The notes below the pieces were generated by a model. It saw nothing but the letters and a program-made list of their open reading frames with translations, ran no database searches and was not told the origin of the DNA. Both the position numbers and the translations under genes were made by a program. From assembly GCF_024199925.1 (NCBI RefSeq), contig NZ_JANADR010000002.1, positions 186,001-250,000 of the forward strand: a stretch of 64,000 nt of DNA, in the 5' to 3' direction. Source of the DNA: Bradyrhizobium sp. CCGUVB1N3. GTDB taxonomy: Bacteria > Pseudomonadota > Alphaproteobacteria > Rhizobiales > Xanthobacteraceae. Below, in pieces: positions 1-64,000 of this stretch; position 1 is the stretch's first letter; each line of letters opens with the position of its first letter.

Positions 1-2
1 TC

Positions 3-1472
<1,470 letters not shown>

Positions 1473-1488
1473 TCCGGAGCGGCGCGTC

Positions 1489-1809
1489 ATGATCACCGGG
1501 GTCTTGGACCAGTGCCCGATCTGCGGCGCGCGGCTCAGCGGCGGCGACACCTGTCGGCGCTGCCGGGCGGAGCTTGAAACTGTCCACCGCATCGCGCAGC
1601 AGAGCGCGACGCTGGTGGGGGCCGGCCTTCAAAGCCTCGCCACTGGCGACTGGGCCGCCGCCGTCTGCCTGCTCCGCCGCGCCAGCACATTGCGGGCAAC
1701 ACCCGATCTCGCCTGGATCCTGTCGGCGCTCGCCGACGGTGAGGCGCCCGACGGCAGACGAACTGAGCCCGATCCGACCGCTACTCGGAGCGCCGGGCCG
1801 ACGGCCTGA
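1489..1809 (+). CDS. small zinc-ribbon protein downstream of Hsp70
   Basis: A protein of 106 residues. The ATG at 1489 is chosen because a GGAG lies 9 nt upstream and the zinc ribbon starts just after it (DQCPICGAR ... DTCRRC, two CxxC knuckles). The rest is helical (Leu/Ala rich), resembling a single TPR-like segment. A frame extension back to 1375 only reads antisense to the Hsp70 C-terminus and is rejected. The short spacing to the Hsp70 gene suggests a co-chaperone or adaptor role; this is inference, and no named family was recognised. Confidence 0.6.
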   Translation: MITGVLDQCPICGARLSGGDTCRRCRAELETVHRIAQQSATLVGAGLQSLATGDWAAAVCLLRRASTLRATPDLAWILSALADGEAPDGRRTEPDPTATRSAGPTA

Positions 1810-1859
1810 TCGGGGTGGATCAGTCGAACTTCCGGTATCAGCCCGAAACCGGGGTGAAT

Positions 1860-2050
1860 ACGGCGATCCCCGCGCCTGCGCGCGAGCGCGCCGTGAGCAC
1901 GTTTGAAAAGGCCAACATCCTGCAGAGCGGTTCGACGAGTATGTGAGCGGCCTGCACGAAGACGTTATGAAGCTCAGGGGAAGGGCGATCGGCCCCATAG
2001 ATCTGCTGCGGCTAACGGCGAAGAAACGGGTCGTGTATCATGCGGTCTGA
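1860..2050 (+). pseudogene. remnant of a small coding region
   Basis: Within the 330-bp gap between the zinc-ribbon gene and the next gene, one frame reads coding-like at the end (FDEYVSGLHEDVMKLRG ... KKRVVYHAV, stop at 2048-2050), while the preceding stretch reads coding-like in another frame (VSTFEKANILQ). This pattern fits a short gene that lost its frame. No family recognised. The rest of 1810-2139 shows nothing else. Confidence 0.25.
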
Positions 2051-2139
2051 CTTTTCAAAGCGGGTGGTCTGCAACGAATCGTGATCTGAGCTAAGGTCTA
2101 CTACAGACGATTTAGCTCACTCTGTTTCCGCGACTGGTT

Positions 2140-3264
2140 TCAGGTCTCGCCGCTGATGCGTCGTTCCTCGCCGAGCGGCACAATCCAGCCGCCTGCGCGG
2201 TCATATCGGGCAAAGTCATCAGGATGCACGATGGTAGCTAGGCGGTTGCGCACGGCGTCAGGCTCTGCGTCGATGGCTACGCGAATGAGATCGCGCTCGA
2301 TCCCGACAAAGACCGGCCGGAGGTTGAGGCGAGCGAGCGCTTCCTGGTCGGCGGGCGCGACATCGGCGTCGGTGATTGCTCCCGCGCGGGTAACGATGCC
2401 GCCGACAAGCCCGCCGATGGCGCTTGCCTCTTCCACGTCCCGTGCCGATGCGGCATCGAGCAGCACTCGCGCGAGTCCGAGATCGTCCTGGAGCCTTCGG
2501 GCAAATGGTTGATGCGTGAGACGATGGAGGGCGCCTGCCAATTCGGCATGACCGAGCGGCTTGATCAGGTTGGCGATATGCAGCCGAAGAAGGCCGATGA
2601 ACAGCGCGTTCTTTTCTTCGGGAGCGACGGGCTCGCCTTCATCGACGGGATCGCGGACCGAGAGATGGACATCGGCTGGACCAGCTACAGCCATTCCCCA
2701 GCGCGTTGCGATCGCGATGCGCTTCACCGTGACTTTGCGGCCTTGGGCGGTGACATCGATCCGTCCAGCCTGCGTCCATGCGCGATCCAGCGCCTTCGCG
2801 GGTTCTGCCACATCATGGCAGCCTTTCGCCTCGGCCACCGTTAGGGAGGAAAGGTCAGAGGCACAGGCGATCCAGTCGGGCAGGTCGCCGCGAAACGGGC
2901 GCTTGACCTTGACCTGTCTGCGGCGGTCCAGGTCGATGGTTCGGCTGCCGAGATGTGCAAAGATCGAAAGATTGAAGTGTCGCTCGAGATAGGCGCGGGC
3001 GACGAAGCGTCCAAACAGACCCGAGAGCGCAACTTTGACTTCGCGCGCCTGTCCAAGCGGCTCCCTGAAGATGAAAGGCGTTCCGGCGCCGGTCGGCGCC
3101 AGCAGTTCGTCGAGAATGGACCACGCGCCATAGGCGGCGCCGGGTGTCTGCAGCACCTCCCGAATGCCGGCATCCTCGATATCGGAGACTTCAAGGTCGA
3201 CGGTCGGGCCGGCGACGGGGCTCGCGGCCGCAGGGTCGAAGCTATGAAGGAATGTCCGAGTCAA
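2140..3264 (-). CDS. hypothetical protein, third gene of a HipBA operon
   Basis: 374 residues, acidic and without membrane segments or a signal peptide. The ATG at 3264 overlaps the hipA stop by 4 bp (ATGA), so it is translationally coupled to the toxin gene. Not assigned to a named family. The centre (IDLDRRRQVKVKRPFRGDLPDW ... SLTVAEAKG split here) hints at a restriction-endonuclease-like fold with a possible D...ExK arrangement (AEAKG), but this is weak. Being the third cistron of a hipB-hipA operon suggests a modifier or accessory of the toxin-antitoxin system. Confidence 0.7.
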   Translation of the reverse strand: MTRTFLHSFDPAAASPVAGPTVDLEVSDIEDAGIREVLQTPGAAYGAWSILDELLAPTGAGTPFIFREPLGQAREVKVALSGLFGRFVARAYLERHFNLSIFAHLGSRTIDLDRRRQVKVKRPFRGDLPDWIACASDLSSLTVAEAKGCHDVAEPAKALDRAWTQAGRIDVTAQGRKVTVKRIAIATRWGMAVAGPADVHLSVRDPVDEGEPVAPEEKNALFIGLLRLHIANLIKPLGHAELAGALHRLTHQPFARRLQDDLGLARVLLDAASARDVEEASAIGGLVGGIVTRAGAITDADVAPADQEALARLNLRPVFVGIERDLIRVAIDAEPDAVRNRLATIVHPDDFARYDRAGGWIVPLGEERRISGET

Positions 3265-4508
3265 AGCGCCAGCGCTCGTTTGAGGTCATCGTGCTCGAAA
3301 GCGCTGGCCATGCGATTGATCTCGGCGGCGCGGGCGCCGACGGCTTTGGCGGTGTCGCGCCAGGTAGCGGTCGCGGTCGCGACTTCCTTGATGATCGCGC
3401 GGGCCTGCGGCAGCGTGAGCCCGAAATATTCCGACGTGGCCTCGAGCAGATCGAGCGAGCAGGTGCCTTCGTCGAGGTCGATGTTCGTCGTCAGCACCCG
3501 CGCCTTCACATCGGTGGGCACTGGATTGAGATCGTAAGCCGGAGAGAGCGACCATCCCGCCTTTCCCAGCCACAGGAAACCGTGGTTGCGTAAATGATCA
3601 TCGACATTGGAGATCAGCACGTTGAAAACGACGCGCCGGTAGAGGGCATGAGCGTCCGTCCTTCCTTGCGCGCCATGCTGCGCGAGAGCGTCGACTATCT
3701 CCGGATAGCTGCCGCGCTCGCCGTCTTTGGCGCTCATCATCGCCATGGCGGACAGGAACGGGATGCGAACGGCGTCATTTCGATCAAAGCGTCGTGACAG
3801 CATGACGGCCTTGCCGGCCACCTCGATCAGTTCGTGTTGCGGGGTGGCGATGCCAGCCTTGCTGGCGAGCCGCAGCGCAATCTCTTCCCAGGTCTCCATG
3901 CTATAGTCGTCGGTCTCCTTTGGAAACTTGGCGATCGAGAGATGACCGTGTTGGTCGACGACCGAGGCCTTCGGCCGGGCGCCGCCGAGAGAGGAGCCTG
4001 GAGCGAAGATGAGCTGGAGATCTTCGTCCGTTTCCTCGTCGCGGAGAATGCGCTCGGTGATCTGGAGCAGTCGGCCGAGTTCGATCAGGGCGGGCACACC
4101 GGCGCGGATCGGTGCCTGGAAGGTTTCTTCGCCGACCCAGCGAAAGCGGAGGGCGCCAAGCCGCGTTTCGTCGGCAACGCCGAGCAGATAGTCACTTTCT
4201 GCAAGCGTGCGAACGGCGCGGCCTTCGCGATCGGCGAGGCGGCGTTCGGCGCGCTGCATGAGACGGCGGCCCCAGGTGTCAGGCGCGGAGTCGCCGATGG
4301 AGCCGAAAGTAGCCAGTCCGGCAGGAGGAGCAAAGGCGCCGCGCGTCAGGGCGAGGGCGGGTTCCAGGGAGAACCGGTCCGGATCATCAAGCCACGCGCC
4401 ATCGTACTCGAAAAGGATGGTCTCCGAGCCGCGAGCGCGATTGCTTCTGGCCAATCCGATGCGGCGCGTGTGGCCGCCGAGATCAATATGCACCTCGAAG
4501 TCAGCCAT
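3261..4508 (-). CDS. hipA: HipA-type serine/threonine kinase toxin
   Basis: 415 residues, normal length for HipA kinases, which induce growth arrest by phosphorylating a translation factor or aminoacyl-tRNA synthetase. Visible motifs: an N-terminal subdomain with GSIGDSAPDTWGRRLM; the glycine-rich ATP loop region GSSLGGARPKA; the catalytic stretch NVLISNVDDHLRNHGF (D acting as base, N binding metal); and the metal-binding SLSPAYDLNP. The start overlaps the end of the upstream HTH gene (4501-4508), typical of hipB-hipA coupling. All expected catalytic residues are present, so the gene is probably functional. Confidence 0.93.
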   Translation of the reverse strand: MADFEVHIDLGGHTRRIGLARSNRARGSETILFEYDGAWLDDPDRFSLEPALALTRGAFAPPAGLATFGSIGDSAPDTWGRRLMQRAERRLADREGRAVRTLAESDYLLGVADETRLGALRFRWVGEETFQAPIRAGVPALIELGRLLQITERILRDEETDEDLQLIFAPGSSLGGARPKASVVDQHGHLSIAKFPKETDDYSMETWEEIALRLASKAGIATPQHELIEVAGKAVMLSRRFDRNDAVRIPFLSAMAMMSAKDGERGSYPEIVDALAQHGAQGRTDAHALYRRVVFNVLISNVDDHLRNHGFLWLGKAGWSLSPAYDLNPVPTDVKARVLTTNIDLDEGTCSLDLLEATSEYFGLTLPQARAIIKEVATATATWRDTAKAVGARAAEINRMASAFEHDDLKRALAL

Positions 4509-4836
4509 TGCGTGAGGCTCCGGTCTTGCGTTTGACGTGGATATGCTTGGGCAGCTCGGCGCTGGCGAGCGCCTGGCCGACGCTGTCGTTGCTGATGTCG
4601 GCGACTTTGATCAAGCCGTCGAGCAGGCCGAGTGCCTGAAGAACGCCGGCATAGATGCCAATGCTGACGTTGGTGTCGCCGGCTTCGACCCTTTGCAGTG
4701 TCGAGCGGGACGTGAAGGCGCGCTCGGCCACGACCGCCATCGGCAGCCGCCGGCGCCGCCGGGCATCGTGGATGTCGGCGCCGAGCTTGCGCAGGGCCCG
4801 TCGAACGGCGGCGGGAGGATTGTGGGGGGTCGGCAT
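4501..4836 (-). CDS. hipB: HipB-like XRE-family antitoxin/repressor
   Basis: 111 residues with an N-terminal Xre helix-turn-helix (LGADIHDARRRRRLPMAVVA ... TSRSTLQRVEAGDTN). Such proteins bind HipA and repress their own operon. The ATG at 4836 is preceded by AAGGTG and by a good promoter that overlaps a 12-bp palindromic arm pair, an autoregulation layout. The C-terminal tail is basic (KHIHVKRKTG). First gene of a three-gene operon, hipB-hipA-2140..3264. Confidence 0.85.
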   Translation of the reverse strand: MPTPHNPPAAVRRALRKLGADIHDARRRRRLPMAVVAERAFTSRSTLQRVEAGDTNVSIGIYAGVLQALGLLDGLIKVADISNDSVGQALASAELPKHIHVKRKTGASRNG

Positions 4837-4843
4837 TTGACAC

Positions 4844-4887
4844 CTTCGTGCTACAGATTTATAAGATGTGTAGCACGAAGCTTACAA
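4844..4887 (-). promoter_or_regulatory. hipB promoter with palindromic operator
   Basis: A perfect 12-bp inverted repeat (CTTCGTGCTACA at 4844-4855 and its complement at 4869-4880) has 13 bp between its arms. On the minus strand a TTGTAA (4887-4882) and a TATAAA (4863-4858) sit 18 bp apart, so the -10 box lies between the operator arms and the -35 box just outside. The predicted leader before the hipB ATG is about 14 nt. The layout suggests HipB (with HipA) blocks RNA polymerase directly. Confidence 0.75.
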
Positions 4888-5026
4888 ATCCTCTAGTTGG
4901 CCAACGCCGGTATTACCGTAGTGGATGGTCGCCAAAGCGTATATATCGGCCAAGGAGAGGGCCTATTGGTTGAGAACTGTCAAAAACCCGGCGTAGTCTC
5001 CGAAAGTCGGTATTCGCATCTCGGGA

Positions 5027-5153
5027 TGTGTTTCGGCGTGGGGTCTCAACCATCATCGGCGTGGGGGTCCCATCATTTCAATTTAATGAAATCAATGGCC
5101 TGAAGCGGTCCCGACGACGCCGATGGGGGGCATTTTTCGATCAGCATTCACAA
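5027..5153. repeat. 127-bp repeat, copy 1 (IS21-like terminal sequence)
   Basis: Nearly identical to 7672-7798 in the same orientation. It begins with TG and carries internal repeats (TCGGCGTGGGGTC at 5033 and TCGGCGTGGGGGTC shortly after), the multiple-terminal-repeat style of IS21-family ends. No transposase gene is attached here. The sequence from 4888 to 5026 shows nothing identifiable. Confidence 0.6.
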
Positions 5154-5449
5154 ACAGATCCGGTTGCCGCCTTTTTTGCGTCGTCTTGGACATGGGCTCC
5201 TCCCTCGACGGGAGGCGATTCCTCCCGACGCGAGGCTACGAGGACGTCAAGGAACGTGCGAAGGCTCAAGAAGTCGGTCCACTGGGAGAAACGGATCAGC
5301 TATAACTTTAGCCGATGCTGCTTCGGGCTCCGTCATCCATGCCGGCAGAAGATGGAGACGGCCGTTCTCGCGGCGAACCGTGAAGTGGCGATGGCCATCG
5401 TGGATTTGTTAGCCGAGCACGACCAGGTCCCGGCCAGCGTCAGGATGGA

Positions 5450-5707
5450 ATGGATATGTTACTCGAACGTCGTTGCCCGAAATCCCTGCATCATGCAGCC
5501 CCTTCGGAAGGCGGCGCCGAGACATGGGCCATTCTCGCGTCGCTTATCAACACGGCAAAGCTGCAAGACATCGACCCGCGGCACTATCTGACCGATGTTC
5601 TTGAGCGCATCGTCTCCGGTCGTACAAAGATCAATCAGCTGAACATGCTGTTGCCGTGGAATTGGAAGGCCGAGCGCGACAGTCCGCAGGCAAAGCTCGC
5701 CGCCTGA
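5450..5707 (+). pseudogene. IS66-family TnpC, C-terminal fragment
   Basis: The frame carries the typical TnpC end: GGAETWAILASLINTAKLQ, DPRHYLTDVLERIVSG, LLPWNWKAE. Only the last ~65 residues of a ~520-residue transposase remain; the N-terminal side is unrelated sequence. 5154-5449 contains no supportable gene. Confidence 0.7.
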
Positions 5708-6145
5708 TCAGTTCGACGGCAGGGCATCTGGAACTTCCTCCGCATCGCTGGTGTCGTCATAGATCTCCTCGCGGATCACGCGCAGCGTCACCTCGTGCAG
5801 ATAGACTTGCAGCGCCTTCTCCAGCTCGGTGAACTCCGGTAGCAGAACCTTGTCGACGAAGCCTCGTGACGCACGGATCATCACCGTGTTGCGTCGCTGG
5901 CGGTGATAACGAAACGGCCGCAGCCCGTATCGGCGGCAAAGCGCCAAGAACAGGTGCCGCGACCATTGGTCAGGAAGTGACAATTGCTGCTCGATCGGCG
6001 GATCGTGGCGAGCCACTTCCTCGACCCGAGCACGCACGCGCTGTAGCGTAGCTTCCGCCGCGAGGCGCTCACCGGCAGTTCCGGCACCCGCGAACAACGC
6101 CTCGATCTTCCGAAGCTTCTCGCGTAGCTGCGACTCGCTGGTCAT
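5708..6145 (-). CDS. conserved hypothetical protein
   Basis: 145 residues; soluble and highly charged. The N-terminus resembles DUF2786-type helices (REKLRKIEALFAGAGTAGE), followed by LPDQWSRHLFLALCRRYGL and a basic stretch RYHRQRRNTVM, then an acidic C-terminus. The family is common on alphaproteobacterial plasmids next to mobile elements, but I know of no demonstrated function. The stop abuts the IS66 fragment; the ATG at 6145 has no strong ribosome-binding site. Confidence 0.7.
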   Translation of the reverse strand: MTSESQLREKLRKIEALFAGAGTAGERLAAEATLQRVRARVEEVARHDPPIEQQLSLPDQWSRHLFLALCRRYGLRPFRYHRQRRNTVMIRASRGFVDKVLLPEFTELEKALQVYLHEVTLRVIREEIYDDTSDAEEVPDALPSN

Positions 6146-6922
6146 TCCGAGGTCCCCCGTTACCCGCTCTAACCCACGATCACCCCATCACCACGTGCCT
6201 GCGGCGTCAATCATCCCGACCGCGCTATCCCGAGCATTCCGCGCGAGTCAAGGTCCGGTATGGTGATCCTCTCGTGACGCTCACACTGAAACTGCCCGCA
6301 ATCTATGATGGCCTCAGGCAGAACGAGCTCGCGCTGGCCTCGATCATGGCAGCGCGCACACTGCTTCGTCATCGAGGTGCATAGCGGGACCGACTACTCC
6401 ACAGTTGTTGGCTTCGATGACAACTACGTCGCGCGGCTCGGCTCCTTTCTCATGATCCTCGCACAAACTGAGTATGTCGTCGCCGAAGTGGTTGGCCTGA
6501 GAGAGTGGGGACGGCCCCGGTGGCGGCGATGGTCAGATGGACAAGGCAAACTCGGCTAAATTCCTGGACGTCGGCTAACTGGCGGTCGGACCTGCCGTCG
6601 AATATTGACAACCGACGTGTTGTCTTCCCCCGCATTGGGACTCACGAGCGGGCAGCACTGATATCCGTGATCTGTTCGACGAAGACGGCAGCTGTCTTGC
6701 CGATACGGGCCTACCGCCTTTGTGGTGCGTCAAGGAGATAATGGCCAGCGCCGACGTCACCTATATATGGCGGCGATGCCGAACGGTCCGCGGCCAGGTT
6801 TTGGCGTGAGTGCAGCGCCAGCCGTACGCCGTGATTGTTCTCGAAAGGCGTCACTCATGGAAACCGGAGCGACGACGCTCTCGCCAAACGGACGGCAGTA
6901 CTTGTCGTGCATGGGATGGGCA
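6146..6922. other. non-coding or decayed stretch
   Basis: No supportable gene. A short frame at 6274-6384 (LTLKLPAIYDGLRQNE) and the frame just after it (GTDYSTVVGFDDNYVARLG) look coding-like but are out of phase, suggesting a frameshifted remnant of one small unrecognised protein. Confidence 0.4.
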
Positions 6923-7671
6923 CCTAGCCCGTCTTATTCGCGAGAGGGCGCCTGAGAGGCTGGCGAGCGTGGTGTAAAGCGCTGATGCGGCGTAGGATTC
7001 GGTTGCGAAGCCAACCCCATCACCTCAACCGCGAACGCCACGCCCGCCATGACCGATGATACGATTCTGCCCTTCTCGTTTCCAGCCGTTCACGCCAAGA
7101 AAGTCACAGCTGCCTTCGATGGTGGACGCCTAACCTCGAATGGGGGCGTGATGCTTCTGGCGATGGCCGAGCGGCGTCTCGGTTTGGCCGACAATTTGGC
7201 CCGGGTGTTCCCGGATCGGCGCGATCCGACGCGGGTCGTGCACAGCCTTGTCGATATGTTCCGCGCGCGCATGTTCGCGATCTGCTGCGGCTACGAGGAC
7301 GCCGACGACCTTACGTGATCCGACTGACCTACACTTTGGTCAACGCATGGATGGATAGCTACCCGCGCGCGCCGGCATCCGTCACGCTCGACATCGATGA
7401 TACCTGCGATGTCGTCCACGGCCATCAGCAGCTCTCGCTGTTCAACGCTCATTATGACGAACGCTGCTTCCTGCCGATCCACGTCTACGACACGGAGAAG
7501 AGCCGGCCCGTGGCGGTCGTGCTGCGGCCCGGCAAGACGCCGGGCGGCGTCGAGGTGCGTGCCCATCTGCGCCGCCTGATACGGCATATCCGGACGCGGT
7601 GGCACAAGACGCGAATTACGTTCCGTGGCGACGGGCACTATGCTCGGCCGGAGGCCATGACGTGGTGCGAG
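6923..7671 (+). mobile_element. IS1380-family element, truncated copy
   Basis: The left end matches the intact element at 35832 base for base (CCTAGCCCGTCTTATTCGCG, start codon at +126 in both). This copy has lost about 118 bp inside the transposase (junction near 7311-7315), and its right side stops at 7671, where the 127-bp IS21-like repeat begins. Confidence 0.9.
7049..7671 (+). pseudogene. IS1380-family transposase, broken
   Basis: The start is identical to the 447-residue transposase at 35958 (MTDDTILPFSFPAVHAKK). After residue 88 (DADDL) a deletion of about 118 bp shifts the frame; the sequence then continues (LTYTLVNAWMDSYPR ... GDGHYARPEAMTWCE) until it is cut at 7671. It cannot make a functional enzyme. 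Confidence 0.9.
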
Positions 7672-7798
7672 TGTGTTTCGGCGTGGGGTCTCAACCATGA
7701 TCGGCGTGGGGGTCCCATCGTTTCAATTCAATGAAATCAATGGCCTGAAGGGGTCCCGACGACGCCGATGGGGATCATTTTTCGATCAGCATTCACAA
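7672..7798. repeat. 127-bp repeat, copy 2 (IS21-like terminal sequence)
   Basis: Partner of 5027-5153. Its left edge falls exactly at the break in the IS1380 transposase, so it marks the end of an element that inserted there and was later deleted. 7799-8224 contains no recognisable feature except the upstream region of the next operon. Confidence 0.6.
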
Positions 7799-8224
7799 CT
7801 GAGATCCAGACAGGCTGTCGGTCTGGGCTGAGCGCGGCAGAGGGCCAGGATGGGCTCGGAGATCTCCCGCGGGGAGGTGGTAAAGGTTTTCTGAAAGATC
7901 TCAGTTCGTATCGCCAGCATGACCTCCATTCCCGTTTTGGGCCTGAAAGGAGGATTATCGTTCTTGAGGCGACAGAACGAGCTAAGATATTGATCTATCG
8001 TATCAATATCCCCATATTTAGTTGAATAAGACGCTTGCTGGTCGGAGGTCAGGTTCCTTAGACCTTGGCGATTTTCCGGGTTTTTTGCCCCGTTGCCCGA
8101 GCTTATCGGAACTGCTAGTTTGAACGGACAGGGAACATCCGCCGTCCAGAGGATTGGTGAGAAGCTGGATTTTTAAGGGTCGATGCCTTATTTTCCACCC
8201 TGAGATAGGCACTGGTCGAGAACC

Positions 8225-8611
8225 ATGAGCGTCCGGATCAACCGGGAATACGTGAACGACACCGCGAAGCTGATCATGCATCGGCTTATTGCGCGGCAGA
8301 TCGGCCGTGACCCGTCGCTGGTCGAAAGGGCGAAGGATTCTTTGGCCCATAACTCTCAGCGTTTCGAAGGCTACGCTTTCGTTTGCGAGTGGTCGGACAT
8401 GCTTGGCTTTCCTCCTTCTACGGTCCGCCGCCGTCTGACGAGCCGCGACGAAGAGATGACGCGTCTGCGTCTGTCCTCACCTTTCGTTTTGGCGGAAGGC
8501 ATCAATTTCGAGGACGACACTCTGCGCCGTCGTATCTGGAAGGCGGCGAAGCGGATTGCCGAGAGATCTGCGATCCATCAGACCGCGGCGCTTCCGCGGA
8601 TGGCTGCGTGA
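8225..8611 (+). CDS. antitoxin-like partner of a nucleotidyltransferase
   Basis: 128 residues, helical and basic, no membrane segments. The middle (EWSDMLGFPPSTVRRRLTSR) can be read as a helix-turn-helix, suggesting DNA binding. The stop overlaps the GTG start of the next gene (GTGA), so the two are translationally coupled, as in type II/IV toxin-antitoxin or AbiE-like modules. No named family is assigned. Confidence 0.65.
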   Translation: MSVRINREYVNDTAKLIMHRLIARQIGRDPSLVERAKDSLAHNSQRFEGYAFVCEWSDMLGFPPSTVRRRLTSRDEEMTRLRLSSPFVLAEGINFEDDTLRRRIWKAAKRIAERSAIHQTAALPRMAA

Positions 8612-9243
8612 CACAAAACTCGTTTGTTCGCACTATTGAAGACCTTGTCGAGACAGTCAGGGTGATCGCCCGGCTGTTTAAAACCGACAAGGTCTTCATC
8701 ATCGGCAGCCAAAGCATCTTGCTTTCATGGCCAGACGCCCCAGTCGTCCTACGCACCTCTGGCGAAATCGACGCTTATCCGGAGAACGCGAAGATTTGGG
8801 AGATTCAGCAGAAGGAACTGGATCCCGAAGACGATCCAGAGGCTTCAGAAGAGATCAATGCCCTCTATGGCGAGGGCTCTAAATTCCATCGCGAGCACGG
8901 CTTCTATATCGACGGTGTCGACGAGAACACCGCGCGGCTTCCTGACGATTGGAATAAGCGGACGATCACCAAGACGGTCGACGTCGACGATCGAAAGGTC
9001 CTAGCCGTTGCCCCATGTCCTGAGGACATCATCGTATCCAAACTCGCTCGCTTGTCCGACAAGGACAAGGAGTTCGTGGAAGGCTACCACCAGGCGCGAC
9101 CGTTCGATCGCGAGCTCGTTGTCGAGCGCATCAAGGCGACGAAGCTTGAGGCCGAACTTCAGAAGCGAGCCATAAACTTCGTGCGCGACCTTGCGGATAC
9201 GCCGAAAGCAGATGCTGCGGCAGGCAAGACGGTCGGATCATAG
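8608..9243 (+). CDS. DUF6036-like nucleotidyltransferase, putative toxin
   Basis: 211 residues. The GTG at 8608 is preferred over the upstream frame extension to 8383 because it overlaps the preceding stop and immediately precedes the conserved core. The core FIIGSQSILLSWPDAP ... TSGEIDAYPEN fits the GS...D.D signature of minimal nucleotidyltransferases (AbiEii/DUF6036 type). The later LAVAPCPEDIIVSKLARLS is also typical of that group. Probable target: tRNA or another RNA (inference from family). Intact, in an otherwise decayed area. Confidence 0.72.
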   Translation: MTQNSFVRTIEDLVETVRVIARLFKTDKVFIIGSQSILLSWPDAPVVLRTSGEIDAYPENAKIWEIQQKELDPEDDPEASEEINALYGEGSKFHREHGFYIDGVDENTARLPDDWNKRTITKTVDVDDRKVLAVAPCPEDIIVSKLARLSDKDKEFVEGYHQARPFDRELVVERIKATKLEAELQKRAINFVRDLADTPKADAAAGKTVGS

Positions 9244-9359
9244 CCGTTGCCGGCTGTGTAACCTATCGCGCCTTAGATTCAGCGTCGGGAGCGAGAGAGA
9301 ATTGTTCCGCGCGTTGCAACCGAATGACTTGTCCCATAGCGGGTCCCCAACTCTCTAAA

Positions 9360-9550
9360 TTATGCTGCACGCACGTTCGTCAGAAACCGCGCGACTTGAT
9401 CTTTCAGGCGGATGCGTCGTATGACCACGACTGGCCGCAGACAGCACTTGAGTCGAAGCAGATCCGGTCTCCGACGCGCCTTGCTGGACGTTGACGATGT
9501 TGCTGCTGACTTGCTCGGTACCCTGGACCGAGCTATGGCTGATTCTGGGT
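9360..9550 (-). pseudogene. chemotaxis receptor (MCP) C-terminal remnant
   Basis: Reading the minus strand gives GTEQVSSNIVNVQQGASETG, STQVLSAA and then, after a one-base frame change, LKDQVARFLTNVRAA and a stop. This is the usual end of a methyl-accepting chemotaxis protein. Only about 60 residues remain. The adjoining minus-strand frame at 9551-9706 (ELVLHFTVRTKGSLSPK) is unrecognised. Confidence 0.65.
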
Positions 9551-9735
9551 GGCGTGGCCTGATCAGGCGGCGTGGCTTTCAGTGGTCGGAATGACCTCGA
9601 TGCCGTCGGTCAACTTGAACACCATCAGCTTCGCGGTTTTCGGCGAGAGCGATCCTTTCGTCCGCACCGTGAAATGCAGCACAAGCTCGCGACGTATCAG
9701 GATGTCGCAATGGCCATGGGCCAGACTTGAACGGA

Positions 9736-9870
9736 GAGCCGTATGCGCTGAAAGGAGCCGTACGGTTCGGGGAGAAGAAGCGCTTATGCGCTTCTTCCTC
9801 CATTTCCGATGCGGCGTGGCTTCCTCGCGGCGGTCGTTGATGTGTCCAGCCGACGTTGCATCATCGACAC
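9736..9870 (+). pseudogene. group II intron 3' end fused to an IS3 fragment
   Basis: GAGCCGTA ... GAAA ... TACGGTTC at 9736-9768 resembles domain V of a group II intron, and GAAGAAGCGCTTATGCGCTTC just downstream (hairpin) resembles domain VI. It runs into a decayed IS3 OrfB stretch (MRRGF..LAAVVDV). The domain VI/exon junction is repeated on the other strand near 37640-37720, implying that the intron once sat in the IS3 transposase gene. Confidence 0.5.
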
Positions 9871-9894
9871 CGCCAACGATCCCAACGAAATCAG

Positions 9895-10157
9895 TGTACG
9901 AGAATGTCACCCGGGCGCTGAATCCCGCCGACCAGTTCGAGGCGTTCAGGAGGCTTGCTGAGGAGCGTGGCTTTGGCGCGGAGGAGATCGCAGCGCGCTT
10001 CGGGGTGACGCCGCATGTGGTGCGGCAACACCTCCGGTTGGGGGCGGTCTCCCCAAAATTGATCCAGCTGTATCGCGATGGCGATCTGCCCCTTGAGCAG
10101 TTGATGGCCTTTGCCATCACCAACGATCGGGCGCGGCAGCCAGATCGCAATGCCTGA
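9895..10157 (+). pseudogene. ParB/RepB-family fragment
   Basis: The frame carries the ParB core: ENVTRALNPADQFEAFRRLA, FGAEEIAARFGVTPHVVRQH (helix-turn-helix), LGAVSPKLIQLYRDGDLPLE, LMAFAITND. Both the N-terminal parS-binding box and the C-terminal half are missing, so this is a remnant of a plasmid-type ParB rather than an active partition gene. It is cut at about 10137 by an ATP-grasp remnant on the other strand. Confidence 0.75.
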
Positions 10158-10655
10158 CCAGAGACCGGGATTGGCGTTGGCTTCGATAACGAAGATATGC
10201 CCGTGGTTGTCGACGCGAAGATCGATCTTGGCGTAGCCGCGCAGGCCAAGCAACTCAGCGGTCTGCCGGCAGGTCAGCGCCATTTCCGTGGCCATCCGGC
10301 GCGGAAGCCGCGCCATTCGCTGTGAAACCTCAAAGACCCGGCGGCGCCTGCCTGCGGCATAATACGGCTCGCTCTTGAAGCCGTGACCGGCGGCGGCTCC
10401 CTCGAAATGCAGCTCGGCGATCGCCGTCACCGCAAACGACTGACCCCGCTCGACAAGGCCAACTTGGAACTCGCGGCCGATGACGAATGCATCGCACATC
10501 GAGGGCACCTCGAAGCGTTGCCAGATTCGGTCAGCCTGCACCCGCGCCTGTTCCCAGTTGTCGACCACGCTACGCTCGCGAATCCCGTCGGAGTTGGCCA
10601 GCGCCACTGGCTTCACGATCGATGGGATGGAGATTTCAGATCTCGCGGCCCGGTT
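10137..10655 (-). pseudogene. ATP-grasp ligase fragment (D-Ala-D-Ala ligase-like)
   Basis: Part of a long open frame on the minus strand. Residues show IPSIVKPVALANSDGI, a grasp lysine region, VIGREFQVGLVERG, and the metal-binding end LRVDNHGHIFVIEANANPGL (D...E.N.NPG). These are the central and C-terminal parts of an ATP-grasp enzyme; the N-terminal domain is absent. The open frame exists because unrelated pieces are joined in phase on both sides. Confidence 0.65.
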
Positions 10656-10689
10656 GCGCGGTGACAACACGGTGAAGCGGGGGACGCGG

Positions 10690-10910
10690 GCAAACAACCG
10701 GCGGAACAGTTCGATTTTCCGGGTCGAGGGCGAGTTGTTGGTGACAGGGGCATCGACTAACAATGGCCGTTCGGCAGCACGATTATCGCATATCAGCTTT
10801 TGCTCAAGCCTTTCCAGCTCATGCTCAAGCTGCATCCGCCCGATATCCAGATCGGCCAGCCGCCGCCGGACACGTGCAATTTCTTCTGAGATGTCATCCT
10901 TATTCACCAA
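10690..10910 (-). pseudogene. N-terminal fragment of a coiled-coil/helicase-type protein
   Basis: Starts MVNKDDISEEIARVRRRLAD with a short coiled coil, then SPSTRKIELFRRLFARV. This resembles the start of the large TOTE-type helicase/primase proteins (coiled coil followed by K..LFR.LF.GR). The rest of that protein is missing, and the frame runs on into the ATP-grasp fragment. Confidence 0.45.
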
Positions 10911-11014
10911 AATCGCAGCTCACGCTCCAAGCTCCTTGCCACCGATCAACATAGACCAAAAGCGGCTCGGGCTTAAGGAGGACAGTACGTGCCGCGGCTG
11001 TTCAACGCTTGGAT

Positions 11015-11118
11015 TTATGCGGAGCATAAACTGCCAGAATCGGCGGAAAACCAGGCATCACAGGGCGGCACTCCGCATAATCCTGCTCTCCGCATATCGA
11101 TGTTGGAGCTCCGCATAA
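11015..11118. repeat. cluster of four TTATGCGGAG-type 10-mers
   Basis: TTATGCGGAG at 11015-11024 faces CTCCGCATAA at 11071-11080, CTCCGCATA at 11088-11096 and CTCCGCATAA at 11109-11118. One is inverted relative to three in tandem. Such clusters can be recombinase or Rep binding sites; no gene of that type is adjacent. Confidence 0.5.
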
Positions 11119-11124
11119 CATCGA

Positions 11125-11226
11125 GCTCGGCGCCGCCTGGAAGAAGACCGCCCGCGACAGCGAGCGCGAATACCACTCGGTCAAGCTCGACCATCCGACC
11201 TCTCCGGCCCCGATCTGGTCCCGCCC
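11125..11226 (+). pseudogene. DUF736 protein, C-terminal fragment
   Basis: The frame ELGAAWKKTARDSEREYHSV ... KLDHPTSPAPIW is the conserved end of the small DUF736 proteins common on rhizobial plasmids. The N-terminus is absent, and the 10-mer repeats lie directly upstream. Confidence 0.65.
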
Positions 11227-11311
11227 GCAACCAGCGTGGATGGCTTTTGGCACGCATGCGCGCAAGCTACGGATCCGCTGTTGAGCCTTTACGCATTCCC
11301 TGGGTCTGCTT

Positions 11312-11611
11312 CTACGGCTTGGGCCTGTTCGTTCCTTCTCGCGCAGCCAAGCGAAGCTCCAACTCTCTGAACTGCTCGATCAGCAGGTCCACGATCTCTT
11401 CGTAGTCAGATGGCGTTAGTGAATGCACGCCGCGTAACGCCATTTGATTCTGAAGGATCGTCGCCATCATGGCCTTGACGTTCATGGGACCTCGCCTGGA
11501 AATAAGATCGTCATCCAATTCAATCTGAAATAGATGCCAAACATCATCGATGTGCAACGTCCGTAGAATTACGGGCAACACGTAGAGCCGCGAGATGTTC
11601 GCAGCGCACAA
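11312..11611 (-). CDS. hypothetical protein
   Basis: Up to 99 residues; an internal ATG would give the shorter MNVKAMMATILQNQMALRGV form. The C-terminal half is helical (SDYEEIVDLLIEQFRELELR). Unrecognised. Rated low because the flanks are decayed. 11612-11992 shows no supportable gene. Confidence 0.35.
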   Translation of the reverse strand: MCAANISRLYVLPVILRTLHIDDVWHLFQIELDDDLISRRGPMNVKAMMATILQNQMALRGVHSLTPSDYEEIVDLLIEQFRELELRLAAREGTNRPKP

Positions 11612-11992
11612 ACAGACGATGCGCTACGGGACGGCCCACCTTTCCGGCACTGCTCCCAGTGCTCCAAAATCTTGTTGGCAGAGGACCAGCGGGAGCTTCG
11701 GCTGCTATGCGAACGTATAGCTTCCGAAGGAACGCGTCCCCTGCCAGTCATTTTTAGGCCAATGCGATGACGAGGAACAGGCGAGGCATGGGAGGTCCAC
11801 GTTTGGTCACACGCGAGCCTGTTCAAATGAATCTCGCCATCCTGATTGGGACTGTACTGCGCCTTTCAGACCAGGAACGTGGAGATCGCAGCCAAAGCTT
11901 GGCAGCACGCTCAACACGATACGGGCTGAGCCAGGGTCTGGCCGGGGATAGCTCTTCGACAGAACCGCGTGAAATCGAAGCTGAGAGGTTGA

Positions 11993-12181
11993 TTGAAGTT
12001 GACTCGCTGTTCTCCCCGCTGGACCAAACGAGAAGACGAATTGCTGCGCGAGCTTGTTGATGCAGGCACGCCTGTGAAATCCATTTGCGAAACGCTCAAC
12101 AGGTCCGAACCAGAGCTTCGCAGGCGCGGCTACGAGATTGGCCTACCGAGGAAATGGTTTAAGCAAACAGATGCCATCTGA
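11993..12181 (+). CDS. small SANT/Myb-like DNA-binding protein
   Basis: 62 residues from a TTG start. The body WTKREDELLRELVDAG ... ICETLNRSEPELRRRGYEIG has the W..EED..L / R....V..R pattern of small bacterial homeodomain-like proteins that bind DNA with a trihelical fold. Found as single small genes on alphaproteobacterial plasmids. The start is uncertain. 12182-12534 is without a recognised feature. Confidence 0.5.
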   Translation: MKLTRCSPRWTKREDELLRELVDAGTPVKSICETLNRSEPELRRRGYEIGLPRKWFKQTDAI

Positions 12182-12534
12182 TGCTAAGGCGGCGCTCGGC
12201 TATAGGCAATTCTTCTTCAACCGGCCCCATAGTAATAGTGGCGGCAGGAAAGACCAAATTGTCATTCAGCCCTCATCGTAAGGAGCGCCGAGATGCGGCC
12301 CCCTTTTTCTGGAAAGCCGCTTTGCTCGCAGATTGATGTCGCCTGGTTTCGCTTTTGCAAAGAGCCCAATCGCGCTGCCCCTTTCCGGAGACGTCCCACT
12401 TTAAGTGTAGCAGCAACGTGATTGCACCCTGAACGGAACGTTGGTTTGGACATCTCTAGGGAAGAACGTTTGCGCTGAGGGCAGACCCGTGATTGTTCAG
12501 ACAAGTCGCCCGAGCTTCGTTCATAGTGACCCGT

Positions 12535-12879
12535 CTACTGGTGATCCGCTGCCATCGCGACTTTTGGAATATATCCCAACTGCTGTTCCAGGTCAGCCAA
12601 CGTTAGGCGAGCAGAATCCAATCTCGCACTCGCCTCGACCAGGGCGTTCTGCGTATCCGCCGACCGCGAAACTGCTGTGGAGGCGATCTCACACAGGCTG
12701 TGCTTGAGTTGCGGTGACGCCTTGTCTCGCACAGCACGCTCCAAATCGAGCAGCGTGCTCGTCACCGCTCGATCCGCGGAAGCATCCTCTCGCTCCAGCT
12801 TTTCCGCCAGTTCGAGCGCCGCGCGATAGTGTCGTATCGCTGCAACCACTCTGCTTTCGAGATCGGTATCATCGCTCAT
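12535..12879 (-). CDS. TraM-like quorum-sensing antiactivator (second copy)
   Basis: 114 residues, helical. It shares the layout of TraM: DLESRVVAAIRHYRAALELA near the start and LTLADLEQQLGYIPKVAM at the end, matching the positions of LERLTIDAIREYRASVALAE and LIDRLGYVPNVPA in the protein at 22362. TraM binds and inactivates TraR. This copy sits 0.7 kb from traG, on the far side of the tra cluster from traR. The start ATG at 12879 is preceded by GGAGAAAAG. Confidence 0.6.
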   Translation of the reverse strand: MSDDTDLESRVVAAIRHYRAALELAEKLEREDASADRAVTSTLLDLERAVRDKASPQLKHSLCEIASTAVSRSADTQNALVEASARLDSARLTLADLEQQLGYIPKVAMAADHQ

Positions 12880-13566
12880 CTGCTTTTCTCCTCGCGAATC
12901 GTTGAACAGTTTGTGCCGGCCTGAACGGGCAAAAATTAGACGGCTAGGCGAGGTGATGATGAAATCACCGTCTAGAACATTTGGCGGGACCTATGTATTC
13001 ACCTTTGGACAATGGCAAGCGTCCGATCACTTGTCCGTCCTTCTTTTATCGGGCAGCTATGAGCTCCCTGGGGAACGCGTTGATCGTGGTGCGTTTTGAA
13101 CAGCCAAAGAAACCTTGACCCAAGCGCAACTGAAGCCGGGTTCTAATAGCCTTGCGGACTGGGGACCGTCATCGCGCAGCGCTCGTTGGCCTATGACCAG
13201 CCGCGCAGCAGCGCGCGCATCTGCACATGCGTTCAGAGGGCGTCGGAGCGTGGCTGTCTTCCTCAAACTGAGGGCCGAGACAATGTAAGGAATGGTCGGT
13301 CACCTCTACGTTCGAGGTTGGTTTTGCACGGGGGACATGGCTTCTTATCGCAAGGCGCGGCGGCCGGTAGTAGCCTTGGTAGCGCTGGCTCGCAAACGAG
13401 CCGATCGTTGAGCCCGCGGTTGCTGTCGTTGTGGATGCGCTCCGTCTCGGCTTTCCGTTCCCGGACAATATTGCCGTCGCCGCACGTCCCTTCTTTCTCT
13501 GCTTTGGAACCGGCCGGTCTGTTGGAGGCCGGCCACGTCTTCCCCCCCTCGCCGCTTTCATGATCA
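12880..13566. other. intergenic region before traG
   Basis: No coding region could be supported on either strand. All long frames here are GC-driven shadows. No obvious tra box, origin or terminator was recognised. Confidence 0.4.
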
Positions 13567-15498
13567 TCAGCGACGGCTACCGGCTTCTCGCCGGTAGAAC
13601 CTGTTCTCGCCGACGCAGGCCCGCATGTCGACGCGCCGGAACCAGATGGCGCGACCGCAGCGTAGCGGCGGGTTGCCCGCCGTGAAGATGATCTGTTCGT
13701 CGGTCCGCATGCGCAGCACCTCATGCGGCAGCAGCAGCGGCCGGCGCGCAAGCTGTTTGGACCGCGTGCGAGAGGAACCCGACATCTGCGAGGATTGGGT
13801 CAACTGATCAACCTCGACCGTCGTGTCACCGCAGCGCTTCGAAATGTAGTCGGCGGTGTCGGGATCGTTGATCGCCGAGAAGGAAATCCAGGATGCGCTC
13901 TCGAACCATTTGCTTGTGGCATCACGTCCGCCATAGGCCTCGCGCATTTGGCCGATCGACTGGTAGAGCATCAAGAGGGTGATGCCGTATTTGCGGCCCG
14001 CATCGCGCGCAGTTTCGAGAATGCGTAAGTAGCCGAGGCGAGCGACCTCATCGAGCAGGAACAGGGTCCTGCCGGTCACTTCGCCATTACGATTGTAGAT
14101 GGCGTTAAGCAGCGCGCCGATGATGACGCGAGCAAGGCCAGCGTGGTTTTCCAGCGTCTTGAGGTCGAGATTGATGAAGACGTCCGTCCGGCCCTCCACG
14201 AGCTCGGCCGTCGTGAAGCTCGACCCCGACACCAGCGCGGCATAGTTGGCATAGGAGAGCCAGTGCGTCTCCTTCACGGCGTTGGCGTAGACGCCGCTAA
14301 AAGTCTCCGGGGTCATAGCGATGAACGGCGCGACGTTCTCCTTCACGAACTCCGATTCCGAGTTGTCGTAGATCGTCTGAAGCCGCTGGCGCAGCTTTGG
14401 CTCCGGCTCGGACAGGTTGGCGCGGACCTGGCGCAAGTGCTTATCTTTCCTTTCGGTATGACCGGACAGACAGACGTCGGCGATCAGTGCCGTCAGCAGC
14501 TGCAAGGCTGAGGCGCGAAAGAAGTCGTCCCGCGCCGAGCCCTGGCGCGGATTGTCGGTCATGACCCATGAGGCGACGGCGGCAATGTCCTCTTCCTTGG
14601 TCGCGCCGTGCTGGCCGATCCAGTCGAGCACATTGAAGCCGATCTCTGACGAGCGCGGGTCGAGCACGAAGACCTGGCGACCGGCCTCCTGCCGGTGCGC
14701 GGTCACCATCGGTGCGACCTCGTTCGAGGGGTCAAGGACCACCAGCCCGCCGCCCCATTTGAGCGCTGTCGGCACGGTCACGGATGTCGTTTTGAAGCCG
14801 CCGGAACCTGCGAACACGATGCCGTGCGAGGAGCCGAAGGACGCATCGAAGCAAAGCAGGGGAGACTTGCCGCCGGCGCCCCAGGTCTCAGGGTCGTCGG
14901 CGCGGAAGGATTGGTCGGCGACCGCATCCCGGTCGACGCGATAGCGCTCCCCGACCACGATGCCACCTGCCTCCGGGAACAGCCGCGCAGCCTCGGTCAT
15001 CGCCATCCAGTCGGACTCGCCATGGATCGCGCGCCGGCCCCGGATGCGGCGCGGTTCAGCGGCCGCGAAGGCGGCATTGCCCCTCATGGCCACCCGCAAC
15101 CCGAACACGGCCGCGAGCGCCGCGATCGTCGCTCCGATGATGGTCGCGGGATCGGCAAAAGCGACAAGCCGGTCATCACCGGTCAGGGCACGGGCGAAGG
15201 AATGCAGGCGCGCGATCTCGCGCAACGCGGCGACCGCGACCACAACGAAACCTCCGAGCACGACGCTCCAGCCGGCGAAGCGGATCGCCGTCGCACCAGC
15301 TGCCGCGAACAGGAAGACGACGCCGACCGCCGCGGCCATGACGTAGGGCAGGGCGATGCCGATCCGGCCGAGCACCAAGTGCGCGTTCGGGCTCGCCCCG
15401 AACTTCGACAGCCGCGCCTCGATGCCGGTGAGGGCGAGGCACAGGCCCGCCATCAGCACGGCCGGCGCGATTGCCAATACGATCTTATGGGCTCTCAT
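13567..15498 (-). CDS. traG: TraG conjugal transfer coupling protein
   Basis: 643 residues, a VirD4/TraG-type hexameric ATPase of the inner membrane that delivers the relaxosome to the mating channel. Four hydrophobic segments occupy the first ~150 residues. Walker [10 protein letters not shown] and the following [20 protein letters not shown] fit TraG; Walker B is [12 protein letters not shown]. The gene heads the traG-side transcript as the last of traC-traD-traG, with its start overlapping the traD stop. It is the only coupling protein in the window and could also serve the VirB channel. Confidence 0.93.
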
Positions 15499-15700
15499 GG
15501 CCGAACGCCTTCGCGCCGATCGCCGTCAGGCGCTCGCGTTCTGCCTCGTTGCCGCGCAGGCGGTTCGAAGCATCGATCAGCAGGCCCAGCAGCAGCGCGC
15601 GCTTCTCGTAGCGTAGCCCGGCCTTGGCGATCAGGCCGCCGAGCTCGATCTTCTCCCTTGTGTCCTTCTTGCGGGCGTCAGTGGCGTCGGAGCGGCGCAT
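15485..15700 (-). CDS. traD: TraD conjugal transfer protein
   Basis: 71 residues, matching the small TraD of Ti/pSym plasmids ([18 protein letters not shown] ... [10 protein letters not shown]). The ATG at 15700 ([12 protein letters not shown]) is chosen over the longer frame to 15778, which runs into traC. It overlaps the traG start by 14 bp. Thought to be an accessory relaxosome protein. Confidence 0.85.
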
Positions 15701-15704
15701 GCGT

Positions 15705-15965
15705 TCAGCCCTGTTCAGCCAGATCCGAAGACGCGCCAGGCGCGTCGGCCGCGGCCGCCTTGGCGGGTCTGCTCCCACCTTTGCGAAACCGGCCGGCGAT
15801 CTCCTCGAAGGCCGACAGCAGAGCGCCTTCCTCGATCTCGATTTCGCCCATCCCAGCCTTGAGCGCGATGCGGCCGATGCGCTCGGCTTCGCGGGTTTCG
15901 GCCTGCCTCAGCTGATCCTGCAACCGAGCGATTTCGTCCCTGATCTGCCGCGAGGGCTTTTTCAT
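15705..15965 (-). CDS. traC: TraC relaxosome accessory protein
   Basis: 86 residues: [20 protein letters not shown], coiled-coil-like N-terminus, and a central [20 protein letters not shown] typical of TraC. A DNA-binding/accessory protein encoded beside oriT, transcribed away from it. First gene of traC-traD-traG; GGAAAGG ribosome-binding site before the ATG. Confidence 0.85.
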
Positions 15966-16099
15966 TCCGAAAGACCTTTCCTTTCAACTTGCGCGAAGCG
16001 TCCGAAGGAAAGCCGGGCTGAGCGCGAAGCGCGACCCGGGTAATTAACGGGGTCGGCGAAGCCGACGCTTTGGAAGATCATCCCGCCGTTCCGAAGGAG

Positions 16100-16142
16100 C
16101 GGTCTAAGGGCGCAGTTATACGTCGCTGACGCGACGTCCTGC
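16100..16142. other. oriT: oriT of the Ti/RSF1010-like type
   Basis: Located between divergent traC and traA. TAAGGGCGCAGTTATACGTC contains the nick-region signature (GGGCGCA..TATACGTC) of the TraA/MobA-type origins, followed by the hairpin ACGTCGC-TGAC-GCGACGT (16120-16137) and CCTGC. TraA is expected to nick here. The rest of 15966-16209 shows no second feature. Confidence 0.85.
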
Positions 16143-16209
16143 TTCCCAGCCCGAATGGGCGGGCCGATCCCGACGAACAGGATGTTCGTTCTCTTCGGGA
16201 TCGCCCCTC

Positions 16210-19200
16210 GTGGCCATTACGCATTTCACCGTCCAGATCATCGGCCGTGCCGGCGGCCGCAGCGCCGTTCTGTCGGCCGCTTACCGCCATTGCGCCCGCA
16301 TGGAGCACGAGGCGGAGGCGAGGGTCGTCGACTATTCGAACAAGCGGGGGCTAGCGCATGAGGAATTCCTGCTGCCGCCCGATGCGCCGGCCTGGGCGCG
16401 CGCGCTGATCGCCGACCGCTCCGTCGCGAGCGCGACCGAGGCATTCTGGAACAAGGTCGAGGCCTTCGAGAAACGCTCCGATGCGCAGTTCGCGCGGGAG
16501 GCGATCATCGCCCTGCCGGTGGAGCTCACGACCGAACAGAATATCGCTCTCATGCGCCAGTTCGTGGCGCAGGAGATTTTAGCGCGAGGACAGGTCGCCG
16601 ACTGGGTCTATCACGATGAACCCGGCAATCCGCATGTCCACCTGATGACGACGCTGCGGCCGCTGACTGAGGAGGGTTTCGGCGGCAAGAGGGTCGCCGT
16701 ATCAGGCGACGACGGCAAGCCGCTCCGCACCGACGCCGGCAAAATCCGCTATGCGCTCTGGGCCGGCGACAAGCAGGAGTTTTTGGCGCAACGGGCGCGG
16801 TGGATCGATCTGCAGAACCACCATCTCGCGCTCGCCGGCCTCGAGATCCGTGTCGATGGCCGCTCCTATGCCGAGCGCGGCATCGACCTCGTCCCGACCA
16901 CCCATATCGGTGTCGCGGCAAAAGCGATCGACCGGAAAGCGAAGGTCGAAGGCGCGGCGCACGGGCTTGATCGGCTGGCGGTCTTCGAAGAGAGCCGGGC
17001 CGAGAATGCTCGACGCATCGAGCGCCGGCCGGAGATCGTGCTCGAGCTTGTCAGCCGCGAGAAGAGCGTCTTTGACGAGCGCGATCTCGCCAAGGCGCTG
17101 CATCGCTACATCGATGACGCCGGCAGCTTCCAGGCCCTCCTGAACCGCATCCTACAAAGCCCGGATGTCGTGCGGTTGCAGGCCGCTGGCGTCGACTTTG
17201 CGAGCGGCGCGCGGACCCCGGCCAGGCTTACAACGCGCGAACTGATCCACCTGGAAGCCGACATGGCACGACGCGCGATCGGCCTTGCCCGCACCAACAG
17301 CTTCAGCGTCCGGGAGAAGGCCATAAGCGAGGTGCTGGCGCGGCATGCGCAGCTCTCGGCGGAGCAGCGCGCGGCGATCGAGCACGTCATGGCGCCGGCG
17401 CGGATCGCGGCCGTGATCGGGCGGGCTGGCGCCGGCAAGACGACGATGATGCGCGCGGCGCGCGACGTGTGGGAAGCGGCCGGGTATCGGGTCGTCGGCG
17501 CGGCGCTTGCCGGCAAGGCCGCCGAAGGCTTGTCGAAGGAAGCGGGGATCGTCTCGCATACGTTGTCGTCGTGGGAGCTGCGCTGGCAGAACGACCGTGA
17601 CGTCCTCGATGGGCGGACCGTCATGGTGATCGACGAGGCCGGCATGATCGCCTCGCGGCAGATGGCGACCTTCGTGGAAGCCGCATCGTGGACTGGGGCA
17701 AAACTCGTCCTGGTCGGCGATCCCGACCAGCTTCAGCCGATTGAAGCGGGCGCCGCGTTCCGGTCGATCACCGAGCGCATCGGCTATGCTGAGCTCGAGA
17801 CCATCTATCGCCAGCACGCGCAATGGATGCGGGATGCCTCGCTCGATCTCGCGCGCGGACGCATCACTGAGGCGCTGGCAACCTATCGCGCCCAGGGCCG
17901 CATTCTCGGCTCCGAGCTCAAGGCCCAGGCGATCGATAACCTGATCGTGGACTGGAACCGCGATTACGATCCGGCGAAGACCTCGCTGATCCTCGCGCAT
18001 CTGCGCCGCGATGTGCGCTCCCTCAACGATATGGCGCGCGGCAAGCTGATCGAGCGCGGCCTCCTCGAGGAAGGACATGCGTTCCGGACCGCGGATGGCG
18101 AGCGCCGCTTTGCCGTCGGCGATCAGATCGTGTTCCTGCAGAACGAGGGCTTGCTCGGTGTCAAGAACGGCATGATCGGCAAGGTCGTGGAAGCCGAGCC
18201 GGGGCGGTTCATCGCCGAGATCGGCGAGCGCGGGCATCGCCAGCGCGTCGAGGTCGATCAGCGGTTCTATCCCCACGTCGATCACGGCTACGCCACCACC
18301 ATTCACAAATCCCAGGGCGCGACCGTCGACCGGGTGAAAGTGCTGGCGAGCCTCTCGCTCGACCGCCACCTGACCTATGTCGCGATGACCCGGCATCGCG
18401 AGGACGTGGCGCTGTATTACGGCCGTCGATCGTTCGGTCTCAACGGCGGGCTGAGCGCGGTCCTGTCGCGGCTGAACGCGAAAGAAACCACCCTCGATTA
18501 TGCCAGCGGTCGCTTCTATCGGGACGCGCTGCGCTTCGCCGCGAACCGCGGGCTGCACATCGTCCAGGTCGCCCGCACGCTTCTCCTCGACCGTGTCCGC
18601 TGGACCATCCGCCAGAAGGACAAGCTGGCCCTATTCGCCCGGCGCCTGCGCGCCGTCGGCGAAAAGCTTGGGCTGGCCAACGCGCGCACCTCAACCGTCA
18701 CCGCCACGAAGAAGGAGGCCCTACCCATGGTCGCCGGCGTCACCACGTTCCCCAAATCCCTCATCGACACCGTCGAGGACAGGATCCTCGCCGATCCCGC
18801 CATCAAGAAGCAATGGGAGGACGTCTCCACCCGCTTCCGCCTCGTCTTTGCCGATCCCGAGCGGGCGTTCCGCGCGACGAACTTCGACGCCATGCTGAAG
18901 GATTCCGCGACTGCGACTTCGACGCTTGAGCGTCTTGGCTTGAAGCCCGAATCCTTTGGCGCGCTCCGCGGGAAGGTCGGCCTGCTTGCGGGTAAGGCCA
19001 AGAGCCAAGAGCGTCAACGGGCCGAGGCCAATGTGCCGGCGCTGAAGAAAGACATCGAGCGTTACTTACGTCTTCGCGCCGAGGCCGAGCACAAGCATGA
19101 GGCCGAGGAACGCGCGATCCGGCAGCGCGTCGCCATCGAGATCCCCGCTCTGTCGCGCGATGCCCGCCGCGTGCTTGAGCGCGTGCGCGACGCCATCGAC

Positions 19201-19518
19201 CGGAACGACCTGCCGAGCGCGCTCGAATTTGCGCTCGCGGACCGGATGGTGAAGGCCGAGATCGACGGGTTCAACAAAGCCATCGCCGAGCGCTTTGGCG
19301 ATCGGACTTTCCTGCCGAACGCCGCTAAGGAGCCGAGCGGGCAGACCTTGGAGAAGGTGGCCGCCGGCATGGATCCGGCGCGGCGTGCGCAGCTGAAAGA
19401 GGCCTGGCCAACCATGCGCGCAGCACAGCAGCTCGCAAGCGGCGAGCGCACCGCGCAGGCTCTCAAGCAGGCCGAGGCGGAGCGTCTAGCCCAACGCCAG
19501 GGACAGACCCTGAAATGA
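16210..19518 (+). CDS. traA: TraA conjugative relaxase-helicase
   Basis: 1102 residues, the full size of Ti-type TraA, which nicks oriT and unwinds the strand. GTG start ([17 protein letters not shown]). The N-terminal MobA/L relaxase domain has the metal-binding [18 protein letters not shown]. The helicase domain has Walker [12 protein letters not shown], Walker [10 protein letters not shown] and [11 protein letters not shown]; later helicase motifs include [11 protein letters not shown] and [10 protein letters not shown] long helical C-terminal region follows. The stop overlaps the traF ATG (ATGA). Intact. Confidence 0.96.
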
Positions 19519-20048
19519 GGTCTCGACGCGTCTCTGTGATGATTCTGGCGGCCGGCACGGGCCTCATTGTTGCCCTAACCTGCGCCGGCTGGTGCGCCGG
19601 ACTGCGCGTCAACATGACGCCAAGCTATCCCCGCGGCCTGTGGCGGATTGAGATGCTGGATCGTGAGGCGGCCGTCGGCGATCTCGTCTTCATCTGTCCA
19701 CCGCATACGGCCGAGTTCGAACGCGCATTCGCGCGCGGCTACATCCGGCGCGGACTGTGCGCCGGGGGCTTAAGCCCGCTCATCAAGACCGTCGTCGCCA
19801 TCGTCGGCCAACAGGTCGATGTGGCCAATCGCGTCTCGATCGACGGCCGTCCGCTCCCTGATTCCGAGGTCCGGCATGCCGATGCCGCCGGCCGTCCTCT
19901 CGCGCCGTTTGCCGGCGGCATCGTTCCCGCCGGCGAGCTCTATCTCCACTCCGATTTCGCAGGCTCCTATGATTCCCGCTACTTCGGCCCGATCCCGTCA
20001 TCGGGCGTCCTTGGCCTCGCGCGGCCCGTCCTCACTTTCGGCCCATAG
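19515..20048 (+). CDS. traF: TraF conjugal transfer signal peptidase
   Basis: 177 residues with one N-terminal membrane segment, then the S26 peptidase core: [13 protein letters not shown] (catalytic serine region) and [20 protein letters not shown] (lysine region), ending [16 protein letters not shown]. It matures the pilin in Trb/Tra systems by proteolysis and cyclisation. Coupled to traA by a 4-bp overlap. Confidence 0.9.
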
Positions 20049-20067
20049 CTCCTGGCGGGGCGCGGCG

Positions 20068-21204
20068 ATGGCCGTCGCCGCGGCCGTGGTCGGGGCTGTT
20101 GCCTGGTGCGGTCACGCGCTCACCCTGCCGCTTGCCTGCGCGTTTCCGACGCTGTGGGCGTTCGCGCCCTCACGGTCGATCTCAGCGGCAGTGAGCGCCG
20201 CCTATTTCCTGGCGGCATCACGCGGGTTGCCGCAAGGAGCGGTCAATTTTTACGCCACCGATTTCGGCGTCGGCATCGCCTTGTGGATCGGGGCTGCGGC
20301 CAGCTTCGTCCTTGTCCACACCGTGCTGTGGCAGAGCCGGCCGGGATGGGGCAGGGCGCTCTGGTTTGCGCTCGCAGCGATCCTGATGAGCGTGCCGCCC
20401 TTCGGCATCGTCGGATGGGCGCAGCCGATCACGGCGGCCGGCATTTTGTTTCCGGGATGGGGATGGTGGGGACTGGGCGCGACCGCAGCCATCCTGCTCA
20501 CCATGACGACCGGAAAGTGGCCCATCGCGGCGATCGTCGCGGCCAGCTTCTGGGCCTGGTCGGCCGCGCACTGGATCGCGCCGTCGCAACCCGACGGATG
20601 GGTTGGTCTCGATACCAAGCTTGGCAGCGTGCTCGGCCGAGCTCCGGACCTCGATCAATCCCAGGCGTTTCTCTGGCGCGTGCGCAAAGCGGCCGCGGCT
20701 GGAGCGCGCGTTGTCGTGCTTCCCGAGAGTGCGGCCGGGCTGTGGACGCCGACCGTAAGCGGCTTCTGGTTGGACGGCCTTCGCGGCAACGACGTCACGC
20801 TGATCGCTGGTGCGGCGATCGTCGATCGCGAAGGCTATGACAATGCCATGGTGGAGATCAGCGCCGGTCGCGCGCGCCGGCTCTATGGCGAACGCATGCC
20901 GGTCCCTGTCTCGATGTGGCAACCCTGGCTGGCAAGGACGGCGCAGGGCGGTGGGGCCAGAGCCAGCTTCTTTGCCGATCCCGTCGGCGAGTCCGCCGGC
21001 AGCCGCATCGCGCCCTTGATCTGTTACGAGCAACTGCTCGTCTGGCCCGTCTTGCAGTCGATGCTCCAGTCGCCCAACGTGCTTGTCGCGATCGGCAACG
21101 ATTGGTGGACCGCCGGAACCAACGTCCTCGCCATTCAGCGAGCCAGCACCCAAGCCTGGGCGCGGCTGTTCGCCCTGCCGCTCGTGCTCGCGTTCAACAC
21201 CTGA
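20068..21204 (+). CDS. traB: TraB conjugal transfer protein
   Basis: 378 residues from the ATG at 20068, 19 bp after traF; a TTG upstream inside traF is possible. About five hydrophobic segments are followed by a nitrilase/apolipoprotein N-acyltransferase-like domain with E (VVLPESAAGLW), a lysine-region equivalent (GERMPVPVSMWQPW) and the cysteine stretch SRIAPLICYEQLLVWPVL. Ti TraB is needed for efficient transfer; its exact reaction is not known. Confidence 0.88.
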   Translation: MAVAAAVVGAVAWCGHALTLPLACAFPTLWAFAPSRSISAAVSAAYFLAASRGLPQGAVNFYATDFGVGIALWIGAAASFVLVHTVLWQSRPGWGRALWFALAAILMSVPPFGIVGWAQPITAAGILFPGWGWWGLGATAAILLTMTTGKWPIAAIVAASFWAWSAAHWIAPSQPDGWVGLDTKLGSVLGRAPDLDQSQAFLWRVRKAAAAGARVVVLPESAAGLWTPTVSGFWLDGLRGNDVTLIAGAAIVDREGYDNAMVEISAGRARRLYGERMPVPVSMWQPWLARTAQGGGARASFFADPVGESAGSRIAPLICYEQLLVWPVLQSMLQSPNVLVAIGNDWWTAGTNVLAIQRASTQAWARLFALPLVLAFNT

Positions 21205-21213
21205 GGATCAGCC

Positions 21214-21834
21214 ATGATCGATGCTGCCACCATGCATCAATGCGCCGATCCGGGCTTGAGGCCCGCGATCGTCGAGAAATTCATCCGCGCGGTCGGGGCA
21301 CCCGATCCGCTCGCCGTCACCGTCCGGACCGGAAACCGCGTCATCCTCGTAACGCCGCCCAAGACTCCGGACGACGCCATGGAGCTGGTGCGCCGTTACG
21401 TTGGCCAGGCGATGGTCCGCGTCGGCGTGACCCAATATCCAGCCGGGCTCGGTATCACCGATGTCTCGGAACTCAAACCCGATCTGGTCGACACCTGCGC
21501 CAATATCAGGATGGGCACGGCGCTGTTCGGCAAGGTTTATCGCATCGTCACGAATTGGTATGGCGCGCCGGTCGACGAGGTGTTCGGCGATGCGATCGAG
21601 GCCTGGAAGAGCGGATATTTCGACGGGAAGTATGTATTCGACGAGCCCGATCCTGGCACCCTGCCAGCCCGTAAGAGGGCGTCGGAGGCGGCCCACAAGC
21701 CACCGGATGATGACGCAGCCAAGCCCGCGAGCAGTCCAGACGATGGGACCGTCCAGGGCAAGGAGCCGGACAATCCGAACAAGGCGGGCATCAGGATCGA
21801 TCTGACCGGCATCGGCGTTGGCAAGCCGAAATAG
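21214..21834 (+). CDS. traH: TraH conjugal transfer protein
   Basis: 206 residues. The conserved front half contains GNRVILVTPPKTPDDAMELV, RYVGQAMVRVGVTQYPAG and CANIRMGTALFGKVYRIV, typical of TraH of Ti/pSym plasmids. The C-terminal third is low-complexity (Pro, Asp, Lys). Last gene of traA-F-B-H. Confidence 0.9.
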   Translation: MIDAATMHQCADPGLRPAIVEKFIRAVGAPDPLAVTVRTGNRVILVTPPKTPDDAMELVRRYVGQAMVRVGVTQYPAGLGITDVSELKPDLVDTCANIRMGTALFGKVYRIVTNWYGAPVDEVFGDAIEAWKSGYFDGKYVFDEPDPGTLPARKRASEAAHKPPDDDAAKPASSPDDGTVQGKEPDNPNKAGIRIDLTGIGVGKPK

Positions 21835-22361
21835 GCCTCTGCGGAGTGTAACGGCCTCAAGCCAAGTGGATAGGCGGCAGCGTTACGCCGTAGGCCGTGA
21901 ACTCCGGATGCTGATCTGGAGCGATGCGATCTGGCTTGTGCGGGGCGTGAGGTCGCCGCTCTGAGGGCTATCGCATTTCCTCGACATCGAGCAGCAGGAG
22001 TCGGACGTCACCAACCATCGGCGCTTCTTTTATGTTGCCAGGCTCTTGGCCGCTCAGGCCATACCAACTTGGTCGATTTCGCCAGGTTCTCCGCGGCTAG
22101 CGCCCAACCCCTCTTCAATCTATAAGAATCGCAGGGCAGTACGCGCTGCCCTGGGGCTTAGAAACCCCTCGATTAGCGGTTGGTGCCGGCCGTGACGGCA
22201 CCGGGATCCTCTGACCTAATGGCCGGGGGCCTGCGACGCATGTCCAGGCGCCTCGGTGCTAAAGGTCACAGGGACCGTCTAATCGCGGTTTTCTAACCCC
22301 CGGCTTGGGATCAAGGGGATTATCGTCGGCGGGGGCGCACCGCGGACCTAACCTAGTCTGC
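21835..22361. other. intergenic region between traH and traM
   Basis: No gene is supported. It probably holds the traAFBH terminator and the traM promoter, but neither could be assigned with confidence. Confidence 0.4.
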
Positions 22362-22691
22362 GTGAGAATTGTGGCATCGAACAATGATGATGAATCTCCC
22401 GACGCCGGGCTCGACTGCGAGCTTGAGCATGTCTTTGGGGGAATGACGCAATCTGACCTTGAACGCCTGACCATCGACGCCATTCGCGAATACCGTGCTA
22501 GCGTCGCGCTCGCCGAGACGGCCCGATTGCAGCGGCTAGCTGCTGAGGCTGACACCGCTTCTTGTCCCGAACGTCGGGCAGAACTCCAACGAATCCATGA
22601 ACATGCGGAGACCGAGCATCGGGCGCGCCAGCTTGTCCTTAACAGCCTGATCGACCGCCTCGGCTACGTTCCCAACGTTCCCGCCGGATGA
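22362..22691 (+). CDS. traM: TraM antiactivator of TraR
   Basis: 109 residues from a GTG at 22362; the core starts at the ATG at 22443 (MTQSDLERLTIDAIREYR) and ends LNSLIDRLGYVPNVPAG, the TraM pattern (DLE.ITIDAIR ... L..LI..LGF.P.V). TraM binds TraR and blocks its DNA binding, setting the quorum threshold. Its position next to traR, beyond traH, is the usual Ti arrangement. An IS630 remnant now separates the two. Confidence 0.75.
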   Translation: MRIVASNNDDESPDAGLDCELEHVFGGMTQSDLERLTIDAIREYRASVALAETARLQRLAAEADTASCPERRAELQRIHEHAETEHRARQLVLNSLIDRLGYVPNVPAG

Positions 22692-22861
22692 TCGACGATG
22701 GCAAGCGAGCTACAGGCCGGGTGACGCCGTTGAGCCTAGCTCGCGAAGAGCGGGATCATCCGGTAACGTGTCACGGTGGACCTAGTCAACTGGGAATGCA
22801 AGTTCGTCACATAAAAGAAGCGCGGGCCCCCCTAAAGGGGAGCGCTTGTGGCGAACGCAGT

Positions 22862-23480
22862 GTGAGAGTCGGACCGACCGCGACGTTGGTGCTGAGTCAG
22901 CAGGAGCGGACGTACTTGGAGACGCAAGCTCGTCGTCATCGTGTTGACCGGTCGCTATGTGAGCGATGCCGTGCGATCCTGCGATGCGCGGATGGATTGC
23001 CAAGTAAGTCTGTGGCTGCCGAACTCGGCCTCCACGAACACACCGTTGGCAAGTGGCGTCGCCGATTTTTGAAGGATCGCTGTGAGGGTCTCCTTGACGA
23101 GGCCCGCCCTGGCCGCCCTCGAACCATCAACGGCGATCAGGTCGCTGCGGTGATAGAGCGCACGTTGCGGACGACGCAGGCCGATGCGACGCACTGGTCG
23201 ATCCGCTCGATGGCTGCGGAAACTGGCTTTTTCCACAGCACGATCCGCCGAATGTGGGCAGCGCTCGGCTTGCAGCCGCACCGTAACCAGACATTCTCGC
23301 TGTCGAGTGACCCGCTGTTCGTCGAAGTTCGTCGATGAGGTGCGCGACATCGTTGGCTTTCACCTATCCCCACTGAACCGAGCTCTTGTCCTCAGCATCG
23401 ATGAGAAGAGCCAGATTTAGGCGCTCGATCGCGAGCAAATGTCCCGGCGAAACACGACGCGACATTGCGAACTTCTGGTT
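22862..23480 (+). pseudogene. IS630-family transposase remnant
   Basis: Begins VRVGPTATLVLSQQERTYLE, then a helix-turn-helix (KSVAAELGLHEHTVGKWRRR) and the start of the DDE domain. A short tandem duplication (GTTCGTCGA twice, near 23318-23336) shifts the frame; the continuation LNRALVLSIDEKSQI carries the first catalytic D and then an amber stop where the family has a glutamine codon. The rest is lost. Confidence 0.8.
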
Positions 23481-23487
23481 CAGGACA

Positions 23488-24252
23488 CTAAATCAACTTC
23501 TTCTCCATGGCGATACGGACGGCTTGCTGAAGATTGCTGGCGCCGAGTTTGTCGCGCGCATTATCCAGATAGAATTGGACCGTTCGTGGCCTGATCCCAA
23601 GCAAGTCCGCGATCACATTCATTGACTTGCCGTGTGACGACCAGCTGAGCGAGGTCGCTTCCTGCGTCGACAACGTCACATTCCCTGTTTTGAAGGACGA
23701 CCCAGACGCCAGGCTGAGGCGAACGTGAATGTAGGCGAGCGCCAATGCTGCCTGCAACGGATCCCATGGCGGGACCTCGACCCGCTGCCGATCTGATGCG
23801 AGCGTGATCATCGCGGTGCGGCCATAGCTTGTCCTGATCGGAACGGAAACGCCCGAGCGGATGCCGAAGTCAGTTGCCTCGGAAAAGAATTGCTTGATCT
23901 CGCGCGAGCTCCTGCGCACCTCCGCTGACCAGGCGAACATCCGCATGCTGCGCTTGGCGGTCGTCACGACAGGGTCGATGATCGTGTAATGCTTTGCAGA
24001 ATAAAGGTTCAACCACTCCGTAGGATAATCGCTGAAAGCAACCGCGTCATTGCCGTGAACATGAATGTAGGCATAGCGCTCGAACCCGGATGAGACAGTA
24101 AAAGTCTTGATCGCGTTGCGAATGGAGCGCTCGTCGCGTGCCAGATCGACAGCGTCGATCAACCCCTGTAACTGCCTATCCAAACTGAGTTCCTCCTCGC
24201 CTTCATCTTCCAAGCAAAGCAATGGCCGCCTCGCTCGGCGGAAGAGCATCAC
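23488..24252 (-). CDS. traR: TraR, LuxR-type quorum-sensing activator
   Basis: 254 residues with an acyl-homoserine-lactone binding domain (AFSDYPTEWLNLYSAKHYTI, DPVVTTAKRSMRMFAWSAEV, TDFGIRSGVSVPI: the conserved W, D and W ligand contacts are present) and a C-terminal GerE-type helix-turn-helix (LSTQEATSLSWSSHGKSM ... RPRTVQFYLDNARDKLG). Ends RIAMEKKLI like Ti TraR. It activates tra/trb/rep genes with AHL. No traI synthase is in the window. No convincing tra box was found upstream of traA or traC. Confidence 0.88.
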   Translation of the reverse strand: MMLFRRARRPLLCLEDEGEEELSLDRQLQGLIDAVDLARDERSIRNAIKTFTVSSGFERYAYIHVHGNDAVAFSDYPTEWLNLYSAKHYTIIDPVVTTAKRSMRMFAWSAEVRRSSREIKQFFSEATDFGIRSGVSVPIRTSYGRTAMITLASDRQRVEVPPWDPLQAALALAYIHVRLSLASGSSFKTGNVTLSTQEATSLSWSSHGKSMNVIADLLGIRPRTVQFYLDNARDKLGASNLQQAVRIAMEKKLI

Positions 24253-24409
24253 GAATCTGTCATTCTTTTGATTTGATCAGCTTTTCAGAGCTACTCCACG
24301 AAATTCAACCTCTTGCTGGCTTATACTAATCCGCTGAGGTGGTGACTCACGGTGGGGCTTTCCAAATCAGCGGGTCGATGATTCAACATGGCAATTGGAG
24401 GGAGTTGCC

Positions 24410-24958
24410 ATGGGCCAGCCGATTGCGGTTCGGACGGATTTGACGGCGGTTGAGGTGCGCCGGTTAGCGCGGCGGGCGAAGGACAGCGATCAGGTTCGGC
24501 GGCTTCTGGCGATTGCTGCGGTGCTCGATGGCGCCTCGCGCACGGAGGCCGCCAAGGTCGGCGGGATGGACCGGCAGACGCTACGCGACTGGGTGATCCG
24601 GTTCAACGAGCAAGGGCCGGATGGTTTGATCAATGTCCCCGCGCCAGGTGCGCCGGCGAAGCTCAACGAGGAGCATCGGGCGTTTCTGGCGCAGATCGTG
24701 GACGAAGGGCCGATCCCGGCCATCCATGGCGTGGTGCGCTGGCGGGCGTGTGACCTGATCATGCGGCTGCACGAGGAGTTTGGCATCTCGGTATCAGACG
24801 ACACGGTCTATCGCGCCCTCAAGGACCTCGGCTTCTCACACGTCAGCGCCCGGCCGAGAGCTTACAAGCAGGATCCCGATGCGATCGAGGCATATAAAAA
24901 AACTTCCACTCCAGCGTGGAGGACATCCGCAGCAGCCTTGCGCCGGACACGCCGGTAG
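24410..24958 (+). CDS. IS630 transposase, OrfA (frameshift start)
   Basis: Starts MGQPIAVRTDLTAVEVRRLA after GGAGGG. Contains the N-terminal helix-turn-helix (RTEAAKVGGMDRQTLRDWVI) and a linker. Near 24895 a run of seven A (ATATAAAAAAACTT) allows a -1 shift into OrfB, joining EAYKK to NFHSSVED. Without the shift it ends as a truncated 183-residue protein. Confidence 0.85.
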   Translation: MGQPIAVRTDLTAVEVRRLARRAKDSDQVRRLLAIAAVLDGASRTEAAKVGGMDRQTLRDWVIRFNEQGPDGLINVPAPGAPAKLNEEHRAFLAQIVDEGPIPAIHGVVRWRACDLIMRLHEEFGISVSDDTVYRALKDLGFSHVSARPRAYKQDPDAIEAYKKTSTPAWRTSAAALRRTRR

Positions 24959-25479
24959 AGGTGTGGTTCCAGGATGAGATGCGGGTGGGCCAGAAGAATA
25001 AGCTCACCTATCGCTGGGCCAGAAAGGGATCGCGGCCGCGGGCAGCCCATGACCAGCGTACGCAATCGACGTACCTGTTCGGTGCCGTATGTCCTGAACT
25101 CGGAACTGGCGCCGCTCTGGTACTACCTTTCTGCAACACCGAAGCAATGCAGCTTCATCTCGATGAGATATCCACCAAGGTCAGCCATGGTGCCCACGCC
25201 ATCATCATCCTCGATCAGGCTGGATGGCACGGAGCGAAGCAGCTGAGCGTTCCGCACAACATCTCGCTGCTGCCATTGCCGCCGCGTTCGCCCGAGCTGA
25301 ACAGCCAGGAGAACATCTGGCAGTTCATGCGCCAAAATTGGCTGTCAAACCGCGTCTTCAAATCCTACGACGACATCGTCGACCACTGCTGTTACGCCTG
25401 GAACACCCTCATCGCGCAGCCGTGGAAGATCATGTCGATCGGGCTCCGCGATTGGGCTTACATCGGTCGATCATTATGA
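24916..25479 (+). CDS. IS630 transposase, OrfB (catalytic part)
   Basis: Carries the DDE triad: VWFQDEMRVGQ, IIILDQAGWHGAK and PPRSPELNSQENIWQ. Probably expressed as an OrfA-OrfB fusion by -1 frameshifting at the A7 run rather than from its own GTG. No inactivating mutation is seen. Confidence 0.85.
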   Translation: MEDIRSSLAPDTPVEVWFQDEMRVGQKNKLTYRWARKGSRPRAAHDQRTQSTYLFGAVCPELGTGAALVLPFCNTEAMQLHLDEISTKVSHGAHAIIILDQAGWHGAKQLSVPHNISLLPLPPRSPELNSQENIWQFMRQNWLSNRVFKSYDDIVDHCCYAWNTLIAQPWKIMSIGLRDWAYIGRSL

Positions 25480-25488
25480 GGATTGGTA

Positions 25489-26300
25489 TTACTTGGTTGA
25501 TCCGGTGGCTTGCACGCCAGCCTCGGGCTGGGAGAAGGGCCAGGTCGAGAACCAGGTCGGGTTGGTCAGGGAGCGCTTTTTCACCCCTCGGCTACGGTTC
25601 AAGACGCTGGACGAGTTGAACGCCTGGCTGCTCGATAAATGCATCGCCTACGCCAAGGCGCATCGCCATCCGGAGTTTGCCGAGCAGACGGTCTGGGAGG
25701 TGTTCGAAGCCGAGCGTCCCAAGCTCGTTCCCTATGCCGGCCGCTTCGACGGCTTCCATGCGGTGACGGCGTCGGTCTCGAAGACCTGTCTGGTGCGCTT
25801 CGACAACAACAAATACTCAGTCGCAGCCAGCGCGGTCGGGCGCCCGGTCGAGGTCCAAGCTTATGCCGGCCTCATCGTGATCCGTCAGGATGGATGCATC
25901 GTCGCGGAGCACCCGCGATCTTTTGGCCGCGGCGAGACGACCTACGATCCCTGGCACTACGTGCCGGTGCTGGCTCGCAAACCCGGCGCCTTGCGCAATG
26001 GCGCTCCCTTCAAGGACTGGGTGCTGCCGGCAGCGATCGAGCGGATCCGGCGCAGGCTCGCCAGCACCGACGATGGCAATCGGCAGATGGTCGACATCCT
26101 CAACGCCGTGCTGACTGACGGCCTGCCGGCGGTAGAAGCCGCCTGTGCCGAAGCCCTCGGTCATGGCGTCCATTCCGCCGATGTCGTGATCAACATCCTG
26201 GCCCGGCAACGCGAACCCGCTCCACCGGCCAACATCATGAACGCTCCGCCATGCGCCGATCGCCGATTGTGCCCGTTACGACAACCTCCGGAGGACCAGC
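25489..26300 (+). pseudogene. istA: IS21-family istA, C-terminal part
   Basis: DPVACTPASGWEKGQVENQV onward is the second half of the IstA transposase (ERFFTPRLRFKTLDELNAWL ... FDNNKYSVAASAVGRPVEVQ). The N-terminal half, including most of the catalytic core, is absent left of the IS630. Near its end the frame runs into istB, whereas the normal end (ADCARYDNLRR) is in another frame, implying a further indel. Confidence 0.85.
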
Positions 26301-26302
26301 TG

Positions 26303-26944
26303 ATGGAACGAACCCAAATCTTCGACCTCATGGGCGAACTCAAGCTCTACGGCATGAAAGCCGCCTTCGACGAGATCATGGCGACCGCCGTCAAGCGACA
26401 GCATGAACCTCAGCGCATCGTCGGCGACCTGCTCAACGCCGAGATCAACGAGAAGCAAGCTCGATCGATCAAATACCAGCTCACGATCGCCAAGCTCCCG
26501 CTCGCCAAGGATATCGCCGACTTCCAGTTCGACGGCACGCCGATCAACCAGACGCTCGTCAATGACCTCGCCGGCGGTGGCTTCATCGCCCAACAACGCA
26601 ACGTCGTGCTGGTGGGCGGTACCGGAACCGGCAAGACCCATCTTGCGATCGCAATCGCCAGGAGCTGCATCCGATCCGGAGCCCGGGGACGATTTTATAA
26701 TGTCGTCGACCTCGTCAACCGGCTCGAGGCCGAGACCCGCAGCGGACGGTCAGGGGCGGCTTGCTGAGCATCTGACCCGGATGGACTTCATCGTTCTGGA
26801 CGAACTTGGATATCTTCCCTTCGCTCAGTCGGGGGGCCAGCTTCTCTTCCACCTCGTCAGCCGGCTTTATGAGCGCGCCTCCGTCATTTTGACCACCAAT
26901 CTCGCCTTTGGCGAATGGCCGAGCGTCTTCGGCGAGCCAATGAC
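26303..26944 (+). pseudogene. istB: IS21-family istB helper ATPase, broken
   Basis: Starts MERTQIFDLMGELKLYGMK; Walker A GGTGTGKTHLAIAIA. A one-base insertion near 26750 shifts the frame (correct continuation GRLAEHLTRMDFIVLDELGY with Walker B is in the +1 frame). The gene is cut at ~26944 by the end of the serine recombinase gene, losing the last ~40 residues. Confidence 0.85.
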
Positions 26945-26945
26945 T

Positions 26946-29048
26946 TCATGATGCCTCCTTCTTCGAACGCTTGGTGCGTCGTACCCGATTACGAAGCTGA
27001 CTGATTTGGTCGTCTGAGAGCTCGATCTGCCATGGCTGGCCTTTGGTTAGCTGCCGACCTGCCAGCAATCCCCGCGCGAGATAATCGAACACCGTCTGCG
27101 GGGTCACCCCAAGCTCAGCCGCTGCGCCCTGAATCGAGAAGCTGCCGTCGGGCCAGCGCATCGGATTCTTGTCCACGCCGTTGATTTTAACGGTGGGAAT
27201 GCCCCAGCGGGTACGTAATAGCCAGACATTCTCGCCTTTGAAGTCGCAGCCTCGAGCCGCGACGAAGCCTTCCTGATTGAGTATTGCCGCGATCTCGCCA
27301 TCCATTTTGTGTTCAGCGTTCAACTCGACGATCCGTTGACGCAATCGAGCAATGTCGATGTAATCGCGGTAGGTGTGAACGCGGCGTTGCACGTGATGCT
27401 CGCTGATTGCGCCGGTCTGCCAGACGATCTTGAGCCACACCTGACCTTGGGCTCGCTTCTGATCAAGAACGACTTGGCGGATGACAAATCGAAGAATGCG
27501 CTTGCGATCAGCTGCCGACGTGGTCGCCGCGTTCCAAATCCGCGGCAGGTTCTCGGCGAGCGCTTGTAGCCCTGCGCGTTCCACTGGGCCAATCAGAAGC
27601 GGCTCTTGCGCGCGCCAACGCGCATGCTCCTGCTCGACCGCCTCGACGACGCGCAGCCTCTCCTCCCAAGCCCGCTCGAGTGAGCGCGCCACAAGACGGT
27701 TCTCGGGCTCTACGGCGTCATACTGACGCCGAGCGCGCTCGGCGTCGTAGCGGGCGCGCTCCACGCGAAGCGCCCACTGGCGCTCGAGCTGACGGCTCTC
27801 CTGCTCCAGTTGGCCCGCGGCTGCGATTGCGATCTCAATCTGATCCGGCACCAGAGCATCGAGGACCATCCGCTCGACCAGCGCGTCAACCGCCAAGGCC
27901 CGGACTTCCTGGCACATCGCACTGCCTTGCTGGTCCCGATCCGAGCGGCAGCAATAGACCGGATAGTCGGCATTCGGGCCCGTGTAGCGCATGCTCATGC
28001 GCCGTCCACAACGACCGCAAATCCCAATTCCCTGCAACAGGGCTGCCCCCTTGCGCGGTACACCCGAGTGTCCTGCCTCAAAGCGGCAGATGTTATCCGC
28101 CAGTCGCCCCTGGTTGGCCATGAACTCCTCCCAGCCGATATAGCCTGGGTGAGCGGCGTGGAGGCATACCGCCCAATCCGCGATCGCCACCTTGACCGTT
28201 CCCGTCAGCGATCCCGGCCGGCATCGGCTCGGATCCTTTTGCCGGCGGCCATAAACATAAGCGCCAGCATAGGCCGGATTCTGAAGGATATTAAGGACGC
28301 GTGTACTATCTGGCGCACGCCAGACGATCTCGTGTGGAGACGGTCCAAGCAGCGGTCGAGCCGGCAAGAACAATCCGTTCCTGTCCAAGTAACGCATCAC
28401 ACGGCGAGCGCTTTGCAGTTCCCGGAACTTGGCGAACACGAGATGCAGACGAGCCTGCACCTCCTCATCGGGATTGAGAATAATCATGCCTGCTCGATCG
28501 TAGGCGAGCCCGGCTGGCAGAGGTAGCCGCAGTTCGCCCCGCGCCGCCTTCTGGCGCTCCCCTTGGTGAAGGCGCATCCGAAGTTGATGCAACTCCGCCT
28601 CGCTCATGATGCCGGACAAGCCCAACAGCAAGCGGTCGTGGTAGGCGCGTGGATCGTAAAGCCGCTCGCCATCCGCAATGAGCACACCGAATACCGAGCA
28701 CAGTTCGAGAAGCTGATGCCAGTCCCGGTTGTTGCGGGCCAAGCGAGAAGCGTCGAGACTCACCACAAGACCTGCGTTGCCAAGGCCGATCTCGGCGATG
28801 AGCTTCTGGAAACCATGGCGATCCACGCCGCCAGCGCCGGATTTGCCCAGATCCTCGTCAATCACCTGGACGCGCTCAGGCGGCCAGCCCAGACCGATGG
28901 CACGATCGACAAGGCGGTACTGCAGCTCGGTGCTCTCCTGATGTTGGCGCACCTGGTTCACGGATGACTGCCGCACGTAGACGTAGGCCAACTTGGCTCG
29001 GTGTGCGGTCGTGAGCCGCTCGTCAGCGATGTTCGATCTGATCAGCAC
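26946..29048 (-). CDS. large serine recombinase
   Basis: 700 residues. N-terminal resolvase domain with the catalytic serine in AYVYVRQSSVNQVRQHQES, the arginines in LDASRLARNNRDWHQLLE and the E-helix MSEAELHQLRMRLHQG. Then a recombinase domain, a zinc ribbon (CGRCGRRMS ... CCRSDRDQQGSAMC), a coiled coil and a C-terminal helix-turn-helix (AAAELGVTPQTVFDYLARGL). A complete, plausible integrase/transposase of a mobile unit whose left end cuts istB. It overlaps its DUF5372 partner by 7 bp. Confidence 0.9.
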   Translation of the reverse strand: MLIRSNIADERLTTAHRAKLAYVYVRQSSVNQVRQHQESTELQYRLVDRAIGLGWPPERVQVIDEDLGKSGAGGVDRHGFQKLIAEIGLGNAGLVVSLDASRLARNNRDWHQLLELCSVFGVLIADGERLYDPRAYHDRLLLGLSGIMSEAELHQLRMRLHQGERQKAARGELRLPLPAGLAYDRAGMIILNPDEEVQARLHLVFAKFRELQSARRVMRYLDRNGLFLPARPLLGPSPHEIVWRAPDSTRVLNILQNPAYAGAYVYGRRQKDPSRCRPGSLTGTVKVAIADWAVCLHAAHPGYIGWEEFMANQGRLADNICRFEAGHSGVPRKGAALLQGIGICGRCGRRMSMRYTGPNADYPVYCCRSDRDQQGSAMCQEVRALAVDALVERMVLDALVPDQIEIAIAAAGQLEQESRQLERQWALRVERARYDAERARRQYDAVEPENRLVARSLERAWEERLRVVEAVEQEHARWRAQEPLLIGPVERAGLQALAENLPRIWNAATTSAADRKRILRFVIRQVVLDQKRAQGQVWLKIVWQTGAISEHHVQRRVHTYRDYIDIARLRQRIVELNAEHKMDGEIAAILNQEGFVAARGCDFKGENVWLLRTRWGIPTVKINGVDKNPMRWPDGSFSIQGAAAELGVTPQTVFDYLARGLLAGRQLTKGQPWQIELSDDQISQLRNRVRRTKRSKKEAS

Positions 29049-29530
29049 GACCCAGTCCCCTTCCGGGCGTGCCGGGGATCGCTTGCATTCGCCGCATCAG
29101 CGCGGCGATTGTTTGAGCAATCTGCGTTTGCGTCGCGGTCGACAGATTCGGCCAAAGGCGCGGAATGTCGGCTGTCGGATGGCCGGAGGGATTTGCCAAC
29201 GTCGGCAGGGGTCGATACGCAACGTGACCTGGAAGCGGTCGGTGGGTCATCGCGAATCACCTTCTCGTTGAGAAGGCCCAGACTCGCGCTCAAATGTTGC
29301 ATCAATGGGATCAGCGTACGCACACTGATGCGCGGCAGATCGGCCGCGTTCGGGCAGGAAGTGATCGACGTCTCGGCAAGGTCCGTCGACGCGATCCGAA
29401 CTCCCCGCCGTCGTCCGTCCGGCAGCGCGACAACAACGTAGGCGGGACCACGTCCCGACCGCTCCTTCAGCACTTCAAGCCGGTGCCCGAACAGAAAATG
29501 ATGCGGGTCGGTGATCGTGACGTGAGACAC
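29042..29530 (-). CDS. DUF5372-like partner of the serine recombinase
   Basis: 162 residues; the core HHFLFGHRLEVLKERSGRGP ... YVVVALPDGRRRGVRIASTD is the short beta domain usually encoded just before this class of large serine recombinase. Function unknown; an accessory in recombination is likely from the coupling. The rest of the protein is low-complexity. Confidence 0.65.
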   Translation of the reverse strand: MSHVTITDPHHFLFGHRLEVLKERSGRGPAYVVVALPDGRRRGVRIASTDLAETSITSCPNAADLPRISVRTLIPLMQHLSASLGLLNEKVIRDDPPTASRSRCVSTPADVGKSLRPSDSRHSAPLAESVDRDANADCSNNRRADAANASDPRHARKGTGSC

Positions 29531-29820
29531 GACCCGGTCAAGAATAGGGGCACTCTGTCGTGTTCGGTGATCCCACCCTTGGCGATGCGATATTGGACCG
29601 CATCATTCACAATGCGCACCGCCTCGAGCTCAAAGGCGACAGTCTCCGGCGTCAGGCTGGCGAAAAGAAAAAACCGTGAGCGCCTCGCACACGATCGCCC
29701 CGCCGGCCCACAGGCCCCTCCCATGGACCGTCGGAACGATCTCCAAGCCAGCCCGCCAGCCTTGACCAGGAGACCATTTCCAGCACAGATGCAATCGTCA
29801 GTCGTGTCCGCTTCCGAACA

Positions 29821-29888
29821 TGATCACGATCACTGGAATCCGTGATCACCATCGTCTGGAACCACTGATCACCATCCCTGGAATGCGC
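29821..29888. repeat. three imperfect ~22-bp tandem repeats
   Basis: TGATCACGATCACTGGAAT at 29821, TGATCACCATCGTCTGGAA at 29843 and TGATCACCATCCCTGGAAT at 29866. Reiterated terminal repeats of this kind are found at IS21-family ends, so this probably marks the end of a lost IS21 element. 29531-29820 shows no supportable gene. Confidence 0.55.
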
Positions 29889-29889
29889 A

Positions 29890-29934
29890 GCGTAGGCCGT
29901 CCGCACCAAGTCCGTGGCCCTCTCGTACCGTTTA
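29890..29934. repeat. 45-bp inverted-repeat partner of 59108-59152
   Basis: GCGTAGGCCGTCCGCACCAA ... CTCTCGTACCGTTTA; the same 45 bp occurs inverted at 59108-59152. It directly precedes an IS66 TnpC fragment here and lies just before an IS66 end there (both outer tips GTAAACGGT), so it is likely an IS66-family terminal sequence. Confidence 0.6.
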
Positions 29935-29954
29935 CATTACATACGCCGCTTGCG

Positions 29955-30548
29955 CCAGAAACACAGCCTCCCGGTCCTGGACGCCCTCAAGGCGTGGCTC
30001 GATGCAATCGCTCCCAAGGTTGTGCCCGATACCAAGCTTGAGGATGCGGTCTCCTATACGCTCAACCAATGGGAATATCTGACGCGCTACGCCAAGGACG
30101 GCAGCATGCCGATCGACAACAACCTTCTGGAACGCGATATCAGGATTTTTGCCTGCGGCAGGAAAAACTGGCTCTTCAGCGCTACCGTGGAGGGAGCCAG
30201 GGCCACCGACGTGCGGACCACGCCGCTGGCGATCATGTCGACGTTCAACTGGATCTTGGCTTCGGCGTCGAGGGTCGCATCCAAGGGGAGCATCAAGGAC
30301 TTCTGGCTCCATGTGGCCTGACCGAACTCGATCCCGACGCCGCCCGAACCGGCGCCTGCATCCAAGAGGGAAGCCTGAATGCCGCGATTTCCGAGGATTC
30401 CCAGGTCCTGGCGCTTGCCGGCCAGATTGCCGTTCTTGCCTACCGTCTTGAACGTGACGCGGCGAAGGTCAGAACATTCGAGATTTATCGCATGAAGATC
30501 GAACGCCTTCGAGGCGAAGGTCGCTACTGTCTTTGGCTTTTTTGTTTT
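29955..30548 (+). pseudogene. IS66 TnpC debris
   Basis: RLRQKHSLPVLDALKAWLDA, LNQWEYLTRYAKDGSMPIDN and LLERDIRIFACGRKNWLFSA belong to the C-terminal half of an IS66 TnpC (N.LLERDIR = NNAAERALR equivalent, with the first Ala replaced). After ~30320 other frames give TnpC-like N-terminal helices (LALAGQIAVLAYRLERDAAK), so pieces are shuffled. Confidence 0.7.
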
Positions 30549-30661
30549 TGAGAGGTGCCGGGCATGTCATGGGAAGCTTTCGTCAATAAAATTGACTGGT
30601 GGGACAAGCTCTCAGAGTGGGGCCAGAGCCAATACAACGAGCAATCGGAATTCCTTCCCGG

Positions 30662-30973
30662 TCAAATAAGCGAGATACTCAATTCGCTGTCGACGTTGTA
30701 CGCAAATTCTGCGACCGCGCTGGCCTTGATGGATTCAATCGGCAGCGGCAGCACCACATCATCGTTGGCGGGCGCAGGCAGCGTAGCGTCGGCCTCAAGA
30801 TCGCCCAGCTCGAGCGCAAGCTGTTCGTCCACGAGCACCGCAAGCCGCTCCGAGCGCTTCCCGAAGATCATCTCGTTGAGCGCTACACGCAGCTTCTCGT
30901 TCTCAACGTCAAGCGCGAGCATCTCGGTCAGAGCCGCCGGATCGGTCGGGAGAGCGTCGGGACGAATCGCCAT
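30662..30973 (-). pseudogene. IS66 TnpC, N-terminal fragment
   Basis: From the ATG at 30973: MAIRPDALPTDPAALTEMLA followed by a coiled coil and EMIFGKRSERLAVLVDEQLA, the usual TnpC N-terminus. It breaks after about 85 residues. Unrelated debris surrounds it. Confidence 0.75.
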
Positions 30974-31110
30974 GATCAGACGATACATCTGCGCGACCCG
31001 TGCTCCAGCGAAATCCCCACCTCTCAGCCGACAACGGCCGGCTGCTTCACAGGCTTGGGTGAAACACGACAAGCGGCTTTTCCACCCGCACCACAGCACT
31101 CGGGAAGCGT

Positions 31111-32238
31111 TCAGTATTCCAGTCCTCCGCCACGGTTCCTCTGACGCTCGCGCGAGGGGCGCTGATTGGTCGAGTCAGAGGGCGGAGCACTACGTGCAAT
31201 CGATCCGACTCCCTGGTCGGGCCCCTGAAGCGGCGGGCGATCCGACTGATGAAGGTTAGCGGCTTGCCCGTCCACAAGAAGATTGTCTCGGGCGTCGATC
31301 GCCTCGGAACGAGGCCCCAACACGATGCTGGACGTCGAAGACTGCCCAGGTTGGCTGAGCCTTCGGCGACGTGCCGGCAGGCCCATCCAGGGTCCCTCAT
31401 CGATCGAGGAGATCTCCTCATGCTTGCGCTGGCGCGACGAAGTTCCCCGAGGAGAAGTCGTCGCAGAAGCTGCTGGTGAGTTTTCCGGCGATGACAAGAA
31501 AAACTCGTCCGATATATCATCCCGGGTCGCGGCTTCTGCCGCTGCTTGCAGATTTTGGTCGACCCGCGCCAGTGTCAAATCTGGTGGCCTGCTGTGTACA
31601 ATTTGATATTCCTCTTCGAGCTGTCTCTCGATCTGATCGGGAAAAAAGCCCACGCGATCATGCGCGGGCTTGGAGAACATGTAGTCATTCGTCACAATCC
31701 GTCGATCTACTTCGTGGTGTAGCTCGCCGAGCGAATCATTCAATCGTCGGGCATCGTGGCCGTCGAATGGTCGATCAACTGCGGCGAGGTGCTGCTGCCG
31801 GCCGATCTCTCTGTCGAAGATGTAAGAGACCATGGATGCTTTCACATTAAGGGCTTTTGCTATCGTCTCATCATCCGCGGGCTCAAGGGCCCTCAGAACA
31901 CCGGCGGAAGAGGAGACGTAAGCCTCGACCCTCTCGATCAATGCCCGACGCTTGTCGGCTCCGATCGGACCGGAACTGACATGTCGGTCGATGCTGTCGC
32001 CCACCTCCTTGAAGCGCGCGTGGAGTTCTGGTCTGAAGATCTGAGGCTCAATCTTATGGAGCTCTTGGGCGATGCATTCGGTAGTATATCCGATCGCCCT
32101 TTCCTTTGCCTCGAACGCGTCGCGGATGCGCATCAAATCTGCCGGGTCCGCATTGGCCCGCCGCCGCATCAGACGGGCTACCTTTGTCAGCGCTGCGAAC
32201 CGCTCCAAAACATCGTTCTGCGTCCATTCCCCTGTCAT
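31111..32238 (-). CDS. putative type IV secretion effector
   Basis: 375 residues from the ATG at 32238, preceded by AGAAGGG at the right distance; the longer frame to 32454 lacks this. No signal peptide or membrane segment. The front half is helical and charged; the C-terminal third is Ser/Pro/Arg rich with a basic patch LPARRRRLSQ that could be a nuclear localisation signal. It ends RPSRERQRNRGGGLEY, close to the arginine-rich C-terminal signal (R-x7-R-x-R-x-R) of proteins exported by VirB/D4 systems. It lies downstream of virC2 on the same strand. No named effector family was recognised; export is inferred. Confidence 0.6.
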   Translation of the reverse strand: MTGEWTQNDVLERFAALTKVARLMRRRANADPADLMRIRDAFEAKERAIGYTTECIAQELHKIEPQIFRPELHARFKEVGDSIDRHVSSGPIGADKRRALIERVEAYVSSSAGVLRALEPADDETIAKALNVKASMVSYIFDREIGRQQHLAAVDRPFDGHDARRLNDSLGELHHEVDRRIVTNDYMFSKPAHDRVGFFPDQIERQLEEEYQIVHSRPPDLTLARVDQNLQAAAEAATRDDISDEFFLSSPENSPAASATTSPRGTSSRQRKHEEISSIDEGPWMGLPARRRRLSQPGQSSTSSIVLGPRSEAIDARDNLLVDGQAANLHQSDRPPLQGPDQGVGSIARSAPPSDSTNQRPSRERQRNRGGGLEY

Positions 32239-32499
32239 GGTGTCCCTTCTAATTACAGTTACAGTTTCTTGGGGATTCTGAATCCATATGCGTGACCTGA
32301 TTCTGGATCTGTTGATTGGTGGTGCGTCGGTTAAGGATACCCTGACGCTGCAGGCTTCGTCGTTGCGAGATGCCAAGCAAAGCATTAATCCGCTGTTTAC
32401 GCAGGAGCGGGATGCAGCCTCGGCGGCACAGCTCCTCGACAGACTATTGGCCACGAGCCGCAGACCAACAGAGAACCGCCCGAAGTACCGCGGTGCCGA

Positions 32500-33078
32500 T
32501 CAGCGATGCTGACGGATGCCGTTCCTTTCGTTCTCGAAGAACATGCCGAGCGCGGCGCTCGCCAGTTTACGGCCGAAGGCGCGCGCACTTTCCAGCCCGA
32601 GTGGATCAAAATGCGCGAGAGCGATCTCAATCGTCCGTCGGGGTATCATCCGCGATGTTGAAATGAGCGTCAGCGGCTCCTCAACAGGATAAGGAGCAGC
32701 TTTGGTCAATGAGGCGCTTAACAGGATCACCTGGTAATCGTCTAACGCGCACCGTAAAATCATCTGTAGAGCCTTCGCCGGGCGATACTGCCCGCACAGG
32801 CTGTCAAAACCCGGAGAGAAGCCGGGAGCGGGAAGCGCAGCTGACAGAAATACCTGCACCTTGGGATCTGGCTCGGCGCGCTGATTCGAAAGGATGCGTT
32901 TCCTTTCCACGGACGATAAGGAGGTCGGGCCCCTTGCGTTCACTATCGGTGGGGCAACTGGTTCGAGTGGTGTCAACGCCGCAGATAGAGATGAGATAGT
33001 CATACTACTCCGGTTTTCCAAAATCGTCGAAGCGAGACGCGCTGCCTGCCGTGAACCGGTCATCTTGCGGAAAGCCAC
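32500..33078 (-). CDS. virC2: VirC2-like protein
   Basis: 192 residues. Follows virC1 with one base between them, as in Ti virC operons. The C-terminal two-thirds (RAEPDPKVQVFLSAALP, ALQMILRCALDDYQVILLSA, SRMIPRRTIEIALAHFDPLG) fit VirC2, a ribbon-helix-helix-like protein that works with VirC1 at the overdrive next to the right border. The N-terminal ~60 residues are variable. Confidence 0.8.
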   Translation of the reverse strand: MAFRKMTGSRQAARLASTILENRSSMTISSLSAALTPLEPVAPPIVNARGPTSLSSVERKRILSNQRAEPDPKVQVFLSAALPAPGFSPGFDSLCGQYRPAKALQMILRCALDDYQVILLSASLTKAAPYPVEEPLTLISTSRMIPRRTIEIALAHFDPLGLESARAFGRKLASAALGMFFENERNGIRQHR

Positions 33079-33079
33079 A

Positions 33080-33775
33080 TCAATCCTCCAATGCCTTCTC
33101 GATGACGTCGCCGATGAGCGCTAGTTCGTCCATTGCGCGCCGGGTGATATGCAACATAGGCCGCATTGCGGGAGCGCGTGACATATTCAGCATCGTAATC
33201 TGGAGCATACCGCGTTCTTTCATAAAAGCGAAGGCATCACGCTCATACATCGGGGTCTCCAACATCGGCAGGAGGGCCAGCATGTCTTGCACATTCTGCT
33301 GAGCGGCGGTCAGACTGCAAGTCGGCACTCGCTGACGAAGAATGGCGGTTTTGATTTCAAGTTTCTCCTCTATTAGAAGTTCGAGTACGTATCGGTACGT
33401 CGTAAGTGCTTCGTCGAGACCTCCAGGTGTCAGCATGGTAGGCATCAGAATGAAATCGGAGCTGGCAATGATAGTATCATTGAGTTCGCTCAAGCCGGCG
33501 TGAGTATGCGCAAGCGCGTACCTAAAGCCGATAGCTTCCGCCTGTGCATATGCTTTTTCGAGTAGGGGAACTTCATCCGCAACGAATACTTCGCACCCAG
33601 GGTCCCAAGCGCCGTTGCTCAAAGCATTTTCTTTCCACTTATTGAGCGGACGGTCTTTATTCGCTTCGAAAAGAGCGACATTATACTTTTTTTCTGCGAA
33701 TGACGAACACAGCCCCATCAATGCTGTGGTTTTACCGGCTCCTCCTTTGAATGAGCAGCAAGTGATTAGTTTCAT
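33080..33775 (-). CDS. virC1: VirC1, ParA-like T-DNA transfer enhancer
   Basis: 231 residues, the size of Agrobacterium VirC1. Deviant Walker A at the very start ([19 protein letters not shown]), then [15 protein letters not shown] and [20 protein letters not shown]. VirC1 binds overdrive, raises T-strand copy number and brings the relaxosome to the T4SS pole. Divergent from virD1 across 261 bp, as in Ti plasmids. Intact. Confidence 0.93.
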
Positions 33776-34036
33776 ATCCGATCGCCCCCGTGCTCAAACA
33801 GTTTTGACGCGGCTTGTGACGTGAGATGTGTAGGCGCTGCCCCGTTACTTCAAAATGATCCTGACCGCGAACCAGATGTCGAATGTCAACATAACGCACC
33901 ATCGCGTACGTCTCGATGTGCTTAGCTACAAACGCAACCAGTTATTGGTGCAATTCGGGACCGGCGGTATTACATTCGGCGCTTCTCACCGTATGATAAC
34001 CCTAGACATGACAGGGCAAGGTGTCGCATTCGGTCG
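33776..34036. promoter_or_regulatory. virC-virD divergent promoter region
   Basis: 261 bp between divergent virC1 and virD1, where Ti plasmids carry vir boxes and a Ros site. I see only partial vir-box resemblance (TGCAATTCGGGA near 33950; TTCAAAATGATC near 33849) and no clear Ros site. The assignment rests on position. Confidence 0.45.
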
Positions 34037-34489
34037 ATGACGCGCTTAAGTAATAGGGGGAGTTCTGCTCTCATCGCCCAGAGCGGCTATAGAATAATCA
34101 GCGTGCGGTTACGCGCGGCAGAATTCGATGCGTTTTCGCAGCAGGTACGTTTGCTTGGGCTGACCAACAGTATGGCACTGCGAATTGCCGTCCGCAGGAT
34201 CGGCGGATTTATTGAGATTGGCGACGAGGCTCGGAATGATCTTCGGGCGATCACCTGTCACATCGGCAACATTGCCCAAACACTCAGAGAATTAAGCGGA
34301 GTTGCTAACCGTGACGCCTCGTTCGACGTTGAACGGTTCGAGACGCACAGGCAGCACCTTGGTCAGGAATTTTCCGCGCTCGACGCTCTGCTCCGCACAA
34401 TCCTGAACGTATCGCGACGTCGAGAGGACGGTCGTGGGCGACTACAGCAGCTCATGCAGGGCGACAGCGCCCATGAACGCGATCGTTAA
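34037..34489 (+). CDS. virD1: VirD1, border-cleavage accessory protein
   Basis: 150 residues, normal VirD1 length. The N-terminal ribbon-helix-helix region (YRIISVRLRAAEFDAFSQQV ... LGLTNSMALRIAVRRIGGF) and the helical rest match VirD1, needed with VirD2 to nick double-stranded T-DNA borders. Followed by virD2 after 9 bp. Confidence 0.9.
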   Translation: MTRLSNRGSSALIAQSGYRIISVRLRAAEFDAFSQQVRLLGLTNSMALRIAVRRIGGFIEIGDEARNDLRAITCHIGNIAQTLRELSGVANRDASFDVERFETHRQHLGQEFSALDALLRTILNVSRRREDGRGRLQQLMQGDSAHERDR

Positions 34490-34498
34490 GCACTCAAG

Positions 34499-35836
34499 GT
34501 GGCTCATCCGCAAGCAATCGTAAGAATTGTGCCTCGAGGCGGCGCTCGGACCGCCGGGCAGCTCCGAAGTCAGCTGCAATACCTCTCGCGCAACGGAGCT
34601 GTTGATCTTTTACGTTCCGAACGTCATCAAGGCGTTTTGCTGCAATACGACCGACTCGGCCAGTTTGCGGAAAGTTGGGCCGAGCAGACCGGCAACTATC
34701 ATGCCGATCAGTCGCCCGCAGAAAGCAATCAGGACCTGACAACTCATATCATCATCAGCTTCCCGCCCGGCACCGATGCCAACCGTGCGCATGCTGCCGG
34801 TCGTGCATGGACCGACAGAATGTTGGGTTCAGGTCATAATGGCGGTTCATTTGACTATGTGACGGCGTTCCATGTCGATCGGCAGCATCCACACTTGCAT
34901 GCAGTCGTCAATCGACGGGCACAGGAAGGCCATTGGCTCAAGATCTCGCGCCGCAATCCTCATCACAACTACGATAATATGCGCGCCGTATTGGTTGATG
35001 TAGCCTATGATCACGACATTGAATTGGATGCGACACGTCGTGTCGACCGAGGCATTATGGAGCGTCCGATTACTTATGCGGAATTCCGACGCAGGCAGAG
35101 GGTTAGAACAGACGTCGCAATTCTACTGCAACCTCAGCCAGGTATTTCTGTTAGTCCCAGAGACCCCCCCGAACCGCCGAACGTTGAACCCGACTGCACG
35201 ACCTCTGAAGCCCTTCAATCAGCACGGGACGTTCGCCAGACAATCCAAGCGTCCACGAGCACTGCGGAGGTGGTCGGCCACGCAAATACGGGGGCCAGTG
35301 TTCAGGGAATCGAAGCACAAGCCACGGATCCTGGTCCATCAGATATGCGCGGTGTTGGACTCCAGCGCGAAACTCGGCGCCGCCGCGGCCGCGAGCTCGA
35401 AGGCGGCGACGTCCAGACGAGCTCGCTCGAGCGCCCACGGCAGCGTCGCCGTTTCGCACCGGCCCACATCGAAACACGCGCGCAGCGAGCGATCTGTGAA
35501 CAGCGCGAGACCGAAGAAGATGCGGCGGATAATGTTGGTCCATCAGATGTAGGTGGTGTTGAACCCCAGGGCGAGACGGGGCGGCGCCGCGGCCGCGAGA
35601 CCGAAGGCGGCGACGGCCAGCCGACTTCGCTCGAGCGGCCGCGGCAACGCCGTCGCTTCCCGCCCTCCATCATCGAAACTCGCGCCCAGTGCGCGGCCCG
35701 CGAGCAGCGCGAGTGCGAAGAACGCGCAAGGCGACATCGCCGCCGCGAGCCTCAACCAGAGGTTCTCGATCCCGATGAACCACTGCGACTTCGCAGCGGA
35801 CGTGCCATCGTGCGTGAAGAGCCGGGCAGATCCTAG
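34499..35836 (+). CDS. virD2: VirD2 relaxase, C-terminus cut by IS1380
   Basis: 445 residues. The N-terminal relaxase domain is complete: LQYLSRNG holds the nicking tyrosine, LTTHIIISFPPGT and FHVDRQHPHLHAVVNRR hold the metal-binding histidines, then LKISRRNPHHNYDNMR and GIMERPITYAEFRRR. GTG start. The C-terminal half has a tandem duplication of about 65 residues (GPSD..GV ... ETR/GRRRGRE ... SLERPRQRRRF ... ETRAQ), each copy with a basic NLS-like RPRQRRRF. The last codon and stop come from the IS1380 inserted at 35832, so the native tail, including any omega/export signal, is missing. virD3-virD5 are absent. Confidence 0.93.
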   Translation: MAHPQAIVRIVPRGGARTAGQLRSQLQYLSRNGAVDLLRSERHQGVLLQYDRLGQFAESWAEQTGNYHADQSPAESNQDLTTHIIISFPPGTDANRAHAAGRAWTDRMLGSGHNGGSFDYVTAFHVDRQHPHLHAVVNRRAQEGHWLKISRRNPHHNYDNMRAVLVDVAYDHDIELDATRRVDRGIMERPITYAEFRRRQRVRTDVAILLQPQPGISVSPRDPPEPPNVEPDCTTSEALQSARDVRQTIQASTSTAEVVGHANTGASVQGIEAQATDPGPSDMRGVGLQRETRRRRGRELEGGDVQTSSLERPRQRRRFAPAHIETRAQRAICEQRETEEDAADNVGPSDVGGVEPQGETGRRRGRETEGGDGQPTSLERPRQRRRFPPSIIETRAQCAAREQRECEERARRHRRREPQPEVLDPDEPLRLRSGRAIVREEPGRS

Positions 35837-37462
35837 CCCGTCTTATTCGCGAGAGGGCGCCTGAGAGGCTGGCGAGCGTGGTGTAAAGCGCTGATGCGGC
35901 GTAGGATTCGGTTGCGAAGCCAACCCCATCACCTCAACCGCGAACGCCACGCCCGCCATGACCGATGATACGATTCTGCCCTTCTCGTTTCCAGCCGTTC
36001 ACGCCAAGAAAGTCACAGCTGCCTTCGATGGTGGACGCCTAACCTCGAATGGGGGCGTGATGCTTCTGGCGATGGCCGAGCGGCGTCTCGGTTTGGCCGA
36101 CAATTTGGCCCGGGTGTTCCCGGATCGGCGCGATCCGACGCGGGTCGTGCACAGCCTTGTCGATATGTTCCGCGCGCGCATGTTCGCGATCTGCTGCGGC
36201 TACGAGGACGCCGACGACCTCGATCATCTGCGGTCCGATCCCGCATTCAAGCTGGCCTGCGGACGGCTGCCGGACAGCGGTCGCGATCTGTGTTCCCAAC
36301 CGACGCTGTCGCGCCTGGAGAATGCTCCGCGCCTGCGCGACGTGATCCGACTGACCTACACTTTGGTCGACGCATGGATGGATAGCTACCCGCGCGAGCC
36401 GGCATCCGTCACGCTCGACATCGATGATACCTGCGATGTCGTCCACGGCCATCAGCAGCTCTCGCTGTTCAACGCTCATTATGACGAACGCTGCTTCCTG
36501 CCGATCCACGTCTACGACACGGAGAAGAGCCGGCCCGTGGCGGTCGTGCTGCGGCCCGGCAAGACGCCGGGCGGCGTCGAGGTGCGTGCCCATCTGCGCC
36601 GCCTGATACGGCATATCCGGACGCGGTGGCACAAGACGCGAATTACGTTCCGTGGCGACGGGCACTATGCTCGGCCGGAGGCCATGACGTGGTGCGAGAA
36701 CAACGGCATCGACTACATCTTCGGTCTGTCCGGTACCAAGCCTCTCGCCAGAAAAGTCGACGAGGTCGCCGACGACGTTCGCACGCGACGCGCCATCGAG
36801 AACCTGCCTGTTCTGCGCGGCTATACCGAGACGCGCCACAAGGCAAAGTCCTGGGATCACGAACGGCGCACTGTCGCCCGTATTGAGGCGACGATGCTCG
36901 GCCTCGACATCCGCTTCGTCGTCACCAGCCTCGATGTCGGCTCGGCCGAGTGGATCTACGACAGCCTGTATTGCGCGCGCGGCCAAGCCGAAAATCTGAT
37001 CAAGCTGCATAAGACGCAGCTCGCCTCCGATCGCACCAGTTGCCGTTCGGCGCTCGCCAACCAGGTCCGTCTCGTTCTCCACACCGCCGCTTATTGGTTG
37101 ATGCTTACCGTGCGCGGCGCCATTCCCAAAGTCCGGGAATTGGCCACTGCCGAGTTCGCGACGCTGCGTCTTCGTCTCTTGAAAATCGCAGCCCGGGTCA
37201 TCGAAACCGCGAGCCGCATTCGCCTTGCGTTCGCCGCGGCATGCCCCGAAGCCGACCTCTTCCGCAGCTTGCCCGGCGCGCTGCTCCCGCTCGGTCCGTA
37301 ACCGACCGGGCCTGCGCCCGCTCACCCGCCCATTCCTCCAGCGCGTACAAAACAGCTTGATGTAGAACCCGGTGACAAAACGCCGGACGGTCACCCACGC
37401 CAGCCGCCAGCCCCCGTCAGACGTCAAGAACGACCGTGCTCTCGTGAATAGATCGGGCTAGG
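35832..37462 (+). mobile_element. complete IS1380-family element
   Basis: Terminal inverted repeats CCTAGCCCGTCTTATTCGCG (left) and CCTAGCCCGATCTATTCACG (right, inverted). About 1.63 kb with one intact transposase. It interrupts the 3' end of virD2 and abuts an IS3 fragment on the right. Related pieces: 6923-7671 (left part) and 59018-59106 (right tip, inverted). Confidence 0.92.
35958..37301 (+). CDS. IS1380-family transposase
   Basis: 447 residues, normal length. DDE-type enzyme with SVTLDIDDTCDVVHGHQQLS (first Asp), RGDGHYARPEAMTWCENN (second) and YCARGQAENLIKLHKTQLAS (Glu), plus the C-terminal SRIRLAFAAACPE. No frameshifts. Probably active, given closely matching partial copies nearby. 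Confidence 0.93.
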   Translation: MTDDTILPFSFPAVHAKKVTAAFDGGRLTSNGGVMLLAMAERRLGLADNLARVFPDRRDPTRVVHSLVDMFRARMFAICCGYEDADDLDHLRSDPAFKLACGRLPDSGRDLCSQPTLSRLENAPRLRDVIRLTYTLVDAWMDSYPREPASVTLDIDDTCDVVHGHQQLSLFNAHYDERCFLPIHVYDTEKSRPVAVVLRPGKTPGGVEVRAHLRRLIRHIRTRWHKTRITFRGDGHYARPEAMTWCENNGIDYIFGLSGTKPLARKVDEVADDVRTRRAIENLPVLRGYTETRHKAKSWDHERRTVARIEATMLGLDIRFVVTSLDVGSAEWIYDSLYCARGQAENLIKLHKTQLASDRTSCRSALANQVRLVLHTAAYWLMLTVRGAIPKVRELATAEFATLRLRLLKIAARVIETASRIRLAFAAACPEADLFRSLPGALLPLGP

Positions 37463-37720
37463 GGTAATCTTCGCGTCCAGCAGCACGCTGGTGAAGTCGA
37501 GGCTGGTGAACTGGCTGCCCTGATCCGTGTTGAAAATCTCGGGCCTGCCGTGCTTCGCCAATGCTTCCTGGAGCGCTTCGACGCAGAAGGCTGCCTCCAT
37601 CGTGATCGATACGCGATGGGCCAGGACCCGTCGGCTGAACACATCAACGACCGCCGCGAGGTAGACGAAGCCACGCCGCATCGGAAATGGAGTAAGAAGC
37701 GCATAAGCGCTTCTCACAGC
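37463..37720 (-). pseudogene. IS3 OrfB fragment with intron-end scar
   Basis: Minus-strand frame MRRGFVYLAAVVDVFSRRVL ... FNTDQGSQFTSLDFTSVLLD, a variant of the IS3 copies at 38197 and 46448. Upstream of the methionine the sequence becomes GAAGCGCTTATGCGCTTC, the hairpin also seen at the group II intron remnant near 9775. Cut on the other side by IS1380. Confidence 0.75.
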
Positions 37721-37794
37721 ATGCGCCGCATCCGTTGGCTGATATGGCCCGAATACTCAATCCCGTTTTTCTCTGCTGGTTAACTTAAGCCTCG

Positions 37795-38196
37795 CTAACG
37801 ACACTCATCGCGCCAAGTTGGAGCGTTCTCTGCTCCTGTCAGATGCGCGTTATTGTATGCTTCGCTGATGGAGTTTCCGATGGGACGAACCGCATCCATT
37901 TGCTCGCGTGTGCTCATGTTATCTTCGCATGGGGCTACTCCCAAATCCAGAACTGAATCCCAAATTCGCTTTATCTTCTGATCTAGATCCGCATTTTGCG
38001 ACGCTACCGCATGCCCAGATACGGAGCGAGATGTCGAACTCAAGCTGGGATCCAGATGGTGTGACTGAGCGGCACAGATTGAAAACAAGTCAGGACGGGC
38101 TCGCATCGTGTCGAGAATTTTCACTTTTTGGTCTGCATTCAAATGGTCATAACCTGTTAGAAGAGCCTGGGCAGCATGGCGGCGGCTTTGTCGATC
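37795..38196 (-). pseudogene. F-box effector gene, 3' part (split by IS3)
   Basis: The frame is open from the IS3 edge: DRQSRRHAAQALLTGYDHLN then ADQKVKILDTMRARPDLFSI, ending AENAPTWRDECR. Removing the IS3 and one GATC duplicate joins this in frame to the 5' part at 39561-40098 (...GQEWV-D-RQSRRHAAQ). It encodes about 133 residues of C-terminal domain. 37721-37794 is non-coding. Confidence 0.7.
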
Positions 38197-38343
38197 AGAG
38201 CTGGCCCCGGTTGTTTGGACAGCGCCCCGCGAAAATTAAGTGGATTCCTGCCGGGTTATGCTGAAGGCGGGGCTTTACGATTTTGCTGTGGCGTCGGGAG
38301 GGCGTAAGCCCGACCAGAGCCGCAGCAAAATCGTTGGCGACGA

Positions 38344-39171
38344 TCATGCGGCCGTCACCATCGTTTGCGCGCCGAAGTAAGCCTCGTCGGGCGTGCGTTC
38401 GTCAAGGCTCGAGTGAGGACGTCCTCGGTTGTAGAACGCCAGATATTTGGAAATCGATGCTCGCGCCTCGAGCACGCTGTCGTAAGCACGCAGATAGACT
38501 TCCTCGTATTTGACAGTGCGCCACAGCCGCTCGACGAACACGTTGTCGCGCCAGGCACCCTTGCCGTCCATGCTGATGGCGATGTTCGCGTCCAGCAGCA
38601 CGCCGGTGAAGTCGAGGCTGGTGAACTGGCTACCCTGATCCGTGTTGAAGATCTCGGGCCTGCCGTGCTTCGCCAACGCCTCCTGGAGCGCTTCGACGCA
38701 GAATATCGTCTCCATCGTGATCGATACGCGATGGACCAACACCCGTCGGCTGAACACATCGACGACCGCCGCGAGGTAGACGAATCCACGTCGCATCGGA
38801 ATGTAGCTGATGTCCATTGCCCAGACCTGGTTCGGCCGCTCGATCTTCAATCCGCGCAATAGGTACGGGTAGATCTTGTGGCCCGGTGCGGGCTTGCTCG
38901 TGTTCGGACGGCGATAGATCGCCTCGATCCCCATGCGCTTCATCAGCGTCGCGACGTGGCGGCGGCCAATCTGCATGCCCTCACGCTGCAACAGCGATCG
39001 CAGCATGCGCGCCCCTGCGAAGGGATAATCGAGGTGCAGCTCATCGAGCCGGCGCATCAAGACAAGGTCCTCGGCCGAAACCGGCCGAGGTTCATAGTAA
39101 ACCGTACTGCGGGCAAGGTTCAGGACCTTCGCCTGGCGCACGACAGACAGATCATGGTCGCGGTCGATCAT
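38344..39171 (-). CDS. IS3 transposase OrfB (copy A)
   Basis: 275 residues with the IS3 integrase core: VWAMDISYIPMRRGFVYLAA (D), EIFNTDQGSQFTSLDFTGVL (D) and DNVFVERLWRTVKYEEVYLR (E at 35 spacing). Overlaps OrfA by 4 bp (ATGA). Probably expressed as an OrfAB fusion by frameshift, as in the family. Confidence 0.93.
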   Translation of the reverse strand: MIDRDHDLSVVRQAKVLNLARSTVYYEPRPVSAEDLVLMRRLDELHLDYPFAGARMLRSLLQREGMQIGRRHVATLMKRMGIEAIYRRPNTSKPAPGHKIYPYLLRGLKIERPNQVWAMDISYIPMRRGFVYLAAVVDVFSRRVLVHRVSITMETIFCVEALQEALAKHGRPEIFNTDQGSQFTSLDFTGVLLDANIAISMDGKGAWRDNVFVERLWRTVKYEEVYLRAYDSVLEARASISKYLAFYNRGRPHSSLDERTPDEAYFGAQTMVTAA

Positions 39172-39527
39172 CGCTTTGCGCTCAGCAGGCCCGCCTTGGT
39201 GAGCGCGCCGGACAAAAAATCGTTCTCCAACGCAAGCTCGCCGATCTTGGCATGTAACGCCTTCAAATCGACCGGCGCCTCGGCCGGTCCGTTGTCCTGC
39301 CCAAACACTCCGGCGGCGCCTTCCAGGAGTTGGGTCTTCCAGGTCGTGATCTGGTTCGGATGGACATCAAACAATTGCGCCAGCTCGGCCAACGTCTTCT
39401 CCCCCTTCACGGCCGCCAAAGCCACCTTTGCCTTGAATGCCGGAGAATGCGTCCGGCGACTCCTCTTCGTCATCTTCGCTCCTGATTCGCGGCAAGAAGC
39501 CTCGCCGCTCTCAGGCAGAAAATCCAC
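39168..39527 (-). CDS. IS3 transposase OrfA (copy A)
   Basis: 119 residues: helix-turn-helix RRTHSPAFKAKVALAAVKGE ... TLAELAQLFDVHPNQITTWK and a leucine zipper-like tail (LKALHAKIGELALENDFLSG). DNA-binding half of the IS3 transposase; reads from near the right inverted repeat. Confidence 0.92.
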   Translation of the reverse strand: MDFLPESGEASCRESGAKMTKRSRRTHSPAFKAKVALAAVKGEKTLAELAQLFDVHPNQITTWKTQLLEGAAGVFGQDNGPAEAPVDLKALHAKIGELALENDFLSGALTKAGLLSAKR

Positions 39528-39560
39528 TCAAGCTACTGTCCGAATTTGCGGAGCCAGCTC

Positions 39561-40098
39561 GATCCACCCACTCTTGACCGTCCTGCCCAAACAATTCGAT
39601 CGCTCTATTGACGAGGCGATCTTTGTTTGCATGGTCAAGGTCACCTAGGCGTCGCGCTATGCTTGCGATCGCCAGAGCCTGCTCAGACGCGTGAGGCAAG
39701 TTAAGAATATGAAGCACAAAATTAGATTTTGCCCGAACAGGCAGAAATTTAAGCGTAGGCGCGACGGCGCTAGCGGGCGCGGAGGCGGGGATGTAAATCT
39801 CTTCTTGGTCCCAAAAGCCGCGCACCGCGATGTCAAGCAAAACCCCAGCTGACTCGACGAGACGCTTGAGCCGACCGTGAAACGTCTTAACGGGGGCTGT
39901 CTCAACCGCCTCTCGTGCTGAGCGGCTCACGAGTTTAAAATTCGTGAGGTTTTTTGCTGTCTCAAACGGGTTGTCTGTGGTTAAATGCTTCACTACGTCG
40001 GCCAACAGCTCTTTCGGCAAGTCAGTTACCTGTGTGGCACCGCCGCCATCATGAGCTGTACTTTCTGGTTTACGTTCCTGATCGCTATCGTGATCCAT
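39561..40098 (-). pseudogene. F-box effector gene, 5' part (split by IS3)
   Basis: Start MDHDSDQERKPESTAHDGGG with GGAG 8 nt upstream. Residues ~26-68 fit an F-box: VTDLPKELLADVVKHLTTDN ... NFKLVSRSAREAVET (LP..LL ... LVS...R). F-box domains bind plant SKP1 within SCF ubiquitin ligases and are essentially eukaryotic; in this group they occur in translocated effectors such as VirF. The present frame ends in IS3-derived residues (RAGSANSDSSLSGFSA). The reconstructed protein would be about 312 residues, close to the long form of VirF, though no clear VirF identity beyond the F-box was seen. Confidence 0.7.
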
Positions 40099-40145
40099 TG
40101 ATCAGACTCCACCGTGTTCCGACTGCTCTAAGGCTACCATGCAGA

Positions 40146-40290
40146 GAGGTGGCTCGGCAAATTCGGACAGTAGCTTAAGTGGATTTTCTGCCTGACAGCG
40201 GCGAGGATTCTTGCCGCGAATCAGGAGCGAAGATGACGAAGAGGAGCCGCCGGACGCATTCTCCGGCCGTCAAGGCGAGGGTGGCTGTTC
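40146..40290 (+). mobile_element. IS3 right-end remnant, inverted to copy A
   Basis: Diverged match to the right inverted repeat and the OrfA start of copy A (CAAATTCGGACAGTAGCTTA, then the MTKRSRRTHSP-coding stretch) in the opposite orientation. The F-box gene is thus bracketed by two facing IS3 right ends. Confidence 0.75.
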
Positions 40291-40369
40291 GCCGTCAGGG
40301 CCTGTGAGACAAATTGAATGGTTTTGTGGAGGGAGGATTTCTGGTTCATCGTAGCCACCAGGAGCGTAG

Positions 40370-40612
40370 ATGAAGCAGAAATCCGGACCGGGCAAAGCGC
40401 CGGCAGAACAGGTACTGAAAGACATTCGGCGGCAGACCCGCCGGCACTATTCGGCGGAAGAGAAGATCCGCATCGTGTTGGAAGGATTGCGCGGCGAGGA
40501 GAACATCTCCGAGCTGTGTCGCCGCGAGGGCATTGCCGCCTCGATGTATTACGGCTGGTCCAAGGAGTTCCTCGAGGCCGGTAAGCGTCGCCTGGCGCCG
40601 TCATCGGACGAA
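40370..40612 (+). pseudogene. second-type IS3-family OrfA, 3'-truncated
   Basis: MKQKSGPGKAPAEQVLKDIR, RRHYSAEEKIRIVLEGLRGE and ELCRREGIAASMYYGWSKEF: a helix-turn-helix OrfA distinct from the other IS3. It breaks at about 40612 (after KRRLAPSSDEY), where an IS110 fragment begins. The element's left tip is near 40307 (TGTGAGACAAATTGAATGG). Confidence 0.75.
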
Positions 40613-40623
40613 TACGTTGATCT

Positions 40624-40708
40624 TGGCTCTTCAGTCCCACAAAGTGCATCGTCGGCCGCGTCGCAGCCTCCGCGATCCCCTCAGCGGCGGCGGCGGCGGC
40701 GGCGGCGG
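40624..40708 (-). pseudogene. IS110 fragment ending in a CGG repeat
   Basis: Minus-strand frame EGIAEAATRPTMHFVGLKSQ, characteristic of IS110 transposases (usual context DAADAEGIAEAATRPT). Upstream of it in that frame an uninterrupted run of (CGG/GCC) triplets encodes polyalanine and ends exactly at the left-border-like sequence at 40709. Confidence 0.65.
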
Positions 40709-40733
40709 CGGCAGGATATATTGTGATGTAAAC
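40709..40733 (+). other. T-DNA left-border-like 25-mer
   Basis: CGGCAGGATATATTGTGATG followed by TAAAC. From memory it differs at two positions from the nopaline Ti left border (TGGCAGGATATATTGTGGTG + TAAAC): position 1 and position 18. It preserves the conserved GGCAGGATATAT core and the GTAAAC end. VirD2 nicks between bases 3 and 4 of the bottom strand of such borders. Confidence 0.75.
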
Positions 40734-40843
40734 GTCGCCTCGGTTTTTGAGCCGCAACTTCCGGACTTGGGCGAAGCCCAAGGCTCGCGCGGAGCGCGAG
40801 CCGGAAGTTGCGGCTCAAAAACCGAGGCGACGTTTACATCACA
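40722..40843. repeat. T-shaped palindrome (43-bp perfect stem, two mini-hairpins)
   Basis: Arms 40722-40764 and 40801-40843 are perfectly complementary over 43 bp. The 36-nt centre contains CTTGGGC-GAA-GCCCAAG (40766-40782) and CTCGCGC-GGA-GCGCGAG (40784-40800), separated by single unpaired bases. In single strands this gives a T with two arms, the topology of a parvovirus terminal repeat. Both loops are of the GCGNAGC kind known as exceptionally stable DNA mini-hairpins. The left arm begins inside the border-like 25-mer. Confidence 0.9.
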
Positions 40844-41240
40844 CATGCTGGCCCCCATTCGCTATCTCTAACGGTTCGCTTATGAAAAGGGCCATTATTC
40901 TGTTCGCTTGCCTAAGAAGCCACTTAACATTTCGCGATGCTGGAAGGTTATGATTCTTCCGGCATTTAAAGCCCCTCATCATTCTAGCTACCATCACAAC
41001 CGCTCGCTCTTCCATCACACCAACGCAGAATTCAACATCTCGGTCTCACCATGTCGTGGGCTCCTCTCAAATTGACACACACCGATTCATCAAATGTCAC
41101 TGTCTAAAATCCGGTCCAATAGGAATGCCCCCAATCGCCAGCACAGGCCACTCTCGCTAATAAAACTCTGATCCCGTTTGGCTCTACTCACAAGCCCAAT
41201 TACCTTCGCCTTGATCTCATTTCCAGTTTCTTCTCTCTCG

Positions 41241-41648
41241 ATGTCGTGGGACGCTGGCGATCCGGTCATTGCTGACGATTTTACCTCGCTGGAGGCCGCC
41301 ATCGCCGACCGCTGGGAATCATACGAAAGCCATCTTGGGTACCGTGTTCAACTCACGTACTTCTATATGAGTGAGGCGGATGCACGTTCATGTGTCCTGA
41401 TTGGCAGCCTTACCGCCGCCGCTACCAAGCTGAAATCGGATACGCATCCGGCTGAGGCGCCGGAGATTTGCATTGATAATGGGTATAGCTGGTTCATTGC
41501 CATCGCCAGCGGCTCGTCCGAGAGTAACATCGACGTTGTGTCTTGGGGGCGCGCGATACGGGAGGACGACGAGGACGAGGACGACAACAACAACGAAGAC
41601 AACAACAACAACAACAACAACGACGACGACAACGACGACGAGGAGTGA
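41241..41648 (+). CDS. unrecognised ORF with eukaryote-like context inside the T-DNA-like segment
   Basis: 135 residues from ATG 41241 (MSWDAGDPVIADDFTSLEAA). The middle is globular-looking (HLGYRVQLTYFYMSEADARS ... DNGYSWFIAIASGSSESNID); the last ~28 residues are Asp/Glu/Asn low complexity encoded by GAC/AAC triplet repeats. There is no Shine-Dalgarno sequence; the leader is CT-rich, and a similar ATGTCGTGG with a CACC context lies upstream at ~41050. A TTG at 41178 would extend it in frame. No homology recognised. It could be a gene for expression in a eukaryotic host, captured foreign DNA, or spurious. Confidence 0.4.
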   Translation: MSWDAGDPVIADDFTSLEAAIADRWESYESHLGYRVQLTYFYMSEADARSCVLIGSLTAAATKLKSDTHPAEAPEICIDNGYSWFIAIASGSSESNIDVVSWGRAIREDDEDEDDNNNEDNNNNNNNDDDNDDEE

Positions 41649-42117
41649 TCAAGTCGCCGTCCGGCCTGGCATTAGGTGGTGTTGTGTTTCGTCTGTCGAT
41701 TGTCTTATACTTTGTAGCTCGCTACGCCTATCATCCTTCACGGCGGCGGGTTTTCTGTATTTGAACTATCAAATGAAATAAGTCAGGCAATTATTAGTAC
41801 GACTGCTGCTCCGTCGTAGCAGCCTTTTCTTTTAATCTCCGTCTTTGCGGTCAATTATCGCGTATGAACATGTAAATGAGCGCCCTCCCAATACGAACAT
41901 ACAAATGCATGCATGTACAAACACAGAAAGGCGGCACAACCAATGAAACTCAAATTCTGCGTTCTTCGGGCAATCGCATAACCACTCTCGACACATCCAT
42001 AATAAACTTGCGACTAACAATAACACTCAACATACAACCCCGACGACCTCCACCCGCAACATCAGCCTCCACGAGCAAGGTTTTCGGCGTCAATCGGTGC
42101 AATGCTTTCCCGACACG

Positions 42118-42417
42118 ATGGCCTCGTTCACAGACCCCGTGGACAAATCAGGTCTTGGACTGCCCAGCGTGTTCGAACCGCCCCTCGAGCTTCCAGAAGG
42201 AGGGCGAGGCCTAATGCTGGGCAGCAGTGGCAGCGGTGGCAGGATATATAGCTTTGTCGCCTTTCTGTGTTTGTGCAGGCGTGCGTTGGTATTGTCGCTC
42301 GTTAGAAATTTAATGGAGTATGGGGACGTTCAGCCAGATGGTCGCCCTGCTCGGCAGGGAGAGCGCGGCCCCACACAACGTGGCGGGGGCGCCTTTTTTT
42401 GCATCGTATCGTACTGA
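42118..42417 (+). CDS. ORF crossing the right border
   Basis: ATG 42118 in the context ACGATGG, then MASFTDPVDKSGLGLPSVFE, PPLELPEGGRGLMLGSSGSG and, through the border itself, GRIYS. The part before the border has coding-like composition; the part after it does not. It may be the 5' end of a gene truncated at the border. No ribosome-binding site and no family. Confidence 0.25.
   Translation: MASFTDPVDKSGLGLPSVFEPPLELPEGGRGLMLGSSGSGGRIYSFVAFLCLCRRALVLSLVRNLMEYGDVQPDGRPARQGERGPTQRGGGAFFCIVSY
42160..42224. repeat. imperfect palindrome beside the right-border-like repeat
   Basis: Outer arms CTGCCCAGC (42160-42168) and GCTGGGCAG (42216-42224) enclose a second hairpin built from CGCCCCTC / GAGGGCG with CTTC-CA-GAAG at its tip. 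A stretch inside (GTTCGAACCGCCCCTC) loosely resembles the left palindrome arm (GTTTTTGAGCCGCAACTT), so the two border-proximal structures may be related. Confidence 0.5.
42237..42261 (+). other. T-DNA right-border-like repeat
   Basis: TGGCAGGATATATAGCTTTG + TCGCC. The first 13 bases match the border core exactly, and GT at positions 20-21 is kept; the last four bases (CGCC) diverge. The start resembles the octopine TL right border (TGGCAGGATATATACC..TTGT). Same orientation as the repeat at 40709. Confidence 0.62.
42255..42280 (+). promoter_or_regulatory. overdrive-like stretch
   Basis: TTTGTCGCCTTTCTGTGTTT followed by GTG lies across and just outside the right-border-like repeat. It resembles the overdrive core (AAGTCGCTGTGTATGTTTGT), the VirC1/VirC2-binding enhancer next to right borders, with gaps. 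Position relative to the border fits; similarity is partial. Confidence 0.4.
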
Positions 42418-42621
42418 ATATTATTCATGGAGAGATGGTGTGACACTCATAGTGAGCAGGGTAACCAGATTTGACCTTGAACGGCCGGCCTCCATGAGGC
42501 GACAGGTCGTGATCATCGTCAGCATGATGGCGGCACGGTCGGCCCCACGCTGGCTGCCAGCGAAGGTCCAGTTGCGTCGCCCCAAAGCGATGCCTCTCAA
42601 TGCGCGTTCAGCGCAATTGTT

Positions 42622-44088
42622 AAAGGGCATGATGTTTTCAGCGCTCAAACCCGGTGGAGAGGACTGGTCGTCCGGACTAGTCTGGCGAAGCCGGGATAGG
42701 GGCGCTGGAGCACGAAACGGTGGCAGGCCGCCATGACCATGAGCTGTGAGCTCGCTTTGTTACTTGGCCGCCCCCTACGACTTGCCCGGCTGCGCTGCGA
42801 GCGCGGATCCGTAGATGTCGTGCAAGCCACTGGCTCCTGAGACAAAGGAGAACCAAGCATGCAAATCGTCGGCATGGACATCCACCGATCGTTCGCCCAG
42901 GTGGCGATCCTGGAGGACGGAACAATAATCCGACAGCTCCGCGTAGATCTCGTCCACGATCGGCTTGTCGCCTTTGCCAAGACACTCAGCCTCGAGGATG
43001 AGGTGGTCATCGAGGTGACGGGCAACAGCGCGGCGGTCGAACGTATTCTGCGCCCGCACGTTAAGCGCGTCGCGGTCGCCAATCCGAGGCTCGTTCGGGC
43101 GATTGCCTATGCGCGAGTCAAAACGGACAAGGTCGATGCTGGGACCCTGGCAAAGTTGCATGCTGCCGGCTTCTTGCCGGAGGTCTGGGTTGCTGACGAG
43201 GATACCTACAGCCGCCGGCGCCAGATGGCCGAGCGCGCTGGCGTCTTGGCGCAGATCATCCGGATTAAAGGACGCATGAAGGCTATCCTGCATGCCAACC
43301 TCATCCCGCCCTACAAAGGCTATCTCTTCGGCAAGCGCGGACAGCATTGGCTGGACAGTCTGCCTCTTCCATCGGAGGAGCGTGCAATGCTCCGGCGTCT
43401 GATCGTGGAACTCGAACGCGTGACGAAGCAACTGTCGGAGATCGACAAAGTCGTGGCCCAACAGGCTCTGGACGATCCACGGGCTCTTAAGCTGATGACG
43501 ATCCCCGGCGTGAGTTCGGTTGTCGCATCGAGTGTACTGGCCTCCATCGGCGACATCGCACGCTTCCCGTCGCCGGATAAGCTCAGCAGCTATTTCGGAT
43601 TGACTCCGCGGGTTCGGCAGTCAGGCGAGCACCCGGCACGGCATGGCCGGATCTCGAAGCAGGGCAACCGTGACGCCCGCAAGATGCTGGTTGAGGCGGC
43701 GTGGTCAGCCAAGACGGCGCCGGGTCCGTTGCGAGCATTCTTCAACCGCACGCAGAAAAAGCACGGGGCGGGGGTCGCAGCCGTCGCGACGGCCCGCAAG
43801 CTCGCAGTCATGATCTGGCACGTCCTGACGACCGGGAAGGACTACGCTTACGCGCGGCCAGCGTTCACGGCGATGAAACTCCGGAAGGTGGCTCTGAAGG
43901 CTGGGGCTCCCCGTGCCTACGGCAAGGCTGGCCCGGGCCGGGACTATTGGATCAAGGAAATCCGCGAACGGGAAGCTGGTTACGTCGCACGCGTCGAGCA
44001 GGCCTACGAACGCATGGTGGCTGCCTGGAAGGAAAAACCAAAAAAAGTTGCCACGAACTGAAGGTAAGGACTTCTCAACACCATCCGT
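42622..44088 (+). mobile_element. IS110-family element inserted in tnpC
   Basis: Boundaries come from rejoining tnpC (…GRICLT | NNCAERALRG…). About 1.47 kb, no obvious terminal inverted repeats or target duplication, as usual for IS110. A 237-bp non-coding left end (42622-42858) precedes the transposase; in this family that region can encode the bridge RNA that specifies target and donor. The minus-strand frame opposite it is not coding. Confidence 0.8.
42859..44061 (+). CDS. IS110-family transposase
   Basis: 400 residues with the DEDD RuvC-like domain (VGMDIHRSFAQVAILEDG, VVIEVTGNSAAVERIL, VKTDKVDAGTLAKLH) and the C-terminal transposase_20 domain (LMTIPGVSSVVASSVLASIG ... GRISKQGNRDARKMLVEAA) including the conserved serine. 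Preceded by GGAG. No disruption seen. Confidence 0.93.
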   Translation: MQIVGMDIHRSFAQVAILEDGTIIRQLRVDLVHDRLVAFAKTLSLEDEVVIEVTGNSAAVERILRPHVKRVAVANPRLVRAIAYARVKTDKVDAGTLAKLHAAGFLPEVWVADEDTYSRRRQMAERAGVLAQIIRIKGRMKAILHANLIPPYKGYLFGKRGQHWLDSLPLPSEERAMLRRLIVELERVTKQLSEIDKVVAQQALDDPRALKLMTIPGVSSVVASSVLASIGDIARFPSPDKLSSYFGLTPRVRQSGEHPARHGRISKQGNRDARKMLVEAAWSAKTAPGPLRAFFNRTQKKHGAGVAAVATARKLAVMIWHVLTTGKDYAYARPAFTAMKLRKVALKAGAPRAYGKAGPGRDYWIKEIREREAGYVARVEQAYERMVAAWKEKPKKVATN

Positions 44089-44147
44089 CGTCAGGCAGAT
44101 TCTACCGTCGTCGAGGAAGCGGGCGAAGTCGTCCCAGCGGCTGAGCA

Positions 44148-46045
44148 GTCGAGTAGCGGAGAAGAATTTCACCTCTCCGCCCTCACGAATCCGGACATGA
44201 AACTCGCGCTTCATCCGGCTTCTATCATCCAGCCGCGGGTCGAATGCCGGCCGTCCACAGGTACATCAGCTTCGGCTCTCGTTTTGCGAGACGTCCGAGC
44301 CAGTGTACTGCTGCGGTCTTTCGGCGTTTGAACCTCTTATATTTCCGCATCACCCATCGCGTGAGCGTCTCGTTGACATGGCGAAGGACGTTGACGCACT
44401 CCGTGCGGTAGTATCGCCCGTAGTAGTTCAGCCATCCCCTCGCCACAGGATCGATCAGCTTGGCAAGGTCTTTCAGCTCCTGGTTATTCCGTGTCGATGC
44501 TATCCGCCATTCGCGGATAGTCTGCCGGATTCCCTTGGCTGCCTTGCGGCTGATGGCCGGCACGAAGCTAACAAACTTCTTACCGCTCCTGTTGCGGGCT
44601 TTTCGCGGCCGGAAGGTATACCCGAGGAAATCGAACGTGATTTGCTCATATCCTCCGCTCCGATTGTTGTCCTTGCAGTAGACGATCCGGGTTTTCTCCG
44701 GGTGGAGTTCTAGACCGCATTCGGCAAGACGTTCTCGGATCGCTTCCAATACGGCTTTGGCCTCCTCCTCACTCCTGCAATGGACGATCGCATCATCGGC
44801 GAATCTTTCGAAACACAGATGTGAGAAGGTCCGCTGCATCCATGCATCGAAACAGTAATGCATGAAGAGATTGGAGAGCACGGGCGAGACAACGGAGCCC
44901 TGAGGGGTTCCCCGTGTTCGCTCGTCACGGGCTCCGTCTTTCCGTTCCACGGGAGCTTGCAGCCACCGCTTGACGTAGAGACGAGCCCAGCCCAATTCCA
45001 CATGGTGGGCTACAGCTTTTTCCATCAGGTCCCATGGAATCGTATCGAAGAATGACTTGATGTCCAGGTCTATGACCCAATCGAATTTCCAGCAGCGCTC
45101 GCGCGCCTTCCCCACTGCGTCGAGCGCAGACCGTCGGGGTCGATAGCCGTAGGAGTCGGGGTGGAAGATTGGCTCCACTTCCTTTTCTATGACCATCTTT
45201 GCGACCGTCTGGGCAACGCGGTCTCCGACGGCGGGAATGCCGAGTTTCCTGACACTCTTGCCGTCAGATTTGGGGATTTCCACGAGACGAACGGGCGGTG
45301 GAAAATACGTCCCCGACGACATGCGATTCCAGACCTTGTAGAGATTCCTCTTCAGATCCTTTTCGAACGCCGCGATAGAGACGCCATCCACGCCCGCAGC
45401 TCCTTGGTTTGCTTTGACCTGTTGCCAGGCTTGCCAAACAAGGTGTTTGGAAATGTCATACGGCTTTGCCTCGGACATCAGCTCCTCCCCTTTTCGGGTT
45501 GGCTGTCGTCGTTGGCCAGATGATCGGGTCCCTTCGCTCTACCCGCATTACCGGGCTTCATCACTACTGCGAACCCGTCCGCCCCTGCGCCGTGCATCGG
45601 TACTCTCCCCTCAGCGGTGCTGCCGCCTTCAGGTTCTCCCTTGTCATCACGACGCAGGTTCCCACGTTCCACGCAAGAGCCTGCCATCAGGATCGCGCCG
45701 CCTTTACACCGGTTGCCACCTGGCCAAAATACAGGCCCTTGCCAGATTTGGTCCCAAGGGAACTACAAGCCCTTGGTTTCGACAACATCTGATCCAATTT
45801 TCGATGCTTCATCGGCGGTTCGTTTCCACTCGCCTTCCTGAGGCTTACCTGACGGGCATGTCGCCCGCTTTTTCCAACAACGCTCACCACCTCGGCCATT
45901 GTGCCGACGCAGCTTGTGGTGGTTTGGACCCTGATCCTGTAATCCGAGTCCGGAGGGCCAACCCCCATCTCTCGCGCAGCAAGGCTACTCGAAGTTTGGG
46001 TTACATTTTCATGTTCTCCCTCGTTCCTTCGCCTTCGTGGCGCAC
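44148..46045 (-). ncRNA. group II intron (ribozyme plus ORF)
   Basis: The 5' end GTGCGCC at 46045 downward is the canonical GUGYG start. Domain V (GCCGGATGAAGCGCGAGTTT ... CATGTCCGG) is at about 44187-44222 and domain VI (GGCGGAGAGG-TGAAA-TTCTTCTCCGC) at about 44156-44181. Ends at 44148 with ...CTCGAC. Removing 44148-46045 restores the tnpC frame (MNY|MLSRWDD), which fixes both splice sites. About 1.9 kb, with the maturase ORF in domain IV. Confidence 0.88.
44225..45478 (-). CDS. ltrA: group II intron reverse transcriptase/maturase
   Basis: 417 residues: reverse transcriptase blocks GVDGVSIAAFEKDLKRNLYK, RKLGIPAVGDRVAQTVAKMV, DLDIKSFFDTIP, GTPQGSVVSPVLSNLFMHY and the catalytic FADDAIVHCRSEEEA, then the maturase domain X (GWLNYYGRYYRTECVNVLRH). 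The H-N-H endonuclease domain is lacking, as in several bacterial classes. The FADD variant replaces the commoner YADD. GGGGAGGAG ribosome-binding site before the ATG. Confidence 0.93.
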   Translation of the reverse strand: MSEAKPYDISKHLVWQAWQQVKANQGAAGVDGVSIAAFEKDLKRNLYKVWNRMSSGTYFPPPVRLVEIPKSDGKSVRKLGIPAVGDRVAQTVAKMVIEKEVEPIFHPDSYGYRPRRSALDAVGKARERCWKFDWVIDLDIKSFFDTIPWDLMEKAVAHHVELGWARLYVKRWLQAPVERKDGARDERTRGTPQGSVVSPVLSNLFMHYCFDAWMQRTFSHLCFERFADDAIVHCRSEEEAKAVLEAIRERLAECGLELHPEKTRIVYCKDNNRSGGYEQITFDFLGYTFRPRKARNRSGKKFVSFVPAISRKAAKGIRQTIREWRIASTRNNQELKDLAKLIDPVARGWLNYYGRYYRTECVNVLRHVNETLTRWVMRKYKRFKRRKTAAVHWLGRLAKREPKLMYLWTAGIRPAAG

Positions 46046-46594
46046 TGTAGTTCATTGGCTTCAGGACCTCGGAAGAACGCGAGAGGGTTTCGCGCTCGCG
46101 CAGCAGCCAGGCGTGCAGTTCGTCGAACAACGGCTTGCTCCTTTCCTGGCGCACGGCACGCCGCTCGGCGGCTGTCATGCCGTTGATCCCACGTTCGATC
46201 TCGAACAAGGCGTCGAGCCGTTTGACGGCCTCCAGCGCGATCGGGGAGATCGGCTTGCCCTTTCCGCCGTCCCGGGCATTCTTCTCGATGTCGGCCAGCT
46301 CGAAGAACCCCCTGCGGGCATGGGCCATGCAGAAGGCGGGCGTGAGCGGCCGGTCCTTCCGCCGCTCGTCGAACAACGGATTGAGACCGCTGTAACAGTC
46401 AGCCTGAAGGATGCCCTGGTACCCAACCAGGTGTTTCTGGGGATGTTAGAGCTGGCCCCGGTTGTTTGGACAGCGCCCCGCGAAAATTAAGTGGATTCCT
46501 GCCGGGTTATGCTGAAGGCGGGGCTTTACGATTTTGCTGTGGCGTCGGGAGGGCGTAAGCCCGACCAGAGCCGCAGCAAAATCGTTGGCGACGA

Positions 46595-47422
46595 TCATGC
46601 GGCCGTCACCATCGTTTGCGCGCCGAAGTAAGCCTCGTCGGGCGTGCGTTCGTCAAGGCTCGAGTGAGGACGTCCTCGGTTGTAGAACGCCAGATATTTG
46701 GAAATCGATGCTCGCGCCTCGAGCACGCTGTCGTAAGCACGCAGATAGACTTCCTCGTATTTGACAGTGCGCCACAGCCGCTCGACGAACACGTTGTCGC
46801 GCCAGGCACCCTTGCCGTCCATGCTGATGGCGATGTTCGCGTCCAGCAGCACGCCGGTGAAGTCGAGGCTGGTGAACTGGCTACCCTGATCCGTGTTGAA
46901 GATCTCGGGCCTGCCGTGCTTCGCCAACGCCTCCTGGAGCGCTTCGACGCAGAATATCGTCTCCATCGTGATCGATACGCGATGGACCAACACCCGTCGG
47001 CTGAACACATCGACGACCGCCGCGAGGTAGACGAATCCACGTCGCATCGGAATGTAGCTGATGTCCATTGCCCAGACCTGGTTCGGCCGCTCGATCTTCA
47101 ATCCGCGCAATAGGTACGGGTAGATCTTGTGGCCCGGTGCGGGCTTGCTCGTGTTCGGACGGCGATAGATCGCCTCGATCCCCATGCGCTTCATCAGCGT
47201 CGCGACGTGGCGGCGGCCAATCTGCATGCCCTCACGCTGCAACAGCGATCGCAGCATGCGCGCCCCTGCGAAGGGATAATCGAGGTGCAGCTCATCGAGC
47301 CGGCGCATCAAGACAAGGTCCTCGGCCGAAACCGGCCGAGGTTCATAGTAAACCGTACTGCGGGCAAGGTTCAGGACCTTCGCCTGGCGCACGACAGACA
47401 GATCATGGTCGCGGTCGATCAT
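46595..47422 (-). CDS. IS3 transposase OrfB (copy B)
   Basis: 275 residues, identical in sequence to OrfB of copy A, with the same DDE residues (MDISYIP, NTDQGSQF, VERLWRTVKYEE). Intact; 4-bp overlap with OrfA. Confidence 0.93.
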   Translation of the reverse strand: MIDRDHDLSVVRQAKVLNLARSTVYYEPRPVSAEDLVLMRRLDELHLDYPFAGARMLRSLLQREGMQIGRRHVATLMKRMGIEAIYRRPNTSKPAPGHKIYPYLLRGLKIERPNQVWAMDISYIPMRRGFVYLAAVVDVFSRRVLVHRVSITMETIFCVEALQEALAKHGRPEIFNTDQGSQFTSLDFTGVLLDANIAISMDGKGAWRDNVFVERLWRTVKYEEVYLRAYDSVLEARASISKYLAFYNRGRPHSSLDERTPDEAYFGAQTMVTAA

Positions 47423-47778
47423 CGCTTTGCGCTCAGCAGGCCCGCCTTGGTGAGCGCGCCGGACAAAAAATCGTTCTCCAACGCAAGCTCGCCGATCTTG
47501 GCATGTAACGCCTTCAAATCGACCGGCGCCTCGGCCGGTCCGTTGTCCTGCCCAAACACTCCGGCGGCGCCTTCCAGGAGTTGGGTCTTCCAGGTCGTGA
47601 TCTGGTTCGGATGGACATCAAACAATTGCGCCAGCTCGGCCAACGTCTTCTCCCCCTTCACGGCCGCCAAAGCCACCTTTGCCTTGAATGCCGGAGAATG
47701 CGTCCGGCGACTCCTCTTCGTCATCTTCGCTCCTGATTCGCGGCAAGAAGCCTCGCCGCTCTCAGGCAGAAAATCCAC
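47419..47778 (-). CDS. IS3 transposase OrfA (copy B)
   Basis: 119 residues, identical to OrfA of copy A (RRTHSPAFKAKVALAAVKGE, TLAELAQLFDVHPNQITTWK). Intact. Confidence 0.92.
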   Translation of the reverse strand: MDFLPESGEASCRESGAKMTKRSRRTHSPAFKAKVALAAVKGEKTLAELAQLFDVHPNQITTWKTQLLEGAAGVFGQDNGPAEAPVDLKALHAKIGELALENDFLSGALTKAGLLSAKR

Positions 47779-47811
47779 TCAAGCTACTGTCCGAATTTGC
47801 GGAGCCAGCTC

Positions 47812-48199
47812 TGTACGCGCCACACATCGTCGGCCGAAACGACGATACAAAAAGCGCATTCGCATGCCCTCGAAGCTCGATCCCCATTTCTCGACGATCG
47901 AGAATTGGCTCGCTGTCGAACCGCAGCTCACTGCGCTGGCCATCGTACGCAGGCTCATCACCATCGATCCTTCGTTTAGCGACAAGCAGCATTCAATCGT
48001 TCAACGCCGGCTTCGGTCCTTCCGGCGGAAGGTGGCGGAAACGATCATCGTATCCATGCCGCTGGAGGAAATACGGGCCGGGGCTGTGGACGGCGCTGCG
48101 TGTAATGATCACTCCGCCCCGTCCACAGCCCCTCCACCGAGTTCGCCGCAGCTTCGAGATCGGTCTGCGGAGCTCGCAGACCTTCATCCCGGATAACAT
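47812..48199 (+). pseudogene. transposase C-terminal fragment
   Basis: Starts abruptly at the IS3 edge: MPSKLDPHFSTIENWLAVEP, QLTALAIVRRLITIDPSFSD and KQHSIVQRRLRSFRRKVAET. This is the C-terminal end of a large integrase-core transposase of a rhizobial type whose exact IS family I cannot name. The final ~40 residues look frame-shifted. Confidence 0.6.
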
Positions 48200-48256
48200 T
48201 CCTTCCTGAGGCAATACGCGGGGTCCCAGTCCAATGCCGATTGACACCCGGCACTG

Positions 48257-48298
48257 GATCATTTTTGTCGATCGGGGTTGACACCGTGCCCGCGATTA
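48257..48298. repeat. 42-bp inverted repeat, left of virB
   Basis: GATCATTTTTGTCGATCGGG + GTTGACACCGTGCCCGCGAT + TA. The same 42 bp with two differences occurs inverted at 57897-57938. It resembles the terminal/leader repeats of an IS21-family element. The two copies bracket the virB operon. 48299-48460 contains no gene. Confidence 0.7.
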
Positions 48299-48460
48299 TA
48301 TGTCAAACGCCATCCGGAACTGAGGGGGCAGTTTTCCATGGCGCGCGACAATTATAGAACGGAGGACTCACGACGATGCCTTTTCTTGGGCGGAGCGGAG
48401 ACTATGCCGACTTCACTTAGACCGGGGCAATGACGATTTAATAAGAGTGGGGCAGTAGGG

Positions 48461-49459
48461 TCATGGTCGGGCGAACGGCAAATAGATTTGCAAAACGCCG
48501 CGCCTGCCACGGCGGCGTCCCACATGGACAATGAGGTCAATCGTCTTTTTCGCGTAGTTGACGATCGAACTATGGGACATCTGCACCCCTGATCGGATGA
48601 CCATGAAGGCTAGCCGGTCGAACGCAAGTTCAGGACTGTCGGCGTGGATAGTTGTTATCGCGCCTGGGTGTCCAGTATTGATCGCCTCAAGAAAATCATA
48701 AGCCTCGACACCGCGAATTTCGCCCAGAACGATGCGGTCAGGGCGCATTCGCAGACAGCTTTCCAAGAGCTTTGACGGACTCCGAGCGGAGTTTGCCGTG
48801 CGATCGGCAATTAAGCCAACCTGGTTCTTGTGCGGTGGAGAAAGCTCCGGTGCATCCTCGATGGTAATGATTCGTTCGTCGGAGTGCGACATCGCCAGCA
48901 AAGCGCGTGCCACCGTCGTCTTCCCTGACGATGTGCCACCCGAAACCAAAACGTTAAATTTCTCCTCAATTGCCAGTCGGAAGAGAGCCTGCAGGTTGCC
49001 GGTTTGAGCCATATCGGCCGCTGTCCTATGGCGCTCCTGCCGGAGGGCGTCCACCGAGATCTGCTCGCCTTCGACGAATTGGATATGGGAAACGTCCAAA
49101 GTCCGCGCCGGGTATTTGCGGATCGACAGGGACACGCCGTACTCAACCGCAGGTTCGACAACCACTTGGACGCGCTGGGGGTTGCCCCAAACGTTAACCC
49201 GGCCTGACACGATCGGATGAAGTACCCCAAGAGTGTTGCGGGCCTCTCCCGCTAGCTGCACTCCGAGCCGCTTGATGGCGTTGGCCCCTAACGCCACATT
49301 GATCTGGTGCATGTGTAACGATCCGGCCTCTTCGACGAAGATGGAATTGTCGGGGTTGATCACCACCTCATTGATACTATCGTTCGTGAGATATTCCTTC
49401 AGGGGGCTGAAATACTCCTCTATATAAGAGACGTCTGGGCTTGACCGGAAGTCATTCAT
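48461..49459 (-). CDS. virB11: VirB11 secretion ATPase
   Basis: 332 residues; hexameric traffic ATPase at the inner face of the T4SS. N-terminal domain (DSINEVVINPDNSIFVEEAG), Walker A VSGGTSSGKTTVARALL, Asp box ERIITIEDAPEL, Walker B CLRMRPDRIVLGEIRG, His box TGHPGAITTIHADSPELAF. All motifs intact. It overlaps the virB10 stop by 4 bp (ATGA); last gene of the operon. Confidence 0.95.
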   Translation of the reverse strand: MNDFRSSPDVSYIEEYFSPLKEYLTNDSINEVVINPDNSIFVEEAGSLHMHQINVALGANAIKRLGVQLAGEARNTLGVLHPIVSGRVNVWGNPQRVQVVVEPAVEYGVSLSIRKYPARTLDVSHIQFVEGEQISVDALRQERHRTAADMAQTGNLQALFRLAIEEKFNVLVSGGTSSGKTTVARALLAMSHSDERIITIEDAPELSPPHKNQVGLIADRTANSARSPSKLLESCLRMRPDRIVLGEIRGVEAYDFLEAINTGHPGAITTIHADSPELAFDRLAFMVIRSGVQMSHSSIVNYAKKTIDLIVHVGRRRGRRGVLQIYLPFARP

Positions 49460-50808
49460 CGAAGAACAAGGTCCCGATTCACGAAAATACGAACTTCCTC
49501 GCCTTGCGGGACACGCAAGAGTGGAGGAAGGGAGAGATACTCGTCAACGATAGGTCTGGCCTGCCCCCCGATGGTCGCTGCAGCGTCGGCCACGGCCTGG
49601 CCTGTAGCGTTCGAGCTGTCTGGCCAGGCACCTCCGCTATAGTACGGCGGACGATTTACATTCGATGACCTGTTGCTGCCGACGAGAGCGGGAATGGTCG
49701 ATGACACTGCCGTGACCACGCTGAAGAGGAGACCCGCACCTATCTTCGCGCCATAACGGTTATCTACATTCCCTTCGGTACCAGCTCGACCGAGGAGGTC
49801 CACACCTGCGGAGCCAAGCTCGATCGATTTGGCGTCCGGAGTGATGGCCCGATTCCAAGCGATTAGCACTCGTCTTTGCTCGATTTGCACTTTATCGCCG
49901 ACAGTGCCAATCAGGCTTGTTCCTGCGGGCAGCAGAACACGCGAGCCGTCGATCGCGAATACGGGCTCGAGGACATGAGCTCGGACATTTCCGGGCAATT
50001 CTGAATGGATAGCCGTTTCAAGTACCGCGGAGATGATGGTCCCCTGCACGATGGTATGCGATGGATCAGCGAGAACTCGTGACACCGAGGTCTTTACCTC
50101 CGAGCCGGACCCGTCCCACGGCCCTGACTCGTCAACGACTATGCCGTTGGATTGCCTTTGCTTGGCGCTTATTTCATCCAGCTCGCGGCGCCTCTCGGCC
50201 TCGCGCTGAGCGGAATTGCGCTCTTCTTCCAATCGTAGTGCCGCGGCCCGAAGACGTGCATTCTCGGCTTCTGCCCTTTCACGATCCTCTTTAAGCTTCA
50301 GCGATAGTTCTTTGTTATAAGCGTCCAGCAGTTTCTGGACATCCGCGAGCGAAACGTTCGCGCCATCGTGGTCCTGGGCGTTTAAGCCTACTTCATTTTT
50401 GCTGTCATGGACCTGCTTATCCATCGGACTGTCAGACTCAGTGGCCGTTTGCTTAGCTGGAGGAGCCTTGGGAACAGCAAAGTCAAGCGGCTGATGGGCT
50501 CTTGGCACGTCCTCGACCTTTAAATCGACTTGCGAAGCCTTTTGGCCGTCATCGCCACTCAGACCGATCACTTTCAAGACTTGCGTGGAGCTCATAGCAA
50601 TGAACGCGCAGACGGCGCCGGCTAGAAGCGTGGTGGCGAAAACTGCCATCCAATTACTTCTGCGCTTAGAGTTGCTGATTTGCTTAGCGCGGCGTTTGTC
50701 CAACAGTCTGTTCCGCTCAGCGTCCGCTGGCGCCTCTGCTACAGCCTGTGCGGCATGGGGATCACGCCTATGGTCGGAGCCTCTCGGACCCATCGAACCG
50801 TCCCTCAT
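49456..50808 (-). CDS. virB10: VirB10 core-complex protein
   Basis: 450 residues from the ATG at 50808, which overlaps the virB9 stop (ATGA); the longer frame to 50847 lies inside virB9 and is rejected. Cytoplasmic N-terminus, one membrane segment (WMAVFATTLLAGAVCAFIAM), a long coiled-coil/linker (EERNSAQREAERRRELDEIS), then the beta-barrel domain (VQGTIISAVLETAIHSELPG, LLPAGTSLIGTVGDKV, GSAGVDLLGRAGTEG). VirB10 spans the envelope and senses ATPase energy. Confidence 0.94.
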   Translation of the reverse strand: MRDGSMGPRGSDHRRDPHAAQAVAEAPADAERNRLLDKRRAKQISNSKRRSNWMAVFATTLLAGAVCAFIAMSSTQVLKVIGLSGDDGQKASQVDLKVEDVPRAHQPLDFAVPKAPPAKQTATESDSPMDKQVHDSKNEVGLNAQDHDGANVSLADVQKLLDAYNKELSLKLKEDRERAEAENARLRAAALRLEEERNSAQREAERRRELDEISAKQRQSNGIVVDESGPWDGSGSEVKTSVSRVLADPSHTIVQGTIISAVLETAIHSELPGNVRAHVLEPVFAIDGSRVLLPAGTSLIGTVGDKVQIEQRRVLIAWNRAITPDAKSIELGSAGVDLLGRAGTEGNVDNRYGAKIGAGLLFSVVTAVSSTIPALVGSNRSSNVNRPPYYSGGAWPDSSNATGQAVADAAATIGGQARPIVDEYLSLPPLLRVPQGEEVRIFVNRDLVLR

Positions 50809-51536
50809 TGAGGCGCCATGCCCACCGCGCTCGCCTTGGCGACGCACACCGTCTCATCGCCAATTCTCATTACCCAAAACTCGCTGATCCCGTCGACGAC
50901 GATACGGTCGCCGTCAGTGCGAGAATTAACCAGCTTCTCCTGGCGATCGTGTCCTATCATAAATACCGCTGGCCGCGGCGCACCGCTAGGCAAAATAAAC
51001 GTTGTCTGCAATGTATTGTCTGTTACGGCGAGCGGCCGGAACCGCGCATCGCCCGAGGCTGCGTACCCTTCATTTATAGGAAGACCCCTGCCCGCGCCTT
51101 CATGTAGCGCCTTGTTCTCATCGGGATAGGCGAAAGTTGTCCGGAACGCTTGATGCGCCCCCGCCTGCATACCCGCCTTAATTTCGCCGACCGTTCGCAG
51201 CTCAAAAGTGTAAATGCGTCGATCAGTGTAGACAGTCATGTTGGTTAGAGCTTTATCAATGATAGGCTTTACGCTCATCACATTTCCGACCTTCAGCTTG
51301 ACCACTTCCCAGGATGCACTGTCGCCAACGAGAATAGATTCGATTATCTCGCCCTGTGCGAACTGGATAGCCGTGATGGACTTCAAGTAGAGATCGAGCT
51401 TGTAGACGTTGTTCTCGTCGTAAACATAGCGCTTGATACGCCAATCTGACGCAGCCGCTTTGGGGGATTGCTCCGCCTTCACCGCACTCAAGAATGCCAT
51501 GAGGATAATCAAACAAAAGGAAAGAAGCCTAACCAT
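50805..51536 (-). CDS. virB9: VirB9 outer-membrane core protein
   Basis: 243 residues with a signal peptide (MVRLLSFCLIILMAFLSAVK). Conserved parts: GDSASWEVVKLKVGNVMSVK, LTNMTVYTDRRIYTFELRTV and, near the end, VVDGISEFWVMRIGDETVCV. It lacks the extra cysteine-mediated VirB7 contact seen in Ti VirB9 as far as I can judge. Forms the outer ring with VirB7/VirB10. Confidence 0.93.
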   Translation of the reverse strand: MVRLLSFCLIILMAFLSAVKAEQSPKAAASDWRIKRYVYDENNVYKLDLYLKSITAIQFAQGEIIESILVGDSASWEVVKLKVGNVMSVKPIIDKALTNMTVYTDRRIYTFELRTVGEIKAGMQAGAHQAFRTTFAYPDENKALHEGAGRGLPINEGYAASGDARFRPLAVTDNTLQTTFILPSGAPRPAVFMIGHDRQEKLVNSRTDGDRIVVDGISEFWVMRIGDETVCVAKASAVGMAPQ

Positions 51537-51562
51537 CGCGCTTACATCGTTTTGCCAAATGT

Positions 51563-52237
51563 CTAGTCGGCAGTTTCCGCATCAATTCGGTAAGACGAGA
51601 CGACGAAGCCCAGCGGATTCTTCCACACTGCCTCCAAAGCAACATTTATTTGCGGCTTGAACTGATATCCGGCAGTCACCACGAAACTGCGGCGGACGGC
51701 CTCGTGTCCCTTTTGCTCCCGGTACTTGACGATGCGGACCCGGGCCAAATCCGCTGCGTTGCGCTGGTCTGAAGGCATGAGGGAAATAGACTTAACTACG
51801 ACCCTCACTCGCACGTCATCTCCATAGACTATGGGTGGATATTGCGAAGAACCCGAATGCCAAGTTTCTGCGAGGGTTTCCTGCGCGGAGCCTGACGAGC
51901 GTGCCATCACGTCAAGTATCCGAGTTTTGTTGTCCGCTGCATCATATGTCTCTCGGTCAACGACGTAGGAAACGAGTTCCGCCTGAAGCACGGCCTCCCG
52001 CTCCTGAAGCGTTGCTGGCTGGACTTGGACGAGTTTTTCGGCCTCGCCGGTTGTTTTGTCCACCAGAACCACATACGGCACGGTCTCCTTGATGGGCAGC
52101 ACGGCAATAAGAACTCCCAAGGCCAGCAGACACGCGCCAATGGAACCGACCGCAACTTTCGCCCAATTGTTCCTTTGCACGCAAAGACTAAAAAAAATCT
52201 CGTCTTCGAATGAATGCTGGGTTGACTGTTTAGACAT
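51563..52237 (-). CDS. virB8: VirB8 periplasmic scaffold
   Basis: 224 residues with one N-terminal membrane segment (VAVGSIGACLLALGVLIAVL) and a periplasmic domain starting KETVPYVVLVDKTTGEAEKL, continuing LVSYVVDRETYDAADNKTRI and SLMPSDQRNAADLARVRIVK, ending NPLGFVVSSYRIDAE. Nucleates the inner-membrane complex. A 26-bp gap separates it from virB9. Confidence 0.93.
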   Translation of the reverse strand: MSKQSTQHSFEDEIFFSLCVQRNNWAKVAVGSIGACLLALGVLIAVLPIKETVPYVVLVDKTTGEAEKLVQVQPATLQEREAVLQAELVSYVVDRETYDAADNKTRILDVMARSSGSAQETLAETWHSGSSQYPPIVYGDDVRVRVVVKSISLMPSDQRNAADLARVRIVKYREQKGHEAVRRSFVVTAGYQFKPQINVALEAVWKNPLGFVVSSYRIDAETAD

Positions 52238-52393
52238 GCAGTTCCCTGGTCAGTAGCCACTCTCGGGTGTGACGCAGAGGATTGAGTTCGCAAAAACACG
52301 AGCCTGGTCTCAACCTAGATCGAACGATTTCCAACAATTTAGTACCAGCTGCTCATGTAATGTACCGCCCATCCATGGGACAATTATTGGCGT
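52238..52393 (-). other. virB6-virB8 gap where virB7 is expected
   Basis: 156 bp. No lipobox-type small ORF is evident. One frame from a TTG (…RPGSCFCELNPLRHTREWLL…) ends overlapping the virB8 ATG but lacks a signal peptide. Either virB7 is absent or its role is taken by the small lipoprotein at 54215. Confidence 0.4.
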
Positions 52394-53440
52394 TCAGCGA
52401 TCCACACGTTCGTCCCAATGCCGTTGCCGCATAGAAGCGCTTTGACGCATCGCGTTGATCGCCTGCGACGTATCGCTGCCTGACGATGCCTTAGAGGTCG
52501 CTCCGGTATCGGTGGCAGCGCCCTGCGATCGTCGAGCGTTGGCGTAAAGCCTCATCGTCGCACTTTTGGCCATAGAAGCTGCGGCAACGACTGCACCTGC
52601 CCCGACAGCGGCAACCGATGCACTGGCTAGGTTGCTTGCCATAGTTGGAATCTGGAACAGGAGAACAGTCGCTGCCATTATGACGAAAAGGAACGCAAAT
52701 GGATCGCCGCCGGACGCCGCGCGAGTCTCCGCCGCGATATAAAGTACAATAGCCATTAGCGCCGTCGTCAATAACGGAATGACTGAATAACCAATCGTAA
52801 AGCGTGTCCAGCTCTCGAAATATTGCTTCGTTTGTGGCATCATCAGCATGGCAATTGCCAGGGGCGCTAGGCTGATTGCCACCGCAAGCCCTAATTTTCC
52901 AACTATCACAGTAATAGCGCACGCGGCGTAAAAAAAACCGACAACGACCAATGTAAACGCACCAAAAAACACGCCCCGAATTGCCTTCCCGACTTTGAGC
53001 ACCGAGAGGTGCGAAAAGAAGTCATCGGCAATCTGCAGCGCGGCATGTGCCGTCTCGTCCATTGCCGAATACGTATCGATTATATTTGCTGGATTGAAAC
53101 CGGGAGCAGCGCTCGTCTTGAGCGTTGCCACAACCCCGCGCGCCATGAGCGCGCCATAGTCGCTCGGCACCTCCGTGATTATCACGTAAATGCCCTTGAA
53201 ATTGGCCCACATAGTCGCGAACGAATATATGAGCACATATCTCAACCCCCATTGAAGATATACAGAGTAGTTTACGCTTCCAAACTGGACTAAATGGTTC
53301 AGTGCTATAAAGAGAAGCCCGACTAGGGCTGTAGCACCAAGTAGTGCTCGGATCGGATCAGCGACTGATTGAAACACCGTTTGCACATAATCGACAAGTG
53401 CTGTGTCGATACTATGCGCGATACTCGAGATGAGACCCAT
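52394..53440 (-). CDS. virB6: VirB6 polytopic inner-membrane protein
   Basis: 348 residues, five or more hydrophobic segments (ALLGATALVGLLFIALNHLV, GAFTLVVVGFFYAACAITVI, LAVAISLAPLAIAMLMMPQ, FAFLFVIMAATVLLFQIPTM) around the usual VirB6 core (FESWTRFTIGYSVIPLLTTA). Forms part of the DNA path through the inner membrane. The C-terminal tail is Ser/Arg rich. Starts 4 bp after virB5. Confidence 0.92.
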   Translation of the reverse strand: MGLISSIAHSIDTALVDYVQTVFQSVADPIRALLGATALVGLLFIALNHLVQFGSVNYSVYLQWGLRYVLIYSFATMWANFKGIYVIITEVPSDYGALMARGVVATLKTSAAPGFNPANIIDTYSAMDETAHAALQIADDFFSHLSVLKVGKAIRGVFFGAFTLVVVGFFYAACAITVIVGKLGLAVAISLAPLAIAMLMMPQTKQYFESWTRFTIGYSVIPLLTTALMAIVLYIAAETRAASGGDPFAFLFVIMAATVLLFQIPTMASNLASASVAAVGAGAVVAAASMAKSATMRLYANARRSQGAATDTGATSKASSGSDTSQAINAMRQSASMRQRHWDERVDR

Positions 53441-53444
53441 GCGA

Positions 53445-54218
53445 TCACTTTTTCATGTCGTTTGGCAGAATGCGCACAGTGTCTGGCTCGGCACTATCCG
53501 AGCCGAGCACCATGAAATACGAGCCTGCCACCGACGCAATCGCCGCTTGGGTCCGCAGCGTTTCGTTAAGCTGCTGTGCGACTTCGATCATTACGCGCGT
53601 ATTAATATCGACGCTAGTTTTTAAGTCCATACTGTTTTCAAGCGCTGTGATATAGCCATTGATCCTTCCCATGCTAGCATTGGCCCGCTTGTAAGAGTCT
53701 TCCGCGGTGTACGCGGTGACTGCCGCTTGGGCCGACAAGTACGCGATCTTGCTCGACCGTTTGTCGTGATGCAGCGCAAATGCATCATCCAAACGATAGC
53801 GTTCGCGAAATCGGGAAATCGATTCCCGCGTTTCGTCGGGCCCAGCCAATGCTCCCGTCAAAACAGCGCTGGCCATTTCCGCCGGCGTTGAGCCTCCCTT
53901 GCGGGCCGCAATATCCGCCGCCTCGTTGTTCACCGGAAACGGCTTTGGACCTGATATAGCGGCGACAGCCGTGGAAGTCGACGCAAAGAGTTGCATCATT
54001 TTGTCACTTAGTGACCGGACACTGTCAACTATGTGCGCCAGCAGCTCAACGACTCGCTTATCGAAAGTTTGCTGTGAGCCATCCGGCACCGTGCCAGATG
54101 TTCCGGCCGACGGGAGCGGGTTAAGCCTGCCTTCGCTAGCGTAACCCCCACAAGGCGTGAGACCAATCGCCCCAAGCATCAGGCAAGTACACACGAGAAA
54201 TCGGGACACTATGTTCAT
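53445..54218 (-). CDS. virB5: VirB5 minor pilin/adhesin
   Basis: 257 residues from the ATG at 54218 (MNIVSRFLVCTCLMLGAIGL, a signal peptide), overlapping the stop of the small lipoprotein gene (ATGA). Helical after cleavage (FDKRVVELLAHIVDSVRSLS ... NASMGRINGYITALENSMDL ... MIEVAQQLNETLRTQAAIAS), the pattern of VirB5/TraC tip proteins. Slightly longer than Ti VirB5. Confidence 0.85.
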   Translation of the reverse strand: MNIVSRFLVCTCLMLGAIGLTPCGGYASEGRLNPLPSAGTSGTVPDGSQQTFDKRVVELLAHIVDSVRSLSDKMMQLFASTSTAVAAISGPKPFPVNNEAADIAARKGGSTPAEMASAVLTGALAGPDETRESISRFRERYRLDDAFALHHDKRSSKIAYLSAQAAVTAYTAEDSYKRANASMGRINGYITALENSMDLKTSVDINTRVMIEVAQQLNETLRTQAAIASVAGSYFMVLGSDSAEPDTVRILPNDMKK

Positions 54219-54355
54219 GCGGCGGCTCGCTTTGTTTGAAGATGAACCCGCTCCCAGGCGCAAACACAATCGTTCTTCCGTATCTCCGGAATCGATTGGC
54301 ACCCAGTAAGGGAGGCGGCAAGCCCAAGCACGAGAACTATTGTCGACGCCTTCAT
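54215..54355 (-). CDS. small lipoprotein between virB4 and virB5
   Basis: 46 residues: MKASTIVLVLGLAASLTGC with lipobox L-T-G-C, then QSIPEIRKNDCVCAWERVHL and a basic end. The start overlaps the virB4 stop and the stop overlaps the virB5 start, each by 4 bp, so expression is locked to the T4SS. Candidates: entry-exclusion (Eex/TrbK-like) lipoprotein, or a displaced VirB7. The paired cysteines (DCVC) in the mature part favour a disulphide-forming role. Confidence 0.75.
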   Translation of the reverse strand: MKASTIVLVLGLAASLTGCQSIPEIRKNDCVCAWERVHLQTKRAAA

Positions 54356-56700
54356 TGCAGCATTTTCATTTGGAAGTCCGGTGTTTCACGCCAGGTTGAC
54401 GACGCTTTATTGCCGCGCCCTCCACCCAAGACATCGATTCCTTTCTCGAGCGCGCCAAGTGCGAAATCGAGAACAACGCTGTCATCCCCGGATTTTAATA
54501 GTACGAGATGGTTGTCCACATTACTTATCTGGAGAAATGCGCTTTCGGTTGCCGTCAGGTTGAGCAGCGCAAGTTCCGCTTCGGTATTGGAGGTACTTGG
54601 ATATATCAGCCGTGTGACTGCGCTCTCCAGAATCGCACTCCCAGCCGCGCTGTTGGCGACATGCGACACACGCTGGGTCATAAGAACGACAGCAACGTTC
54701 TTCTTGCGCATTGTTAGCATCCAGTCCTTCAGCCGCCTTTCAAAATAGGGATCGTCAAGTAACTTCCAGGCCTCATCGACGACGAGCAGGGTTGGTGCTT
54801 CATCTTCTACGAGCCGTTCCACCCGCCTGAAAACGTAGCTCAACCAAGCCGTCCGAATGGTCTTGTTGTCGAACAGTTCTGTGATATCGAAAGCGGTGAG
54901 CTGGCTGTCGAAACAGAGGGGATCATGGCCCTTGCCGCCAAACAGCCATCCGAACTGACCAGTGCGGTCCCACTGGCCAAGCCTCTGATATAGATCTCCA
55001 TTATCATCCGTCGCCCGCAGCTGAGTGCGAAATTGCTCGAAGTTCTGCAGACGGCGATCAGCGGCCGCGTTCGCCTGGACGGCATCGTTCAGTGCCTGAC
55101 ACTGCTGCGGAGTAAGCCGTTCACCCTCGTTCTCAGCTAATGCCCTAAGCCAGTCGGAAAGCCAAGCCGAGCCGCGGTCATCGGCCTCCGCCCGCATCGG
55201 GTTGAAGCCAAGCTCCTGCCCCATCCGTACGGTGGAATAGCTTCCGCCCATCGCGCGAACCGCCATTTCGAAACCGCCATCCTTATCGAGTAGTACAATG
55301 CGTGCCCTAAGCCGATGAGCCTGGCTGAGCAAAAAGGCAGTACCGAGAGTTTTGCCTGATCCAGTTTGGCCAAGCACAAGTGTATGGCCAGCGGTGCGCT
55401 CGCCTAATTGTCCGGGCAAATGAAAATTGAAGCGAAACGCCTCGCCGCGTGCAGTCGGAAGAATTGTCACGTAATCGCCCCAAGGACATCGCTCCGCCGC
55501 GTTGCCTTTCGGCGACCCGTGCAAGGCGCAACATTCTCCGAAGTTCTGTGAGGAGATCATTGCCGCCCGTGCGCGGTAGCTAAAATTACCCGGATGCTGA
55601 GCGAAGTATATGGCGCGGGCGGAGAACTTTTCGCGGACGATCGACGCGCCAGCATCCTGCATTGCGCGAGTGACATAGGATACTGCCTCCTCAAGTCGAG
55701 GTCGAGTTTCGCAGAACATGGCGATACTACAGTGATGATTGCCAAAGACCACGCGGCCTGAGGCGACGTCGTCCTCAGCCTGTTCGAGTTGGGCCCGCAG
55801 AGAAATGGCCGCGTCCTCTGCGGCCTTCATTTGCTTCCGCACGCGAGCGATTCGGCCTTGGGCGGCGATATTGTCGATGGGTGTGAAGCTCTGCGAGACA
55901 ATCATGTCATATGGCAGATTAAGACTATCGAATATCCCAGGATACGTCGCAGCGGGATAATCTTTGAGGGATATAATCGTGCCGTAGCGTTTGAGATCCG
56001 GATTCGGATTATCGCATTCGAAGATACTCCCTTGGAAGGTAACTATCGAATTAGCCAAAACGTCAGCTACAGGCACGAACTGCTCACCAGCAGCGAGACG
56101 CCCACTTGACCCGTCTATCAGCGTGCGGAGCAAACTGAGCCATTCACCGCCCGAAACGGTTAGCCGGCGTGGTCTTGCCTCACTTAGGCTGACCATACAT
56201 GTATTGATCAACTGATCCAGCCGACTGGCGCGCGCGGCGACCTCTTCCCTACCGCAGAAGTCGCTACTGCCAAGAAGGCCAATGAGCCTCGCTATTCTCT
56301 TCGGTGGTCGAATTACGATGGTTACGATCGACACTCGATTACGCAACCCAACAGACTGAAGATAACCTTGCCAGCGCCTGTCAATCTCCTCATTAAACCA
56401 ATTTCCTTCAACGGCGCTCATGCTGGGGCGGGTTTCCACGGAGATGCGATGAACATAGTATCCGACATCCTCGCGCTGTTGCGCAATAAATCGCGACAAA
56501 GCGGTACTCAGCTCAATTGTTTTCCGGCTGTCGAGAGCGTCGGCATTCACCCCCTCCACAGCGAAGGTCCCGATTACATCGCCATCACGCAGCAGTAGAC
56601 TGACATCGTCGATGATACTTAGATACGGCAATCCACCGACGAGCTGCTCGCCTTCGTGACGAGAGCGTCGCAGAACGTGACTTGGGAAACCCTTATGCAC
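54352..56700 (-). CDS. virB4: VirB4 T4SS ATPase
   Basis: 782 residues, full length. The N-terminal VirB4 domain includes LPYLSIIDDVSLLLRDGDVI and YGTIISLKDYPAATYPGIFD; the C-terminal ATPase has Walker A LVLGQTGSGKTLGTAFLLSQ, Walker B PTLLVVDEAWKLLDDP and MRKKNVAVVLMTQRVSHVAN. The largest energy module of the channel. Overlaps virB3 by 8 bp. Confidence 0.96.
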   Translation of the reverse strand: MHKGFPSHVLRRSRHEGEQLVGGLPYLSIIDDVSLLLRDGDVIGTFAVEGVNADALDSRKTIELSTALSRFIAQQREDVGYYVHRISVETRPSMSAVEGNWFNEEIDRRWQGYLQSVGLRNRVSIVTIVIRPPKRIARLIGLLGSSDFCGREEVAARASRLDQLINTCMVSLSEARPRRLTVSGGEWLSLLRTLIDGSSGRLAAGEQFVPVADVLANSIVTFQGSIFECDNPNPDLKRYGTIISLKDYPAATYPGIFDSLNLPYDMIVSQSFTPIDNIAAQGRIARVRKQMKAAEDAAISLRAQLEQAEDDVASGRVVFGNHHCSIAMFCETRPRLEEAVSYVTRAMQDAGASIVREKFSARAIYFAQHPGNFSYRARAAMISSQNFGECCALHGSPKGNAAERCPWGDYVTILPTARGEAFRFNFHLPGQLGERTAGHTLVLGQTGSGKTLGTAFLLSQAHRLRARIVLLDKDGGFEMAVRAMGGSYSTVRMGQELGFNPMRAEADDRGSAWLSDWLRALAENEGERLTPQQCQALNDAVQANAAADRRLQNFEQFRTQLRATDDNGDLYQRLGQWDRTGQFGWLFGGKGHDPLCFDSQLTAFDITELFDNKTIRTAWLSYVFRRVERLVEDEAPTLLVVDEAWKLLDDPYFERRLKDWMLTMRKKNVAVVLMTQRVSHVANSAAGSAILESAVTRLIYPSTSNTEAELALLNLTATESAFLQISNVDNHLVLLKSGDDSVVLDFALGALEKGIDVLGGGRGNKASSTWRETPDFQMKMLQ

Positions 56701-56971
56701 GATACACGAACCGGCCGCCCTTCAACAGGGCAGAGCTTATAGGTGTACTTTGCACGGTCGCGATGATGACACTAATCAGTTTTGGATCGTAAGCGGCTAG
56801 AGCACGCAGGAGTCCGTAACCAACACTTCCCATTATTGCCAGATAGCAGAATGACTTCGTGAGGACGAAGCCAAGCATAACGACCCATATGAGGAACACT
56901 AGATGAATGACCGGCAATCCCGCAAAAGAGACCTCTCGAGTTAATCCGAGGAAGACTGTCGTGCGCTCCAT
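56693..56971 (-). CDS. virB3: VirB3 inner-membrane protein
   Basis: 92 residues from the ATG at 56971, with an A/G-rich GGAGACG upstream; the longer frame to 57115 overlaps virB2 and is rejected. Sequence MERTTVFLGLTREVSFAGLP is the conserved VirB3 start, then two hydrophobic segments (VIHLVFLIWVVMLGFVLTKS, FCYLAIMGSVGYGLLRALAA). Works with VirB4. Confidence 0.9.
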   Translation of the reverse strand: MERTTVFLGLTREVSFAGLPVIHLVFLIWVVMLGFVLTKSFCYLAIMGSVGYGLLRALAAYDPKLISVIIATVQSTPISSALLKGGRFVYRA

Positions 56972-57038
56972 AATCGTCTCCTTTGAAAATGCTGCGGCGA
57001 TCCGCGCTTTCCCTGGTCCGCACGGCGGCCCGACAAGA

Positions 57039-57428
57039 TTAGTGTGGCGCCAAGGAGCCGACAAAGCTGGCTCCGCCAAAGACGATTGCGATGCCCATGA
57101 TGACGGAGACGGCAAAGGTCCAGTCCATCCGGCCAGTCATAAACGAGAAGCCCACCGCCATGACTGCCAGAGCGGACACTGCCACCCCAAAGGGGCCGGT
57201 GACAGTCTTCACGATTGTAGTGAGGAACGTTGTCACCCCGTTGAAGTTCTGAGCAGAACATGGAGCGGCAAAAGCGGCGGTCAATAGAATGTACAGACCG
57301 ACGAATGACAGCAGCTTCTTGAAAGCAATGTGCGAAAAACACGTCCTCACTGAGTGCCTCACGATTGTCTGTTGCGGGTCGTTGTACGAGCCATAAGCGT
57401 TATGGTGTTCCGTGTGCCAAAAGCTCAA
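57039..57428 (-). CDS. virB2: VirB2 pilin precursor
   Basis: 129 residues as annotated, though the true start may be a later codon near KKLLSFVGLYILLTAAFAAP. Signal cleavage is expected after CSAQ. The mature ~75 residues have the two pilin helices (GPFGVAVSALAVMAVGFSFM, FAVSVIMGIAIVFGGASFVG). First gene of the operon in this window; the region upstream lacks virB1, the lytic transglycosylase. Confidence 0.88.
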   Translation of the reverse strand: MSFWHTEHHNAYGSYNDPQQTIVRHSVRTCFSHIAFKKLLSFVGLYILLTAAFAAPCSAQNFNGVTTFLTTIVKTVTGPFGVAVSALAVMAVGFSFMTGRMDWTFAVSVIMGIAIVFGGASFVGSLAPH

Positions 57429-58226
57429 GCTCGGCTAGCACGAGGTGATGCGACGGTCAGCAAGCACCTGAGCATTGACGACTTTGCGAGGCTGAGAACG
57501 ATCGCCAACCTGAAGCTGCAGCACGGCGCCAGGAAGACCCACTCGCTCCTCCCACGACTCTGCTATGCTCGAAATTGACGCACCTATTGGATGACCGAGG
57601 ATGGACAAAATAGCCAAATTGCCGCCCGCGCTGCGCCCACGTAGATCCATCGAACACCGTCCCACTAGACGGACAATGTGCCCGTACATTTGTTGATCAC
57701 CGAAGGGGGGCCCTCGAGCTACGGTTGGGTCGTCATCGCCGACCTATTGGGACTCGTGAAGAAAGCACCTCAACATCAGCAGTTTCACTGCTACTGCTTG
57801 GCCTCAATATCCGATCGCTAGGATGGATGGCTAGGACAAAACCGTTGCATTGGTAGCACTCCAGCAAACGGTTCGCATCTGCAGTCGCCCGTTCTTTAAT
57901 CGCGGGCACGATGTCAACCCCGACCGACAAAAATGATCTATGCCGGGTTCATAATTCCTTCCGCGGTCGTCTCTATGCAGGAGTGCCGCATTTGCAGCTT
58001 CCGTCCTCGCAGGGCCGCGACAACAACACTAGCAGACAGCCCTGTTCGCAGCGGATATCAAGAGATCGGAGCGACCGGGCAACGAACAAACCGGTCCCCA
58101 TGGTCCCAGGGAGGGCCCACTTCATCACCGCCCGGGTGCCCCTCGCCCGGCTCTTCGGCCACGAGTTTTGGAACGCAACTTGCAGTCAAGATGAATGCCA
58201 ACGTCTGTTGCACAGAACGGAGAAAC
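57429..58226. other. virB-virG intergenic region
   Basis: About 800 bp without a supportable gene; it should contain the divergent promoters of virB and virG. The 42-bp inverted repeat at 57897-57938 lies inside, so IS21-type insertion and deletion may have removed virB1. No clear vir box was found. Confidence 0.45.
57897..57938. repeat. 42-bp inverted repeat, right of virB
   Basis: Inverted partner of 48257-48298 with two differences (ATGTCAACCCCGACCGACAA in the middle). Marks a former IS end between virB2 and virG. Confidence 0.7.
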
Positions 58227-58946
58227 ATGCACCGCTCGTACGAAATCGGATGCATCACTATCGTCGACAATGATCTCAATCTTAGCAGAACCATGGATGA
58301 GTACTTGAGGAGTAACAACTTATGTACGGTCCGGGCCGTCACGCACGCAGAAGCGCTCACCCTCTACAACAACGCCGAGGCACTTATTGTAAACATGGAC
58401 CTTGTCCGCCACAACGGATTCGAGCTCCTGCGTGATCTCCGTGTTCGAAGAGACGTTCCCATTATTGTCATTAGGAGCCGACGGTATGAGCACGATGCTG
58501 TGACCTGGCTTGACTCTGGTGCTGATGAGTATCTAACCACGCCCCTCTCGATGGCTCGGCTTTTGGCTCACATCAACGCTCTGAGCAGGCGTCATTTCAG
58601 CACCCTTAGAATGCGAAGCAAGGCGCAGGAGGGACGATGGTGTTTCGGAGGGTGGGAGCTGCGCCTTAAAACTCGAAAGCTCTATAATCCTTCGGGCACA
58701 TCGGTGCCTTTAAGTGCGGCGGAATACTCGCTCCTAGTCACCTTTGTTGAGGCAGGGCAACGGCCGTTGTCGCGAGAGTACCTACAACGGGCCACCCGTG
58801 TGCACGGTGAAATACTCGATCGCAGTATAGATGTTCAGGTCCTCCGTTTGCGTCGCAAGCTAGAAGGAGATGCGCGCGCTCCCCGGCTAATAAAAACTGT
58901 GCGTGGCGTGGGTTACATGTTTAGCGTGCAGACTGTCCGCGCTTGA
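58227..58946 (+). CDS. virG: VirG-like response regulator with altered receiver
   Basis: 239 residues from the ATG at 58227 (ACGGAG upstream). The OmpR-type output domain is well kept and VirG-like (LSREYLQRATRVHGEILDRS, IDVQVLRLRRKLEGDARAPR, LIKTVRGVGYMF). In the receiver, the stretch aligned with VirG VVVDLNL reads LIVNMDL: the phosphoacceptor Asp is Asn, and the Asn two residues later is Asp. The conserved Lys of AKPF is Thr (TTPLS). The acidic pocket is reduced to IVDND. VirG activates vir promoters; this variant is unlikely to be controlled by normal VirA phosphorylation. No virA is nearby. Confidence 0.85.
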   Translation: MHRSYEIGCITIVDNDLNLSRTMDEYLRSNNLCTVRAVTHAEALTLYNNAEALIVNMDLVRHNGFELLRDLRVRRDVPIIVIRSRRYEHDAVTWLDSGADEYLTTPLSMARLLAHINALSRRHFSTLRMRSKAQEGRWCFGGWELRLKTRKLYNPSGTSVPLSAAEYSLLVTFVEAGQRPLSREYLQRATRVHGEILDRSIDVQVLRLRRKLEGDARAPRLIKTVRGVGYMFSVQTVRA

Positions 58947-59017
58947 CGTCTCCCTCGAGATGGTGAAGCGGCGAAATGGACCCCCGCACCGCAAAGAGGG
59001 ACGGATTGAACCGAGTT

Positions 59018-59106
59018 CCTAGCCCGATCTATTCACGAGAGCACGGTCGTTCTTGACGTCTGACGGGGGCTGGCGGCTGGCGTGGGTGACCGTCCGGCGT
59101 TTTGTC
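59018..59106. mobile_element. IS1380 right-end remnant (inverted)
   Basis: CCTAGCCCGATCTATTCACG ... CCGTCCGGCGTTTTGTC is the inverse of the last 89 bp of the intact IS1380 ending at 37462. Nothing else of the element remains here. 58947-59017 is non-coding. Confidence 0.88.
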
Positions 59107-59107
59107 G

Positions 59108-59152
59108 TAAACGGTACGAGAGGGCCACGGACTTGGTGCGGACGGCCTACGC
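59108..59152. repeat. 45-bp inverted-repeat partner of 29890-29934
   Basis: TAAACGGTACGAGAGGGCCA ... CGGACGGCCTACGC. Begins one base after the IS1380 scar. A second GTAAACGGT at 59315 marks the outer tip of the IS66 element that follows. 59153-59314 has no gene. Confidence 0.6.
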
Positions 59153-59350
59153 ACCGCGCTTGAAGCGTATAGGCATCCAGAACTGGCGCAGGGCCTCGAC
59201 GGTTGCTGGAATGTCGCGCCAGGCGTTTTGGACAATGGGCTGCGTTCCCAGCGTGCGCCGGGCCGGAGGTAGCGTATGCACACGAGGAGGGCCGCGTGAT
59301 CGGCTCGTGCGCTCGTAAACGGTCCGCTCTATGATCGTCGCGCGTGAGGT

Positions 59351-60251
59351 TCAGGCCGCCCGCTGATCGGCAGTGGCCTGTTTTTTAGCTTCGAGCAGGC
59401 GCTTCCACTCCCAGGGCAGCAGTTCGTGCAGGTGCGAGGCGGGCAGATCAGCGATACGGGCCAGGAAGCTCGGAGATCGGAGCCAGGGCGAAGGTTCCGT
59501 GGCCGACCTGGTCGGCCAGCGTGGTCACCGGCATGTCGATGCCCTCGCATTTGAACCGGGAGCTCTGGCGGTTGAGCGGGATGTGCATGCCGTACTTGTC
59601 GAACAGGATTGTCGCCAGCAGCTGCGGACCAATGAAGCCGCGCGGCGTGGCATGGAACGGCGCCGGTGCCTGGCTGACCTGCCCGCAATCGCGGCAAGTG
59701 AACTTCTCGCGGACCGTCTCGATCAACTTGAACCGGCGCGGGATCTCCTCCAGCGTCCTGTTTGCATCCTCGCCCAGCTTCGACAGCCGCGACCCGCCGC
59801 AACAGTGGCAGGCCGTTGGAGGATCGATGACGATGCGCTCGCGCTCGATGTCGTCCGGCCAGGGCTTGCGCACCGGCCGCTTGCGCGTGAAGGCGCGTAC
59901 GCTCTGCGTCTTCGCCGCTGCAGCGGCCGCGGCGAGCTCGTCCTCGGTCGCCGACATAACAACATCTTCAAGCTGCAGTTCCAGCTGGTCGATCAGTCGC
60001 GCCCCGCGCTCGGAGCGCTGCCCATAAAGCTCGCGTTTCAGCGTCTCGATGCGCAGCTCAAGATGTGCAATCAGCGCTTCGTTGCCGGACAGCTTTGCCA
60101 GCGCGTTGGCTGCTTCGGCCTGCGCACTCGCAGCCTTCGTCTCGGCTTGCTGACGCGCTTCTCGTTCGGCCCGAAGAGCCTCGCGCTCAACCCGCAACGC
60201 CGCCAGGGCGCTCGCAAGGTCAGAGGGAAGATCGTCCGTTTTCGATGTCAC
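59351..60251 (-). pseudogene. tnpC: IS66 tnpC with internal deletion
   Basis: N-terminal half present: coiled coil (LRVEREALRAEREARQQAET), LYGQRSERGARLIDQLELQL, zinc-binding PTACHCCGGSRLSKLGEDAN and CRDCGQ, RGFIGPQLLATILFDKYGMH, VTTLADQVGHG. The catalytic middle is deleted; the C-terminal tail (ADLPASHLHELLPWEWKRLL) follows in another frame up to 59351. About 267 of ~520 residues remain in frame, so no active transposase. Confidence 0.88.
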
Positions 60252-60295
60252 GAAGCCATCGAATCAGATCAGCACAAATATGCAATCGCAAAATG

Positions 60296-60649
60296 CTATC
60301 CGACACGCGTCGGGCGCCATGTTTCCTGCGGATGACGCCAATCTATTCCGGACAGAAGATAACTCAGCTGCGCCGGCGATATTGGAACAGCGCCTCCATC
60401 AACGGTAGGCCAGATGAACTTCCCACGTTCCAATCTTTTTGTAAAAAGGCATGCGCCCTGGCCATCGTGCCAGATGCACTTCAAAAGCGAACCACTGCGA
60501 CCGCGGAAGACGAAGAGATTGCCCTCCATCGGGCTCATTCGGAGCACCTCCTGTACCCGCAACGCAAGAGACGGGAATCCACACCGCATGTCGGTATAGC
60601 CCGTCGCTAGCCACACACGCACGTTCTGGCCAGAGGGAAGCGATATCAC
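60296..60649 (-). CDS. tnpB: IS66 TnpB
   Basis: 117 residues, full length: VRVWLATGYTDMRCGFPSLA, LFVFRGRSGSLLKCIWHDGQ, GACLFTKRLERGKFIWP, ISPAQLSYLLSGIDWR. Accessory protein of IS66 transposition. Overlaps tnpA by 4 bp. Intact. Confidence 0.93.
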   Translation of the reverse strand: MISLPSGQNVRVWLATGYTDMRCGFPSLALRVQEVLRMSPMEGNLFVFRGRSGSLLKCIWHDGQGACLFTKRLERGKFIWPTVDGGAVPISPAQLSYLLSGIDWRHPQETWRPTRVG

Positions 60650-61047
60650 CGCAGCGTCTCCAGACCACGCATGATCCGAATCAGCACGTCAACATCGACG
60701 CCCCTATCCACAATCACCCGACAACCGTTAGAAGCCACAATCTCCATACGACTGCCGGCCGCGCTCGTCATCGGCGTCGCGGGCGCCGCCGGAACCTCCG
60801 GCACGATCACCGCTGGCACAAATCCTTCAACCGAAGTCGAACCAAAACGCCCGGCCCGGGCTGCGTTACGCCAATCAGCCAACTGCGAGCGCGTGATCCC
60901 GTATTTGCGGGCCGTGGCCGACCCTAAACGGGGCAATGAATAGCTCTCGGCGACGATTTTCAGCTTGGCCTCGTCGCTGAACCGACGTCGACCGCCCCTA
61001 TCAACGATCTCAAGCCGACTGACAGAATTGACTGTATGCACGTCCAT
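60646..61047 (-). CDS. tnpA: IS66 TnpA
   Basis: 133 residues: RRRFSDEAKLKIVAESYSLP ... ATARKYGITRSQLADWRNAA (helix-turn-helix) and the C-terminal IVASNGCRVIVDRGVDVDVL. The true start may be slightly later, since the first 37 bp overlap the upstream gene. DNA-binding accessory of IS66. Confidence 0.9.
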   Translation of the reverse strand: MDVHTVNSVSRLEIVDRGGRRRFSDEAKLKIVAESYSLPRLGSATARKYGITRSQLADWRNAARAGRFGSTSVEGFVPAVIVPEVPAAPATPMTSAAGSRMEIVASNGCRVIVDRGVDVDVLIRIMRGLETLR

Positions 61048-61615
61048 ACAGGCGATTTCTCACCTGTTCGCCAAAATTCACAACGCGCAATTCAGCGGTC
61101 ATGGTCGTACGCGTACGAGGTAGCAAGGGCCGACCGGCATCGTCGATGCAATGGACCAAGATCGGCCGCAGCATAAGGTGTTCGGTTCCGTTCGGGGAGA
61201 GAAGCCGCGACCAGACGAGAAGCCGAAGCTTCATGACGGCGTAGAAGCCCATGCACCAGGGCTGCGGGTCGACTTCGCCGTCCGGTGATCGCACGAACAG
61301 CGGCTCGAAGCTCTCCGGTCTCGTCGACAGCGTCTCGCTGATCGCGTTGTGGCGCATCAGCGTGGCGGCGATCGCCGAGAACTCCTCGGTGTCGTGATTG
61401 AAGGCGTCGGGATCTACGCCGAGGAGCGGGCACACCCATTCCTCGGACGCCATCGAGACCGGCCCGGCGACGACCGCGGCCACCGCGCCGTCGAGCATGG
61501 AGAGCGAGGTCGCCCGCGGATGCCGAAGCGTCGGCGACCTGGCGCGCTCGCTGATCCATTGCCCGAGCCGTTCGAACGACATGGCATAGTCGTAAGCGCG
61601 CATTTTACCTTTCAA
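61010..61615 (-). CDS. UPF0149 (YecA-like) protein carried by the IS66
   Basis: 201 residues: LSMLDGAVAAVVAGPVSMAS, EEWVCPLLGVDPDAFNHDTE and PQPWCMGFYAVMKLRLLVW match UPF0149/YecA proteins (G.A.. ..P..W......; W..GF..). Its 3' end overlaps tnpA by 38 bp, so it is probably an accessory gene of this IS66 rather than a host gene. Role unknown. Confidence 0.7.
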   Translation of the reverse strand: MKGKMRAYDYAMSFERLGQWISERARSPTLRHPRATSLSMLDGAVAAVVAGPVSMASEEWVCPLLGVDPDAFNHDTEEFSAIAATLMRHNAISETLSTRPESFEPLFVRSPDGEVDPQPWCMGFYAVMKLRLLVWSRLLSPNGTEHLMLRPILVHCIDDAGRPLLPRTRTTMTAELRVVNFGEQVRNRLYGRAYSQFCQSA

Positions 61616-61727
61616 TTACCCACAGTTGACGGCCGATTTAGACGACGCTCCCGGGACAAAATCTTGAATCGGCAGAATCTGTTGTGATTCCTTGTTGAGC
61701 ACCTGATTCGGAAGCGCGGGGTGCTCG

Positions 61728-62838
61728 ATGGGCTTGGTATTGAAGGAGCGCGCGAAGGCGCGTGCTCCGCGATCGAGAACCGGTATCGAGACTTGGGTTG
61801 ATCGGGAAGTTGCGGGATGCGAGTTTAAGGATGAGCGGCTTGGCCGCCGGTTCGGCAAACTACTCGCACAAATCGGGAGCGACATGGGTCAGAGCATCCC
61901 GCTGGTGTGTCAGGATTGGGCCAACACCAAGGCCGCCTATCGCTTCTTGTCCAACGAGCGGGTCAACGAGGCGGATATTCTATGCGGTCATTTCGAGGCG
62001 ACGCGCGGTCGCGTGACGACGACGGAGGGACCGATTCTGGTGCTCCATGACACGACGGAATTCAGCTTCAAGCGCAACAGGCCGGAACTGATTGGCTTTA
62101 CGGGCTTGACCGGCCTTGGAACACACAGAGGAGGTCCTACAGCGGTGCGTACACAGTGCGGCATCCTGATGCATTCGAGCCTCGCCGTGACGACCGAGGG
62201 GCTACCGATCGGACTGACGGCGATCAAGTTCTGGACACGCAAGAAGTTCAAGGGGACGACGGCGCTGAAGCGAAAGATCAATCCGACACGTGTTCCGATC
62301 GAGCAGAAGGAGAGCATCCGTTGGCTGGAGAATTTACGGCAATCGACCGACCTTCTCGCGGCCCCTGGACGATGTGTTCATATCGGTGATCGCGAGAGCG
62401 ACATCTATGAGCTGTTTTGCCTCGCCGAGGAGGTTGGAACGCATTTCCTGGTGCGAACCTGTGTTGATCGGCTTGCCGGAGACGGCAATCATACAATCGC
62501 CGACGAAATGGACGAGGTTACGGTCAAAGGCCTACATCGGATCGAGGTCAAGGACGACAAAGGCGATCCGGATGAAGCGCTTCTCGAAATTCGTTTCCGC
62601 AAGCTTCGAATTCTGCCGCCGATCGGCAAGCAGAAGAAATATCCCGCACTCACTCTAACCGTGATCCATGCTCAAGAGCGGGGAACGCCGAAGCGGCGAA
62701 AGAAGATCGAGTGGAAGCTCCTCACTGATCTCCCGGTCCAATCGCGCAAGGACGCTATTGAGAAGCTCGGATGGTACGCGTTGAGGTGGAAGATCGAAGT
62801 CTTCCATAAGATCCTCAAATCGGGCTGCAAGGCGGAGG
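61728..62838 (+). pseudogene. IS4/Tn5-like transposase, 3'-truncated
   Basis: WVDREVAGCEFKDERLGRRF and IPLVCQDWANTKAAYRFLSN are the Tn5-type N-terminus; LVLHDTTEFSFKRN (first Asp) and HIGDRESDIYELFCLAEEVG (second Asp) follow, and WKIEVFHKILKSGCKAEE carries the Glu-containing YREK-like motif. The frame then runs into an inverted IS66 tnpB at ~62838, so the C-terminal dimerisation domain is missing. Confidence 0.88.
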
Positions 62839-62975
62839 AAGACAAACAAATGACCGCTGAGCGGATCTTTGTGCAGCACCTCCTGCACTTGGAGCGTCAA
62901 CGACGGAAAGCCTCGGCGCATGTCCGTGTAGCCTGTCGCGAGCCACACTCGCGCGCCCGTCGGAACCGGGATCAT
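62838..62975 (-). pseudogene. IS66 tnpB, N-terminal fragment
   Basis: MIPVPTGARVWLATGYTDMR, RGFPSLTLQVQEVLHKDPLS, GHLFVF and then the junction with the Tn5-like gene. About 46 of ~115 residues remain. Overlaps the tnpA stop by 4 bp. Confidence 0.88.
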
Positions 62976-63370
62976 CGGCGGACCAAAGCATCGAGAACGC
63001 GACGTAGCGCGTCTCCATCAACGTCGCCATCGACCCGGATGCGGTGCCCGCTACCAAGATCAATCTCGATGATGCCCTGGCTCTTGCGTCGACGCGCCGT
63101 CGTCGTCAACGGCGCTTCGGCCACCTCCCGCGGTGGCGCAGACGGCCCAATCTCGACCGGAACAAACGGCGCTATGCTCGCTTCGCCGTGCCTGCAAAGC
63201 TCCTTGCGCCACCTGAACAGCTCGCTCACATGAGGCCCGGCCACGCGAGCCACCTCGGAAACATTGGCGCCGGGCTCGAGCGACGCTGCAACAAGCCGTT
63301 CCTTCTCATCCTGCGACCACCGGCGCCGCCGCTCGACCCATGGTACGCATCCGGCCAGCACCCCGGGCAA
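62972..63370 (-). CDS. IS66 TnpA (second element)
   Basis: 132 residues: ERRRRWSQDEKERLVAASLE, NVSEVARVAGPHVSELFRWR, then a proline/serine linker and IEIDLGSGHRIRVDGDVDGD at the end. Different from the TnpA at 60646. Complete, but its tnpB is truncated, so it is a relic. Confidence 0.85.
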   Translation of the reverse strand: MPGVLAGCVPWVERRRRWSQDEKERLVAASLEPGANVSEVARVAGPHVSELFRWRKELCRHGEASIAPFVPVEIGPSAPPREVAEAPLTTTARRRKSQGIIEIDLGSGHRIRVDGDVDGDALRRVLDALVRR

Positions 63371-63392
63371 GCGCGCCGGTCTGCCGTGGCGC

Positions 63393-63535
63393 TCAGGCGG
63401 CAGCCGCTTTGGACTGTCCGGTCGCCTTCCAATTCCACGGGAGCAGGTCGGCGACTCTGTTGACAGGGTAATCTGGAAGTCTGGCCAGCACGTCAGCGAG
63501 CCAGGCTTGCGGATCGACGTCGTTCATCTTGCAGG
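63393..63535 (-). pseudogene. IS66 tnpC, C-terminal fragment
   Basis: KMNDVDPQAWLADVLARLPD, VNRVADLLPWNWKATG and an alanine-rich end: the last ~47 residues of a TnpC. It lies upstream of the tnpA at 62972 on the same strand, so it comes from a different IS66 copy. Confidence 0.85.
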
Positions 63536-63551
63536 TTTATGCCGACTGCCG

Positions 63552-63620
63552 AACTATGCCGAATGGGCGTTTTTTCCCCGAGATTCACCGTGAGCGGCGT
63601 GTAATCGGCTCGGCATAGTT
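63552..63620. repeat. inverted repeat upstream of the recombinase
   Basis: AACTATGCCGA (63552-63562) and its exact complement TCGGCATAGTT (63610-63620), 47 bp apart. It may be the recombinase's own binding or element-end sequence. Confidence 0.6.
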
Positions 63621-63628
63621 TGTCTTGT

Positions 63629-63652
63629 ACCTCCGCTTTCAACAGCGGAGGT
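63629..63652 (+). promoter_or_regulatory. hairpin sequestering the recombinase ribosome-binding site
   Basis: ACCTCCGCT-TTCAAC-AGCGGAGGT, a perfect 9-bp stem with a 6-nt loop. The 3' arm contains the GGAGG that precedes the ATG at 63659 by 8 nt, so folding would hide the ribosome-binding site. Confidence 0.65.
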
Positions 63653-63658
63653 CAGGGT

Positions 63659-64000
63659 ATGATTGCGAAAGAGTACTTGGGCAGAAGCCGGCTGTACCGG
63701 CGTCTCAGAGGCGGACCGCACGGACTGCTCATCGAGCGCTATGGCGCTCGTCTCGTCGAAGAGGGACTCGTTCGGCACGGCACGTGGCGTTGCCTCAACG
63801 TGGTTGGCGGGCTCCTGAGTTGGATCGCAGGCCGTCGCTTTGGGCTGCTCGATCTCGATGAGCAGGTCGTTGAGCGGTACCTCCGACATCGAGGCGGGAG
63901 GCAGTCTATCCAACCTGGTGACCGGGCCGCGCTCAAGCGATGGCTGTCGGTGCTGCGCGAGGAAGGCGCGATCGCGCCGACTGTGCTGCCGCCTCTCACC
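63659..64000 (+). CDS. tyrosine recombinase, N-terminal part (runs off window)
   Basis: 114 codons open to the edge: MIAKEYLGRSRLYRRLRGGP, VGGLLSWIAGRRFGLLDLDE and AALKRWLSVLREEGAIAPTV. This is the core-binding (SAM-like) N-terminal domain of an XerC/D-type recombinase of the kind found in rhizobial triple-recombinase elements. The catalytic domain lies outside the window. Confidence 0.68.
   Translation, partial: MIAKEYLGRSRLYRRLRGGPHGLLIERYGARLVEEGLVRHGTWRCLNVVGGLLSWIAGRRFGLLDLDEQVVERYLRHRGGRQSIQPGDRAALKRWLSVLREEGAIAPTVLPPLT

Follow-up and report, generated by a model that had tools for sequence, protein, structure and literature searches.

A probable T-DNA-type unit with a predicted plast gene between vir genes on a Bradyrhizobium plasmid

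Natural transfer of DNA to plants is held to be a speciality of Agrobacterium. In a 2016 study (PMC4788154), the vir genes of rhizobia are described as puzzling, with apparently nothing to transfer; those of R. etli transform plants once they are given a T-DNA, and the authors found none on plasmid p42a. A 2021 study (PMC8554961) reports that p42a has five sequences resembling borders, together with an ocs-like gene, and reads them as a decayed Ti plasmid. The described system nearest in content to the present locus is the 3.5-kb lsn/lso T-DNA of pTiAB2/73 with its pTiS4 counterpart, which has a rolB-like plast gene. Among the matches listed from the mainly open-access literature, titles and abstract openings hold no report of a T-DNA in Bradyrhizobium, Mesorhizobium, Sinorhizobium (S. 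meliloti) or pRL7.

The window is a 64,000-nucleotide stretch of DNA from Bradyrhizobium sp. CCGUVB1N3, namely positions 186001-250000 of C2, a contig (plasmid) of 347,613 bp; C2 coordinates equal window coordinates plus 186000. We read window positions 40709-42261 as a T-DNA-type unit (probability about 0.83), its left border (LB) and right border (RB) enclosing one recognisable gene that encodes a predicted plast protein. Such a unit would likely be delivered to legume cells. This reading, which the first-pass annotation had proposed, is supported by the asymmetry and polarity of LB and RB, an overdrive-like flank, a 6b/RolB-type gene, plant-type gene starts within its family, and similar units in other rhizobia. 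The features of the unit are as follows.

40709-40733, + strand: LB, CGGCAGGATATATTGTGATGTAAAC, of the LB class as in relatives
40720-40845, unstranded: LB-adjacent hairpin, arms 40720-40766 and 40799-40845, 32-nt loop
41116-41165, + strand: possible plant-type promoter, CCAAT box at 41116-41120 and TATA-like TAATAAAA at 41158-41165
41241-41648, + strand: putative T-DNA gene for a 135-aa protein of predicted 6b/RolB-type fold with an acidic D/E/N tail, without Shine-Dalgarno site
42237-42261, + strand: RB, 25-mer TGGCAGGATATATAGCTTTGTCGCC
42262-42276, + strand: overdrive-like flank, tttctgtgtttgtgc, directly outside RB

Border repeats and the left-border hairpin

The first-pass annotation described two direct border repeats of the same orientation, 1.5 kb apart, and a search of the window sequence places both copies of the core GGCAGGATATAT on the + strand, at 40710-40721 and 42238-42249. 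When compared to the nopaline left border, the left 25-mer (40709-40733) is identical at 23 of 25 positions, and the right 25-mer (42237-42261) retains the first 13 bases and the GT at positions 20-21, both as originally stated. That a chance pair is unlikely also holds at the scale of the genome. In particular, under a Markov-1 model the expected number of exact cores is 0.009 for the plasmid (347,613 bp) and 0.28 genome-wide; six are found, all six on C2, which makes up 3.3% of the 10.44-Mb genome, and none elsewhere in it. Four of these lie outside the window, on the minus strand (C2 255510, 258516, 260735 and 280801). A weight-matrix scan scores the C2 borders at 23-46 bits and random sequence at 10.8 or less (5 runs); its matrix was partly trained on C2 borders, which makes the scan circular, so the exact-core count is relied on instead.

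The borders on C2 split into two classes that the single window pair could not reveal. The LB class (C2 226709+, 260723- and 280789-) has tails TGTGATGTAAAC or CCTGATGTAAAC, with a degenerate member at 258504-, and the RB class (228237+ and 255498-) has tails NGCTTTGTCGC, with tttctgtgtttgtgc or ttcgtgtgtttgtgc immediately after them. In T-DNAs, the segment lies to the right of LB and overdrive lies outside RB. The window segment has the same layout, with imperfect 25-bp direct repeats in T-DNA polarity and the overdrive-like flank beyond RB. A tttct..tgtttgtg-like flank stands behind most RB sites, and an RB plus flank of this class is 80% identical over 46 nt to a pTiS4 site near ipt. Moreover, the DNA between the borders differs in composition, as had been noted, with 51.7% G+C in the segment versus 60.6% in the plasmid.

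Elsewhere on C2, at 280789-281260, a lone left border directly adjoins a VirD2 fragment that is 77% identical to residues 86-187 of p42a VirD2; this pair appears to be what is left of a second vir region, one closer to the Ti type.

The window LB is also the start of a hairpin, whose arms of 47 bp each are paired at 43 of 47 positions, the first arm beginning within the border. Within its own genome, the hairpin DNA is confined to two LBs, the window LB and the LB at C2 260723, and a dispersed hairpin element was therefore rejected. Excluding the degenerate LB at C2 258504, eight of nine Bradyrhizobium LBs have an inverted repeat starting inside the LB (arms 23-52 bp), another seven LBs are accompanied by shorter arms (14-19 bp) nearby, and 9 of the 24 LBs examined have no inverted repeat. 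The hairpins of the two C2 units differ at 8 of 45 aligned pairs, of which five changed on both sides with pairing kept and three are broken. If the strand is exported, the hairpin would sit close to its 3′ end and, as a guess, might protect it or prime second-strand synthesis.

The enclosed gene and the gene starts of its family

The 135-aa product is predicted to be a small protein of the 6b/RolB (plast) fold. Its modelled structure matches a 6b-type fold with a second-look aligner; Foldseek alone returned no significant structural match. Compared to Agrobacterium 6b (PDB 3AQ2 and 3AQ3) and the RolB_RolC family PF02027, the window family has a core of ~110 residues, 20% identity, and an acidic D/E/N tail. 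The window protein has no PF02027 match among those listed, and another plast protein of the same genome reaches 28.9 bits against a cut-off of 23 (hmmscan). Across 256 whole genomes of the genus, PF02027 matched in three, a count that missed this genome's own PF02027 gene. A PDB sequence search with the window family ranked 6b first, at a non-significant E of 0.12, and one with a longer plast profile found only two unrelated chains (E 1.6).

No signature of purifying selection is seen in dN/dS for the window gene. For its pair with B. centrolobii, dN is 0.19 and dS is 0.10, and other pairs have ratios of 0.7-1.1; values near or above 1 are compatible with diversifying selection as well as with lost constraint. 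Under random substitutions, the open frame is only weakly unlikely in single pairs (0.17, 0.04 and 0.03).

The gene starts of the family differ from those of bacterial genes. Across 21 plast genes, a set that omits the R. mesoamericanum unit (a near duplicate of that of R. altiplani) and adds two T2 genes, Shine-Dalgarno pairing has a median of +1.2 kcal/mol, and the three lowest values (-5.4, -3.7 and -2.2) amount to weak to fair anti-SD pairing; the comparison set of 31 vir, replication and recombinase genes from p42a and M. mediterraneum has a median of -7.4 (p 3e-9). Further, a CCAAT box followed by TATATAA precedes 10 of the 21 genes (for example GGTCCAATAAGGAAGAG...CTATATAAGCC), where 0.04 would be expected, with a maximum of 1 in 500 simulations, and 0 of 21 have it downstream. 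AATAAA occurs within 250 nt downstream of 8 of 21, with 1.0 expected. These counts are not independent, since the plast genes are related and the promoter pattern was drawn up after the boxes had been seen; a second, looser and badly written pattern gave 2 of 21 versus 0.16. Overall, the family has eukaryotic expression signals, and the window gene itself shows them in part: it has no Shine-Dalgarno site and has a CCAAT box, and it lacks TATATA and the CCAAT-TATA(A/T)A pair of the 10 genes. Its upstream region instead has GGTCCAATAGGAA and TAATAAAA, a weaker version of the family's boxes.

Transfer genes on the plasmid

The nicking pair VirD1/VirD2 and VirC are encoded on the same replicon as the borders, and the window contains the following genes.

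32500-33078, - strand: virC2 (NCBIfam 165 bits, cut-off 255; supported by relatives)
33080-33775, - strand: virC1 (NCBIfam 347.6 bits, cut-off 313; supported by relatives)
34037-34489, + strand: virD1, border-nicking accessory (NCBIfam 167 bits, cut-off 173; relatives agree)
34499-35836, + strand: virD2 relaxase (257 bits, cut-off 623; PF03432; tyrosine and HVDRQHPHLH motifs kept)
48461-57428, - strand: virB11-virB2 type IV secretion cluster (47-77% identity with the cluster next to the T-DNA-type unit of M. mediterraneum)
57933-58946, + strand: virG-like response regulator (164 bits, cut-off 344; relatives agree)

The vir neighbours had been named in the first-pass annotation. VirC1 exceeds its equivalog cut-off; VirC2, VirD1, VirD2 and the VirG-like protein find their best family below the cut-offs, and relatives confirm them. 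For example, VirD2 shares 52% identity with p42a VirD2 over its N-terminal 216 residues and has both the tyrosine and the HVDRQHPHLHAVVNRR motif. The virB2-B11 cluster is likewise present, but its VirB4, VirB10 and VirB11 are only 27-34% identical to the Ti-like set of p42a, whose remaining VirB proteins have no match on C2; VirB1 and VirB7 are not seen in the window cluster. The VirB identities of 47-77% and an order of virC, virD, virB and virG-like genes shared with the M. mediterraneum plasmid NZ_CP088152, where a RolB-bearing unit likewise stands between virC/virD and virB, suggest a dedicated rhizobial version.

VirD4 (70% identical to p42a), VirE2-like and VirE3-like genes lie further along C2, 35-41 kb beyond the segment. 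The p42a VirE2 query matched nothing in the genome, a failure of sensitivity, since Pfam finds a divergent VirE2 at C2 267134-268654 (PF07229, 53.4 bits, cut-off 27); the absence of VirE2 was accordingly rejected. A candidate F-box (VirF-like) frame at C2 261085-262026 scores 15.3, below its Pfam cut-off of 20.5. The VirE1 of p42a has no match on C2; nor does its VirA, for which the comparison beyond C2 covered C3 1-60000. Vir boxes number 0 in the window, with 0.36 expected. The plasmid therefore has divergent VirB proteins in place of a Ti/Ri-type set of Ti-type VirA and VirB1-11, and, with VirA and VirE1 unmatched on C2 and the window free of vir boxes, induction must differ from that of Agrobacterium or be lost.

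The window also contains a conjugative relaxase (16210-19518; MobA/MobL and helicase) with a BID domain like those of Bartonella effector proteins, a TraG-like coupling protein (13567-15498), and, between the unit and virB, a group II intron reverse transcriptase (44225-45478) near an IS110 transposase (42859-44061). The third contig encodes another VirB4-VirD4 type secretion cluster (C3 5813-16826), 24-37% identical to p42a Vir proteins. On C1, nodC scores 754 bits (cut-off 550), and the strain is therefore taken to nodulate.

Units in other rhizobia, competing readings and known systems

Units of this build recur. Across 265 genomes of the genus (this one included), the border pattern GRCAGGATATATNNNNNNGT matched in 8, and the reversed control gave 2 single matches; more than one site was found in only three genomes, with 5 sites in this one, 6 in B. 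algeriense and 3 in B. quebecense. A tblastn search of plasmids with the window gene found nine records, two from S. meliloti, four from Rhizobium (R. etli CFN42 p42a among them) and three from Bradyrhizobium, with borders in all 8 of the 8 stretches examined, Rhizobium sp. K102 having been left out. An RB pattern, searched through a genome collection of 84,980 species (257 Gb, contigs of at least 3 kb), found nine stretches in R. johnstonii 3841, R. altiplani, R. mesoamericanum, B. algeriense and M. mediterraneum, as compared to ~0.2 estimated chance matches; all five are legume symbionts.

In total, 24 RB-type sites occur in 16 sequences from 12 strains. An LB lies on the T-side of 20 of them (10 strains) at a spacing of 1.1-2.4 kb, none has an opposite-strand LB within 4 kb, and five have an outer-side LB belonging to a following unit. 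The four RB sites without an LB within 4 kb are C2 255498 (LB at 5.2 kb) and those of B. barranii, B. septentrionale and R. altiplani contig L084 (contig edge); the last three sequences, having no unit, were excluded from the outside-ORF control, which covers 13 of 16. We know of no natural T-DNA-type units smaller than those of 1.1 kb. The longest ORF among the 20 units is 258 aa.

According to the first-pass annotation, absence of the border pair from sister strains would count against the reading; the congener B. quebecense, whose virC/virD region is ~90% identical where aligned (27% of the query covered), has two LB-RB pairs. Its expectation that a bordered segment beside a rhizobial vir cluster would be unusual stands less well, as the arrangement is not a one-off and the p42a borders were already noted in the 2021 study (PMC8554961).

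The locus could alternatively be the remnant of an old Ti plasmid, its borders and plast genes being decaying leftovers with transfer lost. The 2021 reading of the p42a borders (PMC8554961) points this way, as do the lack of purifying dN/dS, the lone LB beside a VirD2 fragment at C2 280789, the many insertion sequences, and the failure to find VirA on C2. Plast genes also occur damaged or without a border pair: one B. quebecense unit has a split gene, B. centrolobii and genome G082 have plast clusters without any border, and a gene that NCBI names RolB lies ~7 kb from the sole border of its B. barranii stretch. Decay does not readily explain why LB-gene-RB units are found again and again in four genera and mostly have a single open plast frame, why 10 of 21 genes have promoter boxes, why two-sided changes partly preserve the hairpin pairing, or why the order of the vir set is common to the window and M. 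mediterraneum. We consider this alternative unlikely. The surroundings of some plast genes share gene kinds. The borderless B. centrolobii cluster (contig L078, 1800-12400) stands beside trehalose-6-phosphate synthase, caspase-like and GH108-like genes; the latter two kinds are also found near the S. meliloti M270 unit, and on p42a a trehalose-6-phosphate synthase gene adjoins the ocs-like gene.

The borders may instead be relaxase sites for transfer between bacteria only, an oriT-like mobilisation of small cassettes whose plast genes act in the bacterium. VirD2 is a member of the mobilisation relaxases and the plasmid also has conjugation genes, but plast genes that as a group lack Shine-Dalgarno sites, of which about half have CCAAT-TATA boxes, together with VirE2-like and VirE3-like proteins encoded on the plasmid, make this very improbable. 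Chance repeats and vector contamination are rejected, and misassembly is most improbable, given six cores where 0.009 were expected and same-build units in nine other, separately sequenced strains.

Under the T-DNA reading, VirD1/VirD2 would likely nick both borders, and the single strand so formed would leave the cell by way of the VirB/VirD4 system encoded on the plasmid, enter legume cells and be expressed there. The plast product may then affect host cell growth or infection in the symbiont's favour. No ORF in the units is long enough for an opine synthase, which suggests that a unit would tune host cells and not found an opine-making tumour. Transfer in the present day is only a tentative proposition, held with less confidence than T-DNA identity because dN/dS is near or above 1, some plast genes lack borders and some units are damaged. 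It is similarly conceivable, though doubtful, that nodulating rhizobia from several genera naturally engineer the legumes they live with, delivering at root infection sets of one-gene T-DNAs, each with a plant-promoter plast gene and, in Bradyrhizobium, an LB hairpin shaping the 3′ end, to steer host cells. If so, the host range or efficiency of symbiosis would be partly set by transferred genes, beyond Nod factors and protein effectors. The units supply a candidate substrate for the vir systems of S. meliloti, R. johnstonii 3841, R. etli CFN42, M. mediterraneum and Bradyrhizobium, which include sequenced strains in laboratory use. They also make it directly testable whether nodule bacteria transform legumes, and bring to light a plast core reduced to ~110 residues and a left-border hairpin.

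Among known systems, R. etli p42a is likewise a vir plasmid with borders, on which we find two pairs of borders, each with short plast genes; in the first pair, one border belongs to neither the LB nor the RB class. This plasmid differs in having Ti-like VirA, VirB and VirE2, and its ocs-like protein has no match on C2. With Ti/Ri T-DNAs, the rhizobial units share 25-bp borders, LB/RB polarity and a rolB-like plast gene, along with a candidate overdrive-like flank. They differ in lacking any frame of opine synthase length, in the divergent VirB proteins, in the LB hairpin of Bradyrhizobium, in their host, a rhizobium with nodC, and in their build, as repeated units of 1.1-2.5 kb with one plast gene each.
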